Shown: positions 1 to 45,550 of the stretch, one piece after another
Layout of the letters: each line of letters begins with the position of its first letter
How positions within the stretch are numbered: position 1 is the stretch's first letter
DNA from: a virus
Length of the DNA: 45,550 bases
IMG/VR virus record: IMGVR_UViG_3300045116_000567
Location: 1 to 45,550 of that record
Direction: 5' to 3' (one strand)
The notes under the pieces: model-generated
Databases searched by the model: none
Told to the model about the DNA's origin: nothing
The model's input: the letters and a program-made list of their open reading frames with translations, nothing else
Program-made: the position numbers and the translations under genes

Positions 1-544
1 CCAGCCGCTCTTCATCTGCCCTCGTAGTGGAAGACACTTCAGAGATCTTCCTCTGAACAAGCTCGGTCAGGAGCTTGATAATGCTTTTCCTTCCCTTGCC
101 CTTACCCTCAAGTGTCCGACAAATCTGAAAGTACTCCACTGGGTGCTTCCCAAACTGGTCCTTCAGAGCCCGGCGGAGATCACTTGCCTTCTTCCTTAAG
201 GTCACCTCAGCAACGGCGGTAAAGATCTCGTGCTGATCATCCACCTCCACCTCCCTGCCAACAACCGGCATGGTCCTGTCGACAGGAGCCCCATGCAGGG
301 GAGGATAATATGGCTCCGGCGGGGCGGGGATCTCAATCCCTAACCCCTTAGCACTGAGGTAGCCGAGCATCACTCCCTCGACTATCTGAGCAATCTCCGA
401 CTCGCCAAGGAGCCGCGACGGGACCTCTACTATAGGATCAACATCAGTTAGCCACACCAGAGGTATTGCCTTCGGCCTGCCGGAGAGAATACCCCACGGC
501 GAGCGGCGCTTATCCACAAGCCGAATCTCGATGATTTCGTCCAT
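1..544 (-). CDS. Hypothetical protein downstream of the capsid gene, partial at the window edge
   Basis: An open frame runs off the left edge of the window, so only the N-terminal 181 codons are seen. It begins MDEIIEIRLVDKRRSPWG, with ATG preceded by GGGAGG at about 9 nt. The visible part is mixed alpha/beta in composition, with a basic segment near residues 115-165 (KKASDLRRALKDQFGKHPVE, then GKGKGRK). It has no membrane segment, signal peptide or cysteine motif. It is the next gene after the major capsid protein in the late direction, a place often taken by head-completion or tail-connector genes, but nothing in the residues identifies it. The capsid gene ends only 62 nt upstream, and the gap holds an SD-sequestering inverted repeat and a promoter-like hexamer. 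Confidence 0.75.
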   Translation of the reverse strand, partial: MDEIIEIRLVDKRRSPWGILSGRPKAIPLVWLTDVDPIVEVPSRLLGESEIAQIVEGVMLGYLSAKGLGIEIPAPPEPYYPPLHGAPVDRTMPVVGREVEVDDQHEIFTAVAEVTLRKKASDLRRALKDQFGKHPVEYFQICRTLEGKGKGRKSIIKLLTELVQRKISEVSSTTRADEERL

Positions 545-553
545 GAAGAGAGA

Positions 554-588
554 CCTCCCTCAGGGGAGTGTACCACTTTAGAGGGAGG
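554..588 (-). promoter_or_regulatory. Inverted repeat masking the SD of the following gene, with a promoter-like loop
   Basis: CCTCCCTC and GAGGGAGG form a perfect 8-bp inverted repeat (554-561 with 581-588) between the capsid gene stop and the next gene. On the minus strand the 3' arm contains the GGGAGG that would serve as SD for the gene starting at 544, so folding should hide it. The loop contains TGGTACACT, an extended -10-like element. The hairpin could damp translation of read-through capsid mRNA while a transcript starting inside the loop would lack the 5' arm. That role is inference; the pairing is directly visible. Confidence 0.45.
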
Positions 589-606
589 TTTGGGGGCTTC
601 TAAGGA

Positions 607-1899
607 CTAGACAGGGGTGGTGGCTGGGATGGAGCCAAGGATGCTACCGCTCACTGCAAGGGTGGTCTGAGCCGGGAGCACAACCTCGTTAGGAACGATC
701 TTGACGTTCCGCATCACGCCGACACCAAGACCCTCATTCTTGATGTGGAAGCAGTACCGCTCTTTCAGCTTCCACTTCGTGGTATCGATCGCAAGATCCT
801 CCCACTTATCCACCTTCACAGGGTGCTCCTCGATGTAGTACCCCAACTCGTTGGAGTCACATACGACGAGGTGGGTCCTGTTGGTCCCGGGGTGGTAGTA
901 CATCCAGGGCGACACAACGATCTTGAGCGGCCATGGCCACCGACGGGGCAGCTCAGGAGCCGAATCCAACGCAGTGTTGTAGGCATTCAGGCCCGACGCC
1001 GCAGCACCAGAGGCAGCGCCACCGGGGGTGATCTTCTGTCCACCCGAGACATGGGTCGCACTTCCGGGGCCAGCCTTGGCCGGGTTGCCGGTGTAGCCCC
1101 CATACCAGATCTGGTTGCCGCCAGCAAGGGTCACAGCCCGGAGAACCTCATCCTTCAGGAACATGATGAAGGTGAGGGGGTTCATGATGATGGTATCGGG
1201 GGTGAATCCCTGCTGCATGATCTGAGCAAAGGTATCAAAGAGGTCATCAAGGATCATCGACCCATTGGCAGCGCCGTTGATCGAACGACCATGAGTGACA
1301 CCCAACATCGAGGAGGTGGGAGAGAGGTTGTCAAAGACCACCGTCCCAAGGGCGGAGATCATCTTGGCCGCCTTGACCTCCTTATGCCGAGCAAGAGCCT
1401 TGGCACAGGCCCGGAGGTGCATGTTGACGATGTCGTAGCGGGAGTAGTTCTGAGCCTCCTCCGAGATCTCGAAGGCGATACCACACTTCCCGACCTTCGC
1501 CGTCACCGTGGCCCCACTCTCCTGGAGGCGGACAGTGGGATAGCTCTCACCCTCAGCGACATCCGCCGCAGTGACAGCCCCAACCGCCGGGTACTGGATG
1601 ACCTGGCCGGGCTCATACTGCTGCCGCTCGAAGAGGTTAGTCAGAACGATGAGAGGCTCCTGAGCCTCCAGGACAACCCTCTCAACGACCTGAGGGAGCC
1701 ACGGGGTGATGTCGGGTGTGGAGATGGTGTCCTCGAAGCGGAGTTCGTCCTTCTGAAGGACGTCCTTCAGCTGCTTCGCTCCAGCCCCGAGCCAGTCCCG
1801 CAGCGTAACCTTCTCAGGCCTACCCACCCCGTCAGAGTTGCTATAGTCAAGCCCTCTGCTATGGTAGACTGCCCGGAATTGGTCTAGAGTCTTTAGCAT
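607..1899 (-). CDS. Major capsid protein, HK97-fold type
   Basis: This 430-residue protein is the expected size for a phage major capsid protein. Its position also fits: it follows the portal, the prohead protease/scaffold gene and a small-domain structural gene in the transcription direction. Features typical of HK97-fold subunits are a charged N-terminal helix (about 1-55), an extended segment around QYPAVGAVTAADVAEGESYP that resembles an E-loop, a central helix (YSRYDIVNMHLRACAKALAR, about 150-170) and a Gly/Ala/Ser loop near 275-300. It has no membrane segment. The start is ATG with GGAGGAAC about 6 nt upstream. I infer the identity mainly from order, size and overall pattern, because no short diagnostic motif exists for this fold. 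Confidence 0.8.
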   Translation of the reverse strand: MLKTLDQFRAVYHSRGLDYSNSDGVGRPEKVTLRDWLGAGAKQLKDVLQKDELRFEDTISTPDITPWLPQVVERVVLEAQEPLIVLTNLFERQQYEPGQVIQYPAVGAVTAADVAEGESYPTVRLQESGATVTAKVGKCGIAFEISEEAQNYSRYDIVNMHLRACAKALARHKEVKAAKMISALGTVVFDNLSPTSSMLGVTHGRSINGAANGSMILDDLFDTFAQIMQQGFTPDTIIMNPLTFIMFLKDEVLRAVTLAGGNQIWYGGYTGNPAKAGPGSATHVSGGQKITPGGAASGAAASGLNAYNTALDSAPELPRRWPWPLKIVVSPWMYYHPGTNRTHLVVCDSNELGYYIEEHPVKVDKWEDLAIDTTKWKLKERYCFHIKNEGLGVGVMRNVKIVPNEVVLPAQTTLAVSGSILGSIPATTPV

Positions 1900-1929
1900 T
1901 GTAGTTCCTCCGCCTAGGTACCTTTCTAT

Positions 1930-3303
1930 CTATCGCTGACAGAAGTTGATGATGGCAACCCTATTCGCCCCACCTGAGAGGTTGAGGGCATCAGTCATCC
2001 CGGCCGTTGCTGTGCCAGGCATCTTCTCTGTCGCGGTAAGGTTCTGATACTGAGTCATCACCTTCTCAAGCCCGCTGCGCGGGTAGGCCAGCACTGCAAT
2101 GACCTGCCCGATGACACCAAGCCGCGCCTGGGTGATCGCGGCCTCAAGCTGAGCCGAAATGTCCGCGTCAGCAGCAGTGTCATAGTCCGGATCTGCCGAG
2201 AAGGCATCACCGCCAGCCCCGCCGAAGGCAGCCAGGATGTCCGAGGTGAACTTCACATAGTTCGAGTTGTCGTCGAAGGTCAGGAAGTCACCAACCTTCA
2301 CATCGCCGATGACCTGTGCGTAGCTCGTCGAGCCCGCGGCGGCAGTCTCGTACTGGTAGTATGTGATGGTCGAGACGCCATCAGTGAAACCGGCTGGAAC
2401 GGCATTCCCACCCGACTCGTAGACGAACATCACACCGGCATCGTAGTCGATGTAGAAGTAGCCCGAGCCAAGAGCCATCACATCGGCGATGGAGCCAACC
2501 TCACTCCAGGAAGCCAAGGTGCTTCCAGAGTCGGTGATCGGAGTATTGGTGGTGATCTTCGCAACCGGGGTCCGGCCGAAGACATAGCCAACCACGTTAT
2601 CGGCTGCCGCTACCAGGGAGGCATACCGTGTCGTTGCATGGAGACCAGTAGCATTGTGCCACTGCGAAGTCCCGAAGGTGATAGCTGCGCCGGAGATAGT
2701 GCCATCCCCCATCGTCTCGGCAGCCTGCTGCGCGGGGACAAGCGGGATCTGCAGGACCTTATCAGTCCCGATAGCCGTCTGATGCTGCGTGTTGTAGTTG
2801 TGACGCCTGTACTCAGACGGATCCCAGCCATCCCCGCCACACCACTGCCAGTAGGTGTAGGGAGCATAGCCGACAGGCCACGAGATAAAGTCCCTCGCGG
2901 TCTCCGCAGCGAGGATCAAGCCACGATTCCGAAGAGCCGTGGTGACCTGAGTCTGGGTGTAGTTCGTAGTGCCGTTGGTCGCGTAGGCAACACCCGTGGT
3001 CAGGTCCGTAGTCCCGGTCTCGTAGTCGTTGGCCGTATAGGTAAGGACATTCGTTCCTGCAGCGGCCTCGAAGGCGAACTTCAGGCCAGCGGGAACCCCG
3101 CGACCCTCCCTATCCACTGCAACGACCTTCCCGGCCGCGAGGACAGCCCAGTCCTCCGTCTTGGTGTCATACCGCTGAACAGGAAGCCAAGCAGCGGGCT
3201 TCAACTCAGCGAAGGGATACTGGCTCTCGCTGATCTCCACTTCCGGGGTGATATGCCCGGTGTGGTTCCACTGCTTATGAGTCGCGTCGTAAAGTCGAGT
3301 CAT
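1930..3303 (-). CDS. Probable capsid decoration or other head structural protein
   Basis: The 457-residue product is rich in Thr, Gly, Ala, Tyr and Asn, with many alternating hydrophobic and polar stretches (for example TNVLTYTANDYETGTTDLTT). This composition is usual for beta-rich virion surface proteins. It sits directly between the protease/scaffold gene and the major capsid gene, where capsid cement or decoration proteins are commonly encoded. Two cysteines and several Trp residues occur near WQWCGGDGWDPSEY, and the last residues are INFCQR. There is no enzyme motif, signal peptide or membrane helix. It could alternatively be a second capsid subunit or a head fibre. ATG start; stop 30 nt before the capsid gene start. 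Confidence 0.6.
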   Translation of the reverse strand: MTRLYDATHKQWNHTGHITPEVEISESQYPFAELKPAAWLPVQRYDTKTEDWAVLAAGKVVAVDREGRGVPAGLKFAFEAAAGTNVLTYTANDYETGTTDLTTGVAYATNGTTNYTQTQVTTALRNRGLILAAETARDFISWPVGYAPYTYWQWCGGDGWDPSEYRRHNYNTQHQTAIGTDKVLQIPLVPAQQAAETMGDGTISGAAITFGTSQWHNATGLHATTRYASLVAAADNVVGYVFGRTPVAKITTNTPITDSGSTLASWSEVGSIADVMALGSGYFYIDYDAGVMFVYESGGNAVPAGFTDGVSTITYYQYETAAAGSTSYAQVIGDVKVGDFLTFDDNSNYVKFTSDILAAFGGAGGDAFSADPDYDTAADADISAQLEAAITQARLGVIGQVIAVLAYPRSGLEKVMTQYQNLTATEKMPGTATAGMTDALNLSGGANRVAIINFCQR

Positions 3304-3325
3304 CTGATCAACTCCTCACTAATCG

Positions 3326-5236
3326 CTATTTTGCCATAAGGGCACGAAGTTTGGCAAGCGTAAAGTCGACAGGCAGCTCACCCTTCGCAATATACGTCAC
3401 ACAATGTTTCTCTGCGAAGGCCTCGCCATACCTGGAAGCCCAGTCAACAAGCCTCTCGGCGACGGGAAGATACCGCGTCTCGTCAGCAACATCCACCACC
3501 TCTTCAGGGGTAGCATCCTCTGGCGTCACGGCCTCAACCGGTTGCCTGGCAAGCCCGCTGCGGACGAAGTCCACACACTCCGATGTGGAGACCGCCATAA
3601 GACTGGTAAGACTCTCCAGATCAGCCCCTTCCACCTGGGTCCTGATCTCATCCAGCGTCCTCTCTCGCTGAGTAAGCGAGAGAACCAAGGCCGCATACTC
3701 CCTCGTCAGCCCCAAGAGCTTCTCTGCTGTCACAGCATGGGCTCTCTCAGAGAGGACATGCTCCGACGTAACGGTCTTCCACTCCTGCCGAAGAACCCTG
3801 ACAGTCTCGTCCATCTCTGGAATCTTGGCATTGAGCTCGTCGAGCTGCGCCTGCTTCTCGGAACAGTCCAGGCACTCGCGGGGAACCTTGAGCCCACGGG
3901 CAGCCATCAGTTGCTCGACCTCAAGGTACTTCTGCTGTAGATCCCCATCAGAGAGACAATCAAGACACATCATTGTGTCCCTCCCCTCCGGGGGAGTCTC
4001 ATCCTTCCCCTTATCGCACCCCAAAGCCTTCGCCTTCCGCGAGACACAGGCTAGGATGGCCTCCTTAGACCCCTCGCCCTTATAGCGGCCAATCAGCCTC
4101 CGGGCGGCCGTCACATGAGCACAGTCTGGAACTGGGAAGCTCTTCTTCGGTCCGCAGAAAGTCGACGGGGCAAGCGCCTTTCGCTTCTCGGTGGAAAGCT
4201 TCGCGTCCTGCTCCTCAACTTCGCCTTCTAGCTCCTCATTCAGCCTCTCAGCCATCTCCTCAGTGAAATTTCCCTCATCCTCAAAGAGTGTCCTGAGGGC
4301 CTCCTCAATGGGGTCCGGCACTGGGGCAGGCTGGGCCTCATCAGGGGTAGGCTCGGTCTGGGCAGCTACAGGAGCCTCGCCGGGAACATCTGCCTGGTCC
4401 GGAGGAACCGGCTCCTCATTCTCCTGGACAGAGTCAAGAAGTCTCATCACTACGGTAGCCTCCTGCCAGGCAGAGGGCACCGTACTGACACCCAAGCCCC
4501 CCTCCGCAGGCGGAGACGAGTCAATGAATTCTGCCGACTCAATCTTTGCATGTCCATCGGCAGGACGGTTCACAGCAGAGCACTCATCATAGGTGGTGTC
4601 ACCAACGACGAGGTACATCGTCCGTCCGGTCTCCTCGTCCTTCACCCCTCGGGAGTGGGTACAGGACTCCTTCACCCAATCGGTCCCACATATACTACAG
4701 AGGGCTTGCCGTGGACGCTGTGTGATGGAGATCCCCTGATACCTCCCATCAAGAATCTTCTCGATGGCATCAGAGTCGGTGATGATAGCCTCAAGTCTCA
4801 TCTCCCCGACACCCTTCCAGGTCTCGGCCGAGAGCACTCCGGTCTCCTCAAGCATCTGGGCAGCATCAAGCATGTCCTGCTTCGAAGCGGCATCCTGGAA
4901 GAGAGTAGAGACCTCGCTAACCGAGTCAGAGCCAGTCGGAACGTACGGAATGTACTTCCCGCTGGTGATACGCCCGACAGGGTCGGCGTGATCATCGTGA
5001 TGGATCTGGAACGGCCTTAGCTGGGGATAGGTCCACGTATGGCAACATGCCTCCATCCCACCAGGGGAATACATGACATTGTTGGCATTGACCATCCCGG
5101 CATGGGAGGCAGTAATCTCGAGGCGAAGGCCACGAGCGTTCTTCGCCCGCTGGCGAATCTCGGCATTTGAAGATGGACCGCCAGACCGACCAGCCGACGG
5201 TGTCATAAAGAAGAAATCCTTTAGGACTAGACTCAT
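3326..5236 (-). CDS. Prohead protease fused to a scaffold-like coiled-coil region
   Basis: I chose the ATG that overlaps the portal stop (ATGA), because it has GGAGGAGG upstream; the product is 636 residues. The N-terminal quarter looks like a phage head-maturation serine protease: a histidine segment (FQIHHDDHADPVGRI, about 77-90), then RYQGISIT with the probable catalytic Ser near 170, then ECSAVNRPADGHAKI, the usual end of this domain. A Cys/His cluster (CSICGTDW, then CTHS) is inserted after the Ser strand, which is unusual. The rest is acidic and Glu/Ala-rich (about 260-350), followed by a segment like the small phage domain with FCGPKKSFPVPDCAHV. A second CxxC pair around residues 425-465 precedes a long coiled coil. 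Protease-scaffold fusions are known in tailed phages: the scaffold part fills the procapsid and is then digested. Confidence 0.75.
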   Translation of the reverse strand: MSLVLKDFFFMTPSAGRSGGPSSNAEIRQRAKNARGLRLEITASHAGMVNANNVMYSPGGMEACCHTWTYPQLRPFQIHHDDHADPVGRITSGKYIPYVPTGSDSVSEVSTLFQDAASKQDMLDAAQMLEETGVLSAETWKGVGEMRLEAIITDSDAIEKILDGRYQGISITQRPRQALCSICGTDWVKESCTHSRGVKDEETGRTMYLVVGDTTYDECSAVNRPADGHAKIESAEFIDSSPPAEGGLGVSTVPSAWQEATVVMRLLDSVQENEEPVPPDQADVPGEAPVAAQTEPTPDEAQPAPVPDPIEEALRTLFEDEGNFTEEMAERLNEELEGEVEEQDAKLSTEKRKALAPSTFCGPKKSFPVPDCAHVTAARRLIGRYKGEGSKEAILACVSRKAKALGCDKGKDETPPEGRDTMMCLDCLSDGDLQQKYLEVEQLMAARGLKVPRECLDCSEKQAQLDELNAKIPEMDETVRVLRQEWKTVTSEHVLSERAHAVTAEKLLGLTREYAALVLSLTQRERTLDEIRTQVEGADLESLTSLMAVSTSECVDFVRSGLARQPVEAVTPEDATPEEVVDVADETRYLPVAERLVDWASRYGEAFAEKHCVTYIAKGELPVDFTLAKLRALMAK

Positions 5237-7305
5237 CGCAACTCCCTTGCCTCCTCCACTACGCACCCACAGAGCGGGTGGTGCGGAGGAATCATGGTCT
5301 CACCAAGTGTATCATCCCACCTGATGATGGTCAACCTGGAAAGGCAGAGGTTACAGGGGGTTACACCAGGACGCGAAACGGCTACCGCACTCTTCTTCTG
5401 ACCCTGCAACCACTTGAAACGAGAAAGGTTTCCGGCGAATGCCAGCTCGGTATCGTAGATTAGCTCAGCCCGATAGGCTAGCGATAGGAAGATGGCAAAG
5501 GGGCTGCTCTCCCTATCGTTACCTAACCTATCAACCACATCCCTCCGGAGGCGATCGATACTACTCTCTGCACGACGCTGGACGAATTCGACGAGGTGCC
5601 CAATACGAAGAGGCTCAAAGTAGTTACCCCTCACCACCCGCGCCAGGAGCTTCCCGAACTCGTCCTTAGCAAGACCGTAATTCAGGATGGCCTCCGATGC
5701 CAGGGCCTTATAATCAAGCTCCCCACGCAGCCATCTCCCCTGCAACTCCTCTCCCCAGAGGAGATGCCATCGGAGGATAGGGTTAGTGCTCCGGTCCTCC
5801 CGCGGGGCGGTATCCTTATTCAACTTCGCCGCAGGACGAGCCCCATACTGGTTCGATGGGGCGTTCTTGTTGGCAACAGAGGCCTTGGCCTCCTCCGTGT
5901 ACGGCTCATCCACGGCAGCGATGAGAGCCATCGGCTTCCCGAACTTATTCCAGTAGAGTCCCTTCTCCTCCTCCTCTGTCAGGGGCTCACGACGGAACTC
6001 TGCCCGCAGCTCGGAGAAGGTGATGGCGTTCTTCAGGAATACGTCAACGGCGTGGTTCTCCCTCGCAATCTTCGCTTCCTTATCGACTTCATGGAAACGC
6101 AGGCGAACGGCATTATCCCCATCAAGGAGACCAGATGTTGGGAAGGTGGACTCAAGCAGCAATTCCTCAATGACCGCGTCAGCGAAGCGCTCCACAAGAA
6201 TCTGGAGATACTTCACGGCGTCGATCAGGTTCCTTGACAGGGTCTGAGCCGTTGAGCGCGATGCGGAGCTGCCAATCCCAACGTCAATCGCTGAGATATC
6301 AAGTCCAGCCAGGACTCGCTCACGGAAGTACTGCAGGTACTCCTGGACCTGCAGAGCCTTCCCCTCAAGGCCAACAGCGCTTACACCAACCCTCTCGTTG
6401 ACAAAGAAAGATCCCTCCTGGGGCATCTCCATCACTTCTTGCCTCAGGACGGAGATCTCATCGGTCCCATCCTCATAGGCCCTAGCAGGATTGGACTCAG
6501 TCCCAACCTTCCACAGGATGATAGGGAAGAGATGCTTATGAATCAGGATCTCAATGTTAGCCTCGATATCACGAAGCATCCTGATGTCATCAATGGCAGA
6601 GTGTACACTCGGGACCCCGAGCGGGTAGCCGCCCTTCCTATGAGCGTAGAAGTGGACTATATCCCTCGTCTGGTAGATCTTCTCAATCCCGCCGACGACA
6701 AGCTTCCAGGCCACTATATTCCCGGCCTCGTCAACCTTTGGGACCATCGCCTCTGGAGGTAGGGGGAAGTACCCCGCCACAGGGTCAATCTTGACCCGGC
6801 CGACCGTCCTCCGTTGCCCCCCAGAGGCATCAAGCTTTCTGACCTTCAACCAGTAGGCATTGGCATGAACAGCAAGATCGCGGCATGTTTGGAGAAGAAG
6901 AACCTCAAATGGGAGAAGAGAGGCCCGCTCGATCTGCTGGATGCGAAGGCGAATGTACTCAACCCTCTCATCATTCTGGCCAACAAACTCAAACCCTTCA
7001 CGAGTGAAGAGGTTCAGCTTCGCCCGCGTGGCTCTGGCAAAGTAGGACTCTGTATCGTAGACGGCCTCTATCTCGTGGTGGTTATACTGAGGAAGAAGCC
7101 ACTGCGGCTGCCCACCATACGATGGAACATAGGCCAAGCCACCAGACCAGACACGACTACCTGCATCAGGCTCCTTCGCCCCTAAGGCCTTAGGTCTCGC
7201 TGGCCTCTCACTCTGAGAGATCGAGACAAAGCTAGGCCCCAGCTGCATGATGGCAACCCTCTCCCGGCGGCGGAAGAGAGACTTGATCCTCTGCCAGAGT
7301 CCCAC
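5233..7305 (-). CDS. Portal protein with a MuF-like C-terminal motif
   Basis: At 690 residues this is longer than a typical portal of 450-550. It has portal hallmarks: a basic N-terminus (LWQRIKSLFRRRER), an early YDTESYFARATRAKL segment, a long region of amphipathic helices, QTRDIVHFYAHRKGGYPLGV (the usual clip/stem approach with GxPLGxPS), and the ERVLAGLDISAIDVG segment. The last 40 residues contain CNLC and then PPHHPLCGC, which matches the Cys/His signature ending phage Mu gpF-like minor head proteins. This suggests a portal-MuF-tail fusion or at least a shared metal-binding tail. It stops 3 nt into the next gene (ATGA). It forms the DNA entry channel at the capsid vertex. Confidence 0.8.
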   Translation of the reverse strand: MGLWQRIKSLFRRRERVAIMQLGPSFVSISQSERPARPKALGAKEPDAGSRVWSGGLAYVPSYGGQPQWLLPQYNHHEIEAVYDTESYFARATRAKLNLFTREGFEFVGQNDERVEYIRLRIQQIERASLLPFEVLLLQTCRDLAVHANAYWLKVRKLDASGGQRRTVGRVKIDPVAGYFPLPPEAMVPKVDEAGNIVAWKLVVGGIEKIYQTRDIVHFYAHRKGGYPLGVPSVHSAIDDIRMLRDIEANIEILIHKHLFPIILWKVGTESNPARAYEDGTDEISVLRQEVMEMPQEGSFFVNERVGVSAVGLEGKALQVQEYLQYFRERVLAGLDISAIDVGIGSSASRSTAQTLSRNLIDAVKYLQILVERFADAVIEELLLESTFPTSGLLDGDNAVRLRFHEVDKEAKIARENHAVDVFLKNAITFSELRAEFRREPLTEEEEKGLYWNKFGKPMALIAAVDEPYTEEAKASVANKNAPSNQYGARPAAKLNKDTAPREDRSTNPILRWHLLWGEELQGRWLRGELDYKALASEAILNYGLAKDEFGKLLARVVRGNYFEPLRIGHLVEFVQRRAESSIDRLRRDVVDRLGNDRESSPFAIFLSLAYRAELIYDTELAFAGNLSRFKWLQGQKKSAVAVSRPGVTPCNLCLSRLTIIRWDDTLGETMIPPHHPLCGCVVEEARELR

Positions 7306-7308
7306 TAC

Positions 7309-8982
7309 CTACCCCTCCAACTGCCTAATCCACTGGGCCACTTGAGCCGCCTCATCCATGGTTACCTTCTTCAGACAGGAGGATATTGGCCTCCTGGCAA
7401 TGACGTTCTCCACTTCAGGACCACGAGCATCAGGACCGTCAACCCCCGTTCTCACCGCCCGCTCCGGAGGAGGGATGTCGGTCGATGGGTTCCTTCTGAC
7501 AGTGATATTAGCACCTTCTATCCTTACCTCCAAACGTTCTGAAGGATGCCTGTACATATCCACCAGAATGCGGAGTTCATCCTCCGTCATAGTGTCAGAA
7601 TCGGACCCGCATGAGAACTTCCCCGACTTCGCGGCGTCTATAATCCCTCTAATCAGGGCAATGTACTGTAGGATGTCCCTCTTTCCCTGCGCGAAGGAGG
7701 TGTGCCTATTCCACTGGTCAAGCGGGTAATCTATTGTCTCCTGCAGGACCCTGAGCAGCCAGTCCTTATAGTCCTTGATGATACTGACAGCCTTCTGCAC
7801 GTACCCCGTGAGGCGGTCAAGGTCCAACTCTTCACTGACTGCCGAGAGGTCACTCGAGACCTGATCCAGAGCCCTCTGAGGATGACCAGGCCGATCCCTT
7901 TCGTCTCGTGCCTGCCGGGCCGAATCGATCCCGGTGCCAGCGGCATCGCGGTTCTCCTCCTCTGCCTCCTCCTGCTCAGCCACCCTCCTAGCCCGTTCCG
8001 CCTCCTGCTCCCTAGCAATTTCTCGCTCACGTCTCCTCCTCTCCCTGTCCTCGCCACGGTTCATACGAGAGGAGATTATGGAGGCCTCCGCTGCCCTCTC
8101 AGCCTCAGTCCTCCGCCCAGTCCCAGCAGGCTGCGAAGTCTGAAACATCCCGGCGAGCTGATTGTTGGTCTCCTGGAATCGACGCGGGCCCTGTTGTGCC
8201 TGGTAGCGCATCTGGTCTATGACACAGCGGATCGGGCCAAGCGCCAACTCGTCAATGATGTCGATGTTGGCCATCATCTCATTGATGATGGGGTTCAGCG
8301 CCTGCATCAGGAGGTTATCGATGGCCCCAAGGTCAACGGAGACATCAAGCTCCATCCGAGTGAGCATGTAGGCAAGGGAGAAGAGGAGCTTCTGGAGATC
8401 TGGGCCACACTGCCCCTTCAGGGCATTGCCAAGATTACAGAATTCAGCGACAAAGCTAGCATCAGAGGCATCCCCAAGCATATCCTCAAGGCGGGTAAGC
8501 TGATCCCAACTCCTCTGTAGGGTATCCTCCCACTGGGCCCCAAGGTCCTTGAAGAAGTCGGCGTCGAGCTTCCCCCACGTCCGGAAGTCACAGGGGACGC
8601 AGTCCTGCAACCAATCCTCCAGCTTATCCAGCGAAGAGTCATCCTCAGACGACTTCTCCGCCTTGTCCGTGGAGGGGGTGGCGCTGGGGACAACTACAGG
8701 GGCTGTCCCAGCAATCTCGTCAACTCCAGGCGCGCTTGCGGGGCCGGGAGCACCTATCCCACCTGCTGTGGGAGGGATATCAGACCGGACCTCCCCGCCA
8801 GGTCTAGGGATGCCCTCACCAATGCCGAGCATGGATTCTGGAGGGCCTGACATCCCCCTGATAAGGCTCTTGAAGACAACAAAGGGACTGTCGATATCAC
8901 GACTCTTCACCATCCCCTTCTCGAAAGTGGAGATGATGAGGTCAAGATCGGCTTCTAGAAGGGCCCCTTCAGCGCCAGGCAC
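7309..8982 (-). CDS. Large unknown virion-associated or assembly protein
   Basis: This 557-residue protein lies between small connector-type genes and the portal. The start is a GTG that overlaps the previous stop (TAGTG). Residues about 60-115 are Gly/Pro/Ser-rich and probably unstructured. Residues about 115-265 are helical, with four conserved-looking cysteines (DCVPCDFRTWGKL, FCNLGNALKGQCG). Residues about 300-345 are a very charged Arg/Glu coiled coil (EREIAREQEAERARRVAEQE). The rest is helical, ending with a basic segment and CLKKVTMDEAAQVAQWIRQ. No enzyme motif is visible. Position and composition fit an assembly chaperone or internal head protein, but this is inference. Confidence 0.6.
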   Translation of the reverse strand: MPGAEGALLEADLDLIISTFEKGMVKSRDIDSPFVVFKSLIRGMSGPPESMLGIGEGIPRPGGEVRSDIPPTAGGIGAPGPASAPGVDEIAGTAPVVVPSATPSTDKAEKSSEDDSSLDKLEDWLQDCVPCDFRTWGKLDADFFKDLGAQWEDTLQRSWDQLTRLEDMLGDASDASFVAEFCNLGNALKGQCGPDLQKLLFSLAYMLTRMELDVSVDLGAIDNLLMQALNPIINEMMANIDIIDELALGPIRCVIDQMRYQAQQGPRRFQETNNQLAGMFQTSQPAGTGRRTEAERAAEASIISSRMNRGEDRERRRREREIAREQEAERARRVAEQEEAEEENRDAAGTGIDSARQARDERDRPGHPQRALDQVSSDLSAVSEELDLDRLTGYVQKAVSIIKDYKDWLLRVLQETIDYPLDQWNRHTSFAQGKRDILQYIALIRGIIDAAKSGKFSCGSDSDTMTEDELRILVDMYRHPSERLEVRIEGANITVRRNPSTDIPPPERAVRTGVDGPDARGPEVENVIARRPISSCLKKVTMDEAAQVAQWIRQLEG

Positions 8983-9254
8983 TAGAACTCCCCTGTCTCT
9001 TGGGCCTGCCTCAGACGGACTCTCCCCTCCTCCACATCGGCCCTATACTCCTCCGCCTTAGCAGAGATGAAAGAGTCACTCCCGCCACGGGTGGTCAGGT
9101 GGATAACAGTACTCTCGCCGGCGAGCATGTTCCCATCTTGGTGGATAGCCTGACAGTCTCTCTTCCCCATGAAATCCTCCCTAATATAGGGGAAGAGCAT
9201 CCTATAGAGCATCTCCAGGGTCCATTCCTGATACTCGTCAAGGTCTAGAGCCAT
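8982..9254 (-). CDS. Small hypothetical protein in the head gene cluster
   Basis: This 90-residue acidic protein begins MALDLDEYQEWTLEMLYRML. It is helical at both ends, with a polar middle (HLTTRGGSDSFISAKAEEY). The stop codon shares one base with the GTG of the following gene, so translation is probably coupled. It has no cysteine, membrane or enzyme motif. The location between the terminase and portal genes suggests a head-assembly or connector role, but no family is recognised. Confidence 0.6.
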   Translation of the reverse strand: MALDLDEYQEWTLEMLYRMLFPYIREDFMGKRDCQAIHQDGNMLAGESTVIHLTTRGGSDSFISAKAEEYRADVEEGRVRLRQAQETGEF

Positions 9255-9281
9255 CGGTCACCGCCTCCGCCAGAAGGAGCC

Positions 9282-9677
9282 TTATGTCTTCCTAATCTCT
9301 GCAGCCTTCTGTTGGAGAAGCTGCTGCCTCATCCCAACAGCCCTAGCATAGTGCGAGTAAGTCACCGTAGTAGTCCTCTCATTGAAGACACGCACCATCG
9401 CCTGAAAGAGTCTAGAGCCCTTTCCTCCATCGCCTGTCACCTTGAAACGGGCACACCTCTCATCGATCATCCCCTCAACTCTGGCGATCTTCTCAAGTAG
9501 GCTCCTTGCCTTCTCACCAACTCGGTCGATCCGCTGTGTAGCAGTTATTGTCATCTCCTGCTCAGGAACGACCAGCGGAAGGATCTGCTCCGGCTCATAC
9601 CTGGGAACATCAGTGAACCGCTCAAGGACGCCTATATCTCCCTGTCCTAGATCATTTGACGGAAGGTTTGCGGTCAT
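9282..9677 (-). CDS. Small hypothetical protein in the head gene cluster
   Basis: This 131-residue product starts at an ATG that overlaps the previous stop (ATGA). The N-terminal third is polar with PRYEPEQILPLVVPEQEM. From about residue 45 it is an amphipathic helix pair (RIDRVGEKARSLLEKIARVE) with a basic C-terminus. No known motif is visible. Tight packing between the terminase and portal genes argues that it belongs to the head morphogenesis operon. Confidence 0.6.
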   Translation of the reverse strand: MTANLPSNDLGQGDIGVLERFTDVPRYEPEQILPLVVPEQEMTITATQRIDRVGEKARSLLEKIARVEGMIDERCARFKVTGDGGKGSRLFQAMVRVFNERTTTVTYSHYARAVGMRQQLLQQKAAEIRKT

Positions 9678-10135
9678 GGGACAACCTCTGCTGTAAAGGA
9701 GAGACGAAGGACAACATTCTCCTTATTGTCAGCAGAGGCCCCGGCAGGGCACTCTATCCTGCACCAGAACGGCCTCGCGGCAGCGATATCACCACCAAGG
9801 GCACTCCCTATCTGAGTAATATCGATGTAGTCGCCATAGTCAGTAGCAGACCACTCCGACTCCGTCGGCTGCGCAGCCCCAACCCTAAGTTTCACCCCAT
9901 GTCCCGTCACCGTCCCCGACACATCGTCATCTCCATACCTGACGACAGGAGTCACTCTGATGTGAGTGTAGTACTCCACAGCGGTGTCAGCCTGGACGAA
10001 GAGCTTCGATTCGACAACCTCACCAAGCTCACCATCGTGGGTTGTAATGATTGGCAGCTTGTCGTCATCGACATCATAGTCCTTGTATGAAGCATACGCC
10101 CCTGCGGACACTTCCCGATAGAGACCTAGAGCCAT
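9674..10135 (-). CDS. Probable beta-rich virion protein downstream of the terminase
   Basis: The 153-residue frame starts MALGLYREVSAGAYASYK at the ATG one base after the terminase stop (TAAGATG). A TTG four codons upstream is possible but would lie inside the terminase. The sequence alternates short hydrophobic strands and polar turns (EYYTHIRVTPVVRYGDDDVSG, then NKENVVLRLSFTAEVVP), which looks like a single beta-sandwich domain. No long helix, membrane segment or catalytic motif is present. Candidates are a head fibre, decoration or neck protein. Translational coupling to the terminase is likely. Confidence 0.55.
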   Translation of the reverse strand: MALGLYREVSAGAYASYKDYDVDDDKLPIITTHDGELGEVVESKLFVQADTAVEYYTHIRVTPVVRYGDDDVSGTVTGHGVKLRVGAAQPTESEWSATDYGDYIDITQIGSALGGDIAAARPFWCRIECPAGASADNKENVVLRLSFTAEVVP

Positions 10136-10136
10136 C

Positions 10137-13100
10137 TTAGCGCCCAATCCTTAACTTCTTACGCCTCAGTCCGCCAAGCATCGTATCATCGTCCTCTGGA
10201 GGCTCGTGACCCCAGTATCTTACCACACCACCCCCCAACACACCCCGAGGAGTCCTAGACCACCTTCGATGGTGGTTCGGAGCGGGACCAAAGGCCTGCC
10301 CAGGCAAGAGAAGCCTTGTCGGCTTCTGATCCTTCGGCGGTACATAACCAATGTTGATCCCGAGTGGATCAAGACCACCAGCGTAGAAGGATGGAAACTC
10401 CAGCCTCACAGCGATAAGGGCCAGGTTGAGCGCGTCCAAGCGGTGGTCCCCCCACTTTGGCTCCTTGACCTCATAGACAGGGACGCCAGCAGGAGTCCTC
10501 TTCCCGACAACATAGTTATTCAACTGTCTCGTCATGACAAGGTCGGAGCGGGGATACTTTATCTCCGCCAGCTCAAACCGCCGGACCGAGTTCTCAACCA
10601 TGAAGACTTTGCTAGGAACCTTCCTAACCTCTCCATTGATCCCCTTCAACTCCATCTTCGACCCGAAGTCATAGGTCTTCACGATATTCATGAGACGAGC
10701 ATCAATTGGATTCTTGCCAACCACCCTCCTTCCCTCATGCTGAAGCATAGCCCCACCATCCCCGCCGCCGGCATCAACGTAGATCCAGTGCGGAACCCAA
10801 ATCCTGTTCAACTCAAGGATCCGGGCGATCCCAGACGGCGAGGTAAAGTCCTTCTTCGGAATGTTCTCCGCCCAGACCGTGTACGAGCAGTGATCCCCCC
10901 CCTTCAGGGTCGCAACGATGGCAATCTCCGTCCCATGCTCCTTATTCCAATCGACCCCAAAGGTGTAGACAAAGTTAGGATTCCTAGGCATAGAGCCATA
11001 CTCAAAGTCGGCCTGAGCCTGGGTGACCAGGTCATCCCGGTAGACTCCTACACCAGCTGGGGTGAATTTCGCTAGGACCTCCTGGTCCCACGCCTCCTGA
11101 CTCGAACCGAAGTCCTTCTTGATCTGGGGCTCAACAATGTCCCAGTCAGGACGGAGGGTTGCCGGAACATAGAACTCAGCGAAGTCAGGCCGCGACTTAC
11201 AAACTGACTCGAAGTAATCCCCTGAAATGCCGGATGGCGTCGAAGAGATGATGAACTGTGTCGTAGGCCGGGTATAGAGGATGGGGTTGACAACCTTCGT
11301 CAGAACATCGCTAGAGACGAAGGCCCCCTCATCCAGGACGACTAGGTCGGCGTCCTGGCCCCTAGCCGAAAGCCCCTTCGAGCCACTAGAGTCACCAGAG
11401 GCAAAGCCAGAGATGACATTGCCCCCCTTGACGTTCTTATCCGTAATGATCGAGATGACCTGTGGAGATCCTCTCTTGTCCCTCCCAATGTAGGGAGCAA
11501 GATGTGGGGCCAGGGCAAGGAAGGCCCTCATCCTATCGAAGAGGTTCTCTATATGGGACTTCTGCGGAGCAAGAACGAGGACCCTGATATTCTTCCTAAT
11601 CTTCCCGCTATCTGGGTCACGGAGGGCCCCCCCCGCCGAGGTGAAGATATACCATAGGATAAATACAGCCAGTATCGTACTTTTCCCTGTGTTGTGGCAA
11701 TAGAAACCATTAGCAACAAAGTTGTGCGTCCCCTCAACCTCGATGTCGTACGTCGGGGCAGAGCCCAGCAGCTCTATAGACCTAACCCTTAGGAACCTCG
11801 CATTGCCAACAACAAACCCGCTCGAATCCCTCGACTTCTGCTGTAGCAGAAATGCAACCTCCTCACACGCCTCCTCCTTTCCGTAGATCGGGCCAATGAC
11901 CTCAAGAAACCTTAGAATGTCACGTCCCGAGGATATATGGAGCTTCCAGACCTGCCGGTGCCGGGGAAGCTTTGGCTTCTTGTCCTTCCTGATAACTGCA
12001 AGCACTCCAGCCTTGAGCAGTAGGAGCCTGACCTGATCAAGCATTTGCCTGGATGTCGACGTGAGGCTTACATCACATCCCCACTCATTCCCACGCCCAG
12101 CTTTCCTCCAAAACGAGACGCTTCCGTCACCAGAGAACATCCTGTTGATAAGGAGAGCAATGGACAGCCAATCCCAGCCCCAGACACAGGACGGTAAGGT
12201 TTTATTGCTGGATTTCCTGCCAAGCAGACCTAGTCGGAAAAGTTCGGCGGTCAGAAGGTTATCAGTGTTCTTCCTCCCGTCTGTGATATGGACATCCCAG
12301 CCATTACCCTTTGGCCTCTCAGAGCAGGGATAGCCATACCTCTTCAAGGCAATAGCCTTCACCTCATCGACCATCCGCCTGTTATTGTTTGTGAACTTCG
12401 GCGTCTGGTTACCACCGGTAATGTACCCGTCCGTCAGGAGATATCCCAGCAATCTAGCTAGATCGGGCTCGCTCCCATTTCCCCACACGCCATAGTCAGA
12501 GATAATGGAGAGCCACGCACCCTTCTCAAGACCATCCTCAATGGAGATCCACCCGGGCTGGAGGCCACGAGAAGAGAGGTATTCTCTTCTCTCCTTGCGA
12601 TATCCCCAGAACGGGTGGTTTGCTGTGCAATCTACCGATACTCCATTGCTCAGCTTGATCCTGTAGACTAACTTTTCCCCATTCTCCCAAGATCCGGTGA
12701 CGGAGGCTACCCGTTGTGTCTGGTCCCCTGATAGGGAGACAACACAATCACCCACCTGAACGGCCTCTACTGGCCGCCAGCTCCCATCTGCCAGAAGTAC
12801 AGGAACCCCTGCGGGAAGACAGCGCCTTCCAAATCTCAGTACCTTCCGCGGAGAAGGACACATCAGTGCTCCGCGCTGGTAGTCCCATGCTCTCCATGGT
12901 CTCCCACTATCAGGGTCAACGAGATTCTCCTCCCCCCAGAGAAGTGGAGACCGCGTGCTATTGATGGACCTCCAGTCCTTATCGGAGAGCATCTGGGGAA
13001 GGGCTGCCCTAACCTTTGGATCTACAAAGTTCTCATCATGTGGGACGAAGTTACAGGCGACGGCGAAGCCATCCTTATAGAAGACGCCATCATCAGAGGT

Positions 13101-13214
13101 AAAGTTGTTGTACTTCCCTCTAGCACGCTCCAGGCACACCTGACAAATAGGATGAAGCAGAGGCGGAACAGTACGCGGCTCGGCAAACTCAAGTTTTGGA
13201 TCATCGGAAATCAT
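10137..13214 (-). CDS. terL: Terminase large subunit, intein-containing
   Basis: The 1025-residue precursor is the ATP-driven motor and nuclease that packages DNA through the portal. The N-extein ends in FGRR (residue 131), and the C-extein resumes at TGKST (509), so the Walker A motif GRRTGKST is rebuilt only after splicing. Walker B is LVVLDE (about 624-629) and the coupling motif is SSTPSG (about 657). The RNase H-like nuclease domain has acidic residues in FGVDW (D755), IYVDAGG (D814) and HRLDALNLAL (D927). The spliced protein would be 648 residues, normal for phage large terminases. A CxxC pair occurs at residues 24-27 (CQVC). No SD precedes the ATG; TGTAAT lies 5 nt upstream, so it may be leaderless or coupled. 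Confidence 0.93.
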   Translation of the reverse strand: MISDDPKLEFAEPRTVPPLLHPICQVCLERARGKYNNFTSDDGVFYKDGFAVACNFVPHDENFVDPKVRAALPQMLSDKDWRSINSTRSPLLWGEENLVDPDSGRPWRAWDYQRGALMCPSPRKVLRFGRRCLPAGVPVLLADGSWRPVEAVQVGDCVVSLSGDQTQRVASVTGSWENGEKLVYRIKLSNGVSVDCTANHPFWGYRKERREYLSSRGLQPGWISIEDGLEKGAWLSIISDYGVWGNGSEPDLARLLGYLLTDGYITGGNQTPKFTNNNRRMVDEVKAIALKRYGYPCSERPKGNGWDVHITDGRKNTDNLLTAELFRLGLLGRKSSNKTLPSCVWGWDWLSIALLINRMFSGDGSVSFWRKAGRGNEWGCDVSLTSTSRQMLDQVRLLLLKAGVLAVIRKDKKPKLPRHRQVWKLHISSGRDILRFLEVIGPIYGKEEACEEVAFLLQQKSRDSSGFVVGNARFLRVRSIELLGSAPTYDIEVEGTHNFVANGFYCHNTGKSTILAVFILWYIFTSAGGALRDPDSGKIRKNIRVLVLAPQKSHIENLFDRMRAFLALAPHLAPYIGRDKRGSPQVISIITDKNVKGGNVISGFASGDSSGSKGLSARGQDADLVVLDEGAFVSSDVLTKVVNPILYTRPTTQFIISSTPSGISGDYFESVCKSRPDFAEFYVPATLRPDWDIVEPQIKKDFGSSQEAWDQEVLAKFTPAGVGVYRDDLVTQAQADFEYGSMPRNPNFVYTFGVDWNKEHGTEIAIVATLKGGDHCSYTVWAENIPKKDFTSPSGIARILELNRIWVPHWIYVDAGGGDGGAMLQHEGRRVVGKNPIDARLMNIVKTYDFGSKMELKGINGEVRKVPSKVFMVENSVRRFELAEIKYPRSDLVMTRQLNNYVVGKRTPAGVPVYEVKEPKWGDHRLDALNLALIAVRLEFPSFYAGGLDPLGINIGYVPPKDQKPTRLLLPGQAFGPAPNHHRRWSRTPRGVLGGGVVRYWGHEPPEDDDTMLGGLRRKKLRIGR
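11691..12821 (-). other. Intein with LAGLIDADG homing endonuclease inside the terminase Walker A
   Basis: This in-frame insertion of 377 residues is bounded by Cys1 (CLPAGVPVLLADGSW) and the terminal His-Asn (NGFYCHN), with Thr as the +1 extein nucleophile. Block B is TANHPF (T66, H69). The two LAGLIDADG-like helices are LARLLGYLLTDGYI (about 121-134) and INRMFSGDGSV (about 225-235), each with the acidic residue kept. The endonuclease therefore looks intact. Block F is TYDIEVEGTHNFVANG. Insertion at the most conserved point of the ATPase P-loop is the usual choice for terminase inteins, because precise deletion is hard. The element self-splices and can home into intein-free alleles. Confidence 0.92.
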
Positions 13215-13228
13215 GAGTTATTACAATG

Positions 13229-14152
13229 CTATAGATGCATCATACTGGCTTCGTGGCCAAGCATACTGCGGGCGTTGATCCCAGATCTCTGCATCTGGAG
13301 GAGGGCCCTCTGCCTCATCGTCGCGGCCATTGGGGTCCTATTTCCCTCCGAGATCGTCCCACCCAGCTCCAGTCTCTTCTGCCGGATACCAAGATCCTTG
13401 AGGTAATTCCACGTCATCTGCCCAGCCCTGATTGGCATCTCCACAAGATCCACTGTCTTATTCCAGGCGTAGGCCCCCACAGCCCCGATGACCAGGCCAA
13501 TAGCAGCGCCGACAATCATCCCAGGGAGGCCAGCAACACCCCCAGCCGCAGCCCCGCCAGCAGCACCAGCAGCGGCAGTAGAGCCAATGGCGGCAGTCAC
13601 CGCAGCCCAAATGGTCGGGCCTGCAACCATCCCAACTCCAGCCCCGAATCCGTAGGCAGCCTCCTCCCCCGTTATCCTGATACCCTTCTCCACCTTCATG
13701 ATGGGGCTGAGACCCTGGGTCTCATAGTGCATTCTGGTCCCCCATATGACAGGACCAATCCACTTGAAGAAGTTCCTACCGGCGAACCTTCCAATGGCCT
13801 TCACACTATCTGGAAGGGACTGCACTGCCCTCCCTAGGAAACCAGGAAGACTCTTCCCCGCCGCGCCAGCCACCTTCTCCGCCATATTGGGCGTCAGCTC
13901 ATATGGTAGGAAGGTCGAGAGGATGCCTCTCCCACCCCCCTTCGCCATAGCCCAGGTGGCAGCTTCAGCTGTCCTCCAGCCACTCCTCCCCCCCGCCGCG
14001 GCACGATACCAATCGGAGAATCTCTGAGAGATCATCTCCCCACTGAAGTGCTGGGAGAGATGCGCCTTCGCCTCATCGACGCCCATCCCGGGACGTCCGC
14101 CGTACCGCGCCGCCAGCCAAGGGTAGAGACTTCCCTGTTGGACCTGTGCCAC
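13229..14152 (-). CDS. Gly/Ala-rich membrane-active protein, possible DNA ejection protein
   Basis: This 307-residue protein starts at GTG immediately after the previous stop. Residues about 168-230 are a long Gly/Ala/Val/Ile tract (for example GMIVGAAIGLVIGAVGAYAW) that could form two membrane helices. The N-terminal half is mixed and basic. A short polar C-terminus ends MLGHEASMMHL. Glycine-zipper tracts of this sort occur in phage ejection or pilot proteins that enter the host membrane, and the two genes upstream are similar in style. The position next to the terminase is compatible with an internal virion protein. No homologous family is recognised. Confidence 0.55.
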   Translation of the reverse strand: MAQVQQGSLYPWLAARYGGRPGMGVDEAKAHLSQHFSGEMISQRFSDWYRAAAGGRSGWRTAEAATWAMAKGGGRGILSTFLPYELTPNMAEKVAGAAGKSLPGFLGRAVQSLPDSVKAIGRFAGRNFFKWIGPVIWGTRMHYETQGLSPIMKVEKGIRITGEEAAYGFGAGVGMVAGPTIWAAVTAAIGSTAAAGAAGGAAAGGVAGLPGMIVGAAIGLVIGAVGAYAWNKTVDLVEMPIRAGQMTWNYLKDLGIRQKRLELGGTISEGNRTPMAATMRQRALLQMQRSGINARSMLGHEASMMHL

Positions 14153-14764
14153 CTAATACCCCCTCACAGTCCCGTTGCCCATACCAGAGAAGAGGGCTCC
14201 ATAGCGAGCCGCCCTCCCCGCGCCATAGGAATCCCCAGCATTAGCCCTCTTGACAGAGGACGAGAGAAGTCCAGCCCCAATGCCTATCCCACCCGAGAGC
14301 ATCATGGTGCCGACGGCACGAGGCATCCACTGCCGGGCGTGCTTCTGCATAGCCGTTACACCCCGAGAGAGTACCTGAACAGTCTTCTTCTCCCCGAATA
14401 CGTTGGGAACCTTCATTCCGCCAGCAGACCCATAGACCCCGATGCCAGGAGCAAGCCCCTCAACAAACCTAGGAGTAAACGTCTTCGTACCACCCGCAAA
14501 CCTTCTGACATCCTTCACTACCCACGACTTACTTGGATCCTTGTAGCCCCTTCCCCCTCCCATCCATGCTCCCCCCAAGGCTCCAGCTGCGGCACCCCAC
14601 CCGGAGAAGCCTGAGGTCACGAACCCAGCCGCTCCCCCGATCCCAGCCATTGTCGCTGTGGGATGCCCTGCGAGCCATGAGAAGGACCTTGCTACCCTCT
14701 CGTTAGAGAGGAGCCTCCCAAGGAGGGATCCAGCAGTCCTGCCTGCAGCCTTTGCAACAGCCAT
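14153..14764 (-). CDS. Gly/Ala-rich hypothetical protein, possible ejection protein
   Basis: This product has 203 residues from ATG (MAVAKAAGRTAGSLLGRL), with AAGGGTGGT about 9 nt upstream; a GTG two codons earlier is less well placed. It holds two Gly-rich hydrophobic stretches (around 37-65, AGIGGAAGFVTSGFSGWGAA, and around 160-185, GTMMLSGGIGIGAGLL) separated by basic residues. It directly abuts the GTG of the next gene. It resembles that gene in composition, and I infer both belong to the same membrane-penetrating virion module. No motif gives a firmer identity. Confidence 0.5.
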   Translation of the reverse strand: MAVAKAAGRTAGSLLGRLLSNERVARSFSWLAGHPTATMAGIGGAAGFVTSGFSGWGAAAGALGGAWMGGGRGYKDPSKSWVVKDVRRFAGGTKTFTPRFVEGLAPGIGVYGSAGGMKVPNVFGEKKTVQVLSRGVTAMQKHARQWMPRAVGTMMLSGGIGIGAGLLSSSVKRANAGDSYGAGRAARYGALFSGMGNGTVRGY

Positions 14765-14821
14765 CGTCACACCACCCTTACTACCATTTTATACTAGACA
14801 CAAGTGCTTTACCAGACAGGG

Positions 14822-17800
14822 TTACATCCTCCCATGTCTCCTTGAGGGATGGTTGGGGCCTGGATTCGGTTGAGAGTGAGCCAACTGCCCCACTGCACGG
14901 TTATGAAGCTCCTCCCGCGTCTGGGCTCCCCCATACTGCGCCCCCAACTCCGGGGCCGGAAGCGTCGCTGCCCCCTTCCGCGCTGACGGAGGGATAGGTG
15001 GCGGGCGCCTCGGCGTAGGGGGGGAGACCCGGCTCGGCCCCTCAAGATCCACCCGGGCCCTCATCCTACTCCACTCCCTCACTACCTCCAGATCCTTCTT
15101 CAGGAAGGTCTTGGCACCAGCCCTCTCGACAATCTCCGTCAGGACACCGGCAACGGCAGACTTCTGCTCCATCGTAAAGGCAGAGGACATCATCATCGGA
15201 GGAGCATTAGTGATGGACCACAGCCCTATACGGGTGCTCTGCCAGTCACCCTTCCGCTCCAGCCTCTCCAGGGCCATTGTGTCCTGAACCTTCTGCACCC
15301 TCATAATCTCGTCCTGGATACCGGCAGAGCCTCCCCAGAGCCTTGCCGGTGACGGATCTATGAGGGAGACCCTCCCCTGCCTATCGATCAGGATGTTATT
15401 CGGGTTGATATCAGAGTGGGTAAGGTTCCTTCGGTGAAGAGTCTCAACCCCCTCTCGCAAGCTCCTTATCTGCTGATCGGAGAGACTCTTCCCAGATTTC
15501 ATCAGATCATCCAGTGTCTGAGTCTCCCCAAGAGACTCCATGAAGAGAGTCTTGAACTCCTCCTCCCCCTTATTGAGAATGGCCCTCCCGCGGCCATAGG
15601 GTGTCGGAGAGATAGTCCCCTGGAGAGTCTGAAGCCCAGCTACCTCACCCTCAATCTGGGCTGTCACATACCCAGTGTCCTTCCCCCTCAGATTGTAGAG
15701 TTTCCTGACGTACCGAAACTTCTCACCACCAACCTCTGTCTCCATGAGGTGGACAGCCCCAGACATCCCCTCTCCAACACCGCTGAGAGTCTTCACAACT
15801 CTCCCGCCCTCCAGTGCCTCCATGAACTTAGGGTGTGCCAAGACCTCCTTCAAGACATCGGCACTCCCAGGAGCGATCTTCAGAGCTCTTGCCAAGCCCC
15901 TGGCAGCATCCCACCCAGTCCCAAAGTCTGTCTGCTGCTCCCTCTGGGCACCAGAGAAGCCGACATTTTGGAATCCCTCCAGGGTCCTTGGATGGCCCCT
16001 TCTGTAGAGGGCCCCTTCGACACGAGAGTAGGCGTAGTCCGTCGCCTCCCTGGTAGCCGATAGGAGAGCCGCCCCCACCCCCGCCATCAGGGCGGCACCA
16101 CCGAGGACAGCGGGGAGGATCCAGCTGGCCTGGGCCCGCTCCCTCATAGCCACCGTCGCTGGCGACTGTGACGGGGGGGCAGAGGGAAGCGGAATCTCAG
16201 GCTTTGGCGGAATTACGGTCTGGCTCTGCGAGGAGGCCCGGGGATGGAGGAGCTTGGACTTAACCACGCGCCGATCCTCCTTATAAAGGTTGAGCCTCCT
16301 CCCTGCCGGGATCCGCTGAGAGATCTTCCCCCCTGACATCCTCTGAGCGAGGGTTATCTCCCTCGCTATAATGGCGTTCCCGCTTGCCACGGGGACAGAC
16401 CCGATCTGCTCAGCCGCCACAGCCACCGACTGTGTAAGACGGTCAATGACATCGGAAGCACGGCGGTGCTCTGCGTCCGAGATACGGAGATGTCGGACAC
16501 GATCCCTATTCTCATAGTCCCACCGGTGTAGAGCCCTCTTTACGTCACCGGCGGGGATCTCCACCGTCGGGTTAACCTTCCTGACGATCTCGGCCGGGGG
16601 CTGGTAATGCGGCATATGCCCCGGGAGTCTCCCATGTATGTCCACCCAGCTCACACCGGAGGCTAGTAACCTCTTCTCAGCGGCAAGCGCTTCGGCCGCT
16701 GCAAGGGCCTCTGGCTTCAGGACGTTATGCCATGCCCACCTTACATCCGGCTCCCTGATGTAGGTTGCCATCAGCTCCTGAGGGTCACCCCTCCACCCGC
16801 GCTGCATATTCCAGAAGGTGATCTGCCTCTCGGCCTCATAGCTCATCCTGGGCGATAGCCACCCCCAATCTGCCCTACTAGCAATCGTCGGTAGCGTCCC
16901 AATCTCGTCAAGAGCCGGCGAGGCCACCGTCTTGAGACGCCCGACTATGGCTGCCTCCGCCCTCCGGGCTGGAGTAGCGATCCTCCTCAGAGCTCTCTCA
17001 AGAAATCCTAGTACCGTCCCACGGACAGAACTAAGTCCCGACCCGAAGTCGGTTAGCTGCTTCCTTGATATGGAAGCCTCACCCCTCTCCCCAAAACCTG
17101 GGATCTCACTGTCGTGGTACCCCTGGAGAGCCCCAGCCACAAGCCTCGTGGCGAGGTAGGTACCCCCGATCACCCCTGCCCTCAACCAAGGGTTGGCCCC
17201 CCTTGAGAGGTAGGCCGCCCCGCCAGCCGCGATGGCTCCCCAGAAGGGTCCAGTCTTCTGCCTCGAAGCAAGGAGATCAGCCCCAATGGCGACGGCAACG
17301 GCATAGGGGGCAACCCTATGGAGGAGTGGTCCCTCCGCAGCCCTCATCCCCTTCAGAACATCAGAGACCTGCTCTGCCCCCTTCGCAGGGGCGGGAAGGT
17401 TGGCAACCCCCAAGGCCGAGGAGGAGAGGGCATCCTCAGCCACGCCACCCAATTTCCGGGCAAAGTCATGCATCCTCTCCCGGTCGGAGGGAAATCTCAG
17501 ATCGAAGCGATGGGTCACCCCCTCATGGATGACCTGTGCCCCAACTGCCCTGGGGACCCTCTTCCCCTGCCTCCTCAATGCCCTCCGGGCCGTATCGGAG
17601 TACCCAATCCAGAGGAGTGAATCCTCTCCCGGTAGAGCTCCCTTCCTCTTCAGGTGGGCGAGGGCCGAGAGACCCTTAGTATTCTCCCCCGAGATGAGGA
17701 TCTCTGCCCCTTGGGAGATATCATCATTCCAGAACTTGGCAGCATCCTCCGCCGCCTGGTACTTCCTCATCCTCTTCAGGAGGCCAAGGCTGAGTGGCTC

Positions 17801-18457
17801 CTTCCCCTTGGAGAGGTGATGGGAGACAATCCCGGTCTCCCTCTCAATGAACTCAAGAAGCTCGGCATCCTTGAGGGCATACCCCTTGAGATGTTCAAAC
17901 TCACTAGGGGTACCACCCAGGAGCTTCCATATCTCCCCGCCCGAGACACCAAGTTTCACTTTCCCTGTAGGGGACTTGCCAAGAGCCCTCTCAAGGTCAG
18001 AGGCGAAGGACTCCAGGGACCACGGACGATGGGGAGAAAGGCCAGGAGTCCTCCCGAAGATCTCCTTGGCCACATCCATCATGTCGACGGAGCGAGCCCG
18101 GGGCTTTATCCCTCTGAGGCCCCTGGCCCCAGCGATCCTCTCCCTTATGGGGAGGACGGCGGAGTCGAACCTCCTGGAGTTCCACCCGACGAGGATGTCT
18201 GTGGAAAGGATGGAGGCCTGCCGCGGGAAGGCCTCGAGGAGCTCCTTCTCCCTCCCCAAGGCGTGGGCAAGATCCTTGGAGTAGGCATCCCTATTGACAT
18301 GGGCCCACTGGGGTTTCCCCCCATGGCGAGCCCACGCAACGGAGAGCACCTGGTGCTTCCGCCTCTCCCTTGGGGAGAATGGATTCCTCGAACCCTCCGG
18401 CGGGCGAGTCTCTATGTCGAAGTAGAGATAGTTGAGCTTCTGGCTAGAGGAGGACAT
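14822..18457 (-). CDS. Exonuclease-kinase fusion protein with central membrane segments
   Basis: This 1211-residue multidomain protein has three parts. Residues about 8-215 carry the three motifs of a DnaQ/PolB-type DEDDy 3'-5' exonuclease: YFDIETRP (D14, E16), GWNSRRFD (D98) and YALKDAEL (Y193, D197); no polymerase domain follows. Residues about 380-450 and 778-802 are Gly/Ala-rich hydrophobic segments that could cross membranes. TDFGSGLSS (about 469) and TDFGTGWDA (about 843) are an internal repeat. Residues about 888-1060 look like a protein kinase: Gly-rich loop VGEGMSGAV, Lys in VRKL (919), catalytic loop HSDINPNN (1014-1021) and metal-binding Asp in LIDPS (1034). The Pro-rich C-terminus ends RRHGRM. 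It lies in the virion gene block beside membrane-active proteins, so it may be packaged and injected; that is inference. Confidence 0.75.
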   Translation of the reverse strand: MSSSSQKLNYLYFDIETRPPEGSRNPFSPRERRKHQVLSVAWARHGGKPQWAHVNRDAYSKDLAHALGREKELLEAFPRQASILSTDILVGWNSRRFDSAVLPIRERIAGARGLRGIKPRARSVDMMDVAKEIFGRTPGLSPHRPWSLESFASDLERALGKSPTGKVKLGVSGGEIWKLLGGTPSEFEHLKGYALKDAELLEFIERETGIVSHHLSKGKEPLSLGLLKRMRKYQAAEDAAKFWNDDISQGAEILISGENTKGLSALAHLKRKGALPGEDSLLWIGYSDTARRALRRQGKRVPRAVGAQVIHEGVTHRFDLRFPSDRERMHDFARKLGGVAEDALSSSALGVANLPAPAKGAEQVSDVLKGMRAAEGPLLHRVAPYAVAVAIGADLLASRQKTGPFWGAIAAGGAAYLSRGANPWLRAGVIGGTYLATRLVAGALQGYHDSEIPGFGERGEASISRKQLTDFGSGLSSVRGTVLGFLERALRRIATPARRAEAAIVGRLKTVASPALDEIGTLPTIASRADWGWLSPRMSYEAERQITFWNMQRGWRGDPQELMATYIREPDVRWAWHNVLKPEALAAAEALAAEKRLLASGVSWVDIHGRLPGHMPHYQPPAEIVRKVNPTVEIPAGDVKRALHRWDYENRDRVRHLRISDAEHRRASDVIDRLTQSVAVAAEQIGSVPVASGNAIIAREITLAQRMSGGKISQRIPAGRRLNLYKEDRRVVKSKLLHPRASSQSQTVIPPKPEIPLPSAPPSQSPATVAMRERAQASWILPAVLGGAALMAGVGAALLSATREATDYAYSRVEGALYRRGHPRTLEGFQNVGFSGAQREQQTDFGTGWDAARGLARALKIAPGSADVLKEVLAHPKFMEALEGGRVVKTLSGVGEGMSGAVHLMETEVGGEKFRYVRKLYNLRGKDTGYVTAQIEGEVAGLQTLQGTISPTPYGRGRAILNKGEEEFKTLFMESLGETQTLDDLMKSGKSLSDQQIRSLREGVETLHRRNLTHSDINPNNILIDRQGRVSLIDPSPARLWGGSAGIQDEIMRVQKVQDTMALERLERKGDWQSTRIGLWSITNAPPMMMSSAFTMEQKSAVAGVLTEIVERAGAKTFLKKDLEVVREWSRMRARVDLEGPSRVSPPTPRRPPPIPPSARKGAATLPAPELGAQYGGAQTREELHNRAVGQLAHSQPNPGPNHPSRRHGRM

Positions 18458-18475
18458 AGCTACTCAGAGGGTAGC

Positions 18476-19174
18476 CTATTCCCCCTCATGAAGCAATCTC
18501 TCTATCCTGGAGACCTTCTCAAGGAGATCGAAGGTCCTACTGACAGCATTCTCCGTCAGGGCGCCCTTTGTCAGAGCGGTGACCATAGCCTTCCTCTTCG
18601 GGGTGGCAACGATGGCATCGAGAATCTCCATCCTCTGCTTCTGAATCCTCTCCTTCATCCTCCACGCGGGGTGTTCAGCCAGGGTCTCCACCTCATCCCC
18701 AACATTGTTGACCATCGTCACCTGCTTCAAGAGGAGAGTCCCATCGGAGTCATGAGCCAAGCCCGAGAGGGTGAGGGAGAGACGGTAGTCCTCTATATCC
18801 AACTCGACCAGCTTCGACACGAGGGAGCGCAGGGTTGGACTCCTCTCTATCTCCCCCTCAATGTCCAACTCCTCAATGTACTCCACAAATCGGTTGTTGA
18901 TGAGGTTGACCTCGACGATACACTGTTTCCCAACGGGGAAGTTGCCACCGAGCCCGTCCTCCACCCCAATGGGACATCTCTCCACGAAGGGACACTGATT
19001 CCCGCCGCGGCAGATCATCGGGGAGAGGTAGACACCCCCCAACCTCCCGGCGAGGATGGTCCTCTCCAATCTCCCCCGGGCCGCAGGAGAGATCTCCACC
19101 CCGGAATAGTCATCGAGGACAACCCCAACAGGGCCAGAGGGGACCAGAGCACCAGGAGTCTCATCGGAAGCCAT
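18476..19174 (-). CDS. Cysteine-cluster protein, candidate small terminase subunit
   Basis: This 232-residue protein has a four-Cys cluster, ICRGGNQCPFVERCPIG then GKQC (about residues 55-84), probably binding zinc or an iron-sulfur cluster. It is followed by an all-helical region and a C-terminal helix-turn pattern (KRKAMVTALTKGALTENAVS). A similar Cys pattern is, in my memory, seen in proteins upstream of large terminases of large Gram-positive phages, sometimes labelled small terminase. This is unverified, and three genes separate it from the large terminase here. The ATG lacks an SD; TATACT lies 6 nt upstream, so the message may be leaderless. Confidence 0.55.
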   Translation of the reverse strand: MASDETPGALVPSGPVGVVLDDYSGVEISPAARGRLERTILAGRLGGVYLSPMICRGGNQCPFVERCPIGVEDGLGGNFPVGKQCIVEVNLINNRFVEYIEELDIEGEIERSPTLRSLVSKLVELDIEDYRLSLTLSGLAHDSDGTLLLKQVTMVNNVGDEVETLAEHPAWRMKERIQKQRMEILDAIVATPKRKAMVTALTKGALTENAVSRTFDLLEKVSRIERLLHEGE

Positions 19175-19189
19175 AGTGGGAGTATACAG
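19175..19189 (-). promoter_or_regulatory. Possible leaderless promoter -10 (TATACT)
   Basis: On the minus strand TATACT is followed by CCCACT and then the ATG of the gene starting at 19174. This places the expected transcription start on or next to the A of ATG. No SD-like purine run is present. A convincing -35 is not seen, though TG directly precedes the hexamer. Confidence 0.35.
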
Positions 19190-19224
19190 AATTGTAGATT
19201 AGGGAGCGAAGAGCCCCCAGAGCC

Positions 19225-19794
19225 CTAGATTCCCTGCCACGGAATAACCTCCTTGGCGGAGAAGGAGATCTTCTCCTCACAAACAAAGTCATCGACACCA
19301 AGCCGCCCCTCTATCAAAGTCTCCTCAATATCCCTGAACATGAGGATGCTATCCCCCTTCTCTCCATGGTGGCGGAGGACGAGGCTCCCCTTACCCGCCC
19401 CAAGGAGACGGGAGATGGTGTGGTGGAGGGACACCCTCTCTACAAGGGTCGTCACCGTAACCCGGACCACCGACCCGGAAAAGAATTCAAAGGACCGGAT
19501 GGCGGGGATGGGAATCCTCCCAGTGGGATCATCATCCATCTCGTGCCCATGGCCGACGAGGTATCCTGTAACCGAGGCGCCAGAGATCCCATCCCAAATC
19601 TTCTCCGGAGGAAGCTCTCTCGGTACTGGAAGACGGCGAGGACTCTTCTCCCCGGAGAAGAGGATACCCCACACACCCACCCAGAACCTCTTGAGGAGAT
19701 CCCACAATCTCCTCATCTTCCACGGGAATGTCATCCTCTTGCTAAGGAAGACACCATTGAACTCAACCTCGTCATGCGGCCTCATGTGACTCAT
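19225..19794 (-). CDS. Hypothetical protein
   Basis: This 189-residue protein has a basic, Trp-rich amphipathic N-terminal region (about 22-50, FPWKMRRLWDLLKRFWVGVW) and then a polar domain with HGHEMDDDP. Short beta-like strands alternate with basic residues, for example FFSGSVVRVTVTTLVERVS and GKGSLVLRHHGEKGD. The start is ATG with GGAAGGGCAGGG upstream. No family is recognised. The N-terminal amphipathic helix could bind membrane, but it lacks a clean hydrophobic span. Confidence 0.55.
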   Translation of the reverse strand: MSHMRPHDEVEFNGVFLSKRMTFPWKMRRLWDLLKRFWVGVWGILFSGEKSPRRLPVPRELPPEKIWDGISGASVTGYLVGHGHEMDDDPTGRIPIPAIRSFEFFSGSVVRVTVTTLVERVSLHHTISRLLGAGKGSLVLRHHGEKGDSILMFRDIEETLIEGRLGVDDFVCEEKISFSAKEVIPWQGI

Positions 19795-19808
19795 CGAACC
19801 CTGCCCTT

Positions 19809-19840
19809 CCTAGAGATCACCGGGTGACCTAGAGATCACC
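19809..19840. repeat. 13-bp direct repeat at a gene junction
   Basis: CCTAGAGATCACC occurs twice, at 19809-19821 and 19828-19840, with a 19-bp period. It spans the stop codon of the gene at 19829-20206 and the spacer before the next gene. It may simply be a slippage duplication that lengthened the spacer. Confidence 0.6.
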
Positions 19841-20206
19841 AGACGACAACCTCTCAAGACACTCACCCAACAACTCCCTTACCCTCTCCAGTCTCTCCCT
19901 CTTGAACCTCTCCAAAGCCATGGTGGAGTAACGGCACTGCTCCCCCATCTCGCTATTACGGACGAACCAAGAGAACATCTTCGTCTGCTGAGGCTCCCTC
20001 TCCAGGACCTTATGGAGCTCAAGGAGGGTCTGAAGGACCTCAGGCCTCATCAAGGACTTCAAGTGAAGCCTCAGCTCCTCCACCCAATCGAGCGGGAAGT
20101 AGTTCCCCCCGTCGAGGGAGACGACATCCTCAAGGGGGACGGAGAGGGAATCGGCCACTGCGACAACCCTCTTCAAGCACTCTGGACATAGGAGTTCCTC
20201 TCCCAT
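19829..20206 (-). CDS. Hypothetical CxxC protein
   Basis: The 125-residue reading begins MGEELLCPECLKRVVAVAD, giving one CxxC pair near the N-terminus. A further Cys lies at GEQCRYS and another at LLGECLERL, so a split zinc site is possible. The rest is helical, with leucine-rich heptads (EVLQTLLELHKVLEREPQQ). TTG codons upstream (to 20266) keep the frame open but fall in the CCTACCGG repeats. The ATG at 20206 has no SD but has TGGTACTAT 7 nt upstream, so I favour it as a leaderless start. Function unknown. Confidence 0.55.
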   Translation of the reverse strand: MGEELLCPECLKRVVAVADSLSVPLEDVVSLDGGNYFPLDWVEELRLHLKSLMRPEVLQTLLELHKVLEREPQQTKMFSWFVRNSEMGEQCRYSTMALERFKRERLERVRELLGECLERLSSGDL

Positions 20207-20222
20207 AGGAGGGATAGTACCA
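20207..20222 (-). promoter_or_regulatory. Possible leaderless extended -10 (TGGTACTAT)
   Basis: On the minus strand TGGTACTAT is followed by seven bases (CCCTCCT) and then ATG. The element matches TGnTANNNT, and its spacing would start the transcript at the initiation codon. The same extended -10 form (TGGTACACT) occurs upstream of the gene at 544. Confidence 0.4.
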
Positions 20223-20240
20223 GATCGCGGGGGGAATTCC

Positions 20241-20320
20241 GGCCTCAAAAGTCCTACCGGCCTCAAAAGTCCTACCGGGCCCTACCGGGCCCTACCAGAC
20301 CCTACCGGGCCTCACCAGAC
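20241..20320. repeat. CCTACCGGGC tandem array A
   Basis: Two 18-bp units (GGCCTCAAAAGTCCTACC, 20241-20276) run into five 10-bp units based on CCTACCGGGC (20271-20320). The array is followed by ATATATAG (20331-20338). The same decamer recurs in other intergenic gaps of the window (29.4, 36.0 and 39.4 kb, with partial copies at 27.3 and 29.8 kb). The array lies between the small heat-shock gene and the late minus-strand genes, so a protein-binding or operator role is plausible. Confidence 0.75.
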
Positions 20321-20394
20321 CCCCAGACCCATATATATAGAGGAATACAATTGTAGAGAGAGAGGAGGGGGAATACAGCCGCGGGGGAGGGGGG

Positions 20395-20736
20395 TTACTC
20401 CACCTGGATCTCCCTCTCCTCCATCGCGGGAGGGGACTTCCTCCCCATCGTAACCCTCAGGACTCCGTCACTCATCTCAGCCCTCACCGAACCCCTGTCG
20501 ATCTCTCTCCCCAGGGAGTACACCCTCCTGATATCCCTCCCCCTCCACTCCCCCTCAATGAGGAGCCTCCCCCCCTTCACCTTGACCTTGAAATCCTCTC
20601 TCCGACCGCCGGGAAGATCGAGCATCACCATGAGGAGACCATCCTCCCCCTCCGAGATCTCCCCGCGGGGGGAGTCACCTCGAGATGGGAACCAGAGATC
20701 ACCCAGGGCATCCTCAAAGAGATAGCGGAATGACAT
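20395..20736 (-). CDS. Small heat-shock protein, Hsp20/alpha-crystallin family
   Basis: This product has 113 residues from ATG with AGGAGG 6 nt upstream, which decides the start over longer readings. The alpha-crystallin domain is recognisable: LLMVMLDLPGGRREDFKVKV, GGRLLIEGEW, VYSLGREIDRGSVRAEMSDG and GVLRVTMGRKSP. These match the conserved strand pattern and the DGVL-x-V/I signature of Hsp20. A C-terminal IQV resembles the IxI/V motif that docks into the domain groove to build oligomers. Small Hsps hold unfolded proteins in solution. Phage-borne copies are known and may protect virion assembly at high temperature. It is short at both ends compared with bacterial Hsp20 (140-160 residues). 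Confidence 0.88.
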   Translation of the reverse strand: MSFRYLFEDALGDLWFPSRGDSPRGEISEGEDGLLMVMLDLPGGRREDFKVKVKGGRLLIEGEWRGRDIRRVYSLGREIDRGSVRAEMSDGVLRVTMGRKSPPAMEEREIQVE

Positions 20737-20766
20737 CCCAGACCTCCTATGGGGTCCCAAAAAGAC

Positions 20767-20785
20767 CCCCAGAAATTTTCTGGGG
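20767..20785 (-). terminator. Possible minus-strand terminator or leader hairpin
   Basis: CCCCAGA and TCTGGGG pair (7 bp). On the minus strand they are followed by GTCTTTTTGGG, which is intrinsic-terminator-like. It lies upstream of the small heat-shock gene, so it could block antisense transcription coming from the RNA locus or act as a leader for the heat-shock mRNA. The T-run is short. Confidence 0.3.
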
Positions 20786-20837
20786 AAAATTTAATCCCCC
20801 ATAGTGCCATGTCAAGGACCCCAGGGAGATTCCCCAT

Positions 20838-20980
20838 GGAGGGGGTTGCCCCACGGGGATGTCAATGGGGAGAGGGGGGACAAGCCGTAGGAAGACTTCA
20901 TGTGGAGAGGGGAGATTGCCCCATAGGAAATTCTATACGGAGAGGGGAGACAGGCCAACAGGAAGATTCATACGGAGAGG
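20838..20980 (+). repeat. Four degenerate 35-bp tandem repeats upstream of the structured RNA
   Basis: GGAGAGG-type starts occur at 20869, 20904, 20939 and 20974, exactly 35 bp apart. A related shorter unit begins at 20838. Each unit reads roughly GGAGAGGGGAGA, then GCC, then AGGAA, then ATTC and TA. GGGG and CCCC segments inside units can pair (for example GGGGAGATTGCCCC). The repeats directly precede the first strong hairpin of the RNA locus, which suggests a promoter, processing or binding array belonging to it. Confidence 0.7.
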
Positions 20981-20990
20981 GGGGTAGTGA

Positions 20991-22140
20991 GTCATTCCTC
21001 GGCCCTTCTGGCTCCAACTTTGTGTGTTCGGAGCCCCCGGGGTTGAGGAGTGACTCTGGGTTACCTCGCCCATAAGAGGTAGGGTTCCACTCAGTAACAC
21101 TGGGTGGTGCCTCGAGTACGCTACGGAGTGTCGTGAGACACCCTGTACTTGAGGTAAGTCCTTCAGCCTCGAAAGAGTAGGCCCCTCAAGCCTGCTTGCT
21201 GCTGGATAACCCGGGGAAATCACTCAGTGAAAAGTCCTTGTGGCGAAATAACTGAGGTTGTCTGGCTCTGCTGGACAGTTTTCCTCCCCTCAGACCGTAC
21301 AGAGGGAAATACTGAGTTGACGCTGTGGAAGTGGGTGAAAAAGACTTCTGCCTGCCGCGGGTAGGTACAGAAGGAAAGTAACCCACGCAATGGCAGGATG
21401 TGACTGCCGCGGAGATGCTCTCCACCACCACAGTGTAGTACGGACGTGCTCCTCGTTGTGCCCCGTGCGTCGAGGGCTGGAGTACGTAGTAGGTGAGGGA
21501 TGAAGGGGTGAGACCCCAGTCCCTCACAAATGCTATGCGCCCGGCCAGAAACGGTCCGTATGGATCGGAACCTGGTAGCGAGGAGGAGAGTGGCAGGGTC
21601 CGTTCAACCCGTTCCTCCTACCGTCAGCGTGAAATGAAGACGCCCAGCAGGTGCGCGCATGGTGCCTGTTCTGGGTGAGACCACTCGTTCCACAATGGAA
21701 CATCCCAGGAACTCTGTGACCCACATGGCAGGAGGGAAAGGGATGCAGGCCCAGCAATGGGCCTTCACCGTTGCGGCTGAGGAAGGTGTTACAGCCGCCT
21801 AGAGGGAACGTAAATAACTAAACACCGTACCCCCCAGCGAACGGTCTTCGAAAGGAGACCGTGTCCCGCCCGCAAAGATGCCCGACATACCGGGGCATGG
21901 CGGGATGTATGCTGGGGTCAACTCTCTCCCCTAGGGAAGTCCCCCTCTGGGTCCCCTGGGGGGAGAGGACCATGAAGTCCTTCCATCTGCCCCCACAGCG
22001 GGGGAATGGAACGCTTGGTTTACCAGGCGAGGGGTGCAAAGGCCCCAGGAAGGACACTCCATAGGCCGTGTAGTGGCCACCCACTAGGGCAGGCGGTGGG
22101 TAAAAGTGGGCCTGCTTCTCCAACGGAGTGTCGGGGGTAT
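20991..22140 (+). ncRNA. Large structured non-coding RNA candidate (about 1.1 kb)
   Basis: No convincing reading frame covers this stretch, yet it is dense in plus-strand hairpins. Clear stems are 20991-21000 with 21045-21054 (10 bp), 21062-21067/21076-21081, 21087-21095/21099-21107, and 21110-21119/21145-21154 enclosing GTGTC-GUGA-GACAC. Others are 21331-21336/21381-21386 enclosing two further stems, 21444-21452/21479-21487, 21493-21500/21520-21527, 21648-21654/21662-21668, 21687-21692/21696-21701 and 21748-21753/21758-21763 closed by GCAA. Toward the 3' side are 21773-21779/21792-21798, 21841-21847/21856-21862, 21924-21931/21960-21967 and 22053-22060/22125-22132. Several pairs contain G-U wobbles, as expected of selected RNA. 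GNRA loops fix the plus strand. Size and phage context resemble GOLLD/ROOL-type RNAs. The exact ends are uncertain. Confidence 0.75.
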
Positions 22141-22191
22141 CACTCTGTAAACTACCCCTTCCTAAATGTTCTAAACCAAATCGTCTTTTTC

Positions 22192-22214
22192 GCCGGGCAA
22201 GGAAAGAGCCCGGC
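22192..22214 (+). promoter_or_regulatory. 5' leader hairpin just upstream of an SD
   Basis: GCCGGGC and GCCCGGC form a perfect 7-bp stem with a 9-nt purine loop, ending 6 nt before AAAGGAGG of the gene at 22233. TCTTTTT precedes it. The same layout recurs before the genes at 27398 and 35292, so it may stabilise or mark the 5' ends of these mRNAs or be an RNA-processing site. Confidence 0.5.
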
Positions 22215-22232
22215 ACAGAAAGGAGGCCAGCA

Positions 22233-22685
22233 ATGGCCTTCGACAACACCGTGTTCGAGGCGTTCGCGTCGTACAACGGCGGAGGGGGGTTCCTGACCCT
22301 CCTCCTCGTCGTCATCGCCCTGGCGGCCATCCTGGTCGCTGGGGTGGTTGTGACCTGGGCCCGGTCGGTCCTTCTGGCCCGCCGGGTCCTGCTCTCCTCA
22401 TCGGAGAAGGACCTCATCGAGGGCTGGATCCGAGAGGAGGAGGACGAGGTCGTCACCCCCGAGGTGGCGGCCACGTTCTCCTCTGAGGAACAGGCGGTGT
22501 GGGAGGGTCTCCTCGATGGGGCAACCGAGGAGCAGGCCTGGCTTCTCGACGCCATCCAGGCGACCCTGGAGGGTCTGGACGAACTCTTCGTCCGGATCCT
22601 CGCTCCCGCCCCCTGGTCCCCCTCCCAGGCGCGGCGTAAGGCCCGCCTGGCAGAGATTAGGCGACAGTACGTCGCCGTCGGCTAG
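22233..22685 (+). CDS. Single-pass membrane protein of unknown function
   Basis: The 150-residue product starts at ATG with AAAGGAGG 8 nt upstream. Residues about 17-45 are a strong membrane helix (FLTLLLVVIALAAILVAGVV), followed by a basic stretch (RSVLLARR). An acidic cytoplasmic-type domain (EGWIREEEDEVVTPEVAATF) and a basic C-terminus (RRKARLAEIRRQYV) follow. The positive-inside rule places the C-terminal domain in the cytoplasm. It is the first protein gene after the structured RNA. No enzyme motif or family is recognised. Confidence 0.7.
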   Translation: MAFDNTVFEAFASYNGGGGFLTLLLVVIALAAILVAGVVVTWARSVLLARRVLLSSSEKDLIEGWIREEEDEVVTPEVAATFSSEEQAVWEGLLDGATEEQAWLLDAIQATLEGLDELFVRILAPAPWSPSQARRKARLAEIRRQYVAVG

Positions 22686-22721
22686 TCCCCCCCGGTCCTG
22701 AGCAAGACCAAAAAAGGCTCC

Positions 22722-22786
22722 ATCCCCTTAACCCCCCATCCTGGGTTCTAAAGGCCCAGCAGGAAAATGGTTTCCTGAGTGGGGAT
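22722..22786 (+). ncRNA. Three-way-junction RNA element in an intergenic gap
   Basis: ATCCCC (22722-22727) pairs with GGGGAT (22781-22786), enclosing two perfect hairpins: CTGGG/CCCAG (22741-22745 with 22755-22759) and CAGGAAA/TTTCCTG (22760-22766 with 22771-22777, loop ATGG). The gap between the flanking genes is 163 nt. It is not a tRNA: no TTCRA-type loop exists. It may be a leader element of the gene at 22849 or a small RNA. Confidence 0.4.
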
Positions 22787-22848
22787 AGAGGGATTCTGGT
22801 TGAGGGAAGAAGTTCCCCCCCGCGGCCAGAAGAAAAGGAGGAAGCGCC

Positions 22849-23058
22849 ATGTTGCGGCGCCAGTTCCACGTCCTCCGCGAGTCGGCTCGCAGGGTCTCCG
22901 TCCCCATCAGGGGACAGATTGAGACCCTCGCCGAGCTGGACTCGGCGGAGGGGTCCCGGTTCTTCCGGGTTCTCAGAGAGGGTCCCTTGACCCTCTCTTT
23001 GGACTCGGAAGAGGTGGTCGGGGTCTGCCGGGTGAACCGGCGAGATCTCGGCTACTAA
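22849..23058 (+). CDS. Small basic hypothetical protein
   Basis: A 69-residue protein with AAAAGGAGG 7 nt before the ATG. It is Arg/Glu/Leu-rich (MLRRQFHVLRESARRVSVPI) with a beta-like second half (PLTLSLDSEEVVGVCRVNRR) and no membrane helix. Followed within 15 nt by a tRNA-like element. No family recognised. Confidence 0.65.
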   Translation: MLRRQFHVLRESARRVSVPIRGQIETLAELDSAEGSRFFRVLREGPLTLSLDSEEVVGVCRVNRRDLGY

Positions 23059-23071
23059 GAGCCGGGTCCAA

Positions 23072-23138
23072 GTCACAGGCTCGAGGGTGAGACCCTCTCG
23101 AAAGGAGGGTAGGCAGGTTCGATCCCTGCTCTGTGACC
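23072..23138 (+). tRNA. Short tRNA-like element, Phe-type anticodon GAA
   Basis: A T-arm (GCAGG-TTCGATC-CCTGC, 23113-23129) and a perfect anticodon arm (CCCTC-TCGAAAG-GAGGG, 23093-23109, anticodon GAA) are present. An acceptor stem TCACAGG/TCTGTGA (23073-23079 with 23130-23136) is extended by a G-C pair, the G(-1):C73 feature typical of tRNA-His. The D region is only 13 nt (CTC-GAGGGT-GAG), the variable loop is 3 nt and position 33 is C instead of U. About 66 nt is short for a bacterial tRNA, so it may be degenerate or a tRNA mimic. Confidence 0.45.
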
Positions 23139-23435
23139 TAATTCCTCTCTCACTTCTTTCCTTCCCCTAGATGGGGTGGTGGAGCCACTGCCCTGGTAGG
23201 TGAGATTCTCCTCATTCCTAGTCGCGGGAAATGACTTCCCCCGGCGCAAGAGAGAATTCTCCCCTGCCAGGAAATCTGGTGGTCCGAGGTTCAAACCCCC
23301 GGAAGAAGAGAGAAAGATCTCCTGAGCACGAGACTAAAAGGCTAAGTAGGGGAATGTCTCCCCCGCGCCCCAAGAGACTCCGCTTCCGGTCGAATGGGGT
23401 TCAAAGGAGGAAAGGAAGCCAAGAAGGAGTGCCCC
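23139..23435 (+). other. Non-coding gap with a T-arm-like segment
   Basis: No gene is convincing here. A tRNA T-arm-like hairpin (CGAGG-TTCAAAC-CCCCG, 23285-23301, one A-C mismatch), a CCAG/CTGG hairpin just upstream and a GAGAATTCTC palindrome (about 23252) are visible. They do not assemble into a full cloverleaf. An ATG at 23394 is in frame with the next gene but lacks an SD. Confidence 0.4.
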
Positions 23436-23990
23436 ATGGCACACCAAGACTGTATCCCCGCCAACGTTCTAAACCGTCGTGTCCAGGAGCAGGACCGAGC
23501 CATGAGCCCGGCCCAGAAGGCCCGGGCCAAGGCCCTCAGGGAGAAGGAGGTCAGGAAGGTCACCTTCAGGAAGGAGGTGGAGGCCTACCTGGAGAGGAAG
23601 GCCAAGGCCTCTCCACCCCTCAGCAAGGAGGATGCGGAGAGGAGGTTCTTCTCTACCCCCTCCCCCGAGGGGAAGAGGAGGCAGATGCTCCTCAACCGGG
23701 AGGAGTCCCGGGTCAGGGGAGACCTCCGGGTCCTCCCCTTCGAGGGGGTTCTGGCCTCCATGAAGGAGGCCAAGGACCTGGAGGCCTTCGGGCTCCGGGT
23801 CCACCTCCAGGCGGAGAAGATCCGCCAGGAGAGGAACCTCCAGGAGGAGTTCCGGCTCCTCCTTGAGCAGGCCCCCCCGGAGACCATCCGGGCGGCCTTG
23901 GAGCTGGGAGGGGTCGACCTCTCCCAGGAACTGTCCCCGGAGCTGTTGGAGAGGCTCCAGGAGGCCGTGGAGGTGGCCCTGGACCTCTAG
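23436..23990 (+). CDS. Charged coiled-coil hypothetical protein
   Basis: The 184-residue product starts at the ATG with AAGGAGTG 4 nt upstream; an in-frame ATG 14 codons earlier has no SD. It is extremely Lys/Arg/Glu-rich and mostly helical (KARAKALREKEVRKVTFRKE, then LQAEKIRQERNLQEEFRLLL). The acidic C-terminus (PELLERLQEAVEVALDL) suggests coiled coils. A single MAHQDC Cys lies at the N-terminus. No motif identifies a role. Confidence 0.65.
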   Translation: MAHQDCIPANVLNRRVQEQDRAMSPAQKARAKALREKEVRKVTFRKEVEAYLERKAKASPPLSKEDAERRFFSTPSPEGKRRQMLLNREESRVRGDLRVLPFEGVLASMKEAKDLEAFGLRVHLQAEKIRQERNLQEEFRLLLEQAPPETIRAALELGGVDLSQELSPELLERLQEAVEVALDL

Positions 23991-24005
23991 GACCCAGGGG
24001 AACCC

Positions 24006-24206
24006 ATGACCCAGAGGGGACTCTGGGCCGTGGGGTTCTTCTTCCCCGGCGAGGGAGGGAATTCGGTGCGGCAGGAGGACGACCAGAATATGGTCATTTC
24101 CCGCTGCGCTGGGTGTCCCCGCCTCTTCCCGGAGGTAGTCTGTCCCCGGCGGGAGTGCCGCTTCGAGAGGGAGCTGAAAGAGGCTCCCATCTGGGGCGGG
24201 AGGTAG
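24006..24206 (+). CDS. Small Cys-rich, probable zinc-binding protein
   Basis: The 66-residue reading carries four cysteines in RCAGC and CPRRECRF (CxxC plus CxxxxC), a likely single zinc site in the C-terminal half. CAGGGGAAC precedes the ATG. A shorter start at 24090 (MVISRCAGC) behind GGAGGACG would give just the zinc domain. Codon use is like the neighbours throughout, so the longer form is kept. Confidence 0.55.
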   Translation: MTQRGLWAVGFFFPGEGGNSVRQEDDQNMVISRCAGCPRLFPEVVCPRRECRFERELKEAPIWGGR

Positions 24207-24345
24207 AGGAATCACAATGAACTCTCCCCATCACGGGAAATCCTCTCTCACTCAGAGCACGGAGAAGAGGGGAATGCCCTTCAACGGGGAAGAGAATCCT
24301 ACTGGGTTTGAGGTCAAGGGGTTGAGAACCCCAAAGGAGGAAAAG

Positions 24346-24744
24346 ATGACGAAGACTGTGTACATCGGTGAGAGGGCCCTCATCAAGGCCCTCCAGGACC
24401 AAGGCGGGCCCGACGCCCGCGGGATCGACTGGGGAAGGGTGATCTCCCCGGCAATCACCTATCGCAACACCCAGGAGAGCGACACTATCCTGGGGCTGGA
24501 GTTGGGGAGGCTCCTCTCCCTCCTCCGCAACTGTGGGAGTGTGGAGGCTCCCATCATCGACTGGAGGGACATCGTGTCCCAGCTCCTCCCCGAGGAGTCC
24601 AGCGGGGACACGGTAGGGGAATACTGGGATGACCTTCTCTCCCAGGCCATCGGGGATGAGAGTCTCCGGTGTAACCGGAGGGAGTCACCGTGCGGGGATG
24701 GGAACTGTCCCGCGCGGCATGGCTGCCACTCCTACGGGAGGTAG
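24346..24744 (+). CDS. Hypothetical protein with C-terminal Cys cluster
   Basis: The 132-residue product has ATG behind AAAGGAGG. A helical body (ALIKALQDQ, LGRLLSLLRNCG, WRDIVSQLLPEES) leads to a C-terminal four-Cys cluster, CNRRESPCGDGNCPARHGC, presumably metal-binding. The 139-nt leader contains a GGGGTTGAGAACCCC hairpin directly before the SD. An in-frame ATG at 24217 exists but lacks an SD. Function unknown. Confidence 0.65.
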   Translation: MTKTVYIGERALIKALQDQGGPDARGIDWGRVISPAITYRNTQESDTILGLELGRLLSLLRNCGSVEAPIIDWRDIVSQLLPEESSGDTVGEYWDDLLSQAIGDESLRCNRRESPCGDGNCPARHGCHSYGR

Positions 24745-24749
24745 CCAGG

Positions 24750-24914
24750 ATGAAGTTCCGAAACTACTCCCGTATCTCGGGAGAGAGGCGCTCCGTGGAA
24801 AGGACCTCCTGGGAGGAGATGATCCTCCAGGCTCAGCAGGAGGTCGAAGAGCTGGTGCGCTCCAGGAGGTTTGACCTCCGGAAGAAGGAGAAGGCTAGCC
24901 GCCGCAACGGCTAG
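24750..24914 (+). CDS. Small basic hypothetical protein
   Basis: A 54-residue protein, MKFRNYSRISGERRSVERTS onward, with GGGAGG 8 nt before the ATG. It is helical, rich in Arg, Glu and Lys, and ends KKEKASRRNG. It may bind nucleic acid by charge alone. It starts 5 nt after the previous stop, inside the same operon. Confidence 0.6.
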   Translation: MKFRNYSRISGERRSVERTSWEEMILQAQQEVEELVRSRRFDLRKKEKASRRNG

Positions 24915-24923
24915 GAGATCACT

Positions 24924-25127
24924 ATGAACTCCATCTGGAATCTCGTCTCCTCCATGGTGGAGGGAAAGTCGGTGGAGATCGTCTCCAAAGCCCCCTGCTT
25001 TGAGATCCTCCACGGGCAGGTTCTCTCCATCGAGAAGGAGAGCGGTGGGAGGAACCCCCTCCACCTCAACCTGGTGGTACTCCTGGACGATGGAACGTAC
25101 AGGGAGTGCTACTGCCAGGCAAGGTGA
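24924..25127 (+). CDS. Small hypothetical protein
   Basis: 67 residues with TAGGAGATC before the ATG. The pattern SVEIVSKAPCFEILHGQVLS then LHLNLVVLLDDGTYRECYC suggests a small beta-barrel, resembling the strand rhythm of OB or SH3-like folds. Two Cys lie in CYC near the C-terminus. No named family is recognised. Confidence 0.6.
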   Translation: MNSIWNLVSSMVEGKSVEIVSKAPCFEILHGQVLSIEKESGGRNPLHLNLVVLLDDGTYRECYCQAR

Positions 25128-25135
25128 GGAAAAAG

Positions 25136-25417
25136 ATGATGGAAAAGAAGACAGTGGCGACCCCCCTCGCGGGGGACCTCTTCAAGGTGGAGGTTGCAGG
25201 CCTCCACGTCGTCCTCACCCTCGAGGAGATGAAGAAGGCAACCTCCGCTATGGAGGCTGCCCTTACCTTCCACTCCATGGAGGGTTCCCCCGGGGGAGAG
25301 GACAGCGACCCCCCCAGGGACCCCGACCCCTGGACCTGGGATAAGATAGATGCCCGGGAGGTCCGGGCTATCCTAGAGAGGGGAGTAAGCCTCTACAACG
25401 AGGAGGACTCCCAATGA
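25136..25417 (+). CDS. Hypothetical protein, possible paralogue of the gene at 25846
   Basis: 93 residues from the first of two adjacent ATGs behind GAGGAAAAAG. The N-terminal half (ATPLAGDLFKVEVAGLHVVL, then TLEEMKKATSAME) matches the pattern of the protein at 25846 (VTPAGESFKVTIREEWEKAA), so the two may be diverged duplicates. The C-terminal half differs: it is acidic and Pro-rich, with WTWDKIDAREVRAILERGVS. It ends in an ATGA overlap with the next gene. Confidence 0.6.
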   Translation: MMEKKTVATPLAGDLFKVEVAGLHVVLTLEEMKKATSAMEAALTFHSMEGSPGGEDSDPPRDPDPWTWDKIDAREVRAILERGVSLYNEEDSQ

Positions 25418-25632
25418 GGGAGGGCGGGTTGTACCGCTGCGGGGCAATCCGCATGTCGGGACAGGCAATTGAGCTGGGCCTCATCCAGGCCCCAGGCGAC
25501 CGGGAGGTCCTTCGCCTGGTAGAGGAGAGGTTCAGGAAGATGTATGGGGAGCCCTGGTCCTCTCTCTTTGCCTCCAACGACCCCGACAAGAGGGATATCC
25601 CCTTCGACCTCTTTGTGAGGTCGTGGGAGTAG
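25414..25632 (+). CDS. Small hypothetical protein
   Basis: 72 residues, starting in an ATGA overlap with GAGGAGG upstream. It is a mixed alpha/beta composition (REVLRLVEERFRKMYGEPWS, then DIPFDLFVRSWE), with one Cys and no clear motif. Coupled translation with the preceding gene is likely. Confidence 0.6.
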   Translation: MREGGLYRCGAIRMSGQAIELGLIQAPGDREVLRLVEERFRKMYGEPWSSLFASNDPDKRDIPFDLFVRSWE

Positions 25633-25636
25633 AAGG

Positions 25637-25834
25637 ATGGATCTACTCCTGGTCATCCTGACCACCATCATCCTCTACTCCCTCTGCACGGCAGGGGTTG
25701 CGGTGGAGGACTTCCTGAGGGAGAAGGTCCAGCGGCGAAGGGAGATCCACTACGCCCTCGCCAGGGTCTACTACCGGGCCGGTGACAGGGTCTCCGCCAT
25801 GAAGGAGATCCAGATGGCAAGGAAAGAAAGGTAA
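25637..25834 (+). CDS. Small single-pass membrane protein
   Basis: 65 residues with an N-terminal membrane helix (LLLVILTTIILYSLCTAGVA, about 3-22) and a basic, helical cytoplasmic tail (EKVQRRREIHYALARVYYRA). The tail has one TPR-like helix pair at most. The SD is GGGAGTAGAAGG. One of about a dozen tiny membrane proteins encoded in the right arm. Confidence 0.65.
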   Translation: MDLLLVILTTIILYSLCTAGVAVEDFLREKVQRRREIHYALARVYYRAGDRVSAMKEIQMARKER

Positions 25835-25845
25835 AGGAGAACAAG

Positions 25846-26097
25846 ATGAAGAAGATCGAAGTAACCCCCGCGGGGGAGAGCTTCAAGGTCACCATCCGGG
25901 AGGAGTGGGAGAAGGCCGCCCTCTTCTTCCACCTCACCCAGGAGGAGGCGGAACACCTCCACTTCCTGCTGGGGGCCACGCTCCAGGAGGAGGAAGGGAG
26001 GTACTGCCTCCTCTGCGGAGACCCCAGGGATGTCTGCACCTGCAAGGAAGACAGTGACTTCCTCAACGGTCCCGGGTGGTGGGAGAAGGCCCACTAG
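25846..26097 (+). CDS. Small zinc-finger-like protein
   Basis: 83 residues behind AAAGGAG. The N-terminal domain resembles that of the gene at 25136. The C-terminal half carries CLLCGDPRDVCTC, a CxxC...CxC metal-binding motif. The combination of a short beta-alpha module with a zinc knuckle suggests a protein- or nucleic-acid-binding adaptor, but no family is recognised. Confidence 0.65.
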   Translation: MKKIEVTPAGESFKVTIREEWEKAALFFHLTQEEAEHLHFLLGATLQEEEGRYCLLCGDPRDVCTCKEDSDFLNGPGWWEKAH

Positions 26098-26110
26098 AAA
26101 GGAGAAAGAG

Positions 26111-26362
26111 ATGAGAATCTGTAGCGAATGCCGCTACTTCGAGCAGCTGGACGCCTCCAGTGGAGGGTGCCACCATCACCACTATGAGGTCCGGACGGGG
26201 GATACCTGCTCCTCCTGGAGGGACGGGTACTACTGGAAGGACGAGACCCAGGAGGCCAATCCCAGGGACCTGGAGAGGGCGATGCCCCCCAAGGTCACCG
26301 AGTGGGTGGAGGAACTCCTCTTCGAGGTAGCAGACGACTATCTCGAGGAGCTGAGCAGGTAA
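26111..26362 (+). CDS. Small Cys/His-rich protein
   Basis: 83 residues with AAAGGAG 7 nt before the ATG. It opens MRICSECRYFEQ, then GGCHHHHYEVRTGDTCSSW, a CxxC...C...C pattern common in short phage and plasmid proteins of unknown role. The C-terminal half is an acidic amphipathic helix (VTEWVEELLFEVADDYLEEL). Confidence 0.65.
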   Translation: MRICSECRYFEQLDASSGGCHHHHYEVRTGDTCSSWRDGYYWKDETQEANPRDLERAMPPKVTEWVEELLFEVADDYLEELSR

Positions 26363-26373
26363 AGGAGGACGGC

Positions 26374-26835
26374 ATGAAGGAGAGACCGCACGAGACCCGG
26401 AGGAGACTCTTCAAGGAGGCCCTCCTCGACTGGTTGAGGGATACCAGGGAGCAGGCCCGCTGGCTCCAGAGGAGCGGAGGGAATACCATCCTCATCCAGG
26501 ACAACCCCCCTCAGACCCTCGTGGACCTTTCCCCCTGGAAGAGGTTGAGGGCCACCTCCCAGGACCCCGACAGGAGGTCCCCCACCTCGAAGGCAGTGAG
26601 GGATGGCCGCTTCCAGGGGTGGCAGATGGTATGGGCCCTAGACAGGACCCACCCCGACGCTGTCTGGCTTGGTCTCCTCCTGACGGACCACAACGGGGAG
26701 GAGAAGTACTTCGACCTCCTCCTTCCTGGAGGGGAGAGGGAGTTGGAGAAGTGGAAGTGGGAGCTCCAAAGGGGAGAAAGCCACCTCAGGGAATGGGGGG
26801 AGATCTGTCCTGAGGGTCCGATGATGGACCTGTGA
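26374..26835 (+). CDS. Hypothetical protein
   Basis: The 153-residue product has AAAGGAGG 5 nt before the ATG. The basic helical N-terminus (ETRRRLFKEALLDWLRDTRE) is followed by beta-like strands (AVWLGLLLTDHNGEEKYFDL) and a Trp-rich helix (ELEKWKWELQRG). No cysteine cluster except one Cys near the end. Function not recognised. Confidence 0.6.
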   Translation: MKERPHETRRRLFKEALLDWLRDTREQARWLQRSGGNTILIQDNPPQTLVDLSPWKRLRATSQDPDRRSPTSKAVRDGRFQGWQMVWALDRTHPDAVWLGLLLTDHNGEEKYFDLLLPGGERELEKWKWELQRGESHLREWGEICPEGPMMDL

Positions 26836-26876
26836 GAGGGGTGGCATCATGAGGGGAAGGGTGCTACCCTCATGGT

Positions 26877-26978
26877 ATGGGGGAGGGTACCTTCCTCTTC
26901 CTGGCTTCCTTGGGAGAGTGGAATATCCACCTCTCCTGCCTCTTCTTCATCCTCATACTCATCCTAGCAGGGAGGTAA
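26877..26978 (+). CDS. Possible 33-residue membrane peptide
   Basis: MGEGTFLFLASLGEWNIHLS followed by a helix of Leu/Ile/Phe ending AGR. Codons end in C as in neighbouring genes (TTC, CTC, ATC), whereas the overlapping longer frame from 26849 uses T-ending codons atypical here. There is no well-spaced SD for this ATG, so support is moderate. Confidence 0.35.
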   Translation: MGEGTFLFLASLGEWNIHLSCLFFILILILAGR

Positions 26979-27356
26979 CCCCACCTGAGCCCTCTCCACC
27001 GGTACTCGGGGTGGTTTGTGGGCTTGGGGTTGGGGGCTTCCCCACAGGTACTGTGGTTTGTTTCCCTATAGGGGTTTTGGGTTCTTCTTCTTTAGGCCTA
27101 GCAGAGAAGAATCTCCCCCCGCCCCTTGTATGCGGGACTCCTACTTCCCCCTACTGCAATGGCCCTCGGATCCCCCCCGGCGGGAGGGGATCCTCGGGGA
27201 TGGGAGACTGTGCCCCTTCCTCCCTCCATCTTGGGAGGCCCGCTCGGCCCTGAAGGGCCTCGCTCCTCAGTGTTCTCAGGGGATTGGACGACTCGGGAAT
27301 GGTTCCCCCATCGCCCCAACCGGCTCTACCGAGCCTAATTTTCCCCCTATAACCTT
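26979..27356. other. Intergenic region without a convincing gene
   Basis: About 380 nt of G/C-rich sequence. It contains a GGCCC-TGAA-GGGCC hairpin, a CCTACCGG-family element (27318-27338, CGGCTCTACCGAGCC) and no frame with neighbour-like codon use. It separates the operon of tiny genes ending near 26.8 kb from the gene at 27398, so a promoter is expected, but I see no clear one. Confidence 0.5.
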
Positions 27357-27382
27357 GGGTGACAGGTAGAGAACTGTCGCCC
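27357..27382 (+). promoter_or_regulatory. 5' leader hairpin just upstream of an SD
   Basis: GGGTGACAG pairs with CTGTCGCCC (9 bp, one G-U), loop GTAGAGAA, ending 3 nt before AAAGGAGG. This is the same hairpin-then-SD layout as at 22192-22214 and 35264-35277. Confidence 0.5.
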
Positions 27383-27397
27383 GCAAAGGAGGATCCG

Positions 27398-28813
27398 ATG
27401 ATCGATTACGACCAGGAGAAGCAGGTGCTCAGCGACCTCGCCGGCTGCGGATGGTTCTTCAAGAACATCCGGGAAGCCGGACTCTTCTGCCGGGAGAATG
27501 AGGACTCCCTCCCCGCCGATAAGGGGACCAGGAGCCTCTTCTGGGAGGCCCGCCTCCTCCTCATCGAGAGGGAGGATGCCGCCCGCCAGAGGGGACCGAC
27601 CATCGAGCGCTGGCTCTCCGGACAGCGGATGGACCCCTTCGCCCCCGGCATGGTGGACGACGAGGGGTACTACACCCGTCCCCCCGAGCCGCTGGCCGAG
27701 CTCTGCCTGGACTCCTCGGGGACCTTCTCCGATTCGTCGCTGACCGATGACCCCGACGGGGGCCTCACCGTCGTGGACCTGGAGATGGACTCCGCCTGGT
27801 GGGAGGAGCAGTTCTCCCGCGACGCGGGGCTGATCCAGGTCTCCGTCGACCCCCAGACCCTCCGGGAGAGGGAGCCCCAGTTCGATCTCAACTGGGACAA
27901 CCGTCTCCGGGCCGGGGAGGAGAGGGACGCCATCCTGAAGTCCTTCCTGGAGGCCGTCGAGGGTTCCACAACCGTCGGGGAACTGAAGGGTCTCTCCGGC
28001 AAGGCCCGCTGGGAGGCCGCCCGCAACACGGGCATCAAGGCCTCCAAGAAGGTCGATACACTCTGCCTGGCAGGGGAAAAGCCCCTCCCGGTGAGGGTCT
28101 TCTCGAACTCCCTCGACTTCCGCCGCCTGGCCGAGGTGAGGATCGGGATGGTCCAGCGGCTCCTGGAGCTGGATCCCCTCCACGGTGAGGAGGAGAAGGT
28201 CGCCGCCTTCCACAAGGCGCTGACGATGACCACCTTCACCCAGGGGGACTCCAAGGATGAGGCCCAGGCCCGCAAGGTCGCGCAGTGGGTCAATGGGATC
28301 CTCCTGAGGAAGTACGGGACGACCCAGAAGGGGCAGCCCCACTTCCAGGTGAACGCCGTCGGAGTCTACCCCCCCGATCCCCCCGAGGAGGGTGAGGACC
28401 TCATGGACCACGCCGCCCGCGAGGGTGAGTTCATGGCGGAGAGGGAAGAGAAGGTGGAGTGCCCCTACTGCGAGTCGGGATACTTGTATCCCGGCCGTGA
28501 AGGCAAGCTTCACGAGGGCGGACTGACCACAGCGGGAGAGATCTGTCCCCTCTGCGAGGGGTACGGAGAGGCCCTCCCCTCCCTCCTCTACGAGAGGGTC
28601 CTCCTGCAGAGGGCGCAGGAGGAATTCGACTCCCAGAGGAATCCCCCGCCGCGGCGGGTCGGGATCCAGACGTGGAAGACCCTCCCCACCACGGTTCCCT
28701 TCGAGTTCCGGACGAGGGAGAGGCTCCTGTACCACTACGGGGAGATCATCCCCATCCTCACCCTGAGGGTCCGCAACAACCTCTCCCTCCCCCTGGGAGA
28801 GATGGCTCACTAG
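27398..28813 (+). CDS. Unknown 471-residue protein with two CxxC pairs
   Basis: This is the largest plus-strand gene. The ATG has AAAGGAGG 6 nt upstream; an in-frame GTG 13 codons earlier falls in the leader hairpin. The protein is acidic and mostly helical. Near residues 355-395 it has ECPYCESGYLYPG and then ICPLCEGYGEAL, two CxxCxGxG-like halves that resemble a DnaJ-type zinc centre. The C-terminus is beta-like (IIPILTLRVRNNLSLPL). No catalytic motif is recognised. Size and zinc centre suggest a replication, transcription or chaperone accessory factor, unproven. Confidence 0.7.
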   Translation: MIDYDQEKQVLSDLAGCGWFFKNIREAGLFCRENEDSLPADKGTRSLFWEARLLLIEREDAARQRGPTIERWLSGQRMDPFAPGMVDDEGYYTRPPEPLAELCLDSSGTFSDSSLTDDPDGGLTVVDLEMDSAWWEEQFSRDAGLIQVSVDPQTLREREPQFDLNWDNRLRAGEERDAILKSFLEAVEGSTTVGELKGLSGKARWEAARNTGIKASKKVDTLCLAGEKPLPVRVFSNSLDFRRLAEVRIGMVQRLLELDPLHGEEEKVAAFHKALTMTTFTQGDSKDEAQARKVAQWVNGILLRKYGTTQKGQPHFQVNAVGVYPPDPPEEGEDLMDHAAREGEFMAEREEKVECPYCESGYLYPGREGKLHEGGLTTAGEICPLCEGYGEALPSLLYERVLLQRAQEEFDSQRNPPPRRVGIQTWKTLPTTVPFEFRTRERLLYHYGEIIPILTLRVRNNLSLPLGEMAH

Positions 28814-28822
28814 GAGGGCAAG

Positions 28823-29068
28823 ATGATCAGAACCTTCCAGGACCTCCTGGACCGGATGGAGTTCCCCACCCGCCTCCTCGGAGGGTTGGAGGGGGAGAGC
28901 ATCTGCTGGGCGACAACAGTGACCTCCTTCGTCTCCCAGAGGGATGTCCGGATCACCTCCCACTGTAGGGTCCCCCAGGGGGTAACTCCCCAGACCCTCG
29001 TCTTCCCCCACTGCCACGGCTTCTCACCCGACCACGGGGAGGCCTTCTGGCTTGAGTGTGGGAGATGA
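28823..29068 (+). CDS. Small hypothetical protein
   Basis: 81 residues with AGGAGG before the ATG. It carries ESICWATTVTSFVSQ, HCRVP, FPHCHGFSPDHGE and ECGR, giving four Cys and several His that could bind metal. No family is recognised. It follows the 471-residue gene by 9 nt, so it is probably co-translated. Confidence 0.6.
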   Translation: MIRTFQDLLDRMEFPTRLLGGLEGESICWATTVTSFVSQRDVRITSHCRVPQGVTPQTLVFPHCHGFSPDHGEAFWLECGR

Positions 29069-29123
29069 TGGGGTAGAACCCCCGGCAGGAAGATTCCTCC
29101 CAGGATTAGGGAAGGAGGGTCAG

Positions 29124-29396
29124 GTGAAACCGAGCAAGAGGGACAGGGTGCGGAGCATCCAGAAGAAGGCCGACTACGAAGTCCTCAAGGGGGGCCTCCC
29201 CTTCAGGTGGCAGGAGACCTGCACCCGCCACTACGACCCCTCCGGAATCCCCAAGGACATCCGCCCGGAGAGGTGGTACGACGAGGAGGGGAGGAAGATC
29301 CCGCGCGCACCGGAAGGCTGGAGCCCGCGCGTTCCCATCCACCCCAACGAAACACGGGAGCCCGGCGACAAGGGCCCCTTCGTGGACCCGACCTAG
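29124..29396 (+). CDS. Small basic hypothetical protein, GTG start
   Basis: 90 residues from GTG behind GAAGGAGGG; the open frame extends upstream to 29052 but without an SD. The product is strongly basic at the N-terminus (KPSKRDRVRSIQKKADYEVL) and Pro/Gly/Arg-rich later (PRAPEGWSPRVPIHPNETRE), so it is probably extended. It stops at the edge of a CCTACCGG array. Confidence 0.55.
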   Translation: MKPSKRDRVRSIQKKADYEVLKGGLPFRWQETCTRHYDPSGIPKDIRPERWYDEEGRKIPRAPEGWSPRVPIHPNETREPGDKGPFVDPT

Positions 29397-29440
29397 CCAG
29401 CCCTACCGGGCCTAGCCGGACCTACCGGTCCTAGCCGACA
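29394..29440. repeat. CCTACCGGGC tandem array B
   Basis: Four to five 10-bp units alternate CCTACCGG and CCTAGCCGG cores between 29394 and 29440, immediately after a stop codon. The following 96 nt before the next gene is G/C-rich, with CCGGG/CCCGG complementarity. Same family as arrays A, C and D. Confidence 0.75.
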
Positions 29441-29536
29441 ACCAAGGGTTTCCCCCGGGTCGAGCCCCGGGTTCTCCTCCTTTCCTGGGGCTCCCCGGGG
29501 GGAAGTTTCCCGCTAAGTACCTGAAAGGAGATGACG

Positions 29537-29827
29537 ATGGACACCCCGACCACGCAGAGGTTGAGCTTCATCAAGGCCATCCGGAGCCTCGCCAACTGCG
29601 GACTCGGCGATGCGAAGGGATATGTGGATGCCATCCTCGCCGGCGAGGACCTCGAGAAGTGGGAGGAGATCCTCAAGCCCCCCGTCGCCCAGACCCCTCC
29701 CACCCCGGAGGAGGAGCCCCTCAAGGGCGACATCTTCATCCCGCTGGGGGAGGTCCGCCTCCTGGAATGGTGCCTCCAGGACATCTCCATCGACACCACC
29801 GTCCGCGACGACGACATCCCCTTCTAG
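29537..29827 (+). CDS. Ribosomal L7/L12 C-domain-like protein with an SSB-type tail
   Basis: 96 residues from the ATG 6 nt after AAAGGAG. Residues about 12-32 read IKAIRSL then GLGDAKGYVD, matching the helix pattern IK-x-IR-x(6)-GLGxAKxxV of the ribosomal protein L7/L12 C-terminal domain, which binds translation factors. A Pro-rich linker (PPVAQTPPTPEEEP) and a small second domain follow. The last residues are RDDDIPF, identical in the final six to the C-terminal peptide of E. coli SSB that recruits repair and replication proteins. I infer a small adaptor that could compete for host SSB partners. Confidence 0.65.
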   Translation: MDTPTTQRLSFIKAIRSLANCGLGDAKGYVDAILAGEDLEKWEEILKPPVAQTPPTPEEEPLKGDIFIPLGEVRLLEWCLQDISIDTTVRDDDIPF

Positions 29828-29850
29828 GTTCGGTAGAACCGGTTAGGTCT
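29828..29850. repeat. Inverted CCTACCGG-family element
   Basis: GGTTC-GGTA-GAACC is a perfect hairpin, followed by GGTTAGG, immediately after the stop of the L7/L12-like gene. It reads as an inverted copy of the TACCGG family. Confidence 0.4.
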
Positions 29851-29885
29851 CTGCAAGGCCCAAGAGGACTAGCAGGAGGACAACG

Positions 29886-30113
29886 ATGGGAAAGCTTCTC
29901 CTCTATCCCCTTGCCGCCTTGGGGGCGGCAAGCCTTCTCTACCTCTCCCTCCTCCGCCCCACCCAAGAGGATGACCGAGAGTGCTCCCTCCCCGGCCTTC
30001 GCGGAGAGGCGGTACTGGCCTCCTCAGACTGGACCATCTGCCACCACAAGGTCACCCGCCAGGACCCCTTCGGGGAGGAGAGGGAGACTCACCTCTACTG
30101 GACCATCCCCTAG
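29886..30113 (+). CDS. Small exported or membrane-anchored protein
   Basis: 75 residues with AGGAGGACAACG before the ATG. The N-terminus MGKLLLYPLAALGAASLLYL is a signal anchor or uncleaved signal peptide. The rest is polar (TQEDDRECSLPGLRGEAVLA), with two Cys that could form a disulfide outside the cytoplasm. Unknown function. Confidence 0.6.
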   Translation: MGKLLLYPLAALGAASLLYLSLLRPTQEDDRECSLPGLRGEAVLASSDWTICHHKVTRQDPFGEERETHLYWTIP

Positions 30114-30144
30114 GTTACCTCTCAACGCCAGCAAGGAGGACAAG

Positions 30145-30456
30145 ATGTCCAGAGTCACACTCCCCGGCAAGGATGGAAGACAGGTTGTCACAGGCCTGGA
30201 CCACGTCTGTGGGTACTTCATCCAGGTCTACCCCAACAGGGAAGACCTGGAGAAGGAGGCCACCAGGAGAGGATGTCCCATCCCGGACCTGGAGGACTAC
30301 GAGTGGCTCCTCATCGACGAGGACCAGAGTCCCTTCACCCATCCTCCCCTGACCCGTTCCTCCCTCACGTCCCTCCTGGAGCAGTACTGTCTCCCCGGCA
30401 AGAGGCTCAACTACGTCAAGGAGCAGATCGCCCTGGACCTCAATCCCGCCCTGTAG
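30145..30456 (+). CDS. Hypothetical protein
   Basis: 103 residues with AAGGAGGACAAG before the ATG. MSRVTLPGKDGRQVVTGLDH onward is mixed, with beta strands first, then acidic helices (DLEDYEWLLIDEDQ) and a basic-hydrophobic C-terminus. Last gene before the oriC-like region. No family recognised. Confidence 0.6.
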   Translation: MSRVTLPGKDGRQVVTGLDHVCGYFIQVYPNREDLEKEATRRGCPIPDLEDYEWLLIDEDQSPFTHPPLTRSSLTSLLEQYCLPGKRLNYVKEQIALDLNPAL

Positions 30457-30524
30457 GACCCTTCCCCCCTAATAAGTATTCTGGGCACCTCATTGCTACT
30501 TACAGAAGCCTACCCCTCGCTGTC

Positions 30525-30860
30525 CACCCCCTATTCACAACTTATCCACAGGTTATCCACAGGGGTGGGATGCTGTGTTTCCGCAATGATTTCCCCAGCA
30601 GAGAAAGAATTGCGCGCTCTGGAGGGGAAGTTATCCACACCCCCTACTACTAGATAACTAAGGAGATACCCCTAGGTAAGGAGAATCCCCCCTAAGGGGG
30701 ATTCTTACTACTTAGTATCCTATTCTCTACTAATAAGAAATTATAGAGTACCTATGGGAAAGGAGAATCCCTACTATAGCTATTTCTATATGAGGAATGG
30801 ACTACTACAGAGAGTAGTAAGGAGGGCTTACAAGTAGGAGAATCTCTGTTGTAAGACATG
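30525..30860 (+). other. DnaA-box replication origin (oriC-like)
   Basis: Perfect DnaA boxes TTATCCACA occur at 30542-30550, 30553-30561 and 30631-30639, and a near match CTATTCACA at 30531-30539. The first three are in 11-bp steps, that is on one face of the helix. The last box is followed by a C tract and TACTACTAGATAAC, the order DnaA box, GC cluster, DnaA-trios that defines a bacterial unwinding site. The next 190 bp are far richer in A/T than the rest of the window. GGAGAATC recurs at 30680, 30762 and 30837. No gene is present. I infer an origin opened by host DnaA. Confidence 0.8.
30682..30705. repeat. 10-bp perfect inverted repeat in the origin region
   Basis: AGAATCCCCC pairs with GGGGGATTCT (loop CTAA). 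It lies 43 bp after the last DnaA box. It could be a cruciform, a terminator for leftward or rightward transcripts, or an origin protein site; the arms share GGAGAATC with two direct copies downstream. Confidence 0.6.
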
Positions 30861-30932
30861 AACGTCCCCCTATCCCCTAAAAAGGTCCTTCCCCCCAGGA
30901 AGACTTTCTACCCTAAGTCCAAGGAGGATGAG

Positions 30933-31232
30933 ATGGCCAGCGGCATGATCGACATCAGCCAGTTCCCCAAGGAGAGGGTCCTCAAGGCCCTCTACAACCG
31001 TGCCCGCCCGCAGGGAATGGGATATCTCGCCTTCAGCCCCATCCCAATGACGGACGACGAAGCAAGGGAGCTGCTCAAGCAAGGCACCTACTTCGACTAC
31101 ATCAAGGGGAGGGTCCTCAAGGTCGACCTCTCCAAGGAGTTCCTCGACCCCCGTCTCTACGACCGGGATAACGGCGAAGGGACTGCCGAGGAGGCAATCC
31201 TGAAGGAGATGACCACCCCGGATATCCCTTAG
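30933..31232 (+). CDS. Conserved-looking phage hypothetical protein
   Basis: 99 residues with AAGGAGG before the ATG; an upstream ATG at 30858 lacks an SD. The sequence MASGMIDISQFPKERVLKAL, RPQGMGYLAF, TYFDYIKGRVLKVDLS and DPRLYDRDNGEG has the look of a small family I remember as widespread and unnamed in phage and bacterial genomes, but I cannot name it. First gene downstream of the origin. Confidence 0.65.
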   Translation: MASGMIDISQFPKERVLKALYNRARPQGMGYLAFSPIPMTDDEARELLKQGTYFDYIKGRVLKVDLSKEFLDPRLYDRDNGEGTAEEAILKEMTTPDIP

Positions 31233-31251
31233 TCCACGCAGGAGGGCCACC

Positions 31252-31509
31252 ATGAGAACCCACATCACCCGCCAGGACATCCTCGACTTCATGAGGGACA
31301 TCCCCGGCTTGGAGGAAGAGTACCTCCGCATCCTCCACCTAAAGCCGGGGCATGGCCACATCCAGAACCTCTTCAGGATCGCAGCTTGTGGCCTCCTCTC
31401 CCGGGAGTATGGAGGGAAGCTGGATGAGATCTCCTCCAACTGGAGGGGGGAGTTTCCTGGCCTCGAGGAGTGGGTGAGGAACCACCCCGAGAAATTCCCG
31501 GAGGAATGA
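31252..31509 (+). CDS. Small hypothetical protein
   Basis: 85 residues with AGGAGGGCCACC before the ATG. It is helical: ITRQDILDFMRDIPGLEEEY then a His-rich turn LKPGHGHIQNLF and an acidic C-terminus. No motif identifies it. Separated by one base from the DUF488-like gene. Confidence 0.6.
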   Translation: MRTHITRQDILDFMRDIPGLEEEYLRILHLKPGHGHIQNLFRIAACGLLSREYGGKLDEISSNWRGEFPGLEEWVRNHPEKFPEE

Positions 31510-31510
31510 G

Positions 31511-31918
31511 ATGATCACCCTGACGACGGCCCGGATCGATTCCCTCCGCGCCCGGACACTCTCCTCCAAAGGGGGGATCCTCCTCGACATCACCGTCAGG
31601 GGAGGCAACGCCCTCTTCTGCCCCACATGGGAGATAGTGATGGGCTACAAGAGGGGAGATCTCCCTTGGGAGGAGTACTCGAGACAGTACCGCGGGATGA
31701 TGCTCCACTCCTACCGCCAGAACAGGAAGGCATGGGAGGAGACCCTCTCCGCGGCGGAGGGGAAGACCCTGGTCCTCCTCTGCTACTGCCCTCCACCCCC
31801 CGCCAACTGTCACAGACACCTCCTGAAGGGGTACCTCAAGAACGTCGCCGAGAGGACGGGGCACCAGGTGGAGGTCATCCCCGAGGAAGAGCCAATGTTC
31901 CTTGAAAGGGAGAAGTAG
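31511..31918 (+). CDS. DUF488-like protein
   Basis: 135 residues. The C-terminal half has the DUF488-type signature: WEEYSRQYRGMMLHSYRQNR, then TLVLLCYCPPPPANCHRHLL (LxCYC...CHRxxL). The N-terminus is LTTARIDSLRAR. DUF488 proteins are small, cysteine-containing and of unknown biochemical role; phage copies are common. The two Cys plus CHR could bind a metal. ATG with CCGGAGGA upstream. Confidence 0.7.
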   Translation: MITLTTARIDSLRARTLSSKGGILLDITVRGGNALFCPTWEIVMGYKRGDLPWEEYSRQYRGMMLHSYRQNRKAWEETLSAAEGKTLVLLCYCPPPPANCHRHLLKGYLKNVAERTGHQVEVIPEEEPMFLEREK

Positions 31919-31919
31919 G

Positions 31920-32033
31920 ATGTTGAGAACCCTGGGAGAATTCCTTCTTTCTGCTCTCCTCTACCTCATCTCTGCTGTGGTAGTATGGTTCCTGCTGGGG
32001 ATTATACTTGTCTCATTGTTTGGATGGGAGTAG
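31920..32033 (+). CDS. 37-residue membrane peptide
   Basis: MLRTLGEFLLSALLYLISAV followed by VVWFLLGIILVSLFGWE: almost entirely one long membrane helix with a basic N-terminus. GGGAGAAGTAGG precedes the ATG, 1 nt after the previous stop. The codon use fits the neighbourhood. Confidence 0.6.
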   Translation: MLRTLGEFLLSALLYLISAVVVWFLLGIILVSLFGWE

Positions 32034-32286
32034 GAAGGGGAAGAATCCCTCTCTTTCCGAGGGGGACACCCCCTTCGAACCCCCGGGGCCCTGTGTCATC
32101 TGTGGAGCACCCCCCGGTCCCTTCCCAGAGGACCAGTTCATCGTGGGGAATCCCCAGGAGTTCAGGGTCTGCTGGAGGTGCTTCGAAGACCTCGAGAGGA
32201 TCCTCTTCCCCCGAGTCTTCCGCCGAGCGGATGAATGGACACCCCAGTACCCCAGGATGATCATCGTCAGAGGAGACGGAGGATGA
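32020..32286 (+). CDS. Zinc-finger-like protein, uncertain start
   Basis: A frame with CVICGAPPGP and VCWRCFEDLERIL (two CxxC pairs, about 26 residues apart) ends in a TGA that overlaps the next ATG. No ATG exists in this frame. TTG codons at 32008 and 32020 are the only candidates and lack a good SD, so the start may be reached by coupling from the membrane peptide that stops at 32033. About 88 residues from the TTG used here. Confidence 0.5.
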   Translation: MDGSRKGKNPSLSEGDTPFEPPGPCVICGAPPGPFPEDQFIVGNPQEFRVCWRCFEDLERILFPRVFRRADEWTPQYPRMIIVRGDGG

Positions 32287-32814
32287 GATTCCCTCGCAGC
32301 ACCATAGCCCGAGCAGCTCGAATCCACGGCGGGGCAGGAATCCACCGGGATAGGAGACTAAAGAGGACCGCCCAGCGGGACAGGAGAGAACTGGAAGAGC
32401 AACTGGAGGAGGAAGGGATGACAATCCGCTGTGAGAAGTGCCACTTCACCGCCGACAAGGCACAGGAGTTGGTGACCATCGATGGAGAGACCCTCTGTCT
32501 CCCCTGCTGGGAGAAGTACCACAAGGACGACCTCTACGAAGTCACCTCCATCGGGCCGGAGGACACGTACTACAATAGGAGGGGGGACCACATCGGCCTG
32601 AGGGGGACACTCCGCACCGCAAGGAATTCCCTCTACGGGGGAGGGGGGATCAACACCTGGCTGCACATAGAGAACCTCCCGGAAAGCCTCAGAAACCCTG
32701 TCCTTTATGCCCAGGTCTTCCTGACCCGCGTCAGGGAGGTGGCGACCCCCCGCCGCTACCGCCCCAACACCCCAGATCCTGGTCTGCCAGGAGTGCCTGA
32801 GGAGGGAGGAATGA
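32283..32814 (+). CDS. Zinc-binding protein, probably frameshifted near 32750
   Basis: ATG behind GACGGAGG. Residues about 47-80 contain RCEKCHFTADKAQELVTIDG and LCLPCWEKYHK, a classic double CxxC finger. In the initial frame the end becomes Pro/Gly-rich and runs on to 32990. A +1 shift at the C run near 32748-32753 would give ATAPTPQILVCQECLRREE and a TGA at 32812-32814, adding a third CxxC and a normal ATGA junction with the next gene. The shift could be programmed, a mutation or a sequence error. Confidence 0.5.
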
Positions 32815-32990
32815 GCCTCTTCTCGACGATCCTCATAATCCTCCTGATAGCCCTCTTTCTCCTCGTAGCAGGGGCGGCGGCAACCTGGTGCTGGAAGAGG
32901 AGGAGAGATGACCTTATTCATCATAACAGTCGTAACCAATCTCATCTGCTTCGCGATAGGATTCGCCCTTGGTATAGGAGTGAAAAATGA
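32811..32990 (+). CDS. Small single-pass membrane protein
   Basis: MSLFSTILIILLIALFLLVA then a basic WKRRRRDD-like tail; about 59 residues. A very strong SD (GAGGAGGGAGGA) precedes the ATG. It is in the same frame as the start of the preceding zinc gene, which supports the view that the preceding gene really ends by a frame change. The tail beyond about residue 35 uses codons unlike the neighbours and overlaps the next small gene. Confidence 0.55.
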   Translation: MSLFSTILIILLIALFLLVAGAAATWCWKRRRDDLIHHNSRNQSHLLRDRIRPWYRSEK

Positions 32991-32997
32991 AGAATGA
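32908..32997 (+). CDS. 29-residue membrane peptide
   Basis: MTLFIITVVTNLICFAIGFA followed by LGIGVKNEE. It is one hydrophobic helix with a polar acidic end. GAGGAGGAGAG immediately precedes the ATG. Its codons match the local C/A-ending style better than the overlapping frame. Confidence 0.5.
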   Translation: MTLFIITVVTNLICFAIGFALGIGVKNEE

Positions 32998-33304
32998 CAT
33001 CGGGGCGGCATGGCGAGTCCTCTGCCGCGCGAGAACAGAGCAACTCTACTGGCGCGCAAGGTACACGACGGCGTGGCAGTCCATCGTCACCGAGATCCTC
33101 GTCCACCACCTCCTCCCCAAGGACCTCGGAGAGGCCTTCCTGGAGGGGTGGTATGAGGGGCAGGAGATGGTCTTGCGAGGATGGCACCGCAGCGCCCTCC
33201 GGATCGGCGGCTTCTTCGCCCCGGAGAGAGCCCTCCTCGCGATGCCCAGTAAGGTAGAGAGCGCCGTCTCCCACGCGGAGGAGGTGCCCTCCTACGTCAA
33301 CTGA
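32987..33304 (+). CDS. Hypothetical protein
   Basis: 105 residues with TAGGAG before the ATG, overlapping the previous small gene. Helical and Trp/Arg-rich (RARTEQLYWRARYTTAWQSI, then LGEAFLEGWYEGQEMVLRGW). No Cys cluster or membrane helix. Last protein before a 370-nt structured non-coding gap. Confidence 0.6.
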   Translation: MKNDIGAAWRVLCRARTEQLYWRARYTTAWQSIVTEILVHHLLPKDLGEAFLEGWYEGQEMVLRGWHRSALRIGGFFAPERALLAMPSKVESAVSHAEEVPSYVN

Positions 33305-33312
33305 GACCCCAC

Positions 33313-33410
33313 CCCCGCGAGATCTCAGAGACCCCAGATGGGCCCTGGGTGAGAGATCAGGAAGGGCAGCCCATCCGGAGGGGTTGTGGGCTCGAGTCCC
33401 ACCGCGGGGT
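33313..33410 (+). ncRNA. tRNA-like element with an enlarged core
   Basis: CCCCGCG (33313-33319) and CGCGGGG (33403-33409) form a perfect 7-bp acceptor-like stem. A perfect T-arm (GTGGG-CTCGAGT-CCCAC, 33386-33402) sits at exactly the right distance from the 3' strand. Between them a 5-bp arm with a 7-nt loop (CCCAG-ATGGGCC-CTGGG, 33333-33349) has T at the position of U33 and would present GGG (Pro). The remaining 36 nt before the T-arm are far too long for a normal variable loop. It is either an interrupted or degenerate tRNA or a tRNA mimic. Confidence 0.4.
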
Positions 33411-33660
33411 CCGGGGGTGTGGCAGAGTGGAGTCGCCTCCGTATTACCAAAGAGGACTCCAACTGGGGATGCAAACCGGGGTAGTCCCCAGCAGCCACAA
33501 AAAAAGCTAATGGGCAACGCCGGATCGGAATACTCGCATTCCGGCCAGGAAGCCAGCTTCCTGCGAGCCCTTCCCTGGGACCGGCGAACTTCACTCCCGA
33601 AACGGCGTCGGGTAGACTCGGCAGTGGGCCTGACCCTGACCAAGACCCATCGGAGGTATG
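33411..33660 (+). other. Structured non-coding gap
   Basis: No gene is convincing. Hairpins include CTGGGG/CCCCAG (33452-33482 region), GGAAT/ATTCC (33527-33542 region), AGGAAGC/GCTTCCT (about 33547-33562) and CCCGA-AACGGCG-TCGGG (about 33597-33613). A GTGGCAGAGTGGAGTCGC segment resembles a tRNA-Leu D-arm, but no matching acceptor follows. GGAGG and CCTCC flank the region just before the next start and could mask its SD. Confidence 0.4.
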
Positions 33661-33673
33661 CTATCCTCCACCA

Positions 33674-33844
33674 ATGAGCAGAGAATCTGAGCCCCTCATG
33701 TTGTGCTATGACTGCGAGGGCTTCTACCCCCGCCAGGAGACCCTCCCTACCCCCCGGGGGACCCTCTGTGTCTGGTGCTCCACCCACCATAGACTCTCCA
33801 AAAAAAGGATTCCTCCAAGGAAGAGGGAAAGAGGAGAAACATGA
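33674..33844 (+). CDS. 56-residue zinc-finger protein
   Basis: MSRESEPLMLCYDCEGFYPR then GTLCVWCSTHHR: two CxxC pairs about 22 residues apart. A very basic tail follows (KKRIPPRKRERG), consistent with nucleic-acid binding. Its TGA overlaps the ATG of the next gene. The nearest SD (GGAGG) is 18 nt upstream and can pair with CCTCC, so initiation may be regulated. Confidence 0.6.
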   Translation: MSRESEPLMLCYDCEGFYPRQETLPTPRGTLCVWCSTHHRLSKKRIPPRKRERGET

Positions 33845-34092
33845 TAGACTACACTCAGTTCCCATTCGAGGTGAGACTCTCTATCCCCTCCTTCCCCGAG
33901 CAGGAGGAGGAGGTCATTGGCCTCTTCCACGAGGCCTCCCGAGCACTGGAGTATGGGGAGATCTTGGACGTCATCGACGGCGAGGACTACCTCATCTTGG
34001 TCCGGAATGGAGAGACAGGGGAGAGGCTCTTCTCAAACAGGAAGAGTCCCCCCGCCGCGGAGGAACCAAATGACGACAGGATCCCCTTCTAA
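33841..34092 (+). CDS. Small acidic protein ending in an SSB-type tail (DDRIPF)
   Basis: 83 residues, ATG behind GAGGAG and overlapping the preceding stop. The body is a small alpha/beta domain (YTQFPFEVRLSIPSFPEQEE, then GEILDVIDGEDYLILVRNGE). A Pro/Ala linker leads to NDDRIPF at the very C-terminus, one residue away from the SSB tail DDDIPF. The phage SSB gene lies 730 nt downstream and lacks such a tail. I infer an SSB-partner-binding adaptor; no family recognised. Confidence 0.65.
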   Translation: MIDYTQFPFEVRLSIPSFPEQEEEVIGLFHEASRALEYGEILDVIDGEDYLILVRNGETGERLFSNRKSPPAAEEPNDDRIPF

Positions 34093-34342
34093 ACCCCCAA
34101 AGATCGAGGTCATCCGGCGACTGGAAGGGGAAGAGGAGGAGCTAGTGGCAACCTTCGAGCCCTACTACTGCTTCTTCGCCAACTTCGTGGCGAGGGAACG
34201 AGCAGACGACAATTATCACCTCCTCCTCCGTGAAGAGGGTAGGACCACATACGACTCCCACAACGACCCCTGCATCTCCTGTCCCCACATGCCGGAGCAG
34301 GAGTACTGCCGCCTCCCCCGCTGCGATAGAGGAAAGGTCTAA
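34070..34342 (+). CDS. Small Cys/His protein
   Basis: 90 residues from ATG behind GGAGGAACC, overlapping the preceding gene by 23 nt in another frame. The N-terminal half is beta-rich (PKIEVIRRL, EEELVATFEPYYCFFANFVA). The C-terminus has CISCPHMPEQEYCRLPRCDR, a four-Cys metal-binding cluster. Function unknown. Confidence 0.65.
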   Translation: MTTGSPSKPPKIEVIRRLEGEEEELVATFEPYYCFFANFVARERADDNYHLLLREEGRTTYDSHNDPCISCPHMPEQEYCRLPRCDRGKV

Positions 34343-34344
34343 GG

Positions 34345-34437
34345 ATGGGGGGACTCAACCGCTTGACATACATCCTCCTACACATCGTGGGGATCATCCT
34401 CCTAACCCGTCTCATCCTCATCTTCCGGGCGGGATAA
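34345..34437 (+). CDS. 30-residue membrane peptide
   Basis: MGGLNRLTYILLHIVGIILL then TRLILIFRAG: one hydrophobic helix with basic ends. GGAAAGGTCTAAGG precedes the ATG, which lies 2 nt after the previous stop. Codon use fits. Confidence 0.5.
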   Translation: MGGLNRLTYILLHIVGIILLTRLILIFRAG

Positions 34438-34442
34438 CCAAG

Positions 34443-34754
34443 ATGGGCCACTGGACAGACTACCCAATCACAAAGCTCGGCGACATCCCCGGACGAATCG
34501 CCCCCATCCGCCCCTGCCGGATACTAGGGTGGGACGGGGACAAGTACGCCACGATGATCCTCTGGGGCTCCAGGAAGGCGAAGAAGGCAAAGAACCGCAC
34601 AAAGGGTCAGACCCCAGGCCGGTCGAAGGGGGAGACCTGCCATGCCACCAAGGCCCAGCGCCACATGTGTGGGAGGAACCGGTCCTACAAGCACCGGGAC
34701 TACATCGCCGTCATGGAACAGCTGGACAAGAAGACCTCAACGGGGAAGAAGTAG
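34443..34754 (+). CDS. Basic hypothetical protein
   Basis: 103 residues, MGHWTDYPITKLGDIPGRIA onward. An N-terminal beta-like part with RPCRILGWDGDKYATMILWG suggests a small SH3-like or chromo-like barrel. It is followed by a Lys/Arg-rich tail (RKAKKAKNRTKGQTPGRSKG) with isolated Cys/His. It probably binds nucleic acid. SD is weak, so it may be coupled to the membrane peptide before it. Confidence 0.55.
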   Translation: MGHWTDYPITKLGDIPGRIAPIRPCRILGWDGDKYATMILWGSRKAKKAKNRTKGQTPGRSKGETCHATKAQRHMCGRNRSYKHRDYIAVMEQLDKKTSTGKK

Positions 34755-34821
34755 AAGAGGAAGGTTCCTCGGAAGAAGAGTAGAGAGAGGGGAGTAGGAA
34801 GCCCCCCAGGAGAAGAGAAAG

Positions 34822-35199
34822 ATGAGAGATATCAACCGAGTAGAGGTCAGAGGAAGACTGTCCAGGGACGCGCAAGCGATCGGGCCCGAGGAGAGACCGG
34901 GGACGAAGATGGTCATCCTGACCAACCGGCGCTACGACGACCGGAAGGGGAACCCCGTCCAGGAGGTCACGGCCCACAACGTCCTGGTGTGGGGAAAGAG
35001 CGCCCTCCGCTTCAGGGACCTCCCCAAGGGCCAGGCCGTCAGGGTGGTGGGAAAACTCCACCTCCACACCTGGGTGGACCAGGCAGAGAGGGAACAGAGG
35101 GAGTGGCAAGTGATCGCCCAGGACGTCGAAGTCCTCGGGCCGCAGCCCCGCCAACAGCTGGGGGAGGAGTACGAGGAGACCCCCGAGGAGGGGAGGTGA
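34822..35199 (+). CDS. ssb: Single-stranded DNA-binding protein, tail-less
   Basis: 125 residues with AGGAGAAGAGAAAG before the ATG. The OB-fold pattern of SSB is clear: DINRVEVRGRLSRDAQ at the N-terminus, then KMVILTNRRYDDRKG, EVTAHNVLVWGKSALRFRDL and KGQAVRVVGKLHLHTWVDQA. It coats single-stranded DNA during replication and recombination. Bacterial SSBs end in an acidic DDDIPF-like peptide that recruits partners; this one ends EETPEEGR and lacks it. Two other small proteins of the window (29537 and 33841) carry that peptide instead. Its TGA overlaps the GTG of a membrane peptide. Confidence 0.82.
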   Translation: MRDINRVEVRGRLSRDAQAIGPEERPGTKMVILTNRRYDDRKGNPVQEVTAHNVLVWGKSALRFRDLPKGQAVRVVGKLHLHTWVDQAEREQREWQVIAQDVEVLGPQPRQQLGEEYEETPEEGR

Positions 35200-35264
35200 T
35201 CGGCTTCGCCCTCCTAGCAACCGCAGTGATCTTCCTGGCGGTAGGGATCTACCTCCAGCACTAG
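35196..35264 (+). CDS. 22-residue membrane peptide, GTG start
   Basis: VIGFALLATAVIFLAVGIYL then QH, entirely a membrane helix. GAGGAGGGGAG precedes the GTG, which overlaps the SSB stop. Short, but the SD, codon use and overlap architecture match many neighbours. Confidence 0.5.
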   Translation: MIGFALLATAVIFLAVGIYLQH

Positions 35265-35277
35265 GGTGGCAACACCC
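35264..35277 (+). promoter_or_regulatory. GNRA hairpin upstream of an SD
   Basis: GGGTG-GCAA-CACCC, a perfect 5-bp stem with a GCAA tetraloop, directly before AAGGAGAGG of the gene at 35292. Third example of the hairpin-then-SD layout. Confidence 0.45.
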
Positions 35278-35291
35278 AAGGAGAGGGTAAG

Positions 35292-35573
35292 ATGAAAGAC
35301 CCGACAGCCATCTTTCACACCATCCCCAACGATACCCTCAAGGGGATCATCACCCGCCTCTACTCCGCCGGGGAGAGGGATCTCGCCGCCAAGGCGGAGA
35401 AGATCCTCAAGGCCCGCCCCAAGAGGAAGGAGCGGGTGTACAAGACCCCTCCGGAGGGGGCAGAGAACCGCGGGGACTACTGGTCCCAGACAGCCCAGCA
35501 GCCACACTGGGTGGACGGGAAGGATGCCTGGGCCAACGGGAACGACCCCCGCTGCAAGGGGAGGAGTCGGTGA
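35292..35573 (+). CDS. Small basic hypothetical protein
   Basis: 93 residues with AAGGAGAGG before the ATG. The N-terminal half is helical (IPNDTLKGIITRLYSAGERD, then LAAKAEKILKARPKRKE). The C-terminal half is extended, with Trp, Gln and Asn (DYWSQTAQQPHWVDGKDAWA). No Cys pair or known motif. Overlaps the next gene by its stop codon. Confidence 0.6.
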   Translation: MKDPTAIFHTIPNDTLKGIITRLYSAGERDLAAKAEKILKARPKRKERVYKTPPEGAENRGDYWSQTAQQPHWVDGKDAWANGNDPRCKGRSR

Positions 35574-35788
35574 TGGGAGCCAAGACACCCTACCACTTCT
35601 ACTGCACCCGCTGCGGCTTCAATCGGGAGGTCCCCTCAAAGGAAGAACGAGGGAAGGTGAAGAGGGACCATCAGGCAAACCCCTGCCCCCTCTTCCCCCT
35701 CCCCAACGGATCCCTCTGCCGGGAGGATCTCCTCCCCTACCTCATCCCCCTGACAAAGAAGAAGGACGATGGAAGAGGAGAAGCCTAA
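35573..35788 (+). CDS. Small zinc-finger-like protein
   Basis: 71 residues; ATG one codon after a GTG, behind GAGGAG. TPYHFYCTRCGFNREVPSKE gives a CxxC, and NPCPLFPLPNGSLCRED supplies two more Cys. The product is a probable single zinc site with a basic region between. Function unknown. Confidence 0.6.
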   Translation: MGAKTPYHFYCTRCGFNREVPSKEERGKVKRDHQANPCPLFPLPNGSLCREDLLPYLIPLTKKKDDGRGEA

Positions 35789-35906
35789 CCCCTGGAAACT
35801 GACCCCCTGGCAAAGATTCCAGGAGGGGGTGATGAACTTCTTCCTCTACATCGCCTTCCTGGGACTGCTCCTCTGCTCCTTCCTGGGCTTCTGGCCCTGC
35901 AACTAG
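35769..35906 (+). CDS. 45-residue membrane protein
   Basis: MEEEKPNPWKLTPWQRFQEG then a membrane helix FFLYIAFLGLLLCSFLGFWP. AAGGA lies just before the ATG, and the gene overlaps the previous one by 20 nt. Last gene before array C. Confidence 0.6.
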   Translation: MEEEKPNPWKLTPWQRFQEGVMNFFLYIAFLGLLLCSFLGFWPCN

Positions 35907-35950
35907 GAAGGGAGAAGGATCCAGCAACCTGCCAGGCTAGAGCGCCTGGT

Positions 35951-36025
35951 AACGGTCCTACCGGACCTAGCCGGCTCTACCGGGCTCTACCGGGCCCTAC
36001 CGAGCCTAACCGGTCCTACCGGACC
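35951..36025. repeat. CCTACCGGGC tandem array C
   Basis: Seven 10-bp units in strict register: AACGGTCCTA, CCGGACCTAG, CCGGCTCTAC, CGGGCTCTAC, CGGGCCCTAC, CGAGCCTAAC, CGGTCCTACC. This is the longest copy of the family. It lies in the 136-nt gap between two membrane-protein genes, 18 nt before the next start. Confidence 0.8.
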
Positions 36026-36042
36026 CAAGAGGAAAGGACACA

Positions 36043-36351
36043 ATGATGTCACAGCAGTGTTGTCACCAAAACGGCTCCAACAGCTCTCCCTCCGCGCCCC
36101 CGGCCCCTGTGGGTCCTCCGCCCGCGGTGCAGGGAGGAGCTCACCAGAACGGCCAGCCCTTCCTCCCCCAGAACCCCCAGGACCTGAAGGTGAAGCTCCA
36201 GGCCCTCAAGGAAGCCAAGAGGGATGACCTCATGAAGTCCCTCCTGGTCATCCTGGTCATCGTCGCAATCGTCCTCGGCCTCCTCTGGGCCGGGCATGCC
36301 TTCCTCGCCCTCATCGTCTTCTGCTTGGGCCTGGCAGGGTCCTCGGTCTGA
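36043..36351 (+). CDS. Pro/Gln-rich membrane protein
   Basis: 102 residues (first of two ATGs) behind GAGGAAAGG. A flexible N-terminal region (SNSSPSAPPAPVGPPPAVQG) and a short charged helix (LKVKLQALKEAKRDDLMKS) precede one or two membrane helices (LLVILVIVAIVLGLLWAGHA, then FLALIVFCLGLAGSSV). Resembles small holin-like or membrane anchor proteins in layout, without a specific match. Confidence 0.6.
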   Translation: MMSQQCCHQNGSNSSPSAPPAPVGPPPAVQGGAHQNGQPFLPQNPQDLKVKLQALKEAKRDDLMKSLLVILVIVAIVLGLLWAGHAFLALIVFCLGLAGSSV

Positions 36352-36361
36352 GGGGGGTAGG

Positions 36362-36586
36362 ATGACCCCCGAAAGAGACTTCCGCCTGGTCCGGGGACAA
36401 CTCCAGGAGCTCCTCTCCGTCGCCATGGAGGCAACTCAACTGGGGGAGGACGCCACCCGCGGCTTCGGAAGGATGGCAGCGGAGAGGTGCCATGCCATCC
36501 TCCAGGAGCACCGGGATACCCTCCACTCCGAGGGGGAGAAGAGACTCCTGGAGGAGGTCGTCTGGGCCATCAGGAAGAGTATCTAA
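36362..36586 (+). CDS. Small helical hypothetical protein
   Basis: 74 residues, ATG behind GAGGGGGG. It is all-helical and charged: RLVRGQLQELLSVAMEATQL then AAERCHAILQEHRDTLHSEG. It could be a small regulator or dimer-forming adaptor. No family recognised. Followed by a tRNA gene. Confidence 0.6.
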   Translation: MTPERDFRLVRGQLQELLSVAMEATQLGEDATRGFGRMAAERCHAILQEHRDTLHSEGEKRLLEEVVWAIRKSI

Positions 36587-36659
36587 CAACACTACCCGAC
36601 AACAATGCCCTGGTAGGGAAATGGGATATACCCCTCCGCCTGCCACCGGAGGCCGTTCC

Positions 36660-36733
36660 GCCCCAGGCTCCAAACCCGGGAAATCCTAGGCAAGAGGGGC
36701 GGCTTGTAGGTTCGAATCCTACCCGGGGCACCA
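36660..36733 (+). tRNA. tRNA with encoded CCA, probable Cys (GCA)
   Basis: Acceptor GCCCCAG pairs with CCGGGGC (one A-C mismatch), discriminator A, then an encoded CCA. The T-arm GTAGG-TTCGAAT-CCTAC (36706-36722) is perfect. The D-arm is a short TCC-AAACCCG-GGA. The anticodon arm ATCCT-AGGCAAG-AGGGG would read GCA (Cys) with G at position 33 instead of the near-universal U. Length without CCA is 71 nt. Spacing is right for a tRNA, but the weak anticodon arm makes the isotype uncertain. Confidence 0.6.
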
Positions 36734-36749
36734 CCCAGAGAGAGATCCC

Positions 36750-37022
36750 ATGTACAAGGTGATCCACCACACCCTCCCCCCAGAGGGCTCCATCCGACTC
36801 ATCCCAGCCCCAGAGGATCTCCGGGCGGTGGTCTCCATCCTTCGACCCGCGGCAGGGATCTTCCTCCTCAAGGGGAGCAATCCACTAAGTAAGATAAGAG
36901 ACTCCCTCCACAAAGTTGTCTGGGGACTAGAGACCGAGGAGATGGCGGTCTACCTCATAGACCCAGAGCCCGAGAGGCCATTCCCCCACCCCTGCACCTA
37001 CCTCTTCCTGGAGGAGGACTGA
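36750..37022 (+). CDS. Small hypothetical protein
   Basis: 90 residues; GAGAGAGATCCC precedes the ATG. Beta-rich with short helices (GSIRLIPAPEDLRAVVSILR, then MAVYLIDPEPERPFPHPCTY). No motif. It ends 1 nt before the next gene's ATG codon. Confidence 0.6.
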   Translation: MYKVIHHTLPPEGSIRLIPAPEDLRAVVSILRPAAGIFLLKGSNPLSKIRDSLHKVVWGLETEEMAVYLIDPEPERPFPHPCTYLFLEED

Positions 37023-37023
37023 C

Positions 37024-37707
37024 ATGGCGATGATGTACGCCTTCGACGGCCTCCTAAAGAACTGCTTCACCAACTACCAGGATGTAGAACAGTCGGGAAT
37101 TCCCGAGGAACTCCTCCGACGACTCAGGGAAGAGAACCACATCCCGCCAGCGGGAAAGACCGGGATAGTCCTACACTGGGTAAGACACATCAGGGAGAGG
37201 CGAACCCTAGGAGTCTTCTCCGATGGCCACCTTTGTGTCGTGGCAATGGCAGGGCTCACCCCCCATCTCAAGAGGGGTGATGAGGTCCTCCTTCGCCCCT
37301 ACAGAGAGGACGTCCCCGCAACCCTCGCCGACGAGCAGGAACACCGCATTGCAGAGATTGGTAGGGGACCCCACTACGTCGCCGACCGCTTCCTGGACAT
37401 AATCTCTCTAAAGGGCCTCCCCGGAAACTTCGGCCTCCGGCAGCTCTACCAAGAGGCCACCCCCTACACCCCAATACCCCAGGAGGAAAGCCCCCAGCCC
37501 CAGAGTGGGATTCTCTCCCAGATCCCTTACAGGGAGGAAGAGATCCGCCGCCCAACGGACGGCTTCAGGCCGGGGATGAGAGTCTCTCACCGAGAGTTCC
37601 CTCTCAGCGGGACGGTAGTGAGCTGCCGCTGGCACCATGTCGAGGTGAAGACATCAAGCGGGACAACCCTCTTCGAGCCCAAGTTCCTGGTGCGGGAGGA
37701 AGAATGA
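37024..37707 (+). CDS. Unknown protein, paralogue of the gene at 42821
   Basis: 227 residues. It aligns with the product at 42821 over its whole length: MAMMYAFDG against TIIYTFSG at the start, then HLCVVAMAGLTPHLKRGDEV, and a highly similar C-terminal module RPTDGFRPGMRVSHREFPLS with WHHVEVKT and LFEPKFL. The C-terminal module looks like a small beta-barrel of KOW or SH3 type (GMRV...GTVxxCxWHxVEV). No catalytic residues are evident. A gene duplication kept in one phage suggests two variants with different partners. ATG with weak upstream purines; coupled to the preceding gene. Confidence 0.7.
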   Translation: MAMMYAFDGLLKNCFTNYQDVEQSGIPEELLRRLREENHIPPAGKTGIVLHWVRHIRERRTLGVFSDGHLCVVAMAGLTPHLKRGDEVLLRPYREDVPATLADEQEHRIAEIGRGPHYVADRFLDIISLKGLPGNFGLRQLYQEATPYTPIPQEESPQPQSGILSQIPYREEEIRRPTDGFRPGMRVSHREFPLSGTVVSCRWHHVEVKTSSGTTLFEPKFLVREEE

Positions 37708-37910
37708 CCACCCAGAAGATCCGTTGCGAATGCTGCGGAAAGCAGGCCGTCTCGCAGGGCGCGTACCGAGAAGATCGATACACAACCCCCCTGGCAGGGG
37801 CAAGAGGTGGCTCACGTCCGGGGACAGTCATCTGCCGCTTCTGCGCTGAAGACCTAGATGAGGACGGGTTCTTCCCCGAAGAGCGAGTATTCCTTCCGGA
37901 GGAGAGATGA
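37704..37910 (+). CDS. Small zinc-finger protein
   Basis: 68 residues, ATGA overlap with the previous gene. CECCGKQAVSQGAYREDRY and then VICRFCAEDLDEDGF give two CxxC pairs 32 residues apart, a standard zinc-ribbon spacing. Acidic C-terminus. Likely a protein-protein or nucleic-acid adaptor. Confidence 0.65.
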   Translation: MTTQKIRCECCGKQAVSQGAYREDRYTTPLAGARGGSRPGTVICRFCAEDLDEDGFFPEERVFLPEER

Positions 37911-38188
37911 CCACCCCCAAAACTCCCGCCTTGTGGTATGTGAATACCATCTTCCGCTTCCTCAAGCTAGGGCTCCTCGCGATGATCCTCTTCTATGCCC
38001 TCCTCGTCTACAAGTTCTGCTACTACCCCCCTCCCGATTGGTGCGGGATGGATCCCCAGGCGCGGGGATGTTCCTCCACCCAAGAACTGATGGAGATAGG
38101 AGACGTCCACGGAGCCCTCTGCTACTGCCACTCCCCCCGAGGGAGGGAGTGGGACTCCCAATACTGGACAAGACCCCTGCAGGATTGA
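37907..38188 (+). CDS. Membrane-anchored Cys protein
   Basis: 93 residues, ATGA overlap with the previous gene and GGAGGAGAG upstream. A membrane helix (FLKLGLLAMILFYALLVYKF, about 18-37) is followed by a domain with WCGMDPQARGCSSTQEL and ALCYCHS (four Cys). If the positive-inside rule holds, this Cys domain is outside the cytoplasm and could form disulfides. Confidence 0.6.
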   Translation: MTTPKTPALWYVNTIFRFLKLGLLAMILFYALLVYKFCYYPPPDWCGMDPQARGCSSTQELMEIGDVHGALCYCHSPRGREWDSQYWTRPLQD

Positions 38189-38199
38189 GGAGAAGAAAG

Positions 38200-38448
38200 A
38201 TGATCGTCGACATCCCGACAATCGGGCAAGAAAAAGGCGTCGCGGCAAAGGACATGGAGGACGGGGTCCTCTACGTCCGCGAGGCAGAACTCACCAGCGG
38301 AAGAGAGCCCGCCTTCGTCGTCATTAAGGATGGCCCTCGATGCTTCCTGATAGGGAAGAGCGGCATCAACATCCGCCCCCTGAGTGAGATAAACTGCCTC
38401 TACCTTCCCTACCCAGGGAAGGTTACCCTCCAGAACAGAGAGGGATGA
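38200..38448 (+). CDS. Small hypothetical protein
   Basis: 82 residues behind GAGGAGAAGAAAG. Beta-rich: MIVDIPTIGQEKGVAAKDME, then EPAFVVIKDGPRCFLIGKSG and INCLYLPYPGKVTLQ. No family recognised; the strand pattern suggests a small barrel. Overlaps the next gene at its stop. Confidence 0.6.
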   Translation: MIVDIPTIGQEKGVAAKDMEDGVLYVREAELTSGREPAFVVIKDGPRCFLIGKSGINIRPLSEINCLYLPYPGKVTLQNREG

Positions 38449-38582
38449 TGCAGCTGGTAATCGAACACCGAAGAACGGGGATCCCCGCCCACGAGCGGAC
38501 GGGGATGGGACTCCCCAACGCCTTCCTCGAGTGCCCCTCCCCCCTCACCCTCTCCATCACATGGACAAGGGGAGGTAGATAG
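38448..38582 (+). CDS. 44-residue hypothetical protein
   Basis: MQLVIEHRRTGIPAHERTGM then PNAFLECPSPLTLSITWTRG. Two adjacent ATGs (38445 and 38448) overlap the previous stop, with GAGAGGG upstream. Short and without a motif, but packed in the same manner as its neighbours. Last gene before a 560-nt gap. Confidence 0.45.
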   Translation: MQLVIEHRRTGIPAHERTGMGLPNAFLECPSPLTLSITWTRGGR

Positions 38583-39104
38583 AGGAAGAGGGATTGAAGG
38601 CACCCCCCAAAGTGGACCCCTAAAAAATAAGGGCGGGTTGGCTACAGGGATTCTGGAGGAAGGCGAGCCTCCAGGCGAGCCCCTCCCCCTCTGACAGGGA
38701 TCCCCGACCCCTGAAGGGGAAGTCCCTTTTGATAGAGGAAGGTTGGCTACAGGAGATTCAGAGGACCCTATGAAGATACCTCACCCTGAAGGGGGAACAC
38801 CCCCAACATATAGTATGTAGGGGGAAGTAAGTATACCCCTTCGCCGCCCCGAGAGACCCCCAACCACAAAACCTCCACCTACGGGATATCAACCACTTGC
38901 ATTGAACACTTTCTCGAGAAATGTCCAATTGCCCCCTAGGGGGATACAACGAAGTAGGGTCCCCGAACCAGGGCAGACAACCAATACAGAAATCCTACAT
39001 CTTGTATGTAGGGGGAGGTAAGACCTTCCGCGCGGGAGGGATTCCCCCCAAAAAGGCCCTATGTGTACGCGGTATAGTCTCACCCTCGGGAATTTTGAGA
39101 CTCA
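38583..39104 (+). other. Regulatory-looking intergenic region with paired repeats
   Basis: No convincing gene. It contains the 13-bp direct repeat GGTTGGCTACAGG (38636-38648 and 38741-38753, each followed by GATTC) and a second pair TATGTAGGGGG(A)-GTAAG (38813-38831 and 39005-39022). CCCCTGAAGGGG-type hairpins (about 38709) and TTCTCGAGAA (about 38911) are also present. It ends at the promoter of the ribbon-helix-helix gene. Confidence 0.55.
38636..38753 (+). repeat. 13-bp direct repeat pair GGTTGGCTACAGG
   Basis: Copies at 38636-38648 and 38741-38753, 105 bp apart, each followed within 1-2 bases by GATTC. Possible operator sites for the nearby ribbon-helix-helix protein. Confidence 0.6.

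Positions 39105-45550: not shown

Follow-up and report, generated by a model that had tools for sequence, protein, structure and literature searches.

A predicted exonuclease-kinase protein encoded upstream of a phage terminase belongs to a modular family with a repeated boundary motif

Polyvalent proteins are multi-enzyme polypeptides of phages and conjugative elements that have been proposed to be injected along with DNA (Iyer et al., 2017; PMC5512222); the packaging of such multi-enzyme proteins in phages and their entry with the DNA form an established theme. In addition, individual enzymes are carried in phage heads and delivered with the DNA, as exemplified by T4 Alt, an ADP-ribosyltransferase, and by the ParB/peptidase proteins DarB and DdrB of P1 (PMC5512222). 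The enzymes of these latter proteins are unrelated to those described below, and no example of a packaged kinase was found in the literature searched. In PMC5512222 the terms SNase and 0305 are absent, and ‘exonuclease’ occurs once, in the title of a reference.

The DNA that we analysed (the window), an IMG/VR record of 45,550 bases, probably represents a fragment. One of its genes, just upstream of the terminase, encodes a large protein in which a DNA-trimming enzyme is predicted to be fused to one that resembles protein kinases. Specifically, a DEDDy exonuclease is followed by a Gly/Ala segment, a sequence motif, a middle region, a second segment, a second copy of the motif, the kinase and a tail (Table 1). 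The original prediction, made from the sequence alone, had held that both enzymes lie in a single protein with their motif residues intact. Indeed, one 1211-residue frame carries both domains, as matched by PHROG and Pfam models, and D14, E16, D98, Y193, D197, K919, HSDINPNN and LIDPS are all present. The protein therefore has at least two unrelated enzyme domains in one phage polypeptide, as polyvalent proteins do, and none of the domains named in PMC5512222 was matched in it by Pfam.

Table 1. Positions in the window of the exonuclease-kinase gene, its parts and its neighbours.
Feature	Position	Strand	Basis
Whole gene, one frame read from 18457 to 14822; 1211-aa exonuclease-kinase protein	14822..18457	-	Open frame, translation, family homologs
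N-terminal DEDDy (PolB-type) exonuclease, residues 2-205; D14, E16, D98, Y193, D197	17843..18454	-	phrog_403, phrog_262, Foldseek/VIA
Gly/Ala hydrophobic segment 1, residues 373-445	17123..17341	-	Hydropathy; conserved in L007
Motif copy 1, residues 441-479 (PGFGERGEASISRKQLTDFGSG)	17021..17137	-	Motif HMM, 42 bits
Middle region, residues 480-773, no known domain	16139..17020	-	No Pfam/PHROG match; BLASTP gap
Gly/Ala hydrophobic segment 2, residues 774-806	16040..16138	-	Hydropathy peak 1.98
Motif copy 2, residues 816-854 (LEGFQNVGFSGAQREQQTDFGTGW)	15896..16012	-	Motif HMM, 42 bits
Kinase domain, residues 847-1077; K919, D1016, N1021, D1034	15227..15919	-	Pfam, AF2, PDB matches
C-terminal tail, residues 1078-1211	14825..15226	-	Translation
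Conserved upstream gene, Cys-rich 232-aa protein	18476..19174	-	Homologs directly upstream in many loci, ME3 and KLEB27-3
Gly/Ala-rich 205-aa membrane-type protein	14153..14770	-	Hydropathy; homolog in L007
Gly/Ala-rich 307-aa membrane-type protein, C-terminal TMRQ...LGxEA conserved	13229..14152	-	Homologs in many loci, KLEB27-3 gp9 and ME3_12
Terminase large subunit with LAGLIDADG intein	10137..13214	-	phrog_2 (1.2e-23); Pfam LAGLIDADG_3, Intein_splicing

All three motifs of a DEDDy exonuclease occur at the N terminus, with ExoI (DxE) at D14/E16, ExoII (Nx3FD) at N93 and F97-D98, and ExoIII (Yx3D) at Y193/D197. The domain matched phrog_403 (E = 2.8e-7) and phrog_262 (1.7e-5), and reached only E = 0.1 with Pfam PolB_exo1. 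The AlphaFold model is poor (pLDDT 48), and nearly all of its best fold matches are PolB-family polymerase exonuclease domains (VIA Z 8.3 over 113 residues, within residues 6-155; Foldseek 1.6e-4), in agreement with the Yx3D form of the third motif. Thus the proposed exonuclease is well supported by sequence, and its structure model is of low confidence. Motif order and fold matches are those of PolB-family exonuclease domains and phrog_403; in contrast to the polymerases, the window protein carries no polymerase domain, and its exonuclease is instead fused to membrane segments and a kinase. D14, E16 and D98 are invariant in the nearest exonucleases of the family described below. An HMM of the exonucleases of the four nearest members gave 8.4 bits with the window domain, and one made from all other members gave 1.1 bits, under the shuffled maximum. 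Because of this weak recognition, the window exonuclease may have been acquired separately from those of other members.

The kinase assignment proved firm. Pkinase (7.6e-8; 32.5 bits against a cut-off of 31.7) and Kdo (1.5e-7) both exceed their Pfam cut-offs, and a kinase HMM built without the window gave it 131 bits, compared with 0.7 for the best of 200 shuffled copies. An AlphaFold (AF2) model of residues 845-1110 (pLDDT 80.6, pTM 0.78) aligned with kinases of the PDB with Z up to 14.9 over 173-181 residues at 3.0 A. The model has the two-lobed kinase fold with a short C-terminal lobe, and its C-terminal part is poorly modelled (pLDDT below 60). Structure prediction of both ends of the protein, which had been suggested as a check, therefore yielded the expected fold for the kinase and only the poor model for the exonuclease. 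HSDINPNN spans residues 1014-1021 and includes the catalytic D1016; LIDPS spans 1032-1036 and includes the metal-binding D1034. Fold and active-site K, E, HxD, N and D are shared with Bud32/RIO/ABC1/Kdo and bacterial Hanks-type kinases, from which the window kinase differs in its short C-terminal lobe and in having DPS in place of DFG. The kinase subtype of polyvalent proteins has an insert between His and Asp and has lost the C-terminal lobe (PMC5512222). The window kinase is not of this subtype, as its HSD is contiguous and helices of the C-terminal lobe remain in the model. Matches to NCBIfam equivalogs fall far under their cut-offs, and the Kdo- and Bud32-type matches would fit a protein substrate or a small molecule alike. 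None of the defence-system families fits the window protein; PADLOC matches reflect general kinase similarity.

Between the two enzymes lie the two hydrophobic Gly/Ala segments that had been foreseen. Segment 1 (peak KD 1.41 and 1.01) is kept in the nearest relative, the protein of locus L007, with 44% identity over residues 347-506. Residues 480-773 gave no Pfam or PHROG match and are mostly unalignable by BLASTP, even with L007.

The setting had been described as a late gene block in which two membrane-active Gly/Ala proteins and the terminase stand beside the gene. We found exactly these neighbours, and the arrangement of packaging and head genes with membrane-type proteins is conserved across relatives. 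Terminase and portal sequences relate the window to Bacillus phage KLEB27-3, Moorella phage MTATph1 and Acinetobacter phage ME3, and the ME3 annotation names Bacillus phage 0305phi8-36 as a homolog of its terminase and portal. The records closest to the window are metagenomic contigs of about 7-12 kb. On this sequence evidence, the carriers of the family are uncultivated 0305phi8-36/ME3-like phages. The Cys-rich protein encoded upstream matches the C-terminal part of ME3_9, which is annotated as an RNA (guanine-N1-)-methyltransferase. The terminase intein, which includes the LAGLIDADG domain, lies at about residues 131-508; the inteins of relatives are shorter or differently built and lie near the same GRR/GK site.

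A duplicated TDFG motif had also been reported, and its two copies are present, at residues 469 and 843. However, TDFG is not a bare tetrapeptide but the core of a motif of about 40 residues that is conserved across a family of proteins (core IEGLxHGGxAxxxRKxxTDFGSG; longer form (SGKDDxYNT)IEGLxHGGxAxxxRKxxTDFGSG(Y/W)). An HMM of this motif built without the window and L007 recognised copy 1 with 24 bits and copy 2 with 19 bits, compared with 2.4 for shuffled sequence. Each family protein has one to five copies, mostly directly ahead of an enzyme module. A copy lies no more than 25 residues ahead of 18 of the 23 kinases, where random placement expects 1.8, a figure partly helped by the kinase alignment starting at the end of the motif. 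The same holds for eight of nine PD-(D/E)XK modules (0.65 expected), and SNase modules mostly follow the motif at a near-constant 100-125 residues. Searches of isolated phages, plasmids and solved structures did not find the motif, nor did a GTDB genome scan with one short pattern, a weak negative. Most likely the motif marks the start of a module, where it would either be processed or act as a flexible element for targeting.

Two more specific ideas about the motif failed. That every copy is preceded by a transmembrane helix was rejected, since a strict threshold is passed ahead of only 15 of 97 motifs (15%), though this is far over the background of 1.4%. A fixed protease site at E|G was dropped because several copies, among them copy 1 of the window, have P or D in place of E.

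Direct use of the full protein gave no tblastn match among isolated phages, and scanning viral and genome contigs with peptide patterns gave no relatives; these were reached only via the terminase, the portal and the motif. In the loci reached through terminase and portal, homologs lie directly upstream of the terminase and all share the motif around TDFG, and a scan of IMG/VR with the motif only yielded 56 loci. A terminase was found for 94 of 99 motif-bearing ORFs (near-duplicates included), in every case 0.8-3.7 kb downstream and encoded on the same strand; part of the locus set was gathered through the terminase, and the loci found by motif only show the same arrangement. In the window this gap is 1608 bases, and the protein combines two motif copies with a same-strand place before the terminase, the Cys-rich gene preceding it and a Gly/Ala gene following. 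We therefore regard it as a member of an undescribed family of modular proteins in which predicted enzymes are swapped around a shared, repeated motif. No description of the motif or the family was found in the papers searched, subscription-only papers being outside the search. The motif is almost confined to the pre-terminase gene in the 13 large contigs where it was matched, and one contig encodes a second motif protein. This protein (L217 4343-9265, 1640 aa) lies about 40 kb away from L187 in the same contig; by eye it starts with DxE exonuclease-like motifs, and the family exonuclease HMM gives no match.

Architectures were assigned with HMMs made from family members for 62 less redundant proteins, among which an N-terminal DEDD exonuclease occurs in 26, SNase in 31, a kinase in 19 and PD-(D/E)XK in nine. 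Exonuclease matches are short or weak in some members. Exonuclease and kinase occur together in seven (the window, L164, L176, L180, L181, L183 and L184), and L180 unites two kinases, an exonuclease and an SNase. For L184, the family-HMM assignments are in line with PADLOC, which gave a DEDDh match (2.2e-11) and a weak Cas4 match. Many members have SNase matches above the Pfam cut-off, and these modules resemble SPbeta-type YokF nucleases, some of which are annotated ‘chromosome degrading nuclease’. The PD-(D/E)XK modules (Cas4-like) were so named because of a conserved H...E...GxxD...DxKT...QxxxY pattern together with weak Cas4-type matches in the PDB and PADLOC. In the 19 family kinases G53, E94, E130, D172 and D190 (A5 numbering) are invariant and K75 and N177 nearly so, and the others are only 17-37% identical to the window kinase. 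Five members (L103, L164, L169, L178 and L181) share a module of about 150 residues with an invariant HxH...HxDxH pattern (GTGHKRI..IPK), possibly a metal-dependent enzyme, which matched no known family. In L115 (318-3599), a weak ATP-grasp (R2K) match (E 0.0023) lies between two motif copies.

Comparison with L007, whose terminase is 67-68% identical to that of the window, illustrates the exchange of modules. The two modular proteins align from residue 347 on in two blocks (44% and 38%), whereas BLASTP gave no alignment for residues 1-346 or for much of the stretch that separates the two motif copies. The N-terminal module of L007 (781-1500) is unrelated to the window exonuclease; a faint likeness to ADP-ribosyltransferases noticed by eye found no support in databases and was set aside. 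On a terminase tree of 53 members, no fewer than 22 changes are required to account for the architecture labels, and no fewer than six for the kinase by itself, counts that are somewhat inflated by members cut at a contig end.

Acinetobacter phage vB_AbaM_ME3 encodes a hypothetical protein of 529 residues, ME3_11, in the slot that the window gene occupies. Like the N-terminal part of the window protein, it has a DEDD exonuclease (51 bits, family HMM) followed by one hydrophobic segment; in contrast, it stops there, without boundary motif or kinase. This suggests that exonuclease and membrane segment could be the older core, to which units of motif and module were added later. In KLEB27-3 the slot holds small Gly/Ala proteins only.

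The architecture of the protein, its intact active sites, the fixed position of its gene and the swapping of modules among relatives are shown by the sequence analysis. The location in the packaging block, the membrane-type segments, the swapped modules and the intact active sites fit the polyvalent-protein concept. Like polyvalent proteins, the family consists of large polypeptides of unrelated enzymes (kinases, nucleases and peptidase-like modules in PMC5512222) whose modules recombine, encoded by phages with terminase and portal; it differs in the repeated motif at module boundaries and the fixed pre-terminase place. The window protein is probably a variant of such a multi-enzyme effector, packaged and delivered with the DNA, with its place in the virion and its substrates presumed. 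Such a role is more likely than it would be for an isolated fusion because the family is lineage-wide and its modules are exchanged. Specifically, the protein would be a late product that is incorporated into the head or at the portal and leaves with the DNA on ejection. Its Gly/Ala segments would hold it in the membrane of the host or take it through, its exonuclease would work on DNA where this enters the cell, and phosphorylation of host or phage proteins by its kinase would serve takeover or counter-defence. We lean towards this explanation as a whole, from a lineage-wide pre-terminase family through head or portal placement and ejection to action in the host. A bolder version, which we consider doubtful, is that the motif is a dedicated signal for processing or export, and that these phages make their interchangeable effectors as one polyprotein, from which individual enzymes tethered to the membrane arise by cleavage, or emerge by threading, while the DNA is being ejected.

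Against delivery, a free nuclease in a DNA-filled head would have to be kept inactive, and the slot genes of KLEB27-3 are annotated ‘hypothetical’ where several of its other virion genes are annotated ‘structural protein’. The main rival is an unpackaged, membrane-bound nuclease and kinase of the infected cell: a late factor for superinfection exclusion or host-DNA degradation whose nucleases destroy incoming or host DNA and whose kinase modifies host targets. Most members do combine nucleases (DEDD, SNase, PD-(D/E)XK) with hydrophobic segments, and the YokF likeness of the SNase modules points the same way. We nevertheless think this unlikely, as a slot between the Cys-rich gene and the terminase, within the head and packaging unit, suits assembly better, and exclusion factors tend to be small products of genes in variable regions. 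That very slot, invariably upstream of the terminase, would suit a factor for DNA packaging or head assembly, which would use its exonuclease or SNase to trim genome ends or debris near the terminase, with the kinase as a regulator of assembly. Modules are freely swapped among relatives with conserved terminases, unlike a core assembly function, and the slot is reduced to exonuclease and transmembrane segment in ME3 and to small proteins in KLEB27-3, so we give this reading somewhat less weight still. Finally, the enzyme domains might be vestigial or serve as non-catalytic scaffolds in a structural protein, as the short or weak exonuclease matches of some members and the DPS of the window kinase could indicate. 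The invariance of the catalytic G, E, D and D and near-invariance of K and N in 19 divergent kinases, and of D14/E16/D98 among the nearest exonucleases, make this very improbable.

With these relatives, one odd fusion becomes part of a defined family that can be searched for by its signature, has a fixed place in the genome and offers an enzyme ‘slot’ that can be read. The motif can be used to look for such effectors in further uncultivated phages and to test the processing and carriage of large multi-enzyme proteins. Should delivery occur, the modules that follow the motif copies would form a catalogue of enzymes, kinases included, sent into hosts with phage DNA; if the polyprotein version were true, they would be exchangeable cassettes of a delivery system, carried by the phage, for enzymes of takeover and counter-defence.

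Elsewhere in the window, positions 20400-45550 hold mostly short ORFs, and ten larger ones that were tested gave no PHROG match. C/T-rich tandem repeats of about 10 bases (CCTACCGGGC-like) occur in the right part of the window at 20239-20322, 29390-29437, 35953-36025 and 39429-39472.

Follow-up and report, generated by a model that had tools for sequence, protein, structure and literature searches.

A giant structured noncoding RNA of ~1,170 nt is predicted on the plus strand at positions 20989-22159 of the window, by which we mean the whole 45,550-nt stretch of DNA analyzed here. The candidate occupies the promoter-proximal (leader) segment of the early operon, a point absent from the preliminary description of this DNA, and its 3′ end lies closer to 22159 than to 22140. 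That description had proposed that the divergent center of the phage genome encodes a giant structured RNA. Strand-specific structure, a conserved position and leader motif, and covariation in a core common to two syntenic relatives bear this out. Together with absence from Rfam, they also support the explanation that we favor, to which we give about an even chance: the first ~70 nt of this leader-linked RNA would act in cis, and its body would be a released, replaceable structural RNA. To our knowledge, very few giant noncoding RNAs have been described. Another one outside every Rfam family, at a fixed place in a phage lineage, would provide a natural presence/absence comparison among the members of that lineage.

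The window is a 45.5-kb linear IMG/VR record and represents part of the genome of a large tailed phage. Its leftward module encodes the major head protein, the terminase and a portal that is distant kin of the portals of Bacillus phage KLEB27-3, Moorella phage MTATph1 and Acinetobacter phage ME3; an alignment of portals yielded 132 related loci, of which 80 were kept. The leftward structural operon begins with an Hsp20-like gene (20395-20760, minus strand; Pfam PF00011, E 1.5e-12). Hsp20 is likewise first in the structural operon of L206, L210, L217, G026, L237 and L251, and this gene order served as the filter for comparing divergent centers. A repeat search located CATACGGAGAGGGG-type repeats of ~30-35 nt at 20850-20984, which probably constitute the promoter/regulator region of the rightward transcript. 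At the other end of the candidate RNA, a hairpin GCCGGGC/GCCCGGC (22192-22226, plus strand) stands directly before the ribosome-binding site AAGGAGG. The first early gene (22233-22685, plus strand) encodes 150 aa with one probable membrane segment and has no family match, and a second early ORF of 69 aa follows at 22849-23058 (plus strand). When the neighbor proteins encoded at 22233-22685 and 14822-18457 were used as search baits, nothing was found. The latter protein (minus strand, 1211 aa) is exonuclease-like at its N-terminal end (PHROG DNA polymerase exonuclease) and has a C-terminal protein-kinase-like domain.

The minimum-energy fold of 20989-22159 (plus strand) contains 45 helices of at least 5 bp, so the at least fourteen plus-strand stems noticed earlier were an undercount. 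Mean pairing probability exceeded 0.8 in 37 of the 45 helices, compared with 16.7 ± 5.8 helices (maximum 27) in 40 dinucleotide shuffles, and the minimum free energy was -561, compared with -464 ± 10 in shuffles. The structure was specific to one strand. Stems of at least 9 bp numbered 15 on the plus strand (3.7 ± 2.0 when shuffled; none of 100 shuffles reached this count) and 3 on the minus strand (4.4 ± 2.1 when shuffled), and GNRA/UNCG loops closed by stems of 5 bp or more numbered 3 and 0, respectively. A GUGA loop at 21133-21136 (5-bp stem), a GCAA loop at 21754-21757 (7-bp stem), the triloops AAC at 21096-21098 (9 bp) and CAA at 21693-21695 (6 bp) and the nested stems at 21331-21386 were all recovered where the preliminary description had placed them; a GAAA loop at 21850-21853 on a 9-bp stem, absent from its list, is the third GNRA loop. 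The view that the stretch holds no plausible protein was also sustained. There is no conserved reading frame in 20989-22159, the ORFs of up to 113 aa having no match in relatives.

The predicted RNA opens with a leader hairpin (20989-21056, plus strand) composed of an 18-bp outer and a 6-bp inner stem with a pair probability of 1.00, and the remainder (21057-22159, plus strand) forms the structured noncoding body. Within the body lies a candidate H-type pseudoknot, GCGGCTG/CAGCCGC with GGTGTT/AACACC and an A-rich loop (21773-21826, plus strand), and the predicted fold ends in a 3′-terminal hairpin or candidate pseudoknot, ACGGAGTG/CACTCTGT with GGGGGTA/TACCCCT (22123-22159, plus strand). We rejected H-type pseudoknots as evidence for an RNA because they are non-specific, coding regions scoring equally high. 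A pattern scan with the A-rich loop CGTAAATAACTAAAC gave 57 viral matches, all attributable to chance.

Fold energy as the sole proof of an RNA gene was dropped, because the downstream early coding genes are nearly as strong. At 23.4-26.3 kb, the early coding sequence gave 32-35 high-probability helices per 1.18 kb with strongly negative z, and many 300-nt pieces of these genes had z ≤ -4; late structural genes gave just 8-9 high-probability helices. Since the early genes also fold strongly, strand asymmetry and comparative evidence outweigh energy in what follows. That early coding sequences (window 22200-26100, plus strand) fold as strongly as the noncoding RNA is an observation in its own right, with codon usage or real mRNA structure as candidate causes.

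The leader hairpin contains the motif GTTCGGAGCCCCCGGGGT (21026-21043, plus strand), which is kept at the divergent center of six phage records. Each of these records has a single copy of GTTCGGAGCCCMCGGGGT, or of a close variant of it, between the Hsp20-led structural operon and the divergent early operon. L237, L241 and L251 have GTTCGGAGCCCCCGGGGT with A at position 12, and the variants TTCGGAGCCCACGGGT and GTTCGGAGGGTACGGGGT occur in L242 and G026, respectively. The pattern TTCGGAGNNNMCGGG matched exactly once in each of the six records and was absent from 20 further phage records, related or reference; its reversed control gave no matches anywhere. An IMG/VR scan returned 26 stretches, and the right context was present in the divergent-center ones alone. 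Bacterial and archaeal genomes gave eight matches; none had the leader context, and all were discarded. In relatives, the motif lies ~40-50 nt after a conserved (AT)ACCTAGT element, with ATACCTAGTA standing ~48 nt before it; the window has ATACGGAGAGG repeats at that position instead. In the folds, the motif falls within or beside hairpins, for which one common consensus stem was not established.

The leader motif most likely acts in cis, perhaps as a promoter-proximal element. The put/nut-type antitermination leaders of phages are short promoter-proximal RNAs that are retained when other parts of the operon change. The motif is likewise short, promoter-proximal and kept, but no sequence relation to these leaders was recognized and the ~1.1-kb body of the window RNA has no counterpart in them; the likeness to antitermination is an analogy. 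By itself, the leader motif already offers a specific, testable entry point to how early transcription works in these uncultured phages.

The gene-free stretch after the motif measures ~1.1 kb in the window (1.17 kb for the whole RNA), ~0.88 kb in L241 (IMGVR_UViG_3300035158_000183; counterpart at 3312-4190, minus strand) and ~0.65 kb in L251 (IMGVR_UViG_3300017971_000278; counterpart at 10096-10749, plus strand). For the group of leader-linked giant RNAs that we propose, the leader motif behind an Hsp20-led operon was thus found in six records in total, including the window, and a structured noncoding stretch on the sense strand, ≥0.6 kb long and ahead of the first gene, in the window, L241 and L251. 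L237, L242 and G026 keep the motif and have their first gene within ~60-100 nt. The counterparts in L241 and L251 fold with z of -9.6 and -5.1, and their sense strands are enriched in stems of at least 9 bp (8 vs 2.9 and 18 vs 3.7; 0 of 100 shuffles); on the antisense strand, the enrichment was not significant. In addition, L241 and L251 have a common core consisting of an 8-bp helix, a UACU bulge, a 5-bp helix and the hairpin GGNNG-UGUAAUU-CNNCC, with compensatory changes at 7 of 18 pairs and no pair broken. A looser helix-UACU-helix descriptor has chance matches elsewhere in 3.57 Mb; the L241/L251 instance is compelling because it stands beside the conserved hairpin in both.

The full core was not found in the window. 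A model of the hairpin block found those two counterparts alone and its best window match had E 1.6, indicating that the window RNA is a positional counterpart that shares the leader, its body not being a demonstrated homologue. The preliminary description had looked to BLASTN homologues and to covariation among them. A blastn search of 50,697 phage records, 72,556 plasmids and 41 related viral records found no relative of the window body, and covariation is seen in the shared core of L241 and L251 and not in the window body, for which there was nothing alignable to test on. A new RNA class is plausible, a view tempered by the lack of an alignable homologue for the body.

The first genes after the RNA look unrelated, which argues against a gene-specific riboswitch. 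In the window, L241, L251, L237 and L242, the ribosome-binding site of the first gene is immediately preceded by a stable hairpin. Further structured noncoding gaps with repeated hairpins (CTTGCTTACGCAAG) occur in the early operons of L237 (~2140-2900, minus strand), L242 (~2700-3080, minus strand) and L251 (~11380-11740, plus strand).

A tRNA-like element is located in an early-operon intergenic gap at 23072-23137 (plus strand), 0.9 kb downstream of the giant RNA. It has a canonical T-arm and an acceptor stem of 7 bp, but no normal D-arm. Comparable elements without a normal D-arm are present in L241 (2617-2545 and 2297-2240, minus strand) and L237 (3088-3038, minus strand), and none was obtained from shuffled sequences of any of these loci, that of the window included. 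Of the nearby tRNA-like elements reported earlier, at least the one at 23072-23137 is real in this sense, although ARAGORN calls none there or for the tRNA-like elements of L241 and L237. No tRNA gene was found in the window by ARAGORN or at the Rfam gathering score, and there is no tRNA array. The window element and that at 2240-2297 of L241 are similar to mascRNA-like elements (RF01684) in having an acceptor stem and T-arm with the D-arm reduced or missing; they differ in a sub-threshold Rfam score (31 vs 42.5 bits for L241) and in that the element is adjacent to, and separate from, the giant RNA. In L251, a probable type II hammerhead ribozyme lies between the first two early genes (10936-11003, plus strand); it scores 36.3 bits against an Rfam cut-off of 37 (E 3.3e-5), and CUGAUGAG and the GAAAC core are present. 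The hairpins before the ribosome-binding sites, the tRNA-like elements and the hammerhead suggest that early transcripts of the lineage are cut into pieces, and this is the basis on which we infer release of the giant RNA.

In the explanation that we favor, the rightward (early) transcript would begin with the ~1,170-nt noncoding RNA. The first ~70 nt of this RNA, the hairpin with the lineage-wide motif, would most likely influence early-operon transcription in cis, as an antitermination or a promoter-proximal element, for instance. The ~1.1 kb that follows would be a separate, lineage-specific structural RNA; processing at the hairpin that precedes the first gene would likely free it from the mRNA, and the released body would act in trans. 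The body appears replaceable because L237, L242 and G026 keep the motif and go straight into the first gene. Against this explanation stand the lack of an alignable body homologue, the strong folding of early coding sequence and the lack of a bounding promoter or terminator: no clear sigma-70 promoter or terminator bounding the RNA was found on the plus strand, so the RNA may simply be a long 5′ UTR. In that case, the whole 1.17 kb would be a cis-acting leader of the early mRNA that is never released, serving as a giant attenuation, antitermination or stabilizing leader. Such a leader would agree with the contiguity of the stretch with the operon, the conserved promoter-proximal motif at its start and the absence of a clear terminator ahead of the first gene. 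However, 60-100 nt suffice at the same place in relatives, the motif is kept while length and sequence vary strongly, and the hairpin beside the ribosome-binding site points to an mRNA end that is processed or protected. We consider this alternative unlikely, while giving it real weight.

Recent work showed that ROOL and GOLLD assemble into cages made of RNA alone, with no known role. By analogy, the body could be a homo-oligomeric RNA cage or scaffold that resembles these RNAs and belongs to neither family, a special case of the trans-acting body favored above. Its size, its ornate fold with GNRA loops and candidate pseudoknots, the phage context and the nearby tRNA-like element are in line with such a cage, as ROOL and GOLLD are phage-encoded and often located near tRNA islands (PMC12286853). 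On the other hand, there is no sequence or structure match, oligomerization is invisible from sequence, and a single tRNA-like element is nearby, with no array. We regard a cage as quite improbable. We give somewhat more credence, still tentatively, to an undescribed class of giant RNA that would form a removable first segment of the early transcript, be processed, and serve as a trans-acting scaffold or cage in an operon with tRNA-like elements lacking the D-arm. Such an RNA would also offer defined boundaries for expression, probing and cryo-EM.

Membership in the known families did not hold up, as far as Rfam models can show. ROOL (RF03087) is, like the window RNA, large, ornate, noncoding and phage-encoded, and it is often near tRNA genes (PMC12286853); the window RNA differs in being longer than the 574-position model, in heading an operon behind a conserved leader motif and in having no tRNA array. 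The ROOL model had no match in 20700-22300 at E ≤ 5 by cmscan, and a search of the window and 44 related records gave none, the control genomes in that search also giving no match. GOLLD is similarly very large (often >800 nt) and phage-encoded, and is tRNA-associated (PMC12286853); the window RNA is lineage-specific and leader-linked and matches no Rfam model. The GOLLD model, with its universally conserved 3′ region, was unmatched in a cmscan with all 4227 Rfam families. OLE, HEARO, group I and group II introns (including group-II-D1D4-1, RF01998) and other Rfam RNAs were also negative in the window, with nothing but obvious chance matches appearing at either the gathering score or E ≤ 5. 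What stands of the suggested likeness to GOLLD and ROOL is a comparison with cages by size, phage context and the neighboring tRNA-like element.

Origins and operators are often found in divergent intergenic regions. A DNA element (an origin of replication, or palindromes bound by a regulator) or the remnant of a decayed coding sequence would suit that setting at the divergent center and the repeats just upstream, but is very unlikely in view of the strand asymmetry (15 vs 3 long stems, with GNRA loops on the plus strand alone), the covariation in the syntenic relatives L241 and L251, and the lack of a match in relatives for any ORF of the stretch.

Kinship to the large structured gaps of ME3, KLEB27-3 and SPbeta was rejected, as these have no sequence similarity to the window; that of MTATph1 was examined by folding only. 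The yonN-yonK gap of Bacillus phage SPBc2 (L039:695-2377) and a stretch of KLEB27-3 (L014:17550-18450, minus strand) are both large and noncoding, have a 57-nt block in common (86%) and are possibly parts of one larger RNA; the SPbeta noncoding stretch contains the DUF3800-VIII RNA (RF03075). ME3 has a 1.36-kb ORF-free structured stretch near tRNAs (L034:3553-4908, minus strand; z -5.3) without an Rfam match, which has a 77-nt block (87%) in common with a tRNA array of Klebsiella phage KP13-26 (L038:2001-2077). The MTATph1 stretch (L004:23976-24682) is ORF-poor, with many AGTACTATC/GATAGTACT-type repeats and a minus-strand z of -7.9. In the structural module of the window, a LAGLIDADG intein interrupts the large terminase (10137-13214, minus strand), and the terminase of L003 appears to have an intein too.
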